From Climacium dendroides (taxonomy: Eukaryota > Streptophyta > Bryopsida > Hypnales > Climaciaceae): DNA of 64,000 nt. The stretch spans positions 20,291,538 through 20,355,537 of the forward strand of contig OX467091.1 in the NCBI GenBank assembly GCA_950106755.1, given 5' to 3'. The position numbers and the translations under genes are program-made. Numbering within the stretch: the first letter of the stretch is position 1; every line of letters begins with the position of its first letter. Under the pieces are notes generated by a model, which was given only the letters and a program-made list of their open reading frames with translations, searched no databases and was not told the DNA's origin. Positions 1 through 64,000 of the stretch are shown piece by piece.

Positions 1-2889
1 ACTCCGGACTTCTGCAACTTCTCCTCCAAGGCCTTTGCACTCTGCAGATGTGCACAAAAGCTCGTCACTACAAGGATACGGAAACCATTCAAAAACTGGC
101 AATCCAGTCTCGTATGCAATCCAACAGGAACTCATTACACTTGGTTGGAATTCAATTCGTAATTTGGGGTGGAATGTCTATGGCCACTGATCTTGGACTG
201 GAAATATAAAAATGGGGTCGCCTACTATTCCTTCTATACAAATTTACAACCTCCCGATTTGAACAATCGCCTAAGAAAGCCTCATACATGGACTGAGAAA
301 ATCTGATCTCAAGGGAGTTTGGCGATTATGTTGTACCCGAAGTGATCTCTCCAGTAAGGCCTGTTGAGTGATCTCCCAATGAAAGCACACTCTTACATAC
401 TAATAAAATAGTTTCAGTGATAAGGAAGAGTATTCTTAAACTCATATGCAGCTTTGATTTTTAGGTGATTAAACTCGATTGAGGTTGAAATAGCCAAAAG
501 CCGTGAGGGTGGCAATTTACCTCGACATCTGAGAATCCTTTGTGGGAATCATTTTGGCCGAAGTGAGCTTGCAATGGAGCTTTGGTCTGGGTGGGATCAG
601 CAAGCTCTGGAGGTGGGATGCCATAAAAGGCTACAGCGGCGTCAACTTCTGGGATGCGTACTGCACTTGCAATGGTTAACGCTCCACCCATGCAGAAACC
701 CGTCACTCCAACCTGCGAACAAAAAAAGAGTCTCAGAAGCTTTCTAAAAATTGAAGAAAAAAGTTCTTACTGTGTTAAAAGTGAACAAAGCCAGGAGCAT
801 TTTATTCTACCTTAATATCCCATTTCACTAATACAAGCTTCAATACTACATCCATTGTGCTGCTCACATCGTAATTAAAGCTCGACGAGGTTGTCAAACC
901 CTATTCCCAACATCGTTGATAGTTATTTTTTGATAAGAATTTACGCTGAATGCGCATTCTTCAAAAGTCAGGTGCACTTTTAACGAAATCTAACAACTGG
1001 ATAAAAAAAGTCATAACAAACCTTGACATACTCTTTTCAACTCTCACAAGATTACATCTCTACTGAAGTTGAGTTCTGAAGATTGAGAAACTTAGTAGAC
1101 AATGGTTTACATATGTTGAGATCCCAACGGGAAGACGATTCATTGGGCAAGAATTACAAAGAGTTTAATATGCAGTAAATCCTGGTTACAATTCCTAGAA
1201 ATAGGATCGGTGCGCATTTCCAACTTTCAACGGAAATCAGTATTGTCAACTGCTTTGAGGCGAGTTCTACCTTCGGGGAGCCATTTTTCTTCAACCACTT
1301 GGCGGAAGCAGCTATGTCAGCAACAGCTCCAGGCCAATCCAGACCCGACATCAGGTGTTGCGCTTCAGCCGCATCTAAACCAAGCTTACCACGGTACAAA
1401 CTGACAAATCAAAGCGAAAAAAACATAAGTTAGGTCAATGCAAGCATTCCGTTTTATCTCTCAAGGTTCTAGTCCTTACCATTCATGATCAGCTGACCCA
1501 ACAATTACATGCTTCTCTAAAAAATATGAGTCTCTGCATGACCATTCAAAACTGCTGACGAGAACCGCGAGGCACAAATTGAGCTTCTTGGTCTAGTAGG
1601 GGATAAAATGAACTCAAAAAGAAAAAGGACCTCTAAAATTTTCACAGCCCATAGAACTCATTCAGGCGAGGGTACAAAACGCACACCATTTTCAATGGAT
1701 GATGGACAACAGTACAACTTACTCGGGGACAAGAGCCCGGTATCCCTTCTGGGCAATGGTCATCGCGTGGTTCTTAATTTCAAAATCCACGCCCCACCAT
1801 TCCTGTACCACCACAATACCAGGAGCCTTCTCTTCTCCAACCACATAGATGTCAAAAACCTGCGAACAGCAACAACTACCATTTCACATCTTATTCCGAA
1901 ATCTTCCACATGCAGATCGAGAACCTTCTACTAAAGTTTCAAGGAGTAGTTCCAAAACCCCAAGGCACACAACTAGGGTAAAGAGCTGCTCAGGAGACAC
2001 AGAGTGTCTGGAGAGATTGTAATCAAGGTGTACATTTCAGAAGGTACAGTCCCCAGAGCAGCCATCCCAAAGCTACCAAGTGCAATCCACACTCCCAAAT
2101 GCAAAAACTCACATCCTTGGCATCGCCGTTTCGCTGAATTTGAAACTTCTCCAGAATCAAAGCCATCTTGGTCGAATACGTCTTCTCGCCTTTCCCAGTC
2201 GCTGCAAGAACGAACGCCACCAATCTCACTTTCAGAGTACTTCACCAGGCCAATTATTCAACGTTGAGTTCTCCCAAAGTGGTGGCTAGGCTAATTTGAA
2301 ACCCCATCTTCTCTCAAGAATCAAATTACAGAATGATGAGTCTCCACCACTGGCTACCACGAAGAAAACTCTCCAATCACAAAAGCAAGACTCACAAACC
2401 ACGATTCACAAAGCACGAAGATAAGCTTCCGAAACTGAAAGCAGTTACCCCCCAACACCTTCCACCACCGAAACAATTACTGAAGCATGCAAGTGCGCAA
2501 CATGGCAAGACCTATCCGTTTGTAAAAAACCCAAACGACTAAATCAACAGTAAACTCAAGACCCTCCAGCCCTAGAAACGAAATCACCTAAACCCCAATT
2601 CCCTCCACACAACCCTCCCCTCCTTAGAACACAATCTCTCGGGTACCAACCCGAGCTCTCAAAGCAAAGCAACAAAACCTGGTGTTTCATGGCTCCCCAT
2701 GTAGCTAAGTTACGTTTTACCTGCGATGGGTTTGTAAGCAAGCAGGGGCAATGACAGAGGACGATCAAATGGAGCTTTGCGAGTGAAATGCTTCAGTCTC
2801 GGTGAGGAAGAAGATGAAAATGAAGATCGGGAGAGGGAGAGAGAAGGGGCCAAGTGGCGGAATTGGAGGAATGAAGTTTGGAGTGCCAT
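1..2889 (-). CDS. Dienelactone hydrolase family protein, plastid-type leader, 3' end beyond window
   Basis: Alpha/beta hydrolase of the dienelactone hydrolase (carboxymethylenebutenolidase) family. Coding exons on the minus strand read 2889-2721, 2201-2113, 1859-1723, 1400-1271, 712-521 and 41-1 (continuing off the left edge); every junction is GT-AG and the phases agree (56 codons +1, 2+29, 45+2, 1+43, 64). Exon 3 carries VVVQEWWGVD with the family's conserved Glu, exon 5 the nucleophile motif GFCMGG, exon 6 the start of the helix after it (AKALEEKLQ). The catalytic Asp and His would lie beyond the window. The first 50 or so residues are rich in Ser, Arg and Phe with almost no acidic residues, as in chloroplast transit peptides; an internal Met (STKMALILEK) could start a cytosolic form. 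Start chosen because it is the first ATG of the only exon that joins in phase. Substrate in plants is not known for this clade; hydrolysis of a lactone or ester is inferred from the family. Confidence 0.88.
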
Positions 2890-3153
2890 TTGTTAACTCA
2901 CGAAGAATCGAAGATGCTTGGGGGAGCTGTGCATTGGATTCCTTTTGCAATTGGAGATTCCTTCTTTGTTGAGATGGAAGCTCTGGCAACAGTTTCTGAG
3001 GACTTTGCTTTTGGAATATCTGTTTGGCACCTGTTTTTTTCATGCAAAAAAAGCTGAGGTTTTGGGGAAACTCTCTGTGCTGGACAAGTGTGAGTAAATT
3101 GAGAGCTCTTGCAAGTGCAAGCAGCACACTCTTTGGGTAGGGTAAGGTAAGGT
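2890..3153. promoter_or_regulatory. 5' leader and upstream region of the hydrolase gene
   Basis: About 260 bp between the hydrolase start codon and a MITE-like repeat. It contains a short tandem run of GGTAA units (3140-3159) that merges into the repeat's terminus. No clear TATA box could be assigned. The 134- and 113-codon open frames on the minus strand here run through the leader and the repeat and look fortuitous. Confidence 0.35.
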
Positions 3154-3464
3154 AAGGTAGGAGGTCCAAGAAGCGCCCATTTAAGAGCTGAAACTGAATT
3201 TGCCAAGGAGGTGAAATTTTTTGAAATAAATTTTTTCAAGAAAATTTCCTTGAAAGAAAAAAAGAATTGGCATCCAACCCAAGTTGTTTCATATTTTTTG
3301 GAGCTTTATGGAAATATTTATGAATTTTTGAAGTTGAAATGCAGTGGACTCCACCTCCTGAAATGTAATCTATTGGTCTTACAATGAAAAATAAACATGT
3401 ACAAATAGTGTATATTTGAGGTGGGCAATTTTAGAGCCCAAGAGTTTTATAGACCTCTTACCTT
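3154..3464. mobile_element. MITE-like element, copy A
   Basis: Begins AAGGTAGGAGGTCC and ends GACCTCTTACCTT, so the ends are inverted repeats (12 of 13 bases). The interior (CCCATTTAAGAGCTGAAACTG, then TTTCATATTTTTTG, then GTACAAATAGTG and GGGCAATTTTAGAGC) is matched in the same order by the copy at 14748-15019. No coding capacity. A target duplication could not be fixed because the left end lies in GGTAA repeats. Confidence 0.65.
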
Positions 3465-5480
3465 GAGGCAAATCAACCTATAATAGGTAGAATGATTGGT
3501 TTCTAATGTGGGCATTGTTGATATTTTTTTATTTATTTTTCTATGTGAAAACAAATGTGAAAAATAGGGAGAACAATTGATATTATATATTTTTTTGACA
3601 AAGTATGAATTTGTTATAAATTTTAGAAGTATGATATCCAAATGAGCCTCTAGACTACTTTAAAATCAACAAAAAGTGCATCCATAATGGTTATCTTACT
3701 CACCTAAAGCAATCACAATATTTCCAAATATGGTTACAATCTGAAGGCCTAAAAAAATCACTTGTTGTGATGAATTTACACTGTAAAGGTGGAAGTCCCA
3801 TTGCAATCACTAATAATTCCATCACCACCATCCATGACATTGATTGTAGCCACTAACTCAACCTAATATTAATAACCTAAATCTCATTTATTGGAAAAAA
3901 ATTATCATGGATTGTTGCAAGATTGTAATGGATCATTTCCTAGGTGTTTATCATAGGGATTTTGCTTGTCAAAAGCTAGTTTACTTTAACTACACTTAAA
4001 GTATGTTCACATATAATTGACACTAATAGCATGTGAGTAGGGTTATTATTATTTGACTGAAAACATTTTTATTGAATCGTACTAGCGGTTGGCTCTTGTT
4101 ATGCTATGCATTCACCATTAGAATTTCATTAAAACTTTTATGTATTAGATAGAATGCAGAGCAGGAATTTCAATAAATCTTCAAATAAAAATTACTACAA
4201 TCTTTATATAATTTTTTTAATAAATAAGCATATACTGAAATAAACAATAGAAATTTAATGAATGATGAATGAAATACATGCAATGATGAATACAGTAAAA
4301 GATACATATACATTAGAATGCATTAAAAATTTGACTCAATTGTTACAAACAATGGCAACCCAAATAGAAGAATTTAAAGGAAGAAAACTTGTAAATCTCA
4401 AAAGCTTTGTGAACAATTTAATTGTTGTGAAATCCAAAATCAGTTCAATCTAATAAATTTCTCAAATCATTTGGTAGTAGCAATAGAAAATTGAAATCAG
4501 AAACTCAAAGCTCACAAAAGCACAAATATAGAAATGCAAAAGAAGTATAAAGCCAAGAAAAGCAATGGAATTGCTACCTTTATAATATCACCATATTGAT
4601 CCTCTTTAATATCACCTCAATTGCAACGACTATATTATTTTTATAATATCATCCTTTGTAAAAAGTGATATTACAAAGGTGATTGTGAACTGCTACTCTA
4701 TTTCAGTAATATCACATTGTGTGAAAATATGAATTCTATGTATGCATGATTGGAAATATTTTTATAAAATAATTAAAATAATTAAAATAATAATTATAAA
4801 GACTTATCGAAATCATTATCATGCATTCTATTCAAATATATCAATTTTTTACTAATATGTAAAAGTTGACTATACACTAGTCTTTTTTTTGAGCTAGTTT
4901 TCCACCACATGTTGATGTAAAAATGTAATTCAAATGGTGAATTCAAGGATTTAGTCATCTTTGAGAACCTCCAACAAAAATTTTGGAAAAAAAACAAAAT
5001 CTCTAATTCTTATGGAATTTAGAAGATGTATAGGAATAATAAAGAGGTCATGAGAATGGGGCACCTTCAAAGAAAGGGTCCCTCTACATTCCCATTATGC
5101 TCTCATCTAGTTCCCAATGAAGTTCCCAACATTGGGAACGTCAAACTTTGACCTACACCACTTCCCTCAGATGGTGCTTCAGGAGCTTCCTGGATTGTTT
5201 AAAGTTCCTTAATTTCATTATGGCCTAGTCAAAACACATATTTCCATGTCTATTTCATTTCCTGCTAAGATACAACACATGAAATGTCACATGTAACAAA
5301 TTTATATCATCAAAGGCTTTCAAATAGTAAACTTCAAGGGAAATTCTAATGAGTCTTCAAAAATTCATAGTTTATTCATAGGAAAGACAAAAAATACTTT
5401 GAAAAAATATGTTGTTATTTCTTACATTGAACTACAAATTCAACTAAAATTCAAAAAAAATAAGAAAATGGTTACACAAA
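3465..5480. other. AT-rich intergenic DNA, no gene seen
   Basis: Low-complexity AT-rich sequence with frequent stops in all frames. No protein motif, RNA gene or clear repeat boundary was recognised. Confidence 0.5.
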
Positions 5481-6042
5481 TTGAATCCTCAAAGGATATG
5501 GGATAATTTGTAAATGAGTGTTAAACCGCATATTGTCAAAATGTCAAAATTATGTTTATGTAGAATTTTAGATGTCATTTAGTCATAATAGAATTTTTTT
5601 CAGGACTAATAAAAGTTGGAAAATCTATTTGAATTTCATCTCCAAAAATTCATTTCATATTTCAAGCCTCCAATCAAAAGCTATGGACAAAATTTAGAGA
5701 GGATGTTTCAAGATGTAAAAGAAAATGTCCCTTCTAACCCCTCTTTGAAATTTGTCCATAACTTTTGATTGGAGGCCTAAATTATCAAACGAATTTTTGG
5801 AGATAAAATTTAAATAGATTTCCCAAGTTTTTTTAGTCTATTTTTTTTGAAATTTTTTATTTTACTATGACTAAATGAGGCCTGAAATTTTACTTCAAAT
5901 AGAATTTTTGTTTTGATTTGACTTAACTATGAACCATTGAGTTCCTACTAACTTTAATTTATTTATCCCACATTGTTTACTTTACCTCCTACCACCCCAT
6001 ATGTATATAAAGATTTGTCTTCTCATTCCTAATACACAAATC
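5481..6042. repeat. Foldback repeat, full copy 1
   Basis: Two arms of about 250 bp face each other around 5720: the left arm has CATTTAGTCATAATAGAA, then CATCTCCAAAAATTCATTT, then CCTCCAATCAAAAGCTATGG; the right arm has the complements in reverse order (CATAACTTTTGATTGGAGG, TTTTTGGAGATAAAATTT, ACTATGACTAAATGAGG). The outer parts GATATGGGATAATTTG and TTTATCCCACATTG also pair. A related copy lies at 7675-8236 and a deleted one at 6690-6940. Confidence 0.7.
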
Positions 6043-6689
6043 ATGAAAGGCGTTCAAAACATAGTGCTTGTTGGCTTGGCTGTGCTTGAATTTCTAGGTG
6101 TTCCCATTTAGTTTCTTTTTGTCTTCCCCTCCCCCATTTGCTAGTCGCCTATTTTTGATTGGAGGTTGCCTGGCAGCTCGAGATTGCCATATTATTGATT
6201 ACTTTTTGGCTTGATGTGCCCCTTGTGTTGCCCCAACCTGAAGTCAATGGATTTTAGCTTGCCCGCTTTGTTTGCCCACCTCCGTTTTCCAAAAATGCTT
6301 ATAACTTCTAAAGGATAAGTTGAATTGATGAAAAAATTATATGCATGCAAAGCTTTACCAAATGTGCATGTTTGAAAAAAGCTTCAGAAAATCATGCCAA
6401 GTTTTGGCAAATTAAGAGCCTACCCAAAGTCACAATTTGGCCCTTGCAGGGCCAATGGGACTTTAGGGGTTAAGGATTAATAAAAAAAATACTTTACTTA
6501 AATAGAAATTTTGGTTAATTTTTTTTTTTCAAAAGTGACAAATTTTTTTTATTTTCAAGATTACACAATTAAATCTATAAATATATTTAGAGGTGGTTTG
6601 CTAAAAATCCAAAAAATTCATTGAAAAATCCATTGAATCAAATACCAATCCATCAATTGACCATCTACCATCAATTTATAATGAAATTC

Positions 6690-6940
6690 ATTGCATGTCA
6701 TGAATCCTCAAAGGATATGGTACAATTTGTTTTCAACATTAATTTAATTCAATGTTTAAAAAGAATTCTTCTACTATGCCTAAATGAGGACTAAAATTCT
6801 ATTTTGAATACAATTTGTGCTTTTGATTTGATTATAAGTAGTTGAATTTTTACTTATCGTAATTTACATATCCCATGTGTGTTGTTTTTATCTCCTACTA
6901 CCCCATTTGTATAAACATCTTATCTTCTCATTTCTCTACT
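6690..6940. repeat. Foldback repeat, internally deleted copy
   Basis: Starts with AATCCTCAAAGGATATGG and ends with the TATCCCATGTG...CTACTACCCCATTTGTATAAA segment of the foldback family, but the central hairpin is missing: the left outer arm passes almost directly into TACTATGCCTAAATGAGG. The 6043-6689 interval before it shows no feature. Confidence 0.55.
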
Positions 6941-7674
6941 AACAATAGAGCATTGCCACAGTGAGGTGGTGAAATCCCTATAAGAACAGATTCTGTTATT
7001 ACAAACTGTTCCACAAATATGACCTTCTAGCATGGGTTGAGACTTCAATCAATTTTAATGGTGAGAAAAGGTGGTCAAAGTTGCCAATGCAATGACTACA
7101 TTGAATGAAGTCATTTAATTCCAATTTCAATTTTTGTAAATTAGCAGAGTGATTGAGCAAGATTATGGTCAATGCACCCTTCATAGTGAAAAATAGTAGC
7201 TCACTAAAAAACAAGGAAAAGAACATAGAAATTGGTCAATTATGGGTTCCATGAAAAAAATGCCCATGCCAAGTTGAAGTATTTGAATTGGGCATGCCAA
7301 GTATTTTGAAAATAGTGCTCAACATTAGAGAGTATTTGAGGGCATTAGAATATTGTGAGTTTTCAAAATGTTCCCCTAAGCATGCCTTTGTTGTTGGTTG
7401 TTGTGGGAATAAATTTGATATAGTCTAGACACTGCCACATCAAACAAGACAATTTTCATACGTAGATAGCAACTCTAATTTGATTTAATTAAAAAAATAA
7501 AACAATGGAGAGAACCCTTAAACAATCCATTGAGTCAATTACCTATTTGTCATTGGACCTCTTGCCATCAAGGAATATATTGATGGCATAATAAAGGAAT
7601 AAGTTCATCGAGCTTTTGTGAGATTGAAGGGTAGAGAGGTGGTTTTTATAGTGAAATACATTGTCCATCACAAA

Positions 7675-8236
7675 TCCTCAAAGGACATGAGATAAATTGA
7701 AGATGAAAGTTTGTAATGATTGTTCATTGTCAAAACATAGGAATTGTGTTCAAAACAAAATTTCAAACCTCATTTAGGCATAGTAGAATAAGATTTTTCA
7801 AAAAACTTTGAACTAAAATAACTTTGAAAATCAATTTGAGTTTCATCTCTTCAAATCCATTTGTGTTTTGGAGCCTCCAAAAAAATCTATTAAAAAAAAA
7901 ATTCAAAGTGGACATTTGAATATATCAAAAACAAAATGTCCATTCCAAGTCCTTTTTGAATTTTGTCCATAACTTTTGATTGTAGGCTCAAAATCTGAAA
8001 CAAATTTTTGGAGATGAAATTTATCTTAATTTATCACATTACCTAGTTCAAAGTTCTTTGAGAAAAGTTATTTTACTATGTCTAGATGTGGTTTAAAATT
8101 CTACTTTGAACAAAAAATTTGCTTTTGAGTTCACTATGATACCACTAATCCTAATTGGCAAATATCCCATACGAGTTGTTATACTCACTACTATTCCACT
8201 TATATAAAAAGCTTGTCTTCATTAAGAGTCCCTACG
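7675..8236. repeat. Foldback repeat, full copy 2
   Basis: Same order of blocks as the copy at 5481: CTCAAAGGACATGAGATAA, CCTCATTTAGGCATAGTAG, CATCTCTTCAAATCC, then the mirrored right arm with CATAACTTTTGATTGTAGG, TTTTTGGAGATGAAATTT, ACTATGTCTAGATG, ATATCCCATACGAG and CTTATATAAAAAGCTTGTC. The two full copies differ at many positions, so they are old. 6941-7674 and 8237-8728 hold no gene. Confidence 0.6.
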
Positions 8237-8728
8237 TATCTAAGGACTTCCTATCTATGTATTGAAATGCATTGAACTTTGCAAAAAGGACAAAAGATTT
8301 TCTGAAACCCTACATGGAAGTGACCATTATTTGCAATAGAAAAATGAGAATTTAGGTTGGCAAAATTGTAGGAACAGCCCTATGAGAAAGGAGGAGGGAA
8401 CTTTTTGACTTTTGGAAAACCAATTTTAACATTACAGTTGAACTATTTGGTTATTTTTAGTTTCACAATAAAATAAGACAAATACCTAAAATGTATTTTT
8501 TTCCTATTCACATTGAAGTGTAAACATTATGGTGGGATACATTCCTAGTATGGAGGGTCCAGTGATTCAAGATTATGAATCCTTCACAAGAAGACAAGTA
8601 GTAAATTATTAAAATGTGATTAGTGAGGCTTCCAATAGAGATACGATTTTGGAAGAAAAATATTTGGTTACTTTCAGTTTGACAAGAAAATGGGACAAAC
8701 ACCTAATATGTAATTTCTCCCTACTCAC

Positions 8729-9189
8729 ATTAGGGGTAGTCACGGCATGTTCTTGGGGATGGTGAACAATGAACATTGGTGTGGTGGCGGCCGAGGGTTG
8801 GCGTCCCTTGCATGGAATATTCTTAGCGGAACCTTGATTGTTCACTCCCAACATCCCCCTCAAGAGGTGGATGTTGAGAGTGAACAATCAATGTTCCGCT
8901 AAGATTATTCCTTTGTTCTCTCTATTTTAACTTTTGAACTAGCACTTTAACTTGGAAAGGTTGCCGATTCCCTGGCCAGTTCCCTCCGGGAAGGTCGGCA
9001 GTTCCTTCCAGGAAAGTCGTCACTTACCTCGGGTAATACCATTGTCCATTCTCCATTATTCTCAACAATTTTGAACCAAAAGGGTGGTCATGGCTTGTTC
9101 AATATTCGTCTCTTCTCATTGGCCCTTCAAAACACTTTCCATTGTTCATTGTTCACACACCCCGTGAACATGCCGTGACTACCCCTATT
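8729..9189. mobile_element. 455-bp MITE with ATT target duplication
   Basis: The element itself is 8732-9186. Its ends are near-perfect inverted repeats of about 48 bp starting AGGGGTAGTCACGGCATGTTC, flanked by ATT at 8729-8731 and 9187-9189. The flanks (CTACTCACATT / ATTGAAGTGTAAACAT) are joined without the element in a nearby duplicate at about 8500-8526 (TATTCACATTGAAGTGTAAACAT), which is effectively an empty site. No ORF. The superfamily is unclear; a 3-bp duplication would suit PIF/Harbinger or CACTA non-autonomous elements. Confidence 0.85.
8814..8911. repeat. Internal 98-bp palindrome inside the MITE
   Basis: Left arm GGAATATTCTTAGCGGAAC...TTGATTGTTCACTC...CAACATCC pairs with GGATGTTG...GAGTGAACAATCAA...GTTCCGCTAAGATTATTCC. 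The loop is about 11 bases (CCCTCAAGAGG). It is separate from the terminal inverted repeats, so the MITE is a double foldback or a nested insertion. Confidence 0.75.
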
Positions 9190-9928
9190 GAAGTGTAAAC
9201 ATCATGGAAGTCAGCAATGGCAATTTTGATTTTGGAAAACTTGAAAATTGTTTTTTCTATTGACTATGGATGGATGGAAGGTCGCCGTCACACTATTCCA
9301 TTCCGCTCTTCTGCATTCCCCCCACCCGCTCCTTTCCTTGCCCCCACCCGCTCCTTTCTTTCCCCCACCCGCTCCCGTTTGCATCCTCCCTTCATTCCCC
9401 CGCACGCTCGTCCCGGTATGCAAATTCGCGAGCAACGCACTCATCTTTGAAGCTCAGTCTTGTTGTTGATCCAACCGCTTGATGGGTGCTTGGGAATGCT
9501 CATGTAAAAAATCGCCATCGCCCCTCAATGTCATTTTTTCCACGTCCGTTTGCCAATTTTTCTCTAGCGGACTGTGCCAGCGTTAGGGTGCGAGAAACAG
9601 CGCAGGAGAATCAGTTGGAGGAAGATGGAGGTTTAGAATTTAATACGTACAACTGTTGGACTAGTCTGTCTCTGGATTCATGTGTTCCCGTCCAGTTCAT
9701 CAGCTTGAGAGCAAGACATCGATAGACTCAGTTTCCGTGCTGTTAGTTCGTCTTGAATTACGCTGTAATTTTGAGGTGCGCTGGAGTTCATGATGGTGTA
9801 AGAGGTATGACTTGCTCTGCCGTTTCTAGGGGAGGTGTTGTTGACATGTGAGTGGCGAGGTAAGTAAGGGGTAAGCCTAGTTCAATGAAGTGAAGTACTA
9901 AGCCAGATCGCGACTTGTCGTACGACCC
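9190..9928. other. Upstream region of the repeat-protein gene
   Basis: Contains a short tandem repeat at about 9319-9375 (three units of CCCCCACCCGCTCCTTTC), then a moderately GC-rich stretch up to the ATG at 9929 that is a plausible 5' leader. The small open frames on both strands here are caused by the C-rich tandem repeat. Confidence 0.4.
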
Positions 9929-11344
9929 ATGGGGTTACTCATTGAACCTTTCTATCGGATCCAGCGCAGACTGGTAGTCTCGCCAAGTTGCCGCAAGCGC
10001 AAAGCTCCACCTCCGGATACAACAACTGATGTGCAACTCGTGGATGCAAGCGACCTCGAGGGCGTGCACGCCAGGGTCGTCGAGGACAAATTATCCGACA
10101 CCAGCAAGCGCAAAACTCCACCTCCGGATACAACAACTGATGTACAACTCGTGGATGCAAGCGACCTCGAGGGTGTGCACGCCAGGGTCGTCGAGGACAA
10201 ATCATCCGGCACCAGCAAGCGCAAAGCTCCACCTCCGGATACTACAACCGGTGTGCAACTCGCTGATGCAAGCGACCATAAGGGCGTGTATGCCAGAGCT
10301 GTCGAGGACAAATCATCCGGCACCAGCAAGCGCAAAGCTCCACCTCCGGATACAACAACTGATGTGCAACTCGCGGATGCAAGCGACCTCAAGGGTGTGT
10401 ACGCCAGAGCCGTCAAGGACAAATCATCCGGCACCATCACAGGGTACAAGTATGAGCCCAGATTCACCCCGCCGAGGGAGGAAGTCGACGGCACCACGAG
10501 AAGATTCAATCGTCTTTCTCTCGGCGAGTACCACACTCGCGATGAGGCCAAGATTGTGCTTCAGATAGCCCGGTTCTATTACGACAAGGATCAAGGCTGT
10601 GTGGAGCTTGACGATGGTCAATTCAAGTTCTTCATTCCGCCGATGAACAAGCAAGAGCGAGGGCTCGCAGGTGAGGAGAAGAAGAAATGGGTGACCAGCA
10701 AATCGAAGCAAGTGTATGCAGATCTTGCAATCCAGAAGCGGAACTTCGAACAGTTGAGCGTGAGTAACAGGACAGATGCACGCTCTAGTCAAGATAACGA
10801 TATCGGAGTTTCAAAAATTCCATCTGTTTCTTCTGCAAATGAGCTTCAAGTTCCATCTTGCCCTGCGCCATTGCCCCCGTGCGACGTTGTAGATGATTCT
10901 AGTGACACTTTTTCTGGTTTGGGCGACATGATTGATAACCTTCTACGTCCCGACTCCCCAAATTTCTTACCTCAACAATCAAGTCTCAACTGCGAAATGC
11001 ATTACTTAGGGTTTGGTCAGATACTTGGGGGTCCTAGTTCACCACAAGCCGATGGTGTGACACAGGGTATCTGGGGCTCTAATGACGCTCATTTGAGCCC
11101 TCGCGTCGATTTTGAACAAGGATGGGATCTGGTCGGTGCAAGTGGATGTAATTTCTTCGCTAAGCGAAGGGACCCAGTTCTTCAACAGCTGGTGCATCGC
11201 CAGAAGCAGCAGCTAGAGGTGTACGCTTTACGAATTGTTGGCTTGGAGCATCAACTATTTGAATCTCAGATTCAAAATTCAGAGCTGCAACAGGAGATTG
11301 AACGTTTGAGAACAAGCCAAGTCTCAAATGGCAGCTTGATCTAG
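9929..11344 (+). CDS. Intronless 471-aa protein with four 37-aa repeats and a C-terminal coiled coil; function unknown
   Basis: ATG lies in a good plant context (CCCATGG). Residues about 23-170 are four tandem 37-residue repeats (111 bp each, 9995-10438) of the type KRKAPPPDTTTDVQLVDASD, each starting with a basic KRK that could serve in nuclear import. Next comes a compact basic region (about 172-275, GYKYEPRFTP...SLGEYHTRDEAKIVLQIARFYYD) whose spacing faintly resembles the end of an AP2/ERF domain, then a Ser/Pro-rich acidic linker, and last a heptad-like segment (LQQLVHRQKQQLEVYALRIV, then HQLFESQIQNSELQQEIERL) that should form a coiled coil. This would suit a transcription factor or chromatin protein, but no family is firmly recognised. 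GC content is well above the surrounding DNA. Coding nature is supported by length, composition and the ordered layout; introns are absent. Confidence 0.7.
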   Translation: MGLLIEPFYRIQRRLVVSPSCRKRKAPPPDTTTDVQLVDASDLEGVHARVVEDKLSDTSKRKTPPPDTTTDVQLVDASDLEGVHARVVEDKSSGTSKRKAPPPDTTTGVQLADASDHKGVYARAVEDKSSGTSKRKAPPPDTTTDVQLADASDLKGVYARAVKDKSSGTITGYKYEPRFTPPREEVDGTTRRFNRLSLGEYHTRDEAKIVLQIARFYYDKDQGCVELDDGQFKFFIPPMNKQERGLAGEEKKKWVTSKSKQVYADLAIQKRNFEQLSVSNRTDARSSQDNDIGVSKIPSVSSANELQVPSCPAPLPPCDVVDDSSDTFSGLGDMIDNLLRPDSPNFLPQQSSLNCEMHYLGFGQILGGPSSPQADGVTQGIWGSNDAHLSPRVDFEQGWDLVGASGCNFFAKRRDPVLQQLVHRQKQQLEVYALRIVGLEHQLFESQIQNSELQQEIERLRTSQVSNGSLI

Positions 11345-14300
11345 AAACTATTAATTCATGTCATTTGTGTAGTTGGTGATCAATTTCTCGATCGCGTAGT
11401 TGGTGTTGTATTTCATTGAGATTTGGTCACTCTTAACGCATAGACATCATTTGTAGTCAGCTGTATGTGTGGCGACTGGAAGAGTTTTTACCTATTATTT
11501 TTCAGTTTTTTACGTCACTTGTAACGTAACATGAATCAAACCCCCAGATTGAGTACAAGAAGTTAATTTCTCCACCCAGTGTGCAAGTTGTTCAATATTT
11601 TCAACTCCTACGTGCAATATCCTCGTTCTTGTTTGGTCTTGTGACGATTAATGACCGAAGTAACTTGGTTCTGGCTATTTAAATATATTGCACTTCCAGT
11701 CAGGTGCTTAACAATCGCGACCCACTTTAGCCAGCGTAGGCACACTCGAGATTCCCAGAATGACAGGAATTTTAACGTGAATGTGCACGGGCAGTGTCAC
11801 TGAAATCTAACCTTTTACATACTCAAAAGAATGTAACGAATCGCAAACTGAAGAATCGAGGTTTCATGGCTTCAGTCTAGTGCTACTGCAACTCGTGTTT
11901 TCTGCTTAGTTAATGGATGCCAATTGCACTCTTCGAAACAACTGGCTACTTACGTGCGAGTATCAATTTTAATAAACTTGTTGGATTCATTTCAAAGCAG
12001 AGTCTGTAAAAAAACTGCTTAGAAACATTCCACGACGTGACGGATTTTGAGATGCAGCTGATAACTGACGCAAATTACTCTAACCTCGGATCCTCATACC
12101 AAGTTCAACGGAGGATGTGTCAAGTATGATGTGTCAAGGATGATGCAAAGCTAAGAAAGTGAACCTGAAACGTCTTGCTAGAGAGTGAATATCATCCACT
12201 CCCAGGAACAGACAGTGACGATTGAACTGGCAGGAACGTTAAGTCGTGGACTGAAGGTGGAATCTGTGGCTTCTCTACCGGAGTTCTGTTGAAAAATTAC
12301 AGTTGAGTATCGTTGTTGAGCTTGCAGAGACAAGCCACCGCCCACACTGAGTAGCAGAAATAGAGAAGGTTGGTACTGTCGGAAAGCTATCGGTGAGGAG
12401 GGGTGGACGGGCTTTGATTCATAGCATTTGGACCCACAATGAGAAAGTTATTGAATTTCAAAGTTTTTATGGACTAGAAAATTATTCTTATTTTTGTTTT
12501 GATTGTGGCAACGGCAGAGGGCACACTAGTATTTTTTAAGACACCATAATTGCCAATGCATGATTTTGAAGGTAAGGTAACTACATTACAAACATTAAGG
12601 AAAACTTTTTGTGGGGTCTTGTTGGTAGTCAAAAAGGGATTCTAGATTCTCTTAGAATGCATTTTTTGGACACCGTATGAAGAAACTATAAATTCTCAAA
12701 ATACTAAAAATAGGATTTAGGATAACCAACTATAGACTCTCAAAAATAGAAGTTCATTTTGGGTAAGAATCTAGACTGCAATTTTAGAAAGTGATCAAAA
12801 TTAGGTGTAGTTGTCCTAATGTGAATGAGCTCTAATGGTTTGGAGTAGAAAAACATGGTGCTTGCTTTGCTGAATTGTGGTTGTTATTCATTGAAGAGTT
12901 TAACTCGTAAGGACCATGCATTCAAATACATTCAAATTTTTTTAACAACAGATGAATACAAATAAATACATCCTAAGCATGCGAAAATACTTTTTTTCAT
13001 TCATCAATTTTTTTGACAATTTTTTTTTCGCATTTTCCTTCTCTAACATGACTATCTCTTGTGCATTTCTAAAATCATATGTAATCATTGTTGACTACAT
13101 GATAGTCTTTTGTTTACTATAGCTACTAAATCATATTGATGTATAATTGCAACATGTCATGTCTGTAAGAATGTATGCAAAATGTGATTGGAATTTAGAA
13201 CTGAATCTACTATAAAACTCAATCATTGTCTTTACAAACCATGCACACAAATCCAAGAAATGTGACTCTAAGTCATTTAGAATATGATTTACTTTTTTGA
13301 GTCATAGTTCACAATACATCTTAGTCAAAATATGACTTGCTGTAGTCACATATTGCTCACAATCTTACAAAAATGTGACTCGGAGCTTTCAAAAACATGA
13401 CTACCTTCAATTATAACAAAATACATTCTATGTGTATTGTTACATTTGTTGAATTCATATTCTACACCAATAAAAAATACGATTGCACCAAGTTACATGC
13501 TACATCAATCAAAGTCATATTCTATGTCAATTGAAGAGATATTTCACATCAATAAAAAATAAAACTTGATAGAGTCATAAGGCATGTCAACTTTATTTCC
13601 TTTGCCTAGGTAGGTCAAATCATTAAAAGAAAGTTATGCACTCAAAGGCTAGTCAACACATACCCTACGTGTTGGAAATGCCACCTCAAGCTTAGTATAT
13701 CATATAAATACTGTATTTATGCACATGATTCATATTTGAGCAACTAGTCAATAATTACAAGACATAATCACTTGTGCCATCACATTCTACTACCCCCATT
13801 AAGTTATAATCTTGGATTTTTTTATTATTGTAATCATATATTGTAGTCATAAAATATTGAATCTATTGTATTGTCATCAAGGTAACTTCAAGGACCAAAT
13901 ATTCCAAAATTTGCCTCTACTTACACACAATGGTTCTTTCTCTTTGCCTCCAATGTTACCACCTATCCCACCTAAGCTTCTGTTGTGGCTATTCTAGAAT
14001 TAGACATATGATTAGGAAACAAACAAATTAAAGTTGCTTTGATGCCACCAACAACTTCCCTCTACTAACTGTAATTGTTTACTTAGATTTCCTTGAATGG
14101 AATTACTACATACCTACACCACAATAGGTTGTGCTAAATCCGATTCCATCCACTCAAATTGGTTGGTTGAAGTCTCATCATTGCCACTCAAAAATAACAC
14201 ATGAATACTGCAAATGTCCTTTACAGCAATGTGATCCACAGAAGCAATACAATAAAAAAGCAATCATAGTAAATAAATTGAAAAAAGCAACTATGGTGTG

Positions 14301-14747
14301 TAAACAAAAAGCAATTGTGTTTTGTGAATTGAGAAGCAATTGCAATGTTAACATCAAATGACAAGTGAGGATTTAAAGGGATGGATACACAAAAGCAAGC
14401 AACATGGAACCTTAAACCTCATTAGGCACCACAACTATACTTACAACAATTATTCAATTCTTGCCCAATTAGCCAAAAATGATGTCATCAATTTAGCAAT
14501 AAACCTAAACCCTCTTTTTCATGAGGTCTATGGTGATAAAAACTGTCAAAATTCAAAATGAACTTTTAAACAATACAACTAAAATTGCAATACTCATAAA
14601 TGCTTTGAAATGCCAACAAAGTAGATCCAAAATTTAGAGCACCTTCTTAAAAAAGCAACCAACTATACCGGCTACTCGAACCCAAAAAGAAGGTGATGAT
14701 AAACTCTAAGTGGTTTGCATTGTAAGTGATTCAAATATTGGAGAGGT
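11345..14747. other. Intergenic DNA, no gene seen
   Basis: The first few hundred bases may be the 3' UTR of the preceding gene. The rest is AT-rich with no motif, RNA gene or bounded repeat that I could recognise. Confidence 0.45.
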
Positions 14748-15019
14748 AAGGTAGAAGGTTCATAAATTGCCCATTTAAGAACTAAAATTGAATTTTGGGG
14801 AGGTGAAACTTCTTGAAATATCTTTTTAATAAACTTTCCTCAAAAGACAAGTGGAATTGGCATCTAATCCAATTTGTTTCATATTTTTTGAGCCCACCTC
14901 CTTAAATGTACATTGTTTGTACATTGCTCAAGGCTATGAAAAAGTAACATGTACAAATAGTGCACATTTGAGGAGGTGGGCAATTTTAGAGCATGTGCTC
15001 TTTTAGAATCACCTACCTT
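14748..15019. mobile_element. MITE-like element, copy B
   Basis: Begins AAGGTAGAAGGTTCATAAATTG and ends ATCACCTACCTT, matching copy A at 3154-3464 along its length. Internally CCCACCTCCTTAAATGTACA faces GTGCACATTTGAGGAGGTGGG, giving an extra hairpin. A remnant with only the left half lies near 46980-47075. Confidence 0.6.
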
Positions 15020-17257
15020 ACATACATAATGACAACACCTAGGAAATGAGACACTATGGTAAAAGCAAGTGGGTTGACATGCTTGACAAGTCAAGTGGAC
15101 ATTAGGCATGAGGTGTTCATTTTAGATATGTCCTAAATGGCTACGGTGGAGCCATCCATAATCGTTAATTTAAGCCATAGCGGACATGATGTGCAATAAT
15201 ATATGACAAAGCAAATATTTACAAAAGTACAAAGATAGAAATGGTGAGGATAGCAAAAATTGAAATTTACAACTTGAGCTAAAATTACTATAAATTATGA
15301 AAGCCTAAAGTTAGGCTCAACCCATGTCCAATGTCTAAAGTCTTACAAAATTGATCACTAGGAAAGTACTTGTATGTAACTCTAGCACATAAAAGGAGGC
15401 ACAAATTTCATGGCAGTGTCAGGACCGCATTTGTTACAGAATCTAGTTTCTTTGAATTCAAAATTAATACAAATGAATCCCACCCTCTCTTGAATTTGAG
15501 ACACCCTTTTGATTATTTATAAGGTAGTAGTTGGTAATAGATGGTTCCACCTTAGATGTGATTTTCCTGGATGAGAATGATAAAAAAGATGGCCTCATCT
15601 AAGAATGAATGATTTAGTTTCTGGAGAATCATTAAATTTTTTTTCTTGGACTTGTGCCTAATCCATTTTAAGGGGTGATAAAAAAAACAATTAGCCTTGC
15701 AAAGAGTAGGACTCTAAATCCATTGCACCAAGTGGGACTAATAGGGTAAAAATGCAGGTTCTCTGGGATAAAAGTAAAATTTTGTCTCCTATTTTGTGTT
15801 GTGTTTAAGATATGTTCATAATCTCCCACAACTAATTTGTAGTCTCTAATTGCAAATATGAATTCAAAATTTGCAAATTTTTTCATGTGTAAAAACAAAA
15901 ACGGTGTGGCTAAGAGGCTTTGTTCACTCCAACCAACCCCTAATTGTGTTGTGCAGTGTGAATGTGAGTGTAGATAAGATTTGAAAATATAGATTCAAAA
16001 ACCACAGAGTTGATGCCATAGCATGTATCCAAAGGATAGAGCCAATAATTCATGTGTTTCTTCCAAGGGTAAGTGATCCCATAACTAGTTTATGGAATTA
16101 GTACAATATGCTACCTTAAAGACAAACAAGCATCACCTTTGGCTACCTCAAGAGTGAGTAGTATTTTAAAAAATAGAAAAGAAGGGGTTTTGCAAGTTGT
16201 AAAGGATTAGACTTTAACACAAATCAGACTAAATAAATGCTAATTCCAATGTGGAGGAAGTTGCAAATTGGCTATCAAATTCTATTATTTGTTGTAATCT
16301 TGGCTAAAATCTAATTTTTTCAAGAATTTTTTCCAAAGTACATTTAGCTACTAAAACTTTTAAGTAGAAATGGAGCAAATTTTAGCCAATTTAGTGAACA
16401 TTGTCGAGGGTAAAATTCATGTGTTTTCACCTTGTTGACCCTATTTTTGTGGACCTAGTTTAGCATCTTGCCTAGAAAGATGATGTGTGCAAACCACCAT
16501 ATTGGTTCACTTTTAATATAATAGAAAATAATTAAAATATATATATGAGTTTTAGATTCAAAAGTGTTAGTATCCTAAATTAAACTATAACCATTAGTTA
16601 AAAGACTTTTTGTACATAGGACAAGAAACTAGATCAAAATTTCAACCCAAAAATATTTAAAAAGATAAAAAAATACAAAAAGGAATTGAAATCAAGGATT
16701 AGAAGTTGAAAATGGATCTAAATATAAATCAAAAACCAACAAAAAAGAAGAAATATGAAAAACACAAAAAAAATTATCAAACTTAAAACTACTATGAGAA
16801 AACTAGTATAGTGGTAGAAACTCTAATTTAGGCAATTAGTAATGATTTAATGAAATTTCAGTAAATTAACTTGGATGAAAGTGATTAGGAGGGTTAGTTA
16901 GTTAGTTTGGGGAAAAGGTTGAATTAGGGTTAGGAGCTCTCTCTCTCCACTCTCTCTTGTGTGTTTTTTGGGATGTGCATGTTTTTGAGGTGTGGGTGTG
17001 AAACTGTGAAGAAGAAAGTTAAAAATGGAAGAGTATTAGGGTGGGGATTGAGGGTAGAGTAATTAGTCGAGTAAGTTTTCACCTTGGGAGGTAAAATGGG
17101 TGAAAGGAGGAGTGGTGTAAGGTTAGATGGGAAATTGGAAGAGAAAACATGAAGGAGAGTTAAGGTTTCGGAGCCTTCCACCAAACTGCCATCTTTGAAG
17201 AGCTACGAAGGCCGGAAAGTAGCTTTGATGGAGCCAAAAATTAGATGGGAGGGGCGC
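15020..17257. other. AT-rich intergenic DNA, no gene seen
   Basis: Stops are frequent in all frames. A short CT-rich microsatellite occurs around 16938-16960. Nothing else was recognised. Confidence 0.45.
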
Positions 17258-17712
17258 ATTCAAGTTAGCTTTCCATGAAGACAATTTTCATACAATTTGA
17301 AGCAAATTTGAAGAAATGGCGACCGTTTTTGTGAGGAGAGGTCTACTGCCGCGGACAATGGATAGCACCGACTTTGGCGAGACACTTTGGACGATTGAAG
17401 AACGGTATGGAGCTGAATTTTGGGGAGGACAAGGAGAATCAAGTTAGCTTTTCAAAAAGTCAAAACTCAAGCCAATTGGAGATGGTGTGAAGAAATGGTG
17501 ACTGTTTTTGTGAGAAGAGGTCTACTGCCGCGACGAATGGATAGCACCGACTTTGGCGAGCCACTTCGGACGATTGAAGAATGGGATGGAGCTGAATTTT
17601 GGGGAGGACAAGGATGATCAAGTTAGCTTTCCAAAAAGTCAAAACTCAAGCCAATTGGAGATAGTGTAAAGAAATGGTGACTATTTTTGTAAAGGCTGGT
17701 CTACTGCCTCTA
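17258..17712. repeat. Tandem repeat, about 180-bp unit, 2.5 copies
   Basis: The segment TCAAGTTAGCTTTCCA recurs near 17261, 17442 and 17618, each time followed by AAGAAATGG(C/T)GAC and GGTCTACTGCC. The first two units also share GGATAGCACCGACTTTGGCG and GCTGAATTTTGGGGAGGAC; the third is cut short. Short opposite-strand frames in it are by-products of the repeat. Confidence 0.8.
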
Positions 17713-18865
17713 GAAGGGGGAACAATTGGAGGTTTGGATGGGTTTTTTCCTTCTCAATTGTGGTTAAACAATTGCAATTTTAATTGCACATTGCTATAAA
17801 ACTTGTGATGAACCAATTGTATGTGGAGTGAATGGGTGTATGTGATGCTATGGGAGATTGAATGCTGAAATTTTCACTTGAACCTTACTTAGAGTCACAT
17901 TGAGTGTCCTAATGGTAATTTTTAGGGCAAAATCACATACTAAAGTTAATCTACTAAATTGAGGATGAATTGCCATTGCTTGGAAGGCTAGGTAGTTAGG
18001 GGTCCATACACTCCTCACGGCCCAATCTTGTGGATGGATTTTGCTTCACAGTGAAATCCACTCACAATGTGGACTAAATATTGGTCCAATGGCTAATAGA
18101 GAATCCTCCATTTAAGACAATATGTAGGGACTAATGAAGCCTGATTGAGATGAAAGAATATAAGAATTATTCTTGTTTTGTGGAAGGATTGAAGAAGCGG
18201 TATTGTGTAGAGAAATGTTTGCTTCGGGAAATCACGGGGATCTTGGCTACAACTAAAAATGACTCATAAACAAAAGTAGACATTGTTGTGTAAATCTTCA
18301 GTATCGAACGTTGAATCTTTTACACCATTGTGAAACTGCTCCTCATTGACCTACCGTATTTTGGCTCATGGATTAAAGTAGGGATAAGAAACCACAAGAT
18401 ACGGGATAGGCAGAACCGACGACATACCATGAGATATTGTGGGAATCCGGAATCCAGAGATTGATCAAGGTTAAGGGAGCTAGGTGAGAAAAATAGAGAA
18501 AAATCGAAAAAATTATAGTTAGAACGTGATTTTTGTGTGAGGAAACCCAAACTAAAAAATAGGCGTTCCGGCAAAATCCGTAACCGGAACTTATCCAAAT
18601 CCGGAATTACCCGGAACGCAAGAACTTATCGTATAGATCCCGGAGCTACGGGAATAGGATACCATTAGTATAACGGACCTGTAGCTATTATCCTGATTAC
18701 TATAGGGAGACGGTTTAGTATTTAAGTTGTTTGCCCAGGGTTTTCATTTCCACCTTCCTGTTTTGTTTTTCTGAGACTGTCCATGTGAGTAGTTGAGAGA
18801 AAGAGTGGTGAGTTAGCGACTGAATTAGAATTACTTTTCTCTCCTCTTGTTTCTACTTAGGCCTT
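17713..18865. other. Non-coding region before the gag-like ORF
   Basis: From about 18400 the sequence becomes rich in CCGGAA/TTCCGG, a bias shared with 31399-33800 on the other side of the retrotransposon, so it probably belongs to the same older element as the broken ORF. No terminal repeat could be found. Confidence 0.4.
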
Positions 18866-19553
18866 ATGGCATCAGGAGCGGTATGGAAGGTAGTTGTATC
18901 TGCCCGGATTATCTCTCCGGCTATTCCAGACAATCCGGAACCACACAAGCAGTTAGAAGAGGATTTGACCAAGTTAGGGTGTGTTGGTTTGTTACACCGA
19001 CCATGGAACCTCAAGAGTGAGGATATGATCCAGGAACTACTCCATGGAGTTCCGAATCAGTATGAGCTCACTCTGAGAGGACGGCCAGTTACGTGGACGG
19101 AGGACATCGGGGCGGATGTGTATCAGTTCCGGAAGAGTGGAAACGAGTTAGCGTCGAGGATGGACTGTTTTGTAGCTGGGAAGTTCACAGGGTTTGAAAA
19201 TCCTAAGGACGGATTCGTTATTAGTGAATGCAAGGACGAGAGACATAGGAGAGTTCTAGAGTTCCTCATCTTCATTCTGTACCCGGAAAAACCTACATGG
19301 GTCATCGTTACGGTGGTCAATACCATTTTCGGGGCTATGGAGAACCTGGCCGTTCATTGGGGTAGAGTCATAGCCGGGTTAGTTTCTAAACTAGCAGAGC
19401 ATGTAACCCGCGCGAAGGCAAGTCCAGTTAGCACCTACCTATTCCATTTATACCACCAGCAGGAACTTTTAAGCGCTGCAGAAATAATCCAGTACGACAC
19501 CGGAAAGGCTATTTTGTCATACGGACTTTCTAGGGAAGAAGCGGAAGATCCGG

Positions 19554-22306
19554 TGTCGGGTAATAAGAGTTTGCTTAGGGGAAACACAGGGTTTTTTGCT
19601 GCAACTAGAAGTGATTAGGTTTGAGAGCAAGTGAAAACAAAGTCAGGTCTTTGATTTATAACACCAAACTAAGAGAATACAATAGATGATAATACTTCAA
19701 GTGGAGGGAACTAAAGCTGTCCGTAAATAAATGGATGAACCATCAAGGTAAAAGAATAATCTTGAATACGCAAGAGTATGTATACAAGTATAGGTAGAAA
19801 TACTTGTATTCAAATACAAACGTCTTTATACCAAATATACAATATGTATAAAAGTCGTGTACGTATAGTCGTACAATACAAGTATAAAATACGCATAAAA
19901 TTCGTGTACGTATATACGTATAAATATGTGTATATGAATATGTAGAATACGTATATAATAGACCGTATATACACCGTATAAATATTAATACAAGTGTTTG
20001 TGTGGTTCTAAATGAAGTAGGAATCAAAACCGCAAGCCTTGAAACTCTTGAAGAAAGCAGCAACACTAAAATGGATGCTCCAAACACATCATAATCTCAA
20101 ATGAAGTGTGTTATAAGTTTTTGAAAAGCTAACAACACCATCTACTCTTCCTCCAAATTTCAACAGAATCGAACTTACAAGTCATAAGTTATAGTCTTTC
20201 AAAGTTGGTGCTCCAAAATCCCTTGGCAACCGAACATGCATACACCTTGTAAGACATAAAATGCTCAAAAACGCTCCAAATTGCTTGATATTTGAGTCTT
20301 TGAAAAGCTTAAAGTATCATAAAGATCTCCTCCAAAACTGAACTCAAAATTCCAAATACTCCTCCTTCTATAGCACCCCAAACTTAAGCACTTCAAATTT
20401 GCTTGGCAACTGAATGTACATGTGCTAGTTTCGGCCACAAAATGTTCAATAATACTCTAAAACTCTTGAAACTTGAAAGGTTGGAATCCTAACTTGCCTT
20501 AAAACTCTACACCAAATGTTCAATTCCAAATTCCACCCTACCTAAGTTCTATGACACTCCAAATTCAAAACTAAAGTTTGTAGAAACGGTCTCTAACTTC
20601 ATCTCCTTCTTCCTATCACTCCTTCACATTTCTGTCTATAACTTTTGTTTCACAAACTCAATTTACAAGTGTGATAGCTTTTTGAAAAGCTAACAATAAG
20701 ACCTACACTTCCTCTAAATTTCACTTGAATACAAGAAATATTGAGTCTGCAGGAGAGGCTCGAAGTCTCCACTTCTCTAATCGGATAGCAGCAGACCTTC
20801 CCTCACTCTTTTACTCATAACTTTCTCATAACAACTCCAAATCAAGTGAAACTAGTGCCAAAAGAAGCGCAAGAACAAGGTGTGCAACTCTGCCAAATCT
20901 CAAATCAAAATTCGTCTCCTACACAAAGCCTTAGTCGCTCGAAAATCACAGTATGCAAAAACTTTTTTCTTTTTCCATAACAACACACAAAAAAAAGAAG
21001 AGATGGAGGAGGAAGCTCCCTCCTTCCTTATCTCCTCTCCTAAGGACCACATCAGCCCATGACTTGACCCATAAGGCATCTAGAAGCCCATTGGTTGAGG
21101 TACTACTCCCTCTTATCTCCACTACATCTTCTATTCATTTACTAAAATCTTAGAAATTCAACTAGAAGGGAAAAACCAAGTAGGAAAAAAAACCCTTCTC
21201 ACAACTTATTGTAGGAACTTTAGAACAAGTTAAGGTTCCTCTAAACTCAACATAAAAAAAACACTGGATTACAAATCAACCGCTCTTAAAGGTATTTTAA
21301 GAGGAAATAAATGACTAAACATGTAAAAACTCAAGGATTTGAAGAACTACTTCGGAAATGAAACTAGCCCTCCGTTGACTACTCAAATGACTGAGTTGCC
21401 CTTGAAGCCAAAGGCGATGCCCAACTTCACTTGAAATGCGACTAACCATCTGCCTTTCAGCGTTATTCTCAAAACGTCCTTCAAATATCATTTGATGATC
21501 TCCAGAAAGCGTAGATTCAGCCTCCAAAACAATAACCAAGGCCCTGGTATCAAGTTGAATACTTGCAGCTGCAAATTGAAAATTACTTGGGTCTGGATCT
21601 GTTCGCGGTTGAACACAACGCTCAGAAGGCTCAACTTCATCGCGTACACGACGTCTTGAAGTAGAAGGCAAATCAGGATCAAACAGCGGTTGAGATAATG
21701 GTAGCTCCCAATCCTCAAGATTCTGCGAATCCATCACTACAAATAACTGAATCCAAAATCAAAGCCTAAACAGGTTCTTCTAAACCAAGGAATGTAACCC
21801 ATTCCCTTTATACAAAACTAATAGCTTCATTGAGAAGCTAATTCCAACTAACCAATCCCAAGTCAAATATTTATAGGTATATGTTTTTGTCTCAAAAGAA
21901 AACCTATGTAGAAATGGATCAAGGTACACTGCTTCGTTCATCTGATACCACACGATGCAACCATCAACGGTATAAAACCGTTGTGGGGCTAACAATCAAC
22001 GCCAAGTTGCGGACTTGGCTGGTTGTTGAAGTCCCCGTTAGTTGTCGACTGGTTCCGGGTTCGAATACCATCGGGCCCGTTGAATCAATCTGAGCAGCGG
22101 CAACTTGGCACCGCTAGTGAAGGCAGGAAATAACCAGCCAGCCAGCCTCCTACTTCCCCTGAGCTAAGCGACAAGATGTAGTACAAAACCCAAACCGTGG
22201 ATTTCTCCACGACCCCACCTTTTCTAACTCAATCCTTATATTCCATTGACGTTCTAAAGAGTTCTTTTCGTAGTTTTTAAACACCACACCTATTTACAAC
22301 ACGACA
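19554..22306 (-). repeat. 3' LTR (element is on the minus strand)
   Basis: 2753 bp. In element orientation it starts TGTCGTGTTGTAAATAGG and ends TATTACCCGACA. It holds a TATAAATA box (21868-21875), a 140-aa ORF just after it, and near its end an AT-rich stretch full of TACGTA-like words (19750-20010). The long LTR with an internal ORF is unusual. Confidence 0.93.
21315..21734 (-). CDS. 140-codon ORF inside the 3' LTR
   Basis: Encodes an acidic, Ser-rich protein of about 139 aa (MDSQNLEDWELPLSQPLFDP...). It begins roughly 135 bp after a TATAAATA box on the same strand as gag-pol. It is identical in both LTRs, but the LTRs are so young that this says nothing about selection. No family recognised; it may be a real leader-encoded protein or chance. 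Confidence 0.35.
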   Translation of the reverse strand: MDSQNLEDWELPLSQPLFDPDLPSTSRRRVRDEVEPSERCVQPRTDPDPSNFQFAAASIQLDTRALVIVLEAESTLSGDHQMIFEGRFENNAERQMVSRISSEVGHRLWLQGQLSHLSSQRRASFISEVVLQILEFLHV

Positions 22307-22320
22307 TTCACCCCTTCTAA
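22307..22320 (-). promoter_or_regulatory. Polypurine tract
   Basis: On the minus strand TTAGAAGGGGTGAA lies directly against the TG of the 3' LTR, the expected place for the plus-strand primer of reverse transcription. Confidence 0.8.
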
Positions 22321-22349
22321 ACCTGCACATCCTCTGGTATGTGCCAAGG

Positions 22350-25300
22350 TTATCTATGATCATCCCCAAGATAAACATCATCATCATCTCCAATATCTTC
22401 TTGTGCCATTTGTGGATTGAAAATCAAATGCAAGTCATTTGAATCAAATCTCCCATCTCTCCTTCGAAATGCTTTGATTCGTTTACCTGCTACTGGAATT
22501 CTCAACATAGTACCATCTAACTCACGGAGTGTATAAGTGGCGTTTCCATTCTTCTTCATAACAACATAAGGCCCAAACCATCTTCGTGAAAACTTCTTCA
22601 CCGTACTATGTTGATTCTCCAATGTACTATCGAACATCAATACCCAATCTCCTTCTTCAATCTCCTTTATTCTTAAACGATGAGTTTTATCAAATCTTTC
22701 CTTATTCCCAAGCCTAGCAACTTTGAGTCTCTCAAGTGCAATCTCCATATCCTCTGGCAATCTTCCAAGCTGTTGAATACGGATCTCCAATAACCTCTCT
22801 CTTGTAATATTATCCTCCCAAGATAGAAACACCCAAGTTGGAATAGACTCTTCTCCAGGCATCATAGGCTTGTGTCCATGCATAAGTTCAATGGGCATAT
22901 AACCTGTAACTGTACTATGAGTGGTTCTATCAGCCCACAAAGAAAACGGAAGTAGTTTAGGCCATATATTGGCCTTCCCTTTACAAGCCTTAACCAATGC
23001 ATGAATAATAGGAGGATGACCCCTTTCACTCTTGCCATTGGCCTCGGGATTGTAAGCAGTTGTTAATCTCAACTTCACTCCATATCTCTCAAAGAAATTT
23101 CGCGCTTCAACAACATCCAATTCTCCTCTATCAGCTCTCATCTGACCAATACTCCTATATCGACTGAAAATATCTTCAAGTATAAACCGGCAAACTGCTT
23201 CAGTGGTTTTGGTTCTCAACGCTCTTCCCTCAACAAAATTTGAAAGCTCTTCTCTTGCCAAAACAAGATATCTCATACCCCAAACTCCAGGTGGCATTAT
23301 AACCAAATCAATCACCCACTGAAAATGGATAGAAGGAGGATAAGTAGGATGTAACTCATCTCTATATCGAATCTTTGATTGAAGTTGACATGTAACACAT
23401 GAAGCAACAAACTCCTCCACATCTTTATATAAACCCTTCCACCAATACCGCTCTTTGATCTTAGTATAAGTGGCCCAAATTCCTCTATGACCAGCCCAAA
23501 GAGCATCATGAAACTCTCGAAGCACTTGGTTTTTAGTTTCAAAATCATCAATCACTCTTAATGGCAACCCATCAGTTCTCTTTGCCTTCTTCCATAAAAA
23601 ACCATCTTGCAAAAGATACCCATAAGATTGATGTCGGATGTCTTTGAAAGCTTTGTCCGTCCATCCTTCTTGCCTCTCCAAAGTACTTATATAGAATCCA
23701 ATATCCCTTAATCTTCCGTTGTAAAGCTCTTCTCTGAATGGCAATGCTTCATTAACCCCACTCTGTATGTCTGTAGCCAATACATAACCTTCATCTTCAA
23801 TATCTTCATCTTTTTCATAACTCATTATTTCTTCTTCATCAAAGTATTTGGCTCTTGACAACATATCCGCCACAGGGTTCATCTTGCCCGTAATGTGCTT
23901 TAAAATTGGATTCAATGACTTGATGTACGCTATCCATCGAAGCATTGCAATATCTGGTGAATTGCAATTAGAAATCATACCCAAAAGAGGTAAACAGTCC
24001 GTCTCCAATACAACATCAGCACCAATGATATAATTTCTTTCTGCTTTCAAAGCTGTAAGCACACCCCAAAGCTCCCTCTTAACTTGTGGATAAGCTCTTT
24101 GACGCTCAGTAAGTATCCTTGCTCCAAACCGGATAGCAAATCGATTTCCTTCTGCATCATTTTGGCCAACAGCCCACCCTATGGCTATTGGACTTGTGTC
24201 AACTGTTACAATCACCGGTCTTCCACTTTCATATTCAACCTGCTTCAAAATTGGCGGCGACTGCAAGATGTTCTTCAATTCTTTCATTGCCAAATCTTGC
24301 TCATGTTTCCAAACAAACTTGTTCTTTTTTCTCAATAGCTTATAAAGGGCTTCTGATATATGAGCAAAATGTGGTATCCAAATCTGATAAAAGACACATG
24401 CTCCTAGAAACCTCCTTACTTCAGTAGTATTGCTACAAGCCTTCATCTTGCCAATAGCATCTACTTTTTCAGGGTTAGGTTTCCTCCCATACCATCCACA
24501 TTGGTGTCCAACAACCAAAATCTCATTGGTTCCAAATCTAGATTTTTCAATAGAAAGAGTTAGATTCACCTCTTCTAATCTGCTCAAGATGTTGTCTACA
24601 TCTCTAATGTGCTCACTCACAAATGTTCTACATCCATCATTTTGAATACTACAATCTCTGTTTGCCTCTTCACATCCTTTAATAGGAATGTCATCTATAA
24701 ACGGTATAGTTTTGTGTGGTACAAACTCCTTCAAAATTTGATTCATAGCATTCTGCATATGTGCTACCGAATTGGTAGCACCTTGAGGCAATGTACACAT
24801 TCTAACCAACCCAAGTGGAGTTTTCATAGTTGTCAAATCCCTACTCTCAAATGCAAGTTGGAATTGATCATAACCCGAATACAAATCTCCAATAGAGTAA
24901 ATAGCATGCCCCGCAAACGCTTCTGCTACTTCATCAACAATAGGCCCCGATCCTTTGTTTCGTATGGTTACCTTGTTAGCTGGCTGCATATCTTGAATAA
25001 ATCGCAATGCTCCAGACTTTTTAGGCACAGTAAACCATCGATTAGAATATGGAGCCATCGAAGGCTCTAGTATCCCCATGCGCACCTTCTCTTTCAATAA
25101 TTCAATCAACTTGGGGAGCAAAGCTCGTGGAACCGGTATAGGTTTCAAATCCCATGGCACATGCGGAACTGTGAATATAACCATTGGTGCAACCACACTT
25201 GGATGCACACATCCGATTTCATCTGATGAAGAAGCAAATGCCTTTCCATGAGTAGAAAGCATGTCTCGAAATTTCTTTCTCTCCAACTCCAATAAAAATC

Positions 25301-25799
25301 CATCTCCTCCAATCTTGAGACTTGCTAATGTTTCCTCCGTAAATACATGACCAATCTTCTTCAAACCTCTAAGACTTGGCTCTTTCTCCGCTTGTCTAAT
25401 ATGCTTATCAATATCCGATGGTAATTGTGTCGCTACTGGCTTCACCTTCTTCGCCACTGTTTTGTACTTTGTATATACAGCAACTTCCTTTTTCAATCCA
25501 TAGCTCCCACATTCATCAAATAATGACATCGCCTTGAAGATTTCATCATATAATGTTTGCGAATGTATGCTGATCACAACGTCAATAGTATCACCCTCCA
25601 TTCCATACATTTCCAATGTCTTCAAAAATTGCATTACATTATCCGTCATACCTTTCTCTTCATAGACTCCATGAATGCTTTCTTCGTCCAAAAGTAAGTT
25701 CATACTCCTCAAATTATTCTCCATTTTTCTCACAACCTTCTTATATATACGGTCTAAATCTCCAATACACACAAACCGCACAAACCCACACTCTGTCAT
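22350..25799 (-). CDS. pol: Pol polyprotein: reverse transcriptase, RNase H, integrase
   Basis: About 1149 aa. RT spans roughly residues 200-420 with YSGYDQFQL, LPQGATNSV and the catalytic FIDD box (about 368). RNase H starts with TVDTSPIAIG (about 535) and ends near ADMLSRA. Integrase has the HHCC zinc domain (HDALWAGH...CVTCQ, about 760-800), then the core with D (WVIDLV), D (RADRGEL) and E (GKSERGH), then a GPY-type C-terminal module (WFGPYVV). Start taken at the ATG at 25799; a stop at 25815-25817 precludes direct extension upstream. There is no frame overlap with gag: a 95-bp gap with stops separates them, so expression needs re-initiation, splicing or a separate RNA. Confidence 0.93.
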   Translation of the reverse strand: MTECGFVRFVCIGDLDRIYKKVVRKMENNLRSMNLLLDEESIHGVYEEKGMTDNVMQFLKTLEMYGMEGDTIDVVISIHSQTLYDEIFKAMSLFDECGSYGLKKEVAVYTKYKTVAKKVKPVATQLPSDIDKHIRQAEKEPSLRGLKKIGHVFTEETLASLKIGGDGFLLELERKKFRDMLSTHGKAFASSSDEIGCVHPSVVAPMVIFTVPHVPWDLKPIPVPRALLPKLIELLKEKVRMGILEPSMAPYSNRWFTVPKKSGALRFIQDMQPANKVTIRNKGSGPIVDEVAEAFAGHAIYSIGDLYSGYDQFQLAFESRDLTTMKTPLGLVRMCTLPQGATNSVAHMQNAMNQILKEFVPHKTIPFIDDIPIKGCEEANRDCSIQNDGCRTFVSEHIRDVDNILSRLEEVNLTLSIEKSRFGTNEILVVGHQCGWYGRKPNPEKVDAIGKMKACSNTTEVRRFLGACVFYQIWIPHFAHISEALYKLLRKKNKFVWKHEQDLAMKELKNILQSPPILKQVEYESGRPVIVTVDTSPIAIGWAVGQNDAEGNRFAIRFGARILTERQRAYPQVKRELWGVLTALKAERNYIIGADVVLETDCLPLLGMISNCNSPDIAMLRWIAYIKSLNPILKHITGKMNPVADMLSRAKYFDEEEIMSYEKDEDIEDEGYVLATDIQSGVNEALPFREELYNGRLRDIGFYISTLERQEGWTDKAFKDIRHQSYGYLLQDGFLWKKAKRTDGLPLRVIDDFETKNQVLREFHDALWAGHRGIWATYTKIKERYWWKGLYKDVEEFVASCVTCQLQSKIRYRDELHPTYPPSIHFQWVIDLVIMPPGVWGMRYLVLAREELSNFVEGRALRTKTTEAVCRFILEDIFSRYRSIGQMRADRGELDVVEARNFFERYGVKLRLTTAYNPEANGKSERGHPPIIHALVKACKGKANIWPKLLPFSLWADRTTHSTVTGYMPIELMHGHKPMMPGEESIPTWVFLSWEDNITRERLLEIRIQQLGRLPEDMEIALERLKVARLGNKERFDKTHRLRIKEIEEGDWVLMFDSTLENQHSTVKKFSRRWFGPYVVMKKNGNATYTLRELDGTMLRIPVAGKRIKAFRRRDGRFDSNDLHLIFNPQMAQEDIGDDDDVYLGDDHR

Positions 25800-25894
25800 A
25801 CCCAAAATTCCACTCTCAATAGTATGTACACCGGGGAATTTTAGACTTCTAGATTCATGTGCACCCGCGGACCCCCATACTCCGCGCGTGCTCT

Positions 25895-28594
25895 CTAGAA
25901 ATCCTCAAAGTCATGAGAGCGAAATTTCAATGGCCCTTCTCTGAGTTGAAGTCGATGCCTTTCATTCTCAGGCTTCACTGTCAAGAATTGAACAGACTTT
26001 TTACCATCAAGACTTCGAATTCGTGCATAATGAGATCCATCATCCAATACTTTGGTCTCCATTCTTGAGGCGGTAATATATGGTTGGCCTAGTATAACTG
26101 GATATGCTCCTTGATTTGATACAAAGAAATTCTGCTCCACTTCCACATCTCCAATCCTAGCACGAATTGATGGACAAGCTCCGTATAACTGACTGCGACC
26201 GTTATTGGCCGCTCTCATCACCCAACCATGATGGATATCAATTGGCCATTTGCCCTTCTCATAGACCTGTCGAGACATAATATTAATCTCTGAACCATGG
26301 TCTACAAGGGCCAAAATTAATTCGTCATGGTCTCCAAGCCTCACCCGCGTTTCTGTAGTAGCCCTTGCCCAAAATGGTTGAAAGAATTCTGACTTTTCTC
26401 CATCCTCCCTGTCCATTGATGAATCAATGGCACAATCAAAGGTATTGGCCTCCATTTGAAGTCTCTCTTCGCACAACACCATTGAGACCATATTATCTTT
26501 CATCTCTTCCGTTTTTATAATACGCTCCATTGACCCAACCTTGGTCTCAAAGTTGCTCACCCCTTCTAAACTCTTGGCCATAGTACCATCATTCACTACA
26601 AGACTCTTTGCCGCAACAACACCTCCTTCCATTTCACTTGCACAATCATTAATAAATATATGCAAAATCTCATGTTCATCAAGAGTCAGATCAAGACCTT
26701 CTTCCACTTCCTCTCTTCCATTAAATACAACATCTTGCTCCTCCTTGTTTGATTCAACCATCAGAGCAAATACTTCTCCAATCTCCGTTTCTTCTTCTTC
26801 AGTGACATGCGTATCCAAAGCCTCCACCATAACTGTCTCAGCCGTCATTTGCCTCTTCCTCTTGATAATATCAATAATCAACTCATGAAAATCCTTCTTT
26901 GCAATACCAAGAGCTTCTCTGAGTGTAAACTCAATTTTTGCATCAAGAATTCTCTCCTCCAAAACTCCCTTTAAATCAATAGAAGTTTCAATATCAGATT
27001 GGAGCTTATAAGCAGGTCCCTTTGCCTTGGTCTTGATAGAAGTCTCCTTCTCTCTTTCCTTCTCCTTGCCACTTGACTGACCCCAATCACTATCAGGAAG
27101 CGGTGCATCTCCAGGATGTATAAAGGCAGGGTTAGGTGTCTTTGCCCGCGTAGTAACCTTACGCCTCTCTTCTGTAGGAGCCTTAGCTTGCCCTTGAGGT
27201 CTTCTCTTAGATGTTGGCTCTTCATTATTATCCTCACCAACCCTCCCTCTCTTCTCTTCAACTGAGACTTCATGTTGTTCATTGTCACCTTGTACTTCAC
27301 CCAAAAACGCTCTAATACTGGTGGCATCAACTAAGTCTTCCCACCCAGTGGCTCTCCTAATAGCATGTGCTCCTCTTTTCATTATCTCTACATCCATAAT
27401 TTTAGAAGCATTAACCGCCAGACAACGATCAATTCCAATACTGTAACTCGTTGCCTCTTCTGCGAGCAAAGTACTAGATTTTCCCACCTTATCTTCCAAA
27501 AGCTTCTTCATACCTCCTTTGCCAAAGTTAGTAGACAAAGGTAAATCCACTGCCGCATCATGAAGCTTGCCATCTTTGAAATACACAATTCCCTTCTTAA
27601 TAGTCTCATCAAGCTCCTTGCAATCACGAAGTCTGTGCTCTTCACCTTCTTTGATCACATGATCGCAAAATACACACCTCTTCACATATTTCCTCCCACT
27701 ATCAGATGAAGGAGAAGAACCAGAAGCTTGTGCCTTTCTCAACTCAGTCACTTCCACCTTGAGTTCTTTGAAACCCTTGATAAGCTCTTCAAGGGTTTCC
27801 TCACTTACTGGTTTTATAGACTTTAGAGTAGATGGAGAGTTTGATGGCGCAAATGATACCTTACGTTCCTTCGTGACTGTGTGAGGTGACTGCACCACTT
27901 GTAAAGTAGAACCTCTCCCTTTCACTCGTCGTTGCTTGGCTAATAGACCAACAGTCTCTTCAACCCTCCTCCAATCATTTGTAAAACCTCCTTCAGTAGT
28001 CCGATCTCCAAGAAGAATAAGAAGTCTGTCTTCCAAGAGATCATCAGCTGCTTGAAGAAACAGCTCTGCCTTCCTGGCATCTAGAAGGTGCTTCTCTGCC
28101 ATAGGTAGTTGATTATATTTCTTCTCGAAGTCCCGAAGCAATTCATTTGGGCCCATATCTTTACCAGGTTGCCCTTCCACCCAGTCTAAAAAGGATCTTT
28201 TAGTCATCCTTTCAGAATCCTCTTCAAAAAACTCATCCCTCAATCTTTCTTCAAAAATAGTCCATGTCTCAACAGCACCATCCAATATAATCTCTCGAAT
28301 TCTCTCACGAATCTCCGGCACAACAGCAAGACCAAAAGTCTGAATCATCCGGTTTTCGGAAACCAGATGCACCTCCATCTCACATAGATACACCTTTAAA
28401 AACTTCGTAATATCTTTCCCATCAAACCTCCCAATCTTATCAACAACGCCCTTGAGAGCCTTGGTAGACCCATAAGTATCAATGGGTTGTACTCTTTGAT
28501 GCTCCATGAACATCTCAAGAGCACCAAGCACCCTCTCCATATCATTCCTGGTACCACCAGGTCCAGGACCAGAATCTCCTCCACTCTCTCCCAT
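25895..28594 (-). CDS. gag: Gag-protease polyprotein
   Basis: About 899 aa. The N-terminal 250 residues are helical and gag-like (FLKVYLCEMEVHLVSENRM, ILDGAVETWTIFEERLRDEF). A zinc-knuckle-like CxxC...H...C cluster (CVFCDHVIKEGEEHRLRDC) lies near residue 315, then a basic, disordered linker. The C-terminal part is a retroviral-type aspartic protease: LVDHGSEINIM near residue 765 and VILGQPYI later. The active site reads D-H-G-S instead of the common D-S/T-G-A. Start taken at the ATG at 28594. Protease is thus fused to gag and not to pol. Confidence 0.88.
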   Translation of the reverse strand: MGESGGDSGPGPGGTRNDMERVLGALEMFMEHQRVQPIDTYGSTKALKGVVDKIGRFDGKDITKFLKVYLCEMEVHLVSENRMIQTFGLAVVPEIRERIREIILDGAVETWTIFEERLRDEFFEEDSERMTKRSFLDWVEGQPGKDMGPNELLRDFEKKYNQLPMAEKHLLDARKAELFLQAADDLLEDRLLILLGDRTTEGGFTNDWRRVEETVGLLAKQRRVKGRGSTLQVVQSPHTVTKERKVSFAPSNSPSTLKSIKPVSEETLEELIKGFKELKVEVTELRKAQASGSSPSSDSGRKYVKRCVFCDHVIKEGEEHRLRDCKELDETIKKGIVYFKDGKLHDAAVDLPLSTNFGKGGMKKLLEDKVGKSSTLLAEEATSYSIGIDRCLAVNASKIMDVEIMKRGAHAIRRATGWEDLVDATSIRAFLGEVQGDNEQHEVSVEEKRGRVGEDNNEEPTSKRRPQGQAKAPTEERRKVTTRAKTPNPAFIHPGDAPLPDSDWGQSSGKEKEREKETSIKTKAKGPAYKLQSDIETSIDLKGVLEERILDAKIEFTLREALGIAKKDFHELIIDIIKRKRQMTAETVMVEALDTHVTEEEETEIGEVFALMVESNKEEQDVVFNGREEVEEGLDLTLDEHEILHIFINDCASEMEGGVVAAKSLVVNDGTMAKSLEGVSNFETKVGSMERIIKTEEMKDNMVSMVLCEERLQMEANTFDCAIDSSMDREDGEKSEFFQPFWARATTETRVRLGDHDELILALVDHGSEINIMSRQVYEKGKWPIDIHHGWVMRAANNGRSQLYGACPSIRARIGDVEVEQNFFVSNQGAYPVILGQPYITASRMETKVLDDGSHYARIRSLDGKKSVQFLTVKPENERHRLQLREGPLKFRSHDFEDF

Positions 28595-28625
28595 TACCAA
28601 AACCAAAACTAGTAGCCCCTTAGCT

Positions 28626-28643
28626 CTCTCAGTGGAAGCACCA
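28626..28643 (-). promoter_or_regulatory. Primer-binding site
   Basis: Two bases after the 5' LTR the minus strand reads TGGTGCTTCCACTGAGAG. TGG is the complement of a tRNA 3' CCA. The tRNA is not initiator Met (which would give TGGTATCAGAGC); I cannot name it. Confidence 0.7.
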
Positions 28644-28645
28644 AA

Positions 28646-31398
28646 TGTCGGGTAATAAGAGTTTGCTTAGGGGAAACACAGGGTTTTTTGCTGCAACTAG
28701 AAGTGATTAGGTTTGAGAGCAAGTGAAAACAAAGTCAGGTCTTTGATTTATAACACCAAACTAAGAGAATACAATAGATGATAATACTTCAAGTGGAGGG
28801 AACTAAAGCTGTCCGTAAATAAATGGATGAACCATCAAGGTAAAAGAATAATCTTGAATACGCAAGAGTATGTATACAAGTATAGGTAGAAATACTTGTA
28901 TTCAAATACAAACGTCTTTATACCAAATATACAATATGTATAAAAGTCGTGTACGTATAGTCGTACAATACAAGTATAAAATACGCATAAAATTCGTGTA
29001 CGTATATACGTATAAATATGTGTATATGAATATGTAGAATACGTATATAATAGACCGTATATACACCGTATAAATATTAATACAAGTGTTTGTGTGGTTC
29101 TAAATGAAGTAGGAATCAAAACCGCAAGCCTTGAAACTCTTGAAGAAAGCAGCAACACTAAAATGGATGCTCCAAACACATCATAATCTCAAATGAAGTG
29201 TGTTATAAGTTTTTGAAAAGCTAACAACACCATCTACTCTTCCTCCAAATTTCAACAGAATCGAACTTACAAGTCATAAGTTATAGTCTTTCAAAGTTGG
29301 TGCTCCAAAATCCCTTGGCAACCGAACATGCATACACCTTGTAAGACATAAAATGCTCAAAAACGCTCCAAATTGCTTGATATTTGAGTCTTTGAAAAGC
29401 TTAAAGTATCATAAAGATCTCCTCCAAAACTGAACTCAAAATTCCAAATACTCCTCCTTCTATAGCACCCCAAACTTAAGCACTTCAAATTTGCTTGGCA
29501 ACTGAATGTACATGTGCTAGTTTCGGCCACAAAATGTTCAATAATACTCTAAAACTCTTGAAACTTGAAAGGTTGGAATCCTAACTTGCCTTAAAACTCT
29601 ACACCAAATGTTCAATTCCAAATTCCACCCTACCTAAGTTCTATGACACTCCAAATTCAAAACTAAAGTTTGTAGAAACGGTCTCTAACTTCATCTCCTT
29701 CTTCCTATCACTCCTTCACATTTCTGTCTATAACTTTTGTTTCACAAACTCAATTTACAAGTGTGATAGCTTTTTGAAAAGCTAACAATAAGACCTACAC
29801 TTCCTCTAAATTTCACTTGAATACAAGAAATATTGAGTCTGCAGGAGAGGCTCGAAGTCTCCACTTCTCTAATCGGATAGCAGCAGACCTTCCCTCACTC
29901 TTTTACTCATAACTTTCTCATAACAACTCCAAATCAAGTGAAACTAGTGCCAAAAGAAGCGCAAGAACAAGGTGTGCAACTCTGCCAAATCTCAAATCAA
30001 AATTCGTCTCCTACACAAAGCCTTAGTCGCTCGAAAATCACAGTATGCAAAAACTTTTTTCTTTTTCCATAACAACACACAAAAAAAAGAAGAGATGGAG
30101 GAGGAAGCTCCCTCCTTCCTTATCTCCTCTCCTAAGGACCACATCAGCCCATGACTTGACCCATAAGGCATCTAGAAGCCCATTGGTTGAGGTACTACTC
30201 CCTCTTATCTCCACTACATCTTCTATTCATTTACTAAAATCTTAGAAATTCAACTAGAAGGGAAAAACCAAGTAGGAAAAAAAACCCTTCTCACAACTTA
30301 TTGTAGGAACTTTAGAACAAGTTAAGGTTCCTCTAAACTCAACATAAAAAAAACACTGGATTACAAATCAACCGCTCTTAAAGGTATTTTAAGAGGAAAT
30401 AAATGACTAAACATGTAAAAACTCAAGGATTTGAAGAACTACTTCGGAAATGAAACTAGCCCTCCGTTGACTACTCAAATGACTGAGTTGCCCTTGAAGC
30501 CAAAGGCGATGCCCAACTTCACTTGAAATGCGACTAACCATCTGCCTTTCAGCGTTATTCTCAAAACGTCCTTCAAATATCATTTGATGATCTCCAGAAA
30601 GCGTAGATTCAGCCTCCAAAACAATAACCAAGGCCCTGGTATCAAGTTGAATACTTGCAGCTGCAAATTGAAAATTACTTGGGTCTGGATCTGTTCGCGG
30701 TTGAACACAACGCTCAGAAGGCTCAACTTCATCGCGTACACGACGTCTTGAAGTAGAAGGCAAATCAGGATCAAACAGCGGTTGAGATAATGGTAGCTCC
30801 CAATCCTCAAGATTCTGCGAATCCATCACTACAAATAACTGAATCCAAAATCAAAGCCTAAACAGGTTCTTCTAAACCAAGGAATGTAACCCATTCCCTT
30901 TATACAAAACTAATAGCTTCATTGAGAAGCTAATTCCAACTAACCAATCCCAAGTCAAATATTTATAGGTATATGTTTTTGTCTCAAAAGAAAACCTATG
31001 TAGAAATGGATCAAGGTACACTGCTTCGTTCATCTGATACCACACGATGCAACCATCAACGGTATAAAACCGTTGTGGGGCTAACAATCAACGCCAAGTT
31101 GCGGACTTGGCTGGTTGTTGAAGTCCCCGTTAGTTGTCGACTGGTTCCGGGTTCGAATACCATCGGGCCCGTTGAATCAATCTGAGCAGCGGCAACTTGG
31201 CACCGCTAGTGAAGGCAGGAAATAACCAGCCAGCCAGCCTCCTACTTCCCCTGAGCTAAGCGACAAGATGTAGTACAAAACCCAAACCGTGGATTTCTCC
31301 ACGACCCCACCTTTTCTAACTCAATCCTTATACTCCATTGACGTTCTAAAGAGTTCTTTTCGTAGTTTTTAAACACCACACCTATTTACAACACGACA
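28646..31398 (-). repeat. 5' LTR (element is on the minus strand)
   Basis: Same length and almost the same sequence as the copy at 19554-22306. The promoter of the element should be here: TATAAATA at 30960-30967 on the minus strand, which would start transcription near 30930. Confidence 0.93.
30407..30826 (-). CDS. 140-codon ORF inside the 5' LTR
   Basis: Copy of the LTR ORF in the 5' LTR. Here it would be the first ORF of the genomic transcript, in the leader before gag, if the TATA box at 30960-30967 is used. An upstream ORF of this size would be expected to lower gag translation unless bypassed. Function unknown. Confidence 0.35.
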   Translation of the reverse strand: MDSQNLEDWELPLSQPLFDPDLPSTSRRRVRDEVEPSERCVQPRTDPDPSNFQFAAASIQLDTRALVIVLEAESTLSGDHQMIFEGRFENNAERQMVSRISSEVGHRLWLQGQLSHLSSQRRASFISEVVLQILEFLHV

Positions 31399-32664
31399 CC
31401 GGTCGAGTCGGAACCGGAAGAGTGCCCCGAGGAACCTCTGACCGATCCAAGGACAAAGAAGTAGAAGTCAACAGATCCGGGGTCACGAGCCAAACCACCG
31501 GTGATGGAAAAACGGGAGTCAAGTAAAGGTCCAGAAGTAGAATCCAAATCAGCATTTTTCAATGCTGGGTTTGAATGGATACGTGAAGCAAAGGTGCTCC
31601 ATGACAGCCTGACGGATCTGGTAATAGATATGGCGGAAGTTTTGAAGGTAAAACCAGATCAGATTGTGGAAGTAGTCAAACGATTGTCCAAACCGGAAGA
31701 CCTAAAGCAGAGGGAGGACCGGATTCAGGAGTTGGAAGCGGATCGGAATCAACTCCAAGCCCGACTGAATTGGGCAGAAGGGAAGATGGTAGCTTCAAAG
31801 GAGAAAGAGAAGGAAGCCCTCTCTCTTGTCAAGAACCTATCCGAAGCAATCGACATCAAAGTCGACGTCATCACGAAAGCAGCTCTGTTTGATTCGAAAA
31901 TGATACAGGAGGGCCACATCATTGGGACCAAGATGGTGACCATCCTCGTAGACTTCACTGCAAGGATAGAGCGGGTTTTAGGAGAATTACGACAAGTGCT
32001 GGCAGCCATCGATCCAAATCAGGTAATGGATTTCTCAACCTTTCCGGAACTCCCTTTTGTTTCGAGTACTCCAGGGAGACCATTAGTGGATTGAGTAGCT
32101 CGGATGGAGGGACTGAGAGGGATACTCACGCCAACCGAGCCCACTTCCAACAAGATATGGATGACGGAGTTAAATTTGAGGCCAACTTCGGAACCGGAAC
32201 ATGAGTCCACTGTGAAATCGGTTCCGGTACCATCCAAAGTCTCAACCCCAGAAATCCCTAGGGCGCAGACGGTACCCAACCATTTGAGGGGATCGTTCAA
32301 AGTTCCAGGACAGTAGGTTAGAGGAGATCTCATCAACCAGATCGGTGGAATGACCAATCCGGCCCGGATGAATCCGGAAGGGTTCTCGCATATGCAAGAG
32401 ACTACACCAGAAAAGAGAAGCGAACCCGCAATACTGGAGGAGACACCGCCAGAGAAGATGAAGGAAGTTCAAGTCATTGAAGATTCCGAAGAAGAAAGTG
32501 CACATTCCACTTCCGGAACGGAGGGGGATAGCAATCCGTCTCCTGCAACGCGCCACATCCAAACTCGAGCAACAATGAAAACGACTCTGGCCAGAAGCGT
32601 GAAGGGAACGCCAACCAGTCAAGTGGGTAGCCGCTTGAAGAAGGGTCGAAGGCCAAAGCATTAG

Positions 32665-33860
32665 AACTCTTAGGAAGGGTAGTATCGGATCTAAAACGGG
32701 TTTCCGAGCGTGGGCCCAAGTTCCAGAATTTTAGGCAAGTAGTTCAGGAATTTCCGGCTTTCTCGGGACAACAGTGACTGGCCTTTCCGGATATCTCGGG
32801 GGTTCAGTGATTGGTTATCTTGATTTCCGGGTTCCTTTTCAAGCTTTTAGGAGTTGACTTTGGATTTTCAGTTAATATTTAATGGCAAACAAGTTAGTGG
32901 TTTGTCATTCCATCCCAATCCCATCTTAGTACTTTTACGTATGTATTTCAATTTTCCTTCTTAATCTAAGTTAGCCAGGGTACCTCTAGTTGCACTTTGC
33001 TTGTAGAGTTTTAGCTGGCGTATGCGTTTGTGTTGTATCCTTGTATTGGAGTAAGAGAGGGAAGGGAGAGGAGAAGTCCGGATCTCGAACTATGGATCTC
33101 TTGGATGATAAGGTAATCAGGAGGAAATGCAAGCTGAATAGGGAAGTGTGAGTGTTACGTGCCTTCAAATTGCCGGAACAGCGATCCGGATAGAGAGGTA
33201 GAGGTCTCTGTGAGTCCAGAACTAGGAAGGTTCTATGCGGAGATAAGCAACCGCCAAAGGAAAGGATCTCCCGCTACTCCAGAAGGTCTACCAACCTCCA
33301 CCTCAGTACGTTGTTTTCTCCTTGAAAACCTACTCCTTTGAATCTATAAGTTCTAATCCGTCGTTGTAGTAAGAAAGGTGTAAGGATTTCTTTGTGTGAC
33401 TTGTTTCTGGATCGGCCAATCCGGAAACTATGAGAGAATACTCCTCCCTCCTCCTACAACTACGTTGTCTTGGGTGTGTAGTTGATTAGGATTAGGGTGT
33501 AGAGAGGTTAGCTACACAAGTGGTGAGTCCCCACCCCTTTCTAAACCAAGGGCGGATCCTCTGAGGATGAAATAGAGGTAACAAAAAACGTAAATTAGAA
33601 AAGACGGATCTAGGTTCCGGAGGTGGTCCGGATCTGGAACGAAATCCAGAATGTATTTAGTTTCCGAAACCAGGTAGGGAAGTGAAACGAAGGGAATTAA
33701 GAGAGTAGTCACGATCCGAATACCTCTAATTCAAACGATATCATACTAGAGTTCCCTAGAACGATAATTCGTGTCATCTTGCAACAATTCGTCGTTGTAA
33801 GGATACTTACAGCTAACTGCGGGTACGATAGATATTGTTGGTGAATATGGCTTCTAAATT
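32665..33860. other. 3' non-coding part of the older retroelement
   Basis: Continues the CCGGAA-rich composition until about 33830, then returns to AT-rich sequence. Contains short frames only. Its 3' border was not found. Confidence 0.35.
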
Positions 33861-36219
33861 TTCAAACTCATGGTCTGTTGGTTATCAATCCAACCTCACT
33901 ATGAGAATAAAACAAGTCTCAAATATATAGGCAAAGAATCCCACTTCATCATCACAATACAATATGAGGCTAAACAATGATTTAGTCCATACTACCTGCA
34001 ACAACAAAAGTTTACAATGAAAGGAAAGCCAAATTACACACTACACATCATACAAATGAAAGTTTACAATGAAAGAAAAGTCACAATACACAACACTCTC
34101 AATCACAATCACATATTTTTGTATCACATCGTCTTGAATTGCACAAAATCCTATAAAACATAAGTTTAGTTGAAAACTCATTTTAGATTATAACCATCAC
34201 TCTAAAATGTCTTAAATGCCTTCTATTGTTGCCAACTTACCACAATAATTGGAATGTCATTTGTGACGGCTAAGCCTCCTTAATCTCCTTCCTTTTATAC
34301 TCACTAGTGTGCCTTGTGTCATTGCCACGATATTATACAAAATAAAAATAAAAGTTGTTTTCTTTATTTTTTTATTTCATAAAAACTTTGAAATTCAATA
34401 TTTTTTCTATTGTAAGTTAGAACACCACAAAATAAAGTTCATGCACCACTCCTCACAAATGACTTTCTGATAATTGAAAATACATGACCAAGGGTTGCAT
34501 AGTTCCAAAATATCTCACTGTGACAAAGAAAATAAACAAATAAAATACAATAAATAATCCATCTGGTAAGATAGGCTTTGGGTTTAGTTTAGGGTTTGGT
34601 TTGGTTAATGATCATGCTAGTATGTAAATTACAAAGTGTCACAATTTATATATTAAATCACAATTGAAGAGTTATAAGGCTAAATATGGGTCATATATAG
34701 GGACTTTTAAAGGTTAACAATTATAATTATATACTATTAATGACATAACATAGTAACAATGGAAGTATCATTAAAAATAATATTAATTTAATCATATATT
34801 TTTTAAATTTTATATTGAATTACTACTATTATTTATACTACTACTGGAAATATTATATTGCTCATAGCTAGAATTTGTATAGCCAAAGTTTATATAAAAC
34901 ATCTTATCACCTTATGAACTTTGATTGTTAGAAAAGAGTTTGAAGTGTATTAATTTTCAAATAATGAAGTTTTGATTCTATTAAAGGATTTTGGAGGGTT
35001 TAGAGGGTTGTTTTAGGCCTATTTCTTTTGTTGTTTTTCCAGAAGTTAAAGAACAGCTTGTTATTAAAAAAAATGAAAATGAAAATGAAAATTCTTAAAA
35101 TGAAAAAAAAAAAAAAAAAAAAAATTTTAAAAAATTCAAATTTTTTTTATATGACATGAAAATTTCTTGGCCATATCATATTGTTGTTGCAACGCAGTTT
35201 CTATGTTCACAGGAGCTTGGGAACTCGCAGGACTTGCAACCCTCCACAAGCCTTAAATCTCCCCTAGTGTTATTAGCAGTTTTTAATTTTGCATTTACAG
35301 AGTTACTTACTGAACACATTTTTCATTTCCTATGGGATGTTAGTAGTTCATTATTTTCTAAATAAGAAGTTACTAATAGTGATGTTTGGCTATACTTGAT
35401 CATGCAGGCAATCAACTTGTTTTCTTTTCGTTGGGGCTTAAGATACGTTCAAACCTCGCTTTCTAGAGGACCGGGTCTTAAAGATAACAATTTGTAAAAG
35501 CAGGCACAATGGATTATGATAGGCATGGTTGTATTTATGACCGCACTTTGTCTATAGCAAGTTAGTTTACCACACTCTATTTTTGCTCTTGTTCAAACTT
35601 GGTGAATTGGTGTGTAAATATTAGTTGCCATGATGGACTTGGCATGTTAGTTCTCATTGGCTATTCACACCAAAAAAAGGTGTTAGGGCTTTTTACAAAG
35701 GAATGTGGGTCCCCTTGCGGCGGGTCACTCTCTTTCCAGGTGGATTTTTTTCTTTTTGTTTCACTCTAGTGCTTGAATGCTGCTCTACCTTGCTGCCATT
35801 TTTTCCATTTTTGTTCTAGAATTGCTTCTATTTGCATTATGTTTTTCTCATATGAACTTTGTGATAGTCGAGGTCATGTAAAGGAGATCCATCAATGGGG
35901 TGTGTGTGTGTGTGGAATTGGAGATTCCCGAAGTGGCAACCTATCAAGAAGTGGCAGGCATAAAGGTACACATTGGTCTTTTGAACACAACTATTCTTTC
36001 ATCACTTAAAATTCACAAATGCAAACACGTTCTTGTAGGATTTTTTTGCTCAAAAATTGTCGCTCTGAAAGATAAAGAATGTGCCACCCAAATAATGTCA
36101 TTGTTTGCGGGCTTGCCTCCTAGATTAGGATTCTGTTTACTATTCACTTTTATTTTCCTGAACGTCTTCCCGTTGTAGACTGTTGTTTCTCATTATTTTT
36201 TATCGTTCAATCGTGGCTT
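33861..36219. other. AT-rich intergenic DNA, no gene seen
   Basis: Includes a duplicated GAAAGTTTACAATGAAAG motif (34010-34080) and a long A run (35104-35123). No coding signal. Confidence 0.45.
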
Positions 36220-36229
36220 GGCATAGAAT

Positions 36230-36380
36230 CAGGGTTGCTAGCGTGTGAGCTTGTGAGCGTGAGCATGTGAGCCTGTGAGCGTGAGCATGTGAGCCTGTGA
36301 GCGTGAGCATGTGAGCCTGTGAGCGTGAGAGCGGGAACTTTTTTGCTGGAAATTCAGATGAAGGACCTATGACCGTGGAT
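36230..36380. repeat. Left terminal inverted repeat and subterminal array
   Basis: After the terminal 21 bp there are about three and a half units of a 22-bp repeat (GTGAGCCTGTGAGCGTGAGCAT), then GAGCGGGAAC and GACCTATGACCGTGGAT. The right end carries GTGAGCC and GCGAGC motifs in inverted orientation. Such arrays near MULE ends are typical transposase or accessory-protein binding sites. Confidence 0.75.
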
Positions 36381-36518
36381 CTTATGATTGTTCATTTTTA
36401 TAATTTTGAAGACAAAATCTTTCTGGATTGTTTAGGAAAAATGGTTAATAATTCAACCCAAATAAACCCAAACAATTGTATATGAATTATTACATATAAG
36501 TGGTTTACGGTATAAAGG

Positions 36519-36620
36519 TTTAGGGTTTAGGGTTTAGGGTTTAGGATTTAGGATATGTAGTGGTAAGTTATTCTATACATGTGTTTAATGGTATTGAATG
36601 TTTAGGGTTTAGGGTTCACT
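36519..36620 (+). repeat. Interstitial telomere-type repeats
   Basis: GGTTTAGGGTTTAGGGTTTAGG and degenerate continuations at 36519-36552, and another two units at 36602-36616. TTTAGGG is the usual plant telomere unit. They lie inside the giant element, 290 bp from its left end. Confidence 0.8.
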
Positions 36621-36857
36621 CCAAGACAAAATTTGAAAATAACAATGTGTACAATGAATGTAACCATAAAACACACAAATCCACTCATATGAAAAAAGAA
36701 ATACAAGAAACTATAACTCACAAGACATATCTACCTTGTGAATCTAGGCAACAGAGGATTCGGTTGCAGAATCATTGTTAGTAGAAGAATTAGAAGTCTC
36801 TCTACCTTCCGATGCACTTACATCTAAATACTCTAACACATTTAAAGCATAAGTGTC

Positions 36858-39800
36858 TTATCGCTTCTTTGGTTTAGAACCACCAAACTCTATAAATGCC
36901 GAGGCCATCTGCTCTGCATACACTAGCAAATGAAAAGACTTTTCCGGAGTCAAAACAAGTCTTCTTTTGCGCAATATTGCATCATGGAATGTCACTTTTT
37001 GGTGTCTGCAAAATCAAATTAAAATATGTTAAAATCATAAACACAAGCAACAAAATATTCACATTGAATGCACACCTCTGAAAACTTACTTACTAGTGTT
37101 TTGATTCCGAGCAAAACTAAAGACCTCCACCTCCATTGCATCAGGATCTTTAATATTGTCATCCTCTTCCTCTTCTTCTTCTTCTTCTGTCGTCTCTTCC
37201 TCCTCAATCATCCTCTTCATAGGCAGCAAGATCGCGTTGAAAATGGCTTCATCCTTCTCCAAAGCTACAACATGTCGGCCCGTCCCTCGACATGCCGTAA
37301 TTGATGCACCTAACAATAAACACATGCAATTCATTAGCAAAATTGGAGATTCAGAATTTTATAAATGAAAACAATTCCACTTGAGCTTAACCTTACCAGT
37401 TGCTCCTGTATTATCGAAGACAATGTCTCCTTCGCTTGTTGTTCCTTCAATGATGAATTGAAGAAGCCTTGCGTCTTTCTCACGAGGACCCCGCCACAGT
37501 ACGCTTCCATTCATCAACATACTGTCAATGGTGGAATAGTTGATCAACGTATCGTCACGTTCAAGATCTACTTTGGCCTTCTTCATTGCTTCAGTCAACT
37601 TGAACTTGAACTGAGACTTCCGTCTCTTGTCAAGCTTCTTCACCAACAACGAGATTCCAAACTTCATTGTCTGCAAGTCCAAAATTCAATTAAACATTTA
37701 TAATACATAATGCAATCAATCCCAAGCACAAAAATAAAACAACCAGTAAATTGCAAGACATCCATACCGTGTTTATCGGATTGAGGCCTGAAGTCAAGTG
37801 CATGCGATTGATTCCCAACCACTCTTTCAACTTTAAGAATGGATATGCCTGAGTCAAACCAACCACCACGCCCCTTGCCTTTGCACTCCAGGAATGAAAA
37901 ATGACAAAACAACCATTGTCTTGCAAATGTTTCGTTGCAAATAAAATTGCCTGTTCAATCTCTTTGAACTCTTTATCATGGTTCCATTCGGGCACATGGT
38001 TTTCTGGTACAGACACTCCTGGAACAGGGAGGTTTTCTTGAAGGTCAAACAAAATGAGATCAACTCCAGCCTTTTTGCTCATCTCGCCATTGAACATGCG
38101 AGTCTTGCCATCAGCCACCTGCATACAAAATATCTATTAATGATTCCAAGAATTCAAAATAACAAGTTTATGCAATATGTTGATATTGTGACATGGCAAA
38201 AACTCAAATATAAAATACACACCTTCACCAAGAACTCCATAACTTCCCCATAGCATGATCCATTTCCTTTGCCTTCATTTTCCATCACATCTATGATAGA
38301 GTTGTTGAGAATCAACTCCTCCGTGTTCACCTCCTCGTCATCTCCAATAACAATCACTTGGGTGCCTTGTGTGACCATCTCTTCAGTGAGCTCTTGCAAG
38401 ACCGCCTTCCTCTTCACGCCACTACGTGTTCCAGACTCCATTTGCGATCCTTGGTCCACTGTACAAGATCCAGGCACTTGATCTCTACCCTCCACCTTCT
38501 TCTTCCCTTTACCTTTATGCTTCCCTTCCTTCTCTGCCTCCTTCTCCTTCTCAGCCAACTTTGCTAAACGCTCTGCTCCTTTCTTCTTCTTGTTAGCCTT
38601 CATGTCATTTTCTTTTTTTTTCTTCTTCTCATCTGCAATTGTTCTGCGTAAAATAGCTTTCTTCTTTTGGGCATCGGGAAGGTCCGCAAATTCGGGCACC
38701 TCTAAATCAATCACCTCAAGTCCGTCAAATGATTTGCGCAATGTAACTTCTGAAGAGTGGGTGTACTCCAGTGGGCACTCCAAGTACCATCCGCCACCAA
38801 CCAAATTAGCTGTTGTAAACGTCCGGAGCTGAGTGGGTGAAAACATGCACTCTTTTGAACTCCGATCCACCCAAGACATAAGGAAAGGAGGTAGAGAGCC
38901 TTGTGAAATAGCGCCTTTAGAAACAAGCTCGAGATTGAAGTACCTAGAACATGAGCACAATCATAAGCCAATGTTTGAAAAGATAGTAGCCTATATAATT
39001 TTTAGAATATTAGGTCTTGTATTTCATCAACTGCAAAACTCATAAATGTTCAAAGAACTCAATTGAACACAAAATGAATCCCTTCCAAGATTACATTGAA
39101 CTATGCTTCACCAAAAGGTGGGGTACTAGAAGGGAGCCAGAACACCCCCGTCGGGTCCGAAGGAGGTATTCATGGTCCCTTTTGATACTCCAATTTTTTT
39201 ATGTTTTTAATTTTTAGTCGGAAAAATGAACAATTTTCATTCATAAGGAGAAATACAACATAGAACCAAAGGAAAAGGTCCCTAGAAAACTTTTATTAAC
39301 TTTTTTTAGATGAACATCAACAAGAAAAAATGAACACAAGGTAAATTCCAATTGCTAGTTTCAAGGATCAAAAAATATTGTCTCTTTATTATTTTCTATT
39401 CATTTGCCTAAAAGTAATTTATAAAAAAGAAATAAACATCTTGAAATAAGTAACCATTCAGAAATGATCCAAACTTATTATTCATCTACCATATCATTTT
39501 TAAAAAAAAATGATAAGTTCTCTTAGAAAACAAAAAATGGGGGTACTGGCAGGGAGCCCTTGTACCCCCTTCGAATCCGACGAGGGTATGAAGGCTCCCT
39601 CCCAGTACTCCTACTTTTGGATTCCCGAGAGATTTAAAGAAAAATTATAAAAGTTGAAAAATAATTTTTTAATTTTTATTTCACTTGTCAATTTCAACAT
39701 TAAATTATATATTTGAAATCTTACTGGTATAGAACCCTCCGGACGGCTTGGTCCGATCCTTCGCGACTCGAGAATGAATCATGCTTTTTGAAGTTGTTGG

Positions 39801-42530
39801 TTCCCTTCAAAGTTGGGCCAAACGCGTATTCCCATACCTTCACCCTCCACCCCTGAATGTACACCGCTAGAGTTTCTGGGGGTTTGGGCAAGTCCATGTT
39901 GATGACTAGCTTGTCATTTGCCACAATGTCGTCTAAATACTCCTGAGCTGCGTCTTCAAGCTACATGAAACAGAACAATTAACTTTCTCATCCAAGAAAT
40001 GCAACTTCCATTGAACAAAAAGTTATTCATTTCAAATGCAGCAAAGGGCATGAAATTGCATTCAAAATAACTATTGTTGACAACAACCATTTTGTATGGT
40101 AAGGGACATTACCCCGGCCCACCAAACAATTTTTCCAAGAAAAATTGTGAATTTATCTTCTGAGACTGGGGGCACTGGAAACTTCAATGCCTCTTTTGAA
40201 GCACCGGAAGAATTCCACCATTTTAAGACTTTGACCTTATGAGCTGCAGACATTGTGCTTGTTGCAAGCAATTGTAGCTTTTCCAAAGTCATTTCAGGAA
40301 CCTCATTCCTAATCCAATGCTCCTCCACCTACAAAATAACATTATGTGAATAAATATGCATCTTTTTCGCAAAATAAGCAAAACAAAGAACTCATTTGAT
40401 TGGAATTTTTAAAATTACCTCTTCAAGAAATTCTTTTCCAAGAGCAGGATCTGCAACGGCCAGTAACTTGCCCATCTTTCCACGTAACTTTGAGACTTTT
40501 TCTTTTGCAGCAGATCTCATGGCGTCAGCAACTCCTCGGTTGGTTCTTTCTTCAGCAGGTGTCTTATCAAGGTAACGTCGAGCAGCAACGTCCGCAGCCT
40601 GAGAAATTTCATGCTGCAAATGATATTCATCACCAGAAATTTGTAAGTAATGAAACTCAGAATTTAGAGCGCCTACCTTATTTTTTTGTAAAGAAAAAGA
40701 ATGTAGTAGGCAAAACTGAACTCACCCTAAAATTAAATGATGTGAAAACTTCCACGGGCATGGAATACCACGCCTTTCTACCCATTTGATACACGCATTG
40801 CTTCCTTTCTGAGGGCCTCAACATCTCGTAGATCTTCTTTATCTCCATTTTCCCGTACTTTTGCACACGATACAACGTGTGCACCAAATTCGTCTTCACA
40901 TGTGAATCTTCAGTGGACCTGAAATATTAAACTCAAATTTTCAATCCACACAGCAATCACACAATCTATCATAAACCAACATGAATAAGATGAAATATAA
41001 ATAAACAATGGAAAAATTTAAAAAAACAAATCACGAACTTGTTAATTGCATGCATTACTTGCATTGTCATTTCCACTCTTCCTTTAGTTTCCAGCATGAT
41101 GCAATCCACCGAAAAATGCCAGTTGATGTCTAAAGGATACTTTCTTTGGATATGGCTCATCCATGCAATCTGTCGATGGTTGCCATCACATATGAAGAAC
41201 TTCATATTCCTCATGAAATGCAACTCTGGTCTTGTTTCCAAAAATGCTAGGAACTCATCATTTCTTTGTTGCCATAAGGGGCCCCAATTTTGAACCTCCT
41301 CCTTACTGAACTCTGCTCTCTCGCCGGCCTCATTGGTTGTCGAAACATAAAATGACGCTGCTCCATCTCGATAACCATGAGCAAAGTCTTGCTCAAGTTT
41401 ATGTAAATCGGAAGAAAGTGTTGGCCTAACCATCGGCATTGGCACTAACCTGCAAAGCAGGATCTTCATGCGCGATAAGCTCTCTGGCTTAAACCTCAGC
41501 ATCGATAATGTTGCCATAGAGTCGACCTTGTGAAAACGACGAAGCTCATCCTCAAGAAAATCTTTGTCTTCTTCCTCAAACTCTGTCTCCTCCAGTGCCT
41601 TGTCCCAAATCTCATCTCGACCCGCTCCTAACATTACTTCACCTTCTATGTCTGGTTGTTGAGAGTCATCCGTTGCAGGTGTAACTTGGTGTTGCTGGTT
41701 TTGGGACAATATCTTAGGCGAATCTTCTCTCTATAAAATAAAAAACACCAAATAGTAGAAAGACAGTCCTTGTCAATAGAATGTCAAACAAGAAGCTTAA
41801 ATAAAATGTATTCATCATAAAATTATATGTGCAATGATGTATACAATAATAGTAAGAATTTATTACCAAAAATTCTAGCTATGCTTTTGGCCAGTTGATA
41901 AAACAAAATGCTATTTATTTATGAACGAAATTTATTAATTCCATACAATGAATCAATCTTAAATGTATTTAAATAGTGTACGTCATACATACATAGATAC
42001 TTGACAAATGGAAATTTATATATGCATAGAATAAATTGCCACAAATTCATGTATCCTTTTCATTAAAAAAATCATTCAATGTCTACATCATCTTGAAAGT
42101 TGGAACACTGGTGAATGATGACCAAGCGATTATATCGCAATTGTTTCCGTCCTGAACAATCACAATGCACAGGACCCCAAGGACTAGAAATCGATGGGGA
42201 CAAATCAGCATCAGAGCTGAATGAGGAAATGTCACAACCCTCTGTGTCAGAACTCTCCGCTGAAAAAACAGGTTTTCTAGGATCTCGAGGCTTTGGGAAA
42301 CTAATTCGGCTTCCCTTATCTTGCTCAAGCTCATTAGCAGCACGATCACACGCATCCATAATATCATCAAAACTCACCACATCCACTTCAGGTCCTAAAT
42401 TGTCGCTTTCCATCATTGGAAGTGGCCTTGGCGTTTGAAAAACTCGCTCCTCCACAATCTCTTGGCCCAAGACTTCAGATTCTGCATACGAAGATGATGC
42501 CATGCTAGGATTCACGGCTGTCATGTCCAT
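36858..42530 (-). CDS. ParB-like and DNA-methylase-like fusion protein, 11 exons, carried by the giant transposon
   Basis: Predicted coding exons: 42530-42087, 41730-41039, 40918-40726, 40613-40419, 40328-40113, 39960-39725, 38943-38223, 38118-37768, 37670-37397, 37309-37090, 37005-36858. All ten introns are GT-AG, phases agree and the sum is 3690 nt (1229 aa). The first junction is the least certain. Order: acidic N-terminus; ParB-like segment with FFICDGNHRQIAW followed by helices; helical middle; K/E-rich linker; C-terminal methylase-like domain with VDLILFDLQENLP at the motif IV place and later GDIVFDNTGATGAS...VVALEKDEA as motif I with SAM-ribose acid. IV before I is the beta-class order. 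The C-terminus ends KPKKR. DPPY is replaced by DLQE, so catalysis is doubtful. A DNA-marking or anti-silencing role for the transposon is inference. Confidence 0.72.
39121..39191. repeat. Core palindrome 1
   Basis: Arms GGGTACTAGAAGGGAGCC and GGTCCCTTTTGATACTCC pair imperfectly around a GTCGGGTCCGAA centre. Lies in the intron 38944-39724 of the methylase-like gene. Confidence 0.8.
39539..39611. repeat. Core palindrome 2
   Basis: Arms GGGTACTGGCAGGGAGCC and GGCTCCCTCCCAGTACTCC around TTCGAATCCGACGAGGG. Same intron as palindrome 1, about 350 bp away; closest relative of palindrome 1. Confidence 0.8.
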
Positions 42531-43316
42531 CTACAAAGCATTCCACCAAACAATTTAATATTTGACATAATAATTAATGCAAAGAAATATGAATCAAGGG
42601 ATGCTCCTCTAAAAGCTGTGGAAAGCAAAAAAAATTAAAAAATTAAAAAACATTAATAAAAATTAATATCTAATTTTTCTAAGGCAAAGTATTTTTAAAG
42701 AACACTATAAGTGTAGAAGCTAAGTGTCACCTATGCATTTCAATTGCTTCATCTCTTATTCAAAGAAATAATTAAGGAATTATTTTGATTATTATAGTGA
42801 TGGTATCTAATAACATACTTTATCCTTTGAACTTATCCCAACATAAAATGAAAGAAAAATGAGGAAAAATGAGATACATGAATGAATCTAAGTAAAGAAA
42901 TTTACAATTTAGTTATTTACCCTAAACTATCTAAATATGTTTTCAAAATAATAAAGACAAAAAATCTGTAGAAACCTTTCAAAATTTCATACTTTAATAT
43001 AATTTATTCAATGTGAAATTAATATACAATATGCATGCATAAAATTAGTCATTCTTAAAATTTTCATATCATTTTCAATGCTTGTTTTAATAAATTATGA
43101 ACAACTGAAATTACATGTAGACATAAAATTATGTATCCTACTATATGAATTATTATAGTTTTAGTGAAATCTACTCAAATAATGAACTATTACACATATT
43201 TGCATGATGAGGAACATGTAATAGAAAATATCATTAAAAAAATCAACATTGGAAGGAAAACAATAAAAAAAAGGATATAATTCTAGTTTGGGTCCCCTCA
43301 TGTGACGAATTCATGT

Positions 43317-43383
43317 GGTGTCTTCAGATTCCGTTTAATGCCCGTCGGATCCGACAAGGGTTATGGAAGAACTTGAAGACACC
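43317..43383. repeat. Core palindrome 3
   Basis: Arms GGTGTCTTCA and TGAAGACACC pair perfectly at the outside; centre GTCGGATCCGAC is a perfect 12-bp palindrome. Preceded by CCCCTCATGTGACGAAT, which is also found before palindrome 4. Confidence 0.85.
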
Positions 43384-43454
43384 CTCAAAATTAGTCATCG
43401 AAGTGGTACTTGTACTCTATTTTTTATTTGACCCTCTCATGTGACGGAATACAG

Positions 43455-43524
43455 GGGTAGCTGCAGCTACTTACTTGACCCTAGTCGAACCCGACGAGGG
43501 TGCACTGCGATGCTCCCACTACCC
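43455..43524. repeat. Core palindrome 4
   Basis: Outer arms GGGTAG and CTACCC, centre GTCGAACCCGACGAGGG. Flank CCCTCTCATGTGACGGAAT repeats the flank of palindrome 3, so the repeat unit is longer than the hairpin. Confidence 0.75.
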
Positions 43525-44000
43525 ATAGATTCTGACTTTTGGAAAAATGGATCGATTCAAATTAAATAATTCGGCTATCTCCAAAAATGAAATTCTTGGA
43601 ATTTCCATTATGGAGTTTTCTTTTGTATATTTGCTACTCTCTCCAAGAGGGAATATCTTGATTCCAAAGTCATCCAAACTACAACTAACACATCCTGATT
43701 TTTGTACTCAACAATGCAAGAGGTCACAAATCATCAACAAACTTAGGAACCTAAGGTCACCAAATCCAAAACTAACCGAATCAAGAATTCAAGGAAGCAG
43801 TTCACCGCATTATGAAATGGACAATGCCTGAACCCTACCTATTTGTAAACAAAGCTAGTCACCAAATCCAATCCGAACGCACATACGCATCTTGGACGCA
43901 TCCCAAACGCAAGACAAAACAATTTGACTTCTCATGAACTGACATTGCAGACAGAGCATGCATCGGTACCAAGGGAGGAACGTCTCAAATGACAGATAGT

Positions 44001-44074
44001 GGGGGTATCTGGAGCGTTCCAAGGGAACCCTGTCGGGTCCGACGGAGGTCGACAGGTTGCTCAAGATACCCCCC
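44001..44074. repeat. Core palindrome 5
   Basis: Arms GGGGGTATCTGGAGCG and TGCTCAAGATACCCCCC around CTGTCGGGTCCGACGGAGG. Confidence 0.8.
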
Positions 44075-44799
44075 AAAATGGCCGCGGCATACTTTCGGGC
44101 TTCCGGACTCACAGACTGTACCCCGCCTCGGCCGCCACCGCGCCTCGCGTTACGCTAATCCCCAGGGCTTGCTGGAGGAGAGCTTCGGAAGGGAACGGGA
44201 ACGCTAGCGAAGGATCTGGGGTCGACCTAGCGGAGCTGGACACTCGCCCCAAGATTTATTTTGCCGCTGGAGTCACCGCAAGATGAACTGGGCGCTACGT
44301 ATCGGCACAAGACCAACCCTCCGCGTCTGCCACCGATCAAGGCGACAGAGTTCATATGGACAATTCAATTCACAACGTTGACAGGCGGGACACCCAGGGG
44401 GCAAGACCCGCTCGGGTAGCACGAGGTTCCGCAGACACAAATATCAATGCAATCGGAAGCCGGGAATCTTGACAGACAAGTCCGCCTACCGTGCATCGAA
44501 AGACGGTCATTGTTGCGTCGATGGATCTTTCACCGATTCGCCCCCCCCTCCCCTCGCGCCACGAGACCCTCAGGGGCGCGGCAACGGTCTTAGACGTCAG
44601 ACTCAAACTCAAACTGACAGACTGGGACACGGAACCCACCTTCCAATCGCACTGACAACCCAAGCCTCAAACTTTCGTTTTCCAAGCAATCGCATGGCGA
44701 ATCTCGCCCCTCGGACGCCCACCACCACCACTCACGTCCAACGATCACAACAGTACTAGGCGACATGAACAAGGCAGCACAGTCGGGATAGTCAGGTAC

Positions 44800-45180
44800 C
44801 GAGCAAATCACCCAACCACAGGCACCGAGAAAATCACCAACCCGCGCTCGCGCTTTCCCTGAGGATCCCGTGGAGAAACCGAGCAGATCAAGGCACTGAG
44901 CTTGCGCTTTCCCTGAGGATCCTGTATAGAAACCGAGCAGATCAAGGCACCGAGAAGTTCAAAGTTCAAGGCACCGAGCAAATCACTGAATCGCGCTCGC
45001 GCTCTCCCTAAGGATCTCGTGTAGGCACCGAGCAGATCAAGGCACCAAGCAGATCAAGGCACCAAGCAGATCACTGAATCGCGCTCACCTTGACGATTCC
45101 GTGAAGCATTGAGCAGATCGAAGCACCCAGCAGATCACCCAACCGCGCTCTCCCTGAGGATCCCCTGGCAGTAGGATCCG
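44800..45180. repeat. GC-rich minisatellite
   Basis: Imperfect reiteration of GAGCAGATCAAGGCACC and GCGCTCGCGCT(T/C)TCCCT with AGGATC(C/T)(C/T)GT. At least six copies of the first motif and four of the second are arranged irregularly. No ORF spans it. Confidence 0.7.
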
Positions 45181-45344
45181 GTGGAATCCTTCCCCCACGA
45201 AACTATAACAAGACTCTCAGACTCAGACTCAAACTCAGTATCAATGCTCTCAGACTCAGTATCGATGATCTCTCAGACTCTCAGCAGGGGTCTCGAAGCA
45301 GGGGTTCAAATCTGAATTCACCTTCGGGGACAAAATACAAGGGT

Positions 45345-45407
45345 AACCGAAGATCACCGCAGGACCCCTGTCGGGTCCGACGCTTGTCCGCAGGTACCTC
45401 AATCGAC
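45345..45407. repeat. Core palindrome 6
   Basis: Inner arms GATCACCGCAGGACCCC and CTTGTCCGCAGGTACC around TGTCGGGTCCGACG; the outer arms are more decayed than in the other copies. Confidence 0.65.
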
Positions 45408-45496
45408 TATGGGAATCAGTTCACAATGCAGTCCAAGCTACCTCCACACCCACTGAGATTGAACAAAAGAGAAGTTCATGCTATCTAGAATCGTAC

Positions 45497-45613
45497 CTAC
45501 AAACTTGCATCTTCATTCTCGCGTTCCAATGCTTCCTCAAAATCTTCCTCCAATGGACGGCTCCGAGTTCTCCTACGAGGTTGACCTTTGCTGGGGCGCT
45601 GCAAGGTCGACAT
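45497..45613 (-). CDS. Short basic-acidic ORF, possible first exon
   Basis: Reads MSTLQRPSKGQPRRRTRSRP followed by an acidic tail (LEEDFEEALERENEDASL) and a stop. Composition looks coding. It may be a distal 5' exon of the methylase-like gene or a separate small protein; no donor site was found that joins in phase with the exon at 42530. Confidence 0.25.
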   Translation of the reverse strand: MSTLQRPSKGQPRRRTRSRPLEEDFEEALERENEDASL

Positions 45614-45959
45614 CGTGAGAAATTTAAAATTTCGACTATGCAATTTCAAGTTCTGAACGAATTGAGAATAAGAAAGAATGCCGTTTTGAATTCCAGGCAA
45701 GAGCAGATTGATCAAATTTGCCGGAGGTGTGCTGCGAGCTTCACTTCAGGCTGCAGGCCTTGATACTAGTGGCGAGGGGTGGACTCCTGTGGCAAAATCG
45801 TCTCCAAACGTTGAAGATAGGAGAATTCCAAAAAAAGCTACTAGAATTCTATTTCCGAAATGGATGTAGCGTGGCTTCTGGAAAGCTGAAACTAGACAGT
45901 TGGTCCCGAGAAAGAGACGGTACAGTTGCAGAGTCTGGGTTTCCTTTAACCCCAAAGTG

Positions 45960-46900
45960 ACATGAGATATCTGGGGTCTAAAAACATCCTGCTATTGAAG
46001 CTATGCGGACCTAAATTTCTTCAAGTTATACAAATCTCAACCATACAATCTCGTAGTAAACATGTTTTATATGACGTGCACAAAACTTGAAGTCAATTGG
46101 TCGCATAGATTGCGAGATCATAATGATTAAGTGTTGAAAATGAATGCTGAAATTTTTACCAGAACACATTTGGAGGTGAAATTTGATTTCTAAACCTACT
46201 GAAATGAAAGAAATTTACAGTACAAAGTGATTTAAAACTACTATACAAAGACATTGGTGAAAAAAAAATTCATGAAATTGAGTCATGGTGTCTAAAAAAC
46301 AGCTTCGAACTGCCAAAAAATAGTCAAAAAAAGTGCAAAAAACACATCTAGGGCTGAACCTCTCCCCACTAGAATGCTTCTCAGTCACTCAATTCTTCTT
46401 GGATTGACATGAAATTTTAGCCGCACAAACTAGACTTCTAGGCACAACTTTCCCAATAAGTTTTATTGAAAACGGACTTTGTACGAAGAAGATATAAGCC
46501 ACCAAAGTTCACTGTACTCCAAAAATGACAGGGTTTAGAACTTCGAATTGCTTCCAAACATTCCAAACAAATTGGATTGACATGAAACTTTTACCACAAT
46601 AACTAGACTTCAAGAAAAACAAATCAAAACAAATTTCAATGAAAACAAATCATTAATGAAGAAGATACAAGTCCCTGAAGTTGCAGCCCTAAAATGCAAT
46701 TTTGTGAACTTTTGCAAAGCTGTGCTCTTTGATTGGCTACTAAAGAAACAACACATCTTTGATTGATTTGAAAATTTAACCACATAAACAAGAAGAATAA
46801 GTGCAACTTCTCCAATAAGTTTTAGTACATTTGAACCTTGGATGGAGAAGTTATAGTAGACTTAAAACTATGTGAGGACACTTTTTGTCCTCCGTGACAC
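45960..46900. repeat. Degenerate tandem repeat, about 170-bp unit
   Basis: Three related blocks, each with TTG(G)ATTGA(C/T)(A/T)TGAAA then CCACA/CGCACA, ACTAGACTT or similar, CCAATAAGTTTTA, and a GAAGAAGATA(T/C)AAG or GGAGAAGTTATA end. Strongly diverged; no coding capacity. Confidence 0.45.
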
Positions 46901-47139
46901 TTTGGGACCCAAGGCTCGTGAACTCATCCATCTTTGCGATTCCGAGTTTCCCACTTGATGGAAAAGAATGACAAAGTGATAATAAACCACATAAGCTAGT
47001 AGGTTCTCAGATTGCACACCTAAGAGCTAAAACTTCATTTTGGAGAGGTGAGACGGCCTGGAATATTTTTTACATCTAATTCCAACATATTGCAAAGCAT
47101 TGAAAGGGTAAGAGTTGGTCCGTAGAATCTTACTAGCAA

Positions 47140-47448
47140 AAGTTGATCGCCTTCTGAGATGCCTTGCAAGCTTGTCATGCCCTCATCAGTTGTCTTCGTC
47201 CATTCTAACTCCTGGACTTCTCGATCCATTTCTCCACCACTGCCTCCACTTTCAAAACGAAGATGTTTTTGAAGTTTTGTCTGTGACGACTGGCCTATCT
47301 TGGACGAAGTTTTCTTTGAGCGAGTCATTCTAGATCGTCTAAGTGACTTTTGCGATGAGAAATAAAGAGAAATACGTCTCTTCCGTTTGTTTCTATGGTC
47401 TGGAACTACGTCTGCAAATCTATCACAATCTGTAAGCATGAATACCAC
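47140..47448 (-). CDS. Possible exon of unknown gene, strongly basic
   Basis: Open frame with a very basic stretch (NKRKRRISLYF, LRRSRMTRSKKTSSK) and then a more acidic part, ending at a good GTAAGATT donor near 47140. No downstream exon was found: the next sequence is a remnant of the AAGGTA MITE family. It lies between the two divergent genes of the giant transposon. It could be an N-terminal exon of a third gene or a chance frame. Confidence 0.25.
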
Positions 47449-48148
47449 TACATAAGCCTCAGAGGTCTCAATCGATGAAAAGCATGGTGTCTATGTTAAA
47501 CGCTGCAGATGGAAAGACATGAAAGAAAGAGATGTAAAGCCTATTTATTTAACGTTACCAACTAGGTTCGTTCACTCAAAGTCTCAAACGGCCTCGGAAG
47601 ATTAGGGTTGGGAGAACTACCGCCTTTTTATTTGAATATTATGGACAGCCCACCTAACATTTGATGAGCCGTCTTCTAATTTTGACACCTTATTAGATTC
47701 TGTATCTTTTACTTTAGGATATAAGACTAACACATTTGAATGAGCGATCTCTTTCACGCATTTTGTCAGAGCTGCCTTCATTCATAAATATATTTTTTTA
47801 ACGAACCTTTTAATGAACACGGCTACAACGGTAGACTCATAAATTTTTGTTTTTGGAATGAAACTTCTTCCAGAGTTGTGACATCCCATTTATTTCACTA
47901 AATTCTATTGAAAGCAACAATATTTGAACTAAATGACGGCTCTGCCATATGAATAATTTCTACACCTACTGACAACTACACTTCACCAAACAATTTGTAC
48001 TTTTGGAATGTTATTGGTAGAATTGAAACAACATAATTTGTGTTTACTATATAGTACCTCACATCTTCTAGCTTCTGTCTTTATAGTTCAAGACTTCAAT
48101 GTATCTCTTGCTTCTAAATCGTTTGTTTTGCACTGCTGTTTTATCACC
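47449..48148. promoter_or_regulatory. Upstream region of the transposase
   Basis: About 700 bp before the transposase start. The reading frame is open back to an ATG at 48008, but the ATG at 48149 has a far better context (ACCATGGC) and begins the first protein-like segment. No specific promoter element is assigned. Confidence 0.35.
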
Positions 48149-50617
48149 ATGGCTTGCATTAGAGTAGATGGTCATGCAATTCCAGTGGTGTTTCCGTTGG
48201 TTGGTGGAAATCAAGCGAGAGTATCTAGTCATCTTCTACATGTACGTTTCAGGTTTGTTGAGTCTTCAATCTACATAGAAGAAGAGAGGAAGTCTGAATG
48301 TAGTGAGAACATGGAGTTTGTTCCTATTACAAAGAGTGAGGATGAGGATGGAGTTTGTTGGTTCCTTCCTTTAGGCAACTATAGAGCTTATGGTCTTCCT
48401 TTGTCCATTCAAAATGCATCCACGCAGATGGCTAGTCGCCAGTCCGATAACTCCACTGTAGATATGCCGTATGTCACAAGTGCAATCTCTCCTCGACTTC
48501 TTCAGAGCGAATTTCCAAGTCCTAGTCCAAGTACTTTTCTACGCGCTGTAAAGATTGAGAAATTGGACTCTGTAATAGATTTGTCAAGTGAATCAGAAGG
48601 AGAGTCACCTGACGTTACTGTCCGTGAGAAAACGCCATCCATTGGAAATAATGTTGATAGTCATGAGATTTTCCATTCCTTTTCGGACACCCAAACCAAT
48701 ACTTCTGCACAGTCTCCGTTGTCTCGTCCTCCATTGTATCCGCCTACACTTGATAGGAAAAGCATAATGGAATGCTTGAAGAATTTGAAGAGCATGCATA
48801 GATCTAGGAACGAACTGTCCACAATAGATTTGAATGCCATCAAGCACCATCAAGTTGGGTTTCTTCCACCAATCTTCAATGGGGATGTCATCTTCGAGTT
48901 GCCTCCATGCCGCACGTGGCCATCTTCATCGGCTGCTGGGAATTTGGAGGGGATGGACAAACGTTATGATGGACATGTGTGGTGTAAGGTACAAACTACC
49001 AATATTCATAACCCTGATAAGTTGAAATTCCGGAAGTCCTATTGCGTTGGTCATCTTGTTTGTGTGAATCCTGATTGTGAATATGTGAAGAGAGCTAATA
49101 AGTGCAATGAGACAGAGTGGAGTGGATATACAGTGTCTCCATTTGTAGTAGGCGACAATCCTTCTAAGGATTGTACGTTAGTTTGCAAACTTTGCAAGGA
49201 GACTCCAAAGTGTCTAAAGCAATGTGAGGCTAGAATATACTACTGCTATAGTGAGGTTCCTAAAGTGACAAGGGCTGCAATTCATCTTGGATATCATTCT
49301 CATCCAGTAGCAAAAGGCATGTATAGAGATTCTGCAGACAAGATTTGCGAACTCATTGCAGAGCAAGTGGCAAAGACCCCTACTGCCACAAACTCTGCCA
49401 TTGCTCTCTCTGCAAGCAAAGATTTCCTCACGACATATTTGTTTCACAACGGAGAGGGAGAGAAAGAGATGTTGAAGGGTGAAGAGCTAGAAGTGGTTAT
49501 GGATCGTTTCCAGTACCTAAGCAGTCCCAACATTAGAAACGTCATATCCTCATTTCGCTCAAACAACTATGGAGGCATCATCGACAACATAATGATGATG
49601 AAGAAACAGTCAAAATTTGAATTCATTCACGACTGCGTCTTTCCTGGCCAAGGAAAGGGGAAGGTGTTCATTTTCAAGATGCTCACTGAAGGACCTGGAA
49701 GTGGTGTGGACTTAGTGAAACGCATGCAACTTGGTGGAAATCTTCAGAATGCATGGATGATGTTCGACCACGTCAAGCGTGTAAAGGAGTGGACGACAAT
49801 GGCTTGCCATGTGTATGATCCAGATTACAAGAGGGTCATGACCATTGGAATTTGTGATATGCAATCAGAAGATACCGAGATTCAGGTTCTCTTTTGGAAG
49901 TGCTTGAATGCTGTAATGTCGCGACATGGAGTTGAAAACCCGAATTTTAAAGGATTTATGGCTGATAGTGCTATGGCCAACTGGAATGCCGTACGAATTG
50001 TATAGGGAAGTGGTTTTGCAGATCAGAAAATGGAGAATAGGGAAAGAACATGCTTATTGCATTGGAGTACTTCACTCCAAAAACACACACAGAAGTACAT
50101 TAAAGAAGCGTTTCAACAGCAGCACACTTTACTTTGTAAACAGTACAAAGATGCGAAGTCCATGGAGGAAGCAGAAAACAAATACTTGGCAATTCGGTCG
50201 TGGTGGTTGTCGTCAGGAGCCACTACTGAAGATGCTCTTCACCACTTAGAACATTGGCTTGCCTTTTGGCATTTTCGATATAGGCAATGGGGAGGATTCA
50301 TGCAAATGGTAAGTCAATTTCCTTGGACACCTTCTATCCTTGAAATTCCATTCGCAAATTTTATTTATTTTTAATTCAAAAAAATTTAGAAAAATAATTC
50401 ATATTTATATAATTTACTTAGAATGTCGATTCGATTTCCTAAATCATTGCTTTAAGGAAAATAGAAATGTTAAGGACTGTTTCAAAGTTGGTGTATAAAG
50501 AAGGACAATAAATACATCCATCAAATAGGAGTTGTATACATTAGATGAATTTTAGCATCTTAGAAAAAATTATCATTTTTTTTCCAAAATTTTCACAAAA
50601 AATTAGTGTACAAATCT

Positions 50618-50701
50618 AAAGTGGAGGTAAGAGGAGGGACCTTCAATACCCCCCTCGGATCCGACGGGGCTATATTGGATCCTTCTAAGTACCCTTACTT
50701 T
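50618..50701. repeat. Core palindrome 7
   Basis: Arms AAAGTGGAGGTAAGAGGAGGGA and the mirrored TCCTTCTAAGTACCCTTACTTT around CCTCGGATCCGACGGGG. Lies in the intron 50309-51091 of the transposase gene. Confidence 0.8.
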
Positions 50702-50907
50702 GGATTCATGTTTGAGGAATTCGGACAAAAAATTTCCAAAAATTGAAAAAAAAATGTGATGATTGTTGGGGTGACATAAAATCCCTAATTTAGATGTAAG
50801 GGGTTCATTTTTTGCCTCCAATAAAACATTGAGTAAAGGTGTTCTGAATTTGTATTTTTGTTTCAGGTTTAGGAAGAATTTTGAATTTCGCCCCCTAAAC
50901 CAAAAAC

Positions 50908-50981
50908 GAGGGTAGTAATAGAAATACCTGAGACCCTCATCGGATCCGACGGGGGTATTTGAAGTCCTTATTAACACCATC
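50908..50981. repeat. Core palindrome 8
   Basis: Arms GAGGGTAGTAATAGAAATACCT and the mirrored TATTTGAAGTCCTTATTAACACC around CATCGGATCCGACGGGG. Same transposase intron as palindrome 7. Confidence 0.8.
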
Positions 50982-52480
50982 ACTTTTTATTTATGGACTT
51001 ATAAATATTCATTTGTATCTTTGAGGGTTTTTGAAGATGGTATGAAATATTGAATTACCAAAGCGTAATATTTGAGTGGTTTCATTTTCAGGATTTGAGT
51101 TTGGAGGAACTTGCAGATATGCCTTCATGCAATTTGTCAGAAACTGTGCACAACAAGTGGCTTCAAATGTCTGGGAACAAAGGAAACAATCTCTTTGACG
51201 CTACATGTGATGACAGTATTCGTGCATGGATGCAAATGACAAATTACCGAGCGTACTTGAAGGGACACGCTTCTGGATCTGGTCCGTCGAAAGGAGAGCT
51301 AAAGTTGAGAGCAGCAAGACGTAGCGGTGATCCTAAGAAAATTGCAGAGGCTTTGAATTCATTGCCTGGTTCTGAAGGTGTTGGAACTCGCATTCCACAT
51401 TTAGAAGGAGAAGAGGTTTTTGGGAGCACAAAGAGGAAGTTAGACGTTCCCATTGGCGATGCAGGGGACTCGCATAGACCTGATAAAGTTAACTTTTCCC
51501 AACCTCGTGTTCGGACACGGTCCACGACAGCGTCAATAGAATCTTCAAGAGATAAAGGTAAGCAACCTCAAGTGAACACTCCGACACACGTTACGGTTGC
51601 GTTTGAAAGTGATTGTGATACATCGAAATGGCACATTGCAAGGATTAGTCACAAGTCCAATGCAAAATGTTATGCTCAACAACGAGATTCAAACATCACT
51701 TGCAAGGCAAAGATTGCCAAAGGTCGGAAGGGAACCCCTGCTCCAACCTATAGTGGAAGAAAGATAGATTACGGGACCAAGAAAGAAATAGTGGCAGACT
51801 TTTGGTTCTGTGCAGATGACATTGAACGGTGCGTCAAGGGTAACAAACGGAGGTGGGTTATGGAGTGGCCGGCGGTTCCTGAAGTATGGCCAATCTTAAC
51901 AGGAACAAATCTTACCCGAGAGGAGACGTTATTGTTGCAGCATGCTGGATTTCGACTTCAAGAGCGTCATGTGTTATCTCCTCGACGACTATTCAGTATG
52001 TCTAAAATATTTGAGACTGTGGTATATGACGAACCAGTTCCAAAAGACGCACACGTATATCCAACTATACGAAACAGTCGTACTATTCGCTGAATTGCAA
52101 ATGCACCTACAATTGAACAACGCAACAAGTGGGAGAGTGCTGGCAACATCAAAGGACAGATATTGGGAGTGACGTTGTTACCATTTCCTGGTTTAGGAGC
52201 GATTGTTTCACTACAAACTGGGGTTGAACCAAATTCAAATGTATATCGAATTACTGTGGGCATGTACCCATCGTGCACGTGTCCTAACTTTACTTCTATG
52301 GTAGTTTCAGCAATAGGAGGTCGACAGCAGTATGTGAATTGCAAGCATTTGTATTATTTTTTCCGGTACTTTTGCAAAATGGACGTAAATGAAGACAAGT
52401 TCATCCATGCACCAAGCTATAGCTTCAACGAGTTGAAGCTTATTTTAGTTAAGGCGGGGATAATAAGAGTGCTAGAATAA

Positions 52481-53154
52481 GAGCAGGCACTAGTTGAAAG
52501 TACTGCAATGGTATGATAGAAGACAAAATTTCATAGAATTCTAAATATTTTCTGTTTACTAAGGAAGTTATCATTTTCTTATGAAATTCATCATTTTGTT
52601 CATTTCCTCTTTCCACTTGTAGTTTGGATTTCATTAATATTAATTCCAAGACTTCAATCATTATGTTTTTATTTGGAAGTTTGATTGCTTTGTCATTATT
52701 TTTTGAAGTATACTATGTGTTCATTGAAGAAATTTTTTTTATGTTGGTGATCACTTCATTAAAAAGGATTAATGCAGCAAGAGGTCCAAGAGACTTAAAC
52801 ATGAAGGCATGGATTCTTTATCTCTACTTTTTTTGGATCATTGTTGCAAACTGTAAACCACACTTATGCAAGCATTCATGGTAGTTTGTTAGCACAGAAT
52901 ATCGATGAGTGCTGAAAATAGAGAAGAGTGCCTAAACCAATGTTCCCCGGCTCCTATTCATATGTCCCATACCGATTGGCATTGCGGATTGCACCAATAT
53001 AAAAGGTGTAATATCCGGTACTCAGGTGTTGTAGAGGACTATTTAGGGAATAGACTTTCTCAGTCATCTTGAGGAGAATTATATTCCCAACACTCCTGTG
53101 ATTTTGTTTAAAAAATTAAATGAAGCTTGTACAAAGGATTCAAGTAGCACTTAA
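52481..53154. other. 3' region of the transposase, no gene seen
   Basis: AT-rich sequence between the transposase stop and the right subterminal repeats. The 86-codon hydrophobic frame at 52624 has no support. Confidence 0.4.
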
Positions 53155-53539
53155 TATATTTTTTAATACACAGTCATAGGATAAGTGGTTATAGGTCCTA
53201 AATTTAGCTTTAATAGGAACTAAAACCCATTTTTTTTTTAGGTACGCTTTCTCCTAAAATCCTAAACAATGACTTTCATTCTCACCATGCGGTGGATTTT
53301 TCTAAAACAGAATAATAAATTTCCAAAATATTTACTCATCCACGGTCATAGGGTGCACGGATATAGGTCCCAAATTCAACATAAACAACCAAAAAAATTG
53401 AATTTTTTGAATTCTTTTAGCAAAAAAAAAATTTATTAAACAAAAAATGAGAAATTTCTGGCTCCCCGCTTCCCGATCACACTCTCCCCGCTCGCCGCTC
53501 ACAGGCTCACGGCTCCAGGCTCGCACGCTAGCGTCGTTG
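53155..53539. repeat. Right terminal inverted repeat and subterminal repeats
   Basis: Ends GCTCGCACGCTAGCGTCGTTG. Inward lie GCTCACAGGCTCACGGCTCC and ATCCACGGTCATAGG...ATATAGGTCC, the inverse of the left subterminal block. A second, diverged copy of the inner block (CAGTCATAGGATAAG...TATAGGTCCTAA) sits at 53167-53200. Confidence 0.7.
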
Positions 53540-53747
53540 GGCATAGAATGAGTGTTTATAGTGCTTAGAAATACAAAACTAGTGTTGCAGTTGGGACCTC
53601 GGAGCGTTGTTGACAAAAAACTTTGACTGTGAGTGCTGAAGTCAAGGAAATTTTTTTTTAGTGGACACTATTCATTTCTTGTTTTTATATTATTGCTTGA
53701 CATTTTGTCCCTTGTTATGTGACAAAGTGCAATGTTGAGCTTCAAGC

Positions 53748-56321
53748 ATGGATTTTTTCACCAATCCCGCGAACTTCATGTCCATGGCTTCGAGAGCGTT
53801 CCTTTTGTTGTTAATTGCCAACAAAGCTCTTGATTTCATTGGAGAAGATGAAATGGAAGAAGACAGCTTCAATGAATTTCCAATACTTGAGCAGTCTACT
53901 ACAATCTCTATTAAGGTAATTGAAGCTTTTTCTCAAGCACCGTTGTCATGTTGTGAATACGTTTACTATGTAAAAATATATATTTGTTGTTATAATAAAA
54001 GTTTTTTGGAGAGTTTAATTATCTAAGTGAAGTAGACTCTATCTTTTTTACCTCTATTAAACAATTATTTGACATTAATTCTTTCATTTTTATGCTTAAA
54101 GACATTTTAAAGGTTTATTTTGTGTTTGAGGTTGTTGAAATGAAAGATAAAGTTTGTTTTACTTTTTTTTTAGTTTTTAAATGAATTAGAAGTCTAAGGA
54201 GGGGATAATGATAGAGTTATGGGGCTAAAGAGATGACCAATGGATGAATATTTGTCCATATGATATTTTTTTAAGACTAAACTCACTTGCTTAGGTGGAT
54301 GGTATGGAAGTTTAGATGGCGGATGAGGTAAATTTTTTCTCTTCCTCCTAGTTTTGTTGGAGAACTGTGACTTCGGAGAGACATAGAATATGGTACATGA
54401 GGATTTTGGTAATGAAATTTTGAGAGATTGTTCATCATATTTTTGTTATTTTAAAACTCTATCACTTGCTCAATTTGGAGTTTCAATGTGAAAGTTATGC
54501 TTGAAGGAGTAAGTGAGGGATGATTGTCATAGAGTATGGAGGGCAGAATCTTTGAGGGCTCTTAACTAATTGATGGAGTGGTATTTTTTTTGAGATTTGA
54601 TGTATTAATAGATTGAGTTGTTAGTTTTCTAAAAAGTTATCACTCTCTTTGTTTAAAGTTAGAATGGAAAAGTTATGGATTTAGAAGTGAAGTAGTGAGG
54701 AGCTACCTTTGATTTGAAGTGAGAGGACTTTAATCGACTATAAAAGTTGAACAATATCATATTTTGAAGTGAGGTTTGAAAGAATTGTAGATAATTGTGT
54801 TAGATTTCTATAGAGATATTACAAGATTATATTGGAGTTAGTACGTAAAAGTTATGAGCTTACAAGTAAAGTAGTGATGAGTTGATTTTGAGTTGAAGTG
54901 GGTGTACTTTAAGAGATTATAAAAGTTGAAAAGTATGAGCTTTTGAGTTGATATTTGGAGGGTTTGTAGGTATTGGTGTTAGCTTCTTAAAGAATTATCA
55001 CACTCTAGATTTGGAGTCTTGAAGCGATTCTGACACTCATTTTAGTATTGGGTGCTTCTTGAAAGGGAGTTTAAGATGTTTATGTGCAACTTTTACTACT
55101 TTTATACAAACAAATGACATTTTTTTGGCCTATATAACACATTATGGGAGTATTTGAGCACGTGGTGTTTTATTTGATTTACTTGATACTATCTAAAGGT
55201 TTATGTGAATTTGTGGGTGTATTTGATTTTGTAGTCCTTCATTTTTCGAGCCAAATCTAATTGTAGCTAAATTCCTTGCATTTTTTTAAGGCAAGGCCTC
55301 TCTACTTGACACCATTGTATACTTTCCATCTCACTAATATGTATTGCCTTCTAGATGAAGAGCTCTATTATTGGGTCAAGCCAAAATCGATGATTTAGTT
55401 CTCACATTTCCTCCTAGAATAGTATAATGATGATTGTTGGCTAAATCTATTTAGAATGATAAAAACCATTGTCTTATATCTAATGGAATTACTGAAGCCT
55501 ACTATCTCCAAGAAAAATACAAAGTATCAGCTCGCAATTCCACCGCTTGTTAGAGTTACTTGTATTCTTTTCAAATTGACACATGGAATAAGCTTATTGA
55601 TTTGTAGCAAAATGTTTGTTGTCAGTTGTAGTACGGTATCCATGGTCTTGAGAGAAATTGCGCACGTGGTAAACATTGTTTTTTGTAGTAAGATTTCATA
55701 GCCCAGAAGTCATAAATTTTTGGAGACTAGCTAATTTCAAGCGGCTATGCGGACTGCTAGGAGTCATTGGAGCCATCGATGGTACTCACATCTTCATATC
55801 CAAACCTGAGTACGCCTCCTTTTACTTCAAATTAAGTAGATTTACTCTCAACTGTCAAGTGGTGGTGGGTTCTAATAAATGATCCTTAGATCTATTCATT
55901 GGTATGCTCGGCTCAACCAATGATTTGTGTGTACTAAGGAAGTCTTCATTTTACTATAGGATTATGTAGAATATATTATAGGAAGGTAGTGTGTCTTTTC
56001 AGGGCTTCAGTCCTTACTTGTTGGAGGACTCCGGTTACCTAATCTTATCGTGGTTAATGGTCTTTCATCGAGGCCAGGCCAATCTTTCTTTGGTAGAGAC
56101 CCTTTTTAATAAAAAACTTCAACCAAGACAAGGTGTAGTAGAGAATGCCTTTAGTATTCTCAAGTTGAGTTTCTGAGAGCTTCTTGGGAAATCTGATTTG
56201 GGCATTTCTTTTTTGCCTAATGTAATCACGGCTTATGCCATTTTACATAATATGTTTCTAGAACATTTATACTCCGACATGGAGAAGCTGCTAGGGGTTT
56301 TGAGGACAGAAGGCCTTTAAG
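53748..56321 (+). pseudogene. PIF/Harbinger (HARBI1-like) nuclease, decayed
   Basis: First exon 53748-53914 (MDFFTNPANF...EDEMEEDSF) ends at a GTAATT donor. The rest starts near 55365 after TTCTAG: YYWVKPKS, then MIKTIVLYLMELLKPTISKK, LAIPPLVRVTCILFKLTHG, the DDE part GVIGAIDGTHIFISKPEYAS, LFIGMLGSTNDLCVLRKSS, PYLLEDSGYLILSWLM and VVENAFSILKLSF...NVITAYAILHNMF. All blocks are in the HARBI1 order. Several stops (for example TAG in WVKPKSMI* and in the YYWVKPK-MIKT interval) and frame changes near 55680, 55880 and 55990 break it. The long intervening 53915-55364 is AT-rich and empty. Confidence 0.85.
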
Positions 56322-57171
56322 CACCTGACATTCAAAAATACGATGTTGCTGCAAAAATGTTTGATGTGGCTCGTAATGAGTTTGGTATGCCATAGGCTAT
56401 TGAGAAGCACAAGAACCTTTCCATCTTCCTGATTCTGCAACGTACTTCTACAACTTGAGACAACCACTATTTTGTTAATAGCCTATGCAGGTGAAGAGAA
56501 TGTCACAATGCTTTTCATATGTCATTGTCATTTCATTATCTTATTTCCTCTTAAATTCAGCAACACTATGATGTGTGTAGGGTGATGTCCATTTTCTGCA
56601 TTTCATCTTGTGGAACTGACGTCCATGTTCAAATGCTTTGTTTTGTGTATACAAAGGGAAGAACGGCAGCTACTCACTTTGTAGAGCGTTCATCGACTGA
56701 AGTCTATCACTTTAGTAATAGATGGCGGAATTTTATGAGACCTTTTTGTATAAGATGGAGAAGCTTCAAGGCAATATTTTTGAATTTTAGTTATATAGGT
56801 AGGAATAGCTCTAATTTTAGAAGTTGAGGTATAAAATAGTAGAAAGTGGATGTGCTTGAGGAAAGTCACATTCTTCTGCTATGTGAGCATTCTACATACT
56901 AGTAGTATCATGTTTGTAGCTTGAAAAGGCCTTTAACTATTAGAAAATGGTGTTCAAGTCAACAAAAATTTAACAATTTTTTGTTGATTGGGATACTGTA
57001 TTGACTGTTTTAATAATTTTTTGTTGATTTGATTCAAACTAATAAAATGGTCACTAAATTTTTGTCAATTCAAATAGTATAAAGTTCAGATCAACAAAAA
57101 AGTTGACACTTTTTTATTAAGAAGAAATACCTCTCATTTGTTGGTGATAAAAGAGGTGACTTCAGTGACAT
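56322..57171. other. Non-coding interior of the Harbinger element
   Basis: AT-rich; no motif recognised. Related sequence to the nuclease ends near 56321 (LEVLRTEGL-type end, then stop). Confidence 0.35.
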
Positions 57172-57341
57172 AAGAAAAGAGAAGACAAGCTCTTTACACA
57201 AATAGGGTGATAAAAGGTCAAATAAACCATATGGGATATGTGAAATTGTGAATGATTCATAGTCTTAATTCACATATCCCATATGGTTTGTTCTATCTTC
57301 TACCACCCCATTTGTATAAAGAGCTTGTCTTCTCTTCTAAT
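57172..57341. repeat. 170-bp hairpin related to the foldback family
   Basis: Arms AGAGAAGACAAGCTCTTTA and TAAAGAGCTTGTCTTCTCT enclose AAACCATATGGGATATGTGAA and its complement. The right arm matches the outer end of the foldback copies at 5481-6042 and 7675-8236 (ATCCCATA..., CTACCACCCCATTTGTATAAA). Confidence 0.75.
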
Positions 57342-58174
57342 TAAGTTATAAAGTTTAATTTATAATTCTATCTATGTGTTGTTTTTTGCCTATGTGGTGA
57401 TTTATACTAAGTCAGTTTTTAGTTTGCTAGGTGACAACCATTCATTGGGCAAATTTATAAATGAATTAATATTATTTTTTTGACTTGACTACCATAACAA
57501 AATAAACAACGGTTTTTTATTAGGTAGGATACAAATGACAATGTAATAATGCGACCGAGGATACAAACCACATCAACCTACGATAGCGCGACCGAGGATA
57601 TAAACGACATCAATACTTTTTTGTTAATTTTTGTTATAGTGGTCACTATTTTTCTACTAGTATTTGTAATTTTTTAGTGTTGTACAAGCCTGCACTATGT
57701 TCACTACTAAATTCCTATAATGAGACTTCATTCAATGTTTTTTGTATAAGTAGAAGCAAGATACAATTTCTTATGTGGAATGTTGTGGACTTCTAGAGTC
57801 TTTGTGATGTGGGAATAATTTGATTGGCAAATGGGGCACCTGGAGTTCATTGAATGCAATCATTCAATGACATTATTTGCTGTATTTTATTTGTGAATAG
57901 TGTCTTAACAACACCAAAAGCTTAAGCAGCTATGTATACATAGAGAGGATGAGCATGAAAAAAACTTGGAGCCAAGAAATTAGCAATTGCAGGGCTATTG
58001 ATTATTGAAAAACTAGTGACAAGTCTAAATGACGTTTGTGAACAACACTTGTATGAAATCCATGGATTTGGTAGAACAACTCCAAAAAAAATTTAATCAC
58101 TCTATGCTTATGTTCATGCAATAGATGGGGCATTGTGAACAACCATGTTACATACTTGATATGGTAGGATCAAC
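57342..58174. other. AT-rich, no gene seen
   Basis: Contains a short duplication (GCGACCGAGGATA(C/T)AAAC near 57551 and 57588). Nothing else supported. Confidence 0.35.
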
Positions 58175-59325
58175 CTAAGCATTTGGATCAACAAAATGAC
58201 TACTAGAAAGTTGTAGATCAGTAAGTACTATCGCACTCTTATCGTCATCACAATAGAATGGAGGCGCCTCTGCTTGAAGTTCCTTCTCTACTATTTTAGG
58301 GACACATAGCCTTGCACTCAAAACGTGCGACAGATCAGACAAGCATTGGACAATTTGTTCCTGTTTTTCTATATTAATTAATCTAACATTCATGTTTGAT
58401 AAGTGGGCATTTTCACATAGACATCTATCACGTTCCCTCTAATACTACATCTATTTAGAAAAGAGATGTAATTGGACATCTATCTTGGATCTTTTGAGAT
58501 GGTGACTAGCTTTTGCCATTTCTTGTATTTGCCTTGCCATGACTTCGCCACTTGCTTTTGTTGTTTCTACGATGATGTTGTGTCCCAATAGGTGTTTATG
58601 TCTAACTGTAGTGTTAGCTTCTCAACGTCGCAGCTTGAAGTCAGAAGTATTGTTGGAGCTCACAACTAGTGGCAAACCATTCCACTGTGCTAGATTTGGT
58701 GTAGCCGTCGGCAAGTTGAAACTAGCATTTGCAATATGTGCTCCCATATTAGCTGGTGTCAATGGTGAAGAGAGTCGGCCAGCAATGTTGTCACTAAACT
58801 CTATAGGTTTGAAATGGTCCACTAGATTTTCAATTTCAAGATCGATGTCAACTTGTTTTTGACCTCCATCATTTTGGTGTGTAGGTGTAGAGTAATTACT
58901 ATCTTCCGTGGAGACTAAGCAAGTCCCTAGTATGAGGTGGATTTATACTAGGGCAATTCCCCATACCATTCATGGATGCTATTGAAGATGTCATGAAAAA
59001 ATGAATGCGTCAGTCCTTCATTCTCCCGTTTTGCAGGTGTCATCTCTAGTACTCTATGTTGTTTGTACCACTCTTCGTGAAAAAATCTACAATTTGTTTA
59101 TAATCAGAAATAATTTGGTTCCATTTGGACTTGCAAGTTGGGCCATCGCGAGGGTATGGCAAAAATCCCGCCCTCATCACTTCAATGTTCACTCGAATCC
59201 ATTTTGTGGCATTGGGAATATCAAGTCTCTGCCATTGTCAACATCGAGTTCTTCTAAATGCATTTTCCACTTTGCAAAAACTAACATTGCAATTTCTAGT
59301 TGGGACCAGTCAGGTCCTCGATCTT
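58175..59325 (-). pseudogene. Myb/SANT-like partner protein of the Harbinger element, decayed
   Basis: On the minus strand the frame segments read RGPDWSQLEIAMLVFAKWK, KWIRVNIEVMRAGFLPYPRD, GPTCKSKWNQIISDYKQIVD (three helices of a SANT/trihelix-like domain, with a frame change between the first two), then FKPIEFSDNIAG, HNIIVETTKASGEVMARQ and NMNVRLINIEKQEQIVQC with stops between. This is the usual layout of the DNA-binding second protein of plant Harbinger elements: N-terminal SANT, C-terminal coiled coil. It is convergent to the nuclease, as in many such elements. The open frames on the opposite strand are shadows. Confidence 0.7.
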
Positions 59326-62300
59326 TTTTGCTCGTTTTGCTAGAGTGGGCATACCTCCATTACTCAACAGTGTGGCACCTCGAGGCAGAAGTGGACATCC
59401 TTGTGTTAGTTGGACTAGCATCATGGGACTAATAGTACCTCTGCAACCCACAATCCATTATGAGTTAGACATTTTCCAGTACTTTGACTCACTTCAGTGT
59501 TAGAGCCCGTATGAGTATTTTGCAGGTCATTGTTTACAACAACAACATTAATGGAAAGAAAAAAAATGATGCTAGTAGTAACTCACCATTTGATTGAAGG
59601 GTTGTGGTGGGAGTTGCCATTCTTTGAGAACTCTACACCGGCATCCTTACACAATATGTTACATATATCAATTACTACTTCTCATATATAAGCAATCATT
59701 GAAAATTATGGATGCATGCTGAATATACAAGCACATTGCAATACTGGTATATCTTAAAATAATCTAACTTTGACAAGCAAATGATCGTCTGTGTGTACAA
59801 GCCCTCGTTGAAGACAATAAGGTGAATGTTCTGAAGTCAATGCACTCACCTACTTGCTCACCTGCAAGAGGGTCTGCAATTGAAGTATTGACAATGCCGT
59901 AATCTACAACATGTAATTGATTCTCCATTGACATGATCCTACATTCCAATAACTACAAATAGTTAATTTGTTGTACCACCTCTCATGATGCATGCAATCT
60001 CACAGGAAGCACTAATGTCATGCACAACAATTGCCGTGAAGAAGGGACATGGACCAATACCTAATCAGTGTACTTCAATCGAATACAAGACATGCAAAAC
60101 TTCATGGCTACGTGCATGATGTGAGTGGTGTTTAGTGAAGATTAGTGTCAAGGTTTATATGTTTAAGTATGCCATTTAAAAAAATCTCCATTTCATTGCA
60201 TGTGTCTAGCCAATGGCAATTAGATATGGGCGTGGACCCTCTCATTACTTCCACTGATAATTTTGTTCTTTGTTACTAGCCTCTTTGGAGTGCCATTTAC
60301 TATGAGCAGTCACTTAATTTTGAAATGTTTATTTCCTAGTGATTGCAGTGTTACCAAGGAGCTACTGAAAATCATGGAGACTTAGCTATAGTGACCACCC
60401 ACAAATTCTTAGCAACGATGCTTTCCGTTGCCACATGCATGCCCACATAGGATTGGTAGTTGCTAAAGACCCTGGTGTGAATAGCCAATGCTTTTGGCTT
60501 CAAAAACCACCTAAAAGCCTAGCCTTCAAGGCCATTATTGCTTTCTTTTCTTTCATAAGTTAGTTATTCTTGATCCTATCTTGCCATGGTAACTAGACAA
60601 ACCAATCCCTAGAGACATAGAGTAATAAATAGTCAATGAATTTACTCACTTAGTATTATTTTCTTGGTTGTGTAGTCTTTGCTCTACAATAGTATCCAAT
60701 AGATTTAGATTGAAGCCATAAATTGATTGGGGTTATGCATGTTAGGCCTTCTATCCTCATATTTTTTTGGTGACCAACTTTATAGATTTAACCTATGAAA
60801 AGAAGATTGAAAAACTTCAAATCACTTTTGTAGTTTCAACACCCTCATGATTAGGGTTGTTTTAGGCAACACCACAATAGTGGGACAGACATACATTAAA
60901 GTCAACTAAGGCTGACTTTCAAATAATTTATCCTTCATTTATGATTTTAACATATTTGAGTTTCATTTTAGTGAAGTGTCTTAATTTGATACACATATAA
61001 CATTTTAAATTTAAATTCATAATTATAATAAGATTTCAAATTGTCTCAATTAGAGCTGAAAACCTTATTAGACAAAAAAAGGGCTAATAGATGTCTCCAA
61101 AGGACCATGACATGCGACATTAAACATCAAATATGACACCAAAACCCAAAAATGTGTCAACATGACAACCTTGTTCATGATCAAACATTATAATCTTTCA
61201 ATCCATAAGTGATATTGTTGTGTGATCTTTTTCAATGTAATCTCCAACAATGTTTTCTTTTCCTATGTGATCTCTAGTTTGAATTCATATAGATACAATT
61301 CCAAAAAACTTAACACAACTTATCAAAATATTGGCTTTTTCTTCAATTTAGGACAAATTCTTAAAAGCTTAGAAAAAACCTTGGGCATTAAGAAATTAAC
61401 ACAAGTACAATAATTTCAATATTCTTTAATAAATAGAATGAGAATTCTTTTTGGAATTTTATAATAAAGAATTCATGAATTTTAAAATTTTATTGAATAA
61501 AACATTGTTGATTGTAAAATGACTACAAATAATTATGTTTTTTTTATAATACTTATAAGATCTCTAAAATTTTGTGGAAAATTTGAAAATTATATAAAAT
61601 ACTTATATATTATTTTTTACAATTTTTTCAAGATTTTTGGAATGAATTTCAAAAAATACAACTATCTTGGGTCATATTTTAATCAATAGTAATTCATTCA
61701 ATCTAATTTTCAAATTCATAAGTATTTATCACAAAATTCCAAAAAAATTCTTGTTCCTTTTATTAAAGAATCTTGAAGATTTTTTACTCGTGTTAAAGTT
61801 CTTTTTCACCAAATAAATTTGAATTAAAATTTTAAAATGCCTAAATTCTTTTGAATGTTTTCTAAAAAATCATTTTATACAAGTATGTTGCTTGAACCTC
61901 AACATGCTCAAAATTTATTGACAAATCTAGTTTGTCAATTAGTTATGAAAACTTTTGAAAACTTATGAGAACCATTACATATGGATCTAAAGTCAATTTG
62001 GAAGCAAAGATTCTATTGTATTCTAAATGTATTAATTATTATCAAATAGATTTTAATATGTTGTCAATAAACTATACTTCATCTTAATCTCAAATTGAGA
62101 TGAATTTTTTTTCCTTTTTCTAATGTTTGCATACTTGATTTTTTTTTAAATCAATTTATTTGTAGAATAAAAAGATAAAATGCAATCCTAAAGTGCTTCA
62201 AATCAATCAAACTTTGCCAATTCCAAAAATTGAGGTTGCTTCAAATTTAATAATTATTTACTAATACCAAAATAATTTTAAAATAATTTTTTGAATTTCA

Positions 62301-63205
62301 AACAAACATGTTGGACAATCTTTCACCTTATTTTTTTCTTCTAATTGCATTACTTAAATCCTACATGTCAAAATCTTAATTGAATTTCTACAATAGAAAA
62401 GACAACTATTTGATAAAAATGGAATAAAATTGCAATATTTAAAGATTGTTGCACAACTTGAATGTATTGTTTTTCTTCAAATGATATTTTCTTATAAATA
62501 TGATTATGAAAATCCCAAAATCCCATGCTAACATACATGTGTACAGTACACTTTGATGAACTCACCTAAAACACCTAAAAAAACAAACACTTTTTTGAGA
62601 TTCAACATCTCTACACACAAATTGGAAAAAAAATCACACAAAGATCCAAACAAAAGTAGAAGTGAATGCAATTGGTTTGAGAATTTTCAAAACCTGTATA
62701 AATAAACTACAAATTTTCAAACCAAAGGTCCTAGGAACACCTACTATTGACACTAGACTACCCTTAATTAGACATTCTTGAAATACAAAATGCTTCAACT
62801 CTCATTGGTTGCCTCAAAGAACTCATGTCCCATTGCTTACATCTTGAAATTAGTGTTTACTTAAAGAAATTTTTTGTTGAAATTGGATCACCAAAGCGGT
62901 TTTGAACACCACTAGTAGTTTAGCTGTCTCCAAAGGGATGGCGTTGCAGAAGGGTATAACTACCTTATGTCTAGCACAGCATTTAGGGTCATCTCTCTTA
63001 TTCCAAATCTAAATCAACGCAATGGTGGCGGGTTGTCAGCTTACCTTCAGTTCCAAAAACCTCATGAAGCTTTTGATGTCTTCATACACCCAGCACCGAT
63101 TCATCAGTATCCTCTGCAACTTTCTTCTGCTCATCCTGATGGTTATCTCCAACATATGCGGAGACAATTATTCTACAATCTATCCCAATCTATTCCCTCC
63201 ATTCC
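59326..63205. other. AT-rich intergenic DNA, no gene seen
   Basis: Very AT-rich, particularly 60900-62900, with many homopolymer runs. No gene, RNA or bounded repeat recognised. The last 200 bp are probably the 3' UTR of the carboxypeptidase-like gene. Confidence 0.45.
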
Positions 63206-63777
63206 CTACACTCTAGAAAATCTCTGACGTGCCGCGTGAAAGCGAAATCTGCCTCGTGATGTGAGCAACAGACAAACTACAACAGCTGCGATCGAAACTA
63301 GAGGCAAAAAAAATACCAAACGGAATGGAGTTCCTGATGCTAGCCATATTTCTTCACCTACTGGTAATTCTTTCCTGGATGTCTTTGTTGGTTTCTTCAC
63401 AACCAGTTCTACTGAATCATTAGTGTCTGACGTTTTTTCTCCTGCTGTTTTTCTTGCAGACTCCGTTGTTGGAGCTCCGAGGATGGTGATAGCACCATCA
63501 GATAATGGATCGAGGATAAAGTCCAGCATTATGGCAGTATGATTGGGAAGAAATACATGAGTACTGCGGCTCAAGAACCCCGCCATGCTTGCTGTCACTG
63601 CATACCCCAATAACGGTTCAAAAATTTGCATCCTCGGAAACCATAACAACAATAATGGTATCAATGTAAACTAATACAAAGGACATGAGAGGACACCTGC
63701 TTCTAAAACTCACCTTCGTAAACTTGCCCCGGTGCTAGAAGGCGGTGATAGTCTCCAAATTCTACACTTGCTTTTAT
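63206..63777 (-). CDS. Carboxypeptidase D/SOL1-like protein, last two exons only
   Basis: Exon 63777-63714 (64 nt) and terminal exon 63597-63206 (130 codons incl. stop) join at GAA G|TG with GT-AG borders. They give IKASVEFGDYHRLLAPGQVY then EVTASMAGFLSRSTHVFLPN and MLDFILDPL: the transthyretin-like beta domain that follows the M14 catalytic domain in carboxypeptidase D, M, N and plant SOL1. Then come a Ser/Thr/Lys linker, one membrane segment (LVFFLPLVSIAAVVVCLLL) and a short basic cytosolic tail (RGRFRFHAARQRF), as expected for a type I membrane enzyme of the secretory pathway. SOL1 trims C-terminal Arg from CLE peptide precursors; that role here is inferred only. The zinc site lies beyond the window. 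The open frame on the plus strand over the same DNA is a shadow. Confidence 0.78.
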
Positions 63778-64000
63778 CTGGAAAAGTCAGTTCATCTGGA
63801 AATGTCAAATATATGATTACCTTCTATGTACTCATCGTTGTATTCACCAAACAGAACAAAACTTACAACCTACTTCCTGGTCAGCCCTGATAGAATGAAA
63901 GTGACAAATAGATTCAGGACTCGAAACAAAAACAATTTGTCCTATGTATTCTCCATAGCACAAGCACAGTAGCAAAATTTTGATTTGAAGGCATTGAATA
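63778..64000. other. Intron of the carboxypeptidase-like gene
   Basis: Stops in all minus-strand frames and a polypyrimidine-like run before the acceptor TTTTCCAG. Presumably the intron before the exon at 63777; the donor is outside the window. Confidence 0.5.

Follow-up and report, generated by a model that had tools for sequence, protein, structure and literature searches.

Organisation of the element

The window analysed here, the whole 64,000-nucleotide stretch of the Climacium dendroides contig, contains a DNA transposon with two divergently oriented genes, an accessory gene on the minus strand and a transposase on the plus strand. The element is flanked by an exact 10-bp target-site duplication (GGCATAGAAT), whose sequence occurs exactly twice in the window when both strands are searched, once per element end. 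Around the two genes the repeat finder reported no terminal inverted repeats of any length; short ones were recovered by gapped alignment of the flanks, while long ones were absent from the repeat finder's output.

36230..53539, no strand: whole element, MULE-like DNA transposon, 17310 bp, defined by the target-site duplication and terminal inverted repeats
36220..36229, no strand: left target-site duplication GGCATAGAAT, exact 10-bp match to 53540-53549
53540..53549, no strand: right target-site duplication GGCATAGAAT, exact 10-bp repeat of the left copy
36230..36333, plus strand: left terminal inverted repeat, containing 22-bp tandem repeats
53462..53539, minus strand: right terminal inverted repeat, from the gapped alignment of the flanks
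36858..42530, minus strand: ParB-like/methylase-like accessory gene, 11 exons, 1229 aa, one terminal stop
47957..52480, plus strand: transposase region, 47957 being the stop-to-stop start, with in-frame stops at 50003 and 52091

Target-site duplications of MULEs are about 9-11 bp long, and the exact 10-bp duplication falls within this range. An excerpt of PMC6446971 gives 9 bp for several groups. No Pfam transposase match was listed for the transposase region at E<=10, a limit at which the filters drop most matches above 0.1, and a SWIM profile appeared in the Pfam scans with E-values of 0.1 and 0.81, its score falling short of the cut-off both times. The element is thus named MULE-like rather than MULE, because its ends were found but its transposase matched no profile. 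The preliminary description had placed the gene in a MULE, which stands as regards a DNA transposon with a 10-bp duplication and lacks the transposase match. The transposase intron (50309-51091) was placed by splice inspection. With its two in-frame stops, the transposase is broken in this copy, and we count this against the self-recognition reading developed below.

Gene model of the accessory protein

Because the splice sites of the accessory gene were picked by eye to keep the frame open, the absence of internal stops does not by itself count as independent support. On this basis the eleven exons, the span and the 1229 codons without an internal stop given in the preliminary description were reproduced, with the ParB-like and methylase-like parts in one intron-bearing gene model.

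42530-42087, minus strand: exon 1, weak donor
41730-41039, minus strand: exon 2, ParB/Srx domain (DGNHR, MPMVRPTL), weak donor
40918-40726, minus strand: exon 3, continuation past the ParB_N-like domain, joined to exon 2 in the homologue P0039
40613-40419, minus strand: exon 4
40328-40113, minus strand: exon 5
39960-39725, minus strand: exon 6
38943-38223, minus strand: exon 7
38118-37768, minus strand: exon 8, motif IV region of the methylase-like domain, D-L-Q-E-N in the DPPY position
37670-37397, minus strand: exon 9, with exon 10 (37090..37670) the methylase-like motif I region (DNTGATG)
37309-37090, minus strand: exon 10, with exon 9 the motif I region
37005-36858, minus strand: exon 11

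Judging from homologous protein sequences, support for the predicted model covers exons 2, 3 and 8. P0039 continues past the end of exon 2 and, across a stretch that resembles an intron, into exon 3, with residues 211-443 aligned at 49.6% identity. The end of exon 2 coincides exactly with the homologue's stop in 64 of the 77 homologues where that end was recognised, as expected if these protein records reflect a conserved splice site.

ParB-like domain

The N-terminal ParB-like domain, noticed earlier by its DGNHR motif, was confirmed: the motif lies at residue 330 of the predicted protein, and the exon-2 domain has the ParB/Srx superfamily fold together with a conserved arginine motif, DGNHR presumably corresponding to the GERR-type arginine motif of ParB. 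A search with exon 2 gave 122 homologues at E<=1, the best of them at 6e-83 and 61% identity. Among the best 120 of these, DGNHR is present in 92 and DGNHx in 9 more, and the pattern is missing in 19. This conservation, along with the open 1229-aa frame, argues against a captured gene that is functionless for the element and drifting, a reading to which the broken transposase of this copy would be congenial and which we consider very improbable.

For alignment A1, exon 2 was combined with 70 homologues, selected visually from the 120 listed according to their length and coverage. Across its 71 sequences, 21 families gave profile matches, all with weak E-values, including DUF1015 in 8 sequences (best 0.002), KMP11 in 6 (best 0.00092), Phage_tube_C and DndB in 3 each and DUF6551 in 2. 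We take DUF1015, DndB and DUF6551 to be ParB-like families, and regarded the KMP11 and Phage_tube_C matches as spurious. In the PDB, sequence searches with the ParB part returned nothing of the ParB/Srx superfamily. In the viral structure library, the single match at E<=0.001 was an uncharacterised Cafeteria roenbergensis virus protein (1e-4), followed at lower rank by many phage ParB-like proteins. Two matches of the ParB part to phages were both at chance level, and the L001 match was dismissed as a chance match of poly-Glu. Pattern scans, at their sensitivity, detected no exon-2 relatives in viral and prokaryotic contigs. Residues 180-1229 had no homologues at E<=1 within a capped set of 7985 scored candidates; the exon-2 query probably succeeds where this longer one fails because the database would consist of single-exon calls from eukaryotic DNA.

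By fold, the domain belongs to the same superfamily as the ParB domain of a bacterial ParB-methylase, and excerpts of PMC5512222 report nicking by such a protein, Bce_0392. The accessory protein might accordingly be an NTP-regulated nickase or nuclease that aids excision or replication of the element; cleavage would, however, be expected from the transposase, and we hold this role to be quite improbable.

Methylase-like domain without the catalytic motif

The methylase-like region spans approximately residues 900-1140. PF01555, the sole match in a Pfam scan of the predicted protein at E<=1, scored 26.5 bits against a cut-off of 26.7 (E 7.4e-6 for the cut-out region). The CcrM model gave E 3.6e-7 but a score far below its cut-off, and a PHROG methyltransferase profile gave E 4.5e-9. 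These are profile matches of the beta class of N6/N4 methyltransferases, and motif IV precedes motif I when the region is aligned to two phage methylases, taken from 308 matched records, so the beta-class order ascribed to the C-terminal domain in the preliminary description was borne out. Structure prediction, suggested there as a check of both domains, recovered the ParB/Srx fold; the model of exon 8 was too poor to use (pLDDT 50.8), and a second look at its structure matches revealed no methylase, which we likewise count against self-recognition.

A methylase query retrieved six homologues with 45-89% identity, all over its exon-8 part. The resulting seven exon-8 sequences share 36 invariant columns, and the motif I region has an acidic residue positioned as in the two phage methylases. 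Together with the adenine-methylase profile matches, these features would suit an enzyme that still methylates N6-adenine or N4-cytosine, is guided by the ParB domain and marks the element's own DNA, and such a DNA-marking role was suggested for the Ectocarpus protein discussed below, according to the portion of PMC12477816 available. The catalytic motif speaks against it: (D/N/S)PP(Y/F/W) is replaced by D-(C/L)-(P/Q)-E in all seven sequences, and in this copy (D-L-Q-E-N) both prolines are lost. With the catalytic DPPY aromatic changed to Glu in 7/7, enzymatic marking is unlikely; we rate an active enzyme as improbable, and the domain has probably lost its chemistry, as far as its sequence tells. 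The loss is a warning not to assume that the 'methylases' of transposons mark DNA. D-C-Q resembles the P-C-Q of C5-methylases, and the Cys is present in 5/7 sequences; a C5-methylase-like cysteine chemistry was dropped, the residue being Leu in this copy and in P0121.

Palindromes in the non-coding parts of the element

The palindrome core CGTCGGRTCCGACG is present in eight copies, all in non-coding parts of the element, and none of the eight lies in the 46.7 kb of flank within the window.

39149..39162, no strand: palindrome core 1, intron 6 of the accessory gene
39569..39582, no strand: palindrome core 2, intron 6 of the accessory gene
43343..43356, no strand: palindrome core 3, between the two genes
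43483..43496, no strand: palindrome core 4, between the two genes
44031..44044, no strand: palindrome core 5, between the two genes
45369..45382, no strand: palindrome core 6, between the two genes
50653..50666, no strand: palindrome core 7, transposase intron
50938..50951, no strand: palindrome core 8, transposase intron

The exact palindrome was not found when viral contigs were scanned. By analogy with the sites that VANC has in VANDAL elements, the palindromes are candidate binding sites, through which the accessory protein may recognise the DNA of its own element. The preliminary description had drawn on VANC for a protein that marks or protects the transposon; the element-restricted palindromes strengthen the analogy, and its DNA-marking half is undercut by the Glu in the catalytic position.

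The cores extend to 72-bp units with GGGTA/TACCC-like ends and, in some copies, partly self-complementary arms. The units fold better than shuffles in five of eight cases and not better in three, so they could be small independent repeats. Gapped comparison of the arms gave higher scores within than between copies on average, clearly in only 4/8 copies. An unrelated family of small palindromic repeats or MITE-like insertions, clustered by local duplication, would fit these features, and the protein would then bind another target or DNA nonspecifically. The restriction of all eight copies to the element is at odds with this, as are the invariant columns of the units, which lie mostly within or adjoining the core and not in the arms; on balance we find this explanation unlikely, if less so than an active enzyme.

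A possible self-recognition factor

We tentatively favour an accessory protein that acts as a transposon-encoded self-recognition factor, perhaps an anti-silencing one, by analogy with known systems. The ParB-like domain and the region after it would bind the palindromes of the element as ParB binds parS, and the bound protein might spread as a nucleotide-dependent clamp. The methylase-like domain could serve as a SAM- or DNA-binding module without methyl transfer, and the bound protein would keep the element distinct from host chromatin. The most likely outcome would be that silencing is countered, following the model of VANC, which counteracts silencing of VANDAL elements, or that transposase expression and end pairing are steered. 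The fullest form, in which a bacterial-type ParB/parS module was turned into a eukaryotic-transposon self-recognition system whose ParB-like clamp, with its chemistry-less methylase, loads at the eight palindromes, spreads and holds off host silencing, is a rather unlikely whole. How transposons escape silencing in a self-specific manner has been worked out at the molecular level in few systems, VANC among them; with a candidate protein and candidate target sites in one element, simple binding assays could address the question here.

Comparison with known systems

The closest counterpart is Sola1-1_Ec32 of Ectocarpus, which the available part of PMC12477816 describes as a giant DNA transposon of 21.5 kb encoding a ParB-like plus N4/N6-methyltransferase protein of 1104 aa; the authors also refer to reports of similar proteins in transposons of green and red algae. 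The supposition in the preliminary description that the arrangement had not been described is thereby overturned. By that description, both elements carry the two domains in one protein of similar length, antisense to the transposase; Sola1-1_Ec32 is placed in Sola1, whereas the present element is MULE-like with a 10-bp duplication. Palindromes and lost catalysis go unmentioned in that part of the source, and no land-plant or Mutator case of the fusion was recognised among the papers listed by literature searches, judged mostly by titles and abstract starts. The MULE-like setting, the lost catalytic aromatic and the element-restricted palindromes are apparently new relative to the described fusions.

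VANC of the MULE-type VANDAL elements of Arabidopsis (PMC5735166) and the present protein, from a MULE-like element, are both encoded by transposon accessory genes, and in both cases short sites, here candidate ones, are repeated in the element's own introns and intergenic DNA. The VANC21 sites (YAGTATTAY) are often in tandem repeats, and binding to them was shown by ChIP-seq and gel shift (PMC5735166). VANC carries DUF1985 and DUF287 according to excerpts of that source, and both are absent from the present protein (Pfam scan, E<=1). Compared with chromosomal and plasmid ParB, Noc and KorB, identity is 10-16% (12 best rows), and DGNHR presumably stands where ParB has its arginine motif. The helix-turn-helix domain that follows ParB_N in canonical ParB was not recognised behind the ParB_N-like domain of this protein in modelling centred on exon 2, which also weighs against self-recognition. 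Prokaryotic Bce_0392, as excerpted from PMC5512222, likewise fuses a ParB superfamily domain to an adenine methylase; the gene found here, in contrast, is intron-bearing and eukaryotic. Fungal DNA transposons with TET/JBP dioxygenases also carry a DNA-modification-related accessory gene, of an enzyme type unrelated to the present one, according to the accessible part of PMC12730594.

An accessory gene model supported by relatives

The preliminary description placed an eleven-exon gene for a ParB-like domain fused to a methylase-like domain at 36858-42530. This interval was exactly reproduced, with eleven minus-strand exons joining in phase to 1229 residues. Because the splice sites were chosen by eye so that the frame stays open, the open frame alone is no evidence. 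All ten introns start with GT and end with AG, although exon 1 (GTAGACAT) and exon 2 (GTTCGTGA) have weak donors. Relatives provide independent support for the predicted model. Exon 2, the ParB/Srx domain, had 122 homologues at E≤1 (120 of them listed), with an exact stop at the exon 2 end in 64 of the 77 where this end was recognised. One of them, P0039, reads on past the end of exon 2, crosses an intron-like stretch that stays open and enters exon 3; it aligned to residues 211-443 with 49.6% identity. A search with the methylase query returned six homologues, matching over the exon 8 part, and none for the motif I exon. The homologues P0008 (exon 2) and P0124 (exon 8) may lie on one contig, the longest contig being 4688 for both.

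A methylase-like domain with a changed catalytic motif

The proposed C-terminal methylase-like domain was supported by profile matches. Residues 946-1133 matched PF01555 (E 6e-4) in the whole-protein search, and the cut-out region gave E 7.4e-6 and 26.5 bits, just below the cut-off of 26.7. DpnA (1.5e-5), a CcrM model (3.6e-7) and several PHROG methyltransferases (best 4.5e-9) agreed. This copy has DNTGATG as its motif I. When the accessory protein was aligned with two phage enzymes, its 'VDLILFDLQENLPV' fell onto their 'VDLVVTDPPYNISV'. The catalytic motif of the window copy and six relatives was DLQE (2), DCQE (2) or DCPE (3), so that the Asp is retained and Glu replaces the aromatic residue in 7/7. 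We infer that the domain is a pseudo-enzyme or has strongly changed activity.

The element carrying the gene

Features of the element.
36230-53539: MULE-like element of 17,310 bp, with the two genes on opposite strands
36220-36229 and 53540-53549: target-site duplication GGCATAGAAT, exact 10 bp, these two only in the window
Element ends: imperfect terminal inverted repeats, starting CAGGGTTGCTAGCGTG and CAACGACGCTAGCGTG, flanked by the 10-bp duplications
36240-36333 (left end) and 53462-53529 (near the right end, shorter): 22-bp tandem repeats within or beside the inverted repeats
Plus strand: transposase with in-frame stops at 50003-50005 and 52091-52093

The gene had been assigned to a MULE, with which the duplication and inverted repeats agree; a profile search of the transposase matched no transposase profile. 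A SWIM finger match fell below threshold in two profile searches (E 0.1 and 0.81), and a D..D..CxxH arrangement, which we take to be MULE-like, was read by eye. We use only "MULE-like" because the class is inferred from these features without a transposase-profile match. Given the two stops, mobility of this copy would seem to require a helper copy.

A 151-aa minus-strand ORF (47035-47490) upstream of the transposase is possibly a third gene. Two dissimilar imperfect repeat arrays lie between the divergent genes (44788-45150, within the GC-rich stretch 44001-46000, and 46399-46868), and a GGTTTAG tandem at 36517-36552, inside the element, resembles the plant telomere repeat.

Dispersed palindromes in non-coding DNA

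Palindromes with core CGTCGGRTCCGACG (up to 3 mismatches).
39149, 39569: accessory-gene intron 6
43343, 43483, 44031, 45369: between the two genes
50653, 50938: transposase intron

Counted on both strands, the core matched 16 times, whereas 100 shuffles averaged 0.95 matches and reached 6 at most. With a leave-one-out matrix each site scored 17.8-37.2, and positions >20 bp from any site ≤5.6. All eight lie inside the element (chance 2.9e-5 if placed independently, a post hoc figure whose independence local duplication would break) and none in exons of the two gene models. Each core sits in a 72-bp unit whose ends resemble GGGTA and TACCC; folding was better than in shuffled sequences for five of the eight units (z -2.46 to -5.93) but not for the other three. 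Arms matched better within copies than between them (mean score 7.0 vs 2.9), with four of the eight within-copy scores only 3 or 4.

A ParB-fold protein and dispersed palindromes in the same element suggest self-recognition, in which the accessory protein would bind the palindromes, might form a clamp and could counter silencing. For VANC21, one of the VANC anti-silencing proteins of Arabidopsis VANDAL elements, the strongest signals are likewise reported from the non-coding parts of the element that encodes it: introns, intergenic DNA and the termini (PMC5735166). A Pfam scan of the accessory protein found none of VANC's named domains.

The preliminary description knew of no account of this arrangement, a remark refuted by the 21.5-kb Ectocarpus transposon Sola1-1_Ec32, whose 1104-aa protein is reported to combine ParB-like and N4/N6-methyltransferase domains antisense to the transposase; green and red algal cases are cited there (PMC12477816). 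Our literature search, covering mostly titles and abstract openings of the papers listed and little subscription literature, found the fusion reported neither for a MULE-like element nor for a land-plant one, and met no mention of palindromes or of lost catalysis.

Other repeats in the window

An apparent Ty3-type LTR retrotransposon, recognised by eye, occupies 19554-30850, with gag/pol-like ORFs on the minus strand. Its terminal copies, 9092 bp apart, include an identical 300-nt pair and an identical 147-aa ORF, and these identical ends suggest a recent insertion. At 9993-10436, four repeats of a 111-bp unit lie inside a 480-aa ORF.
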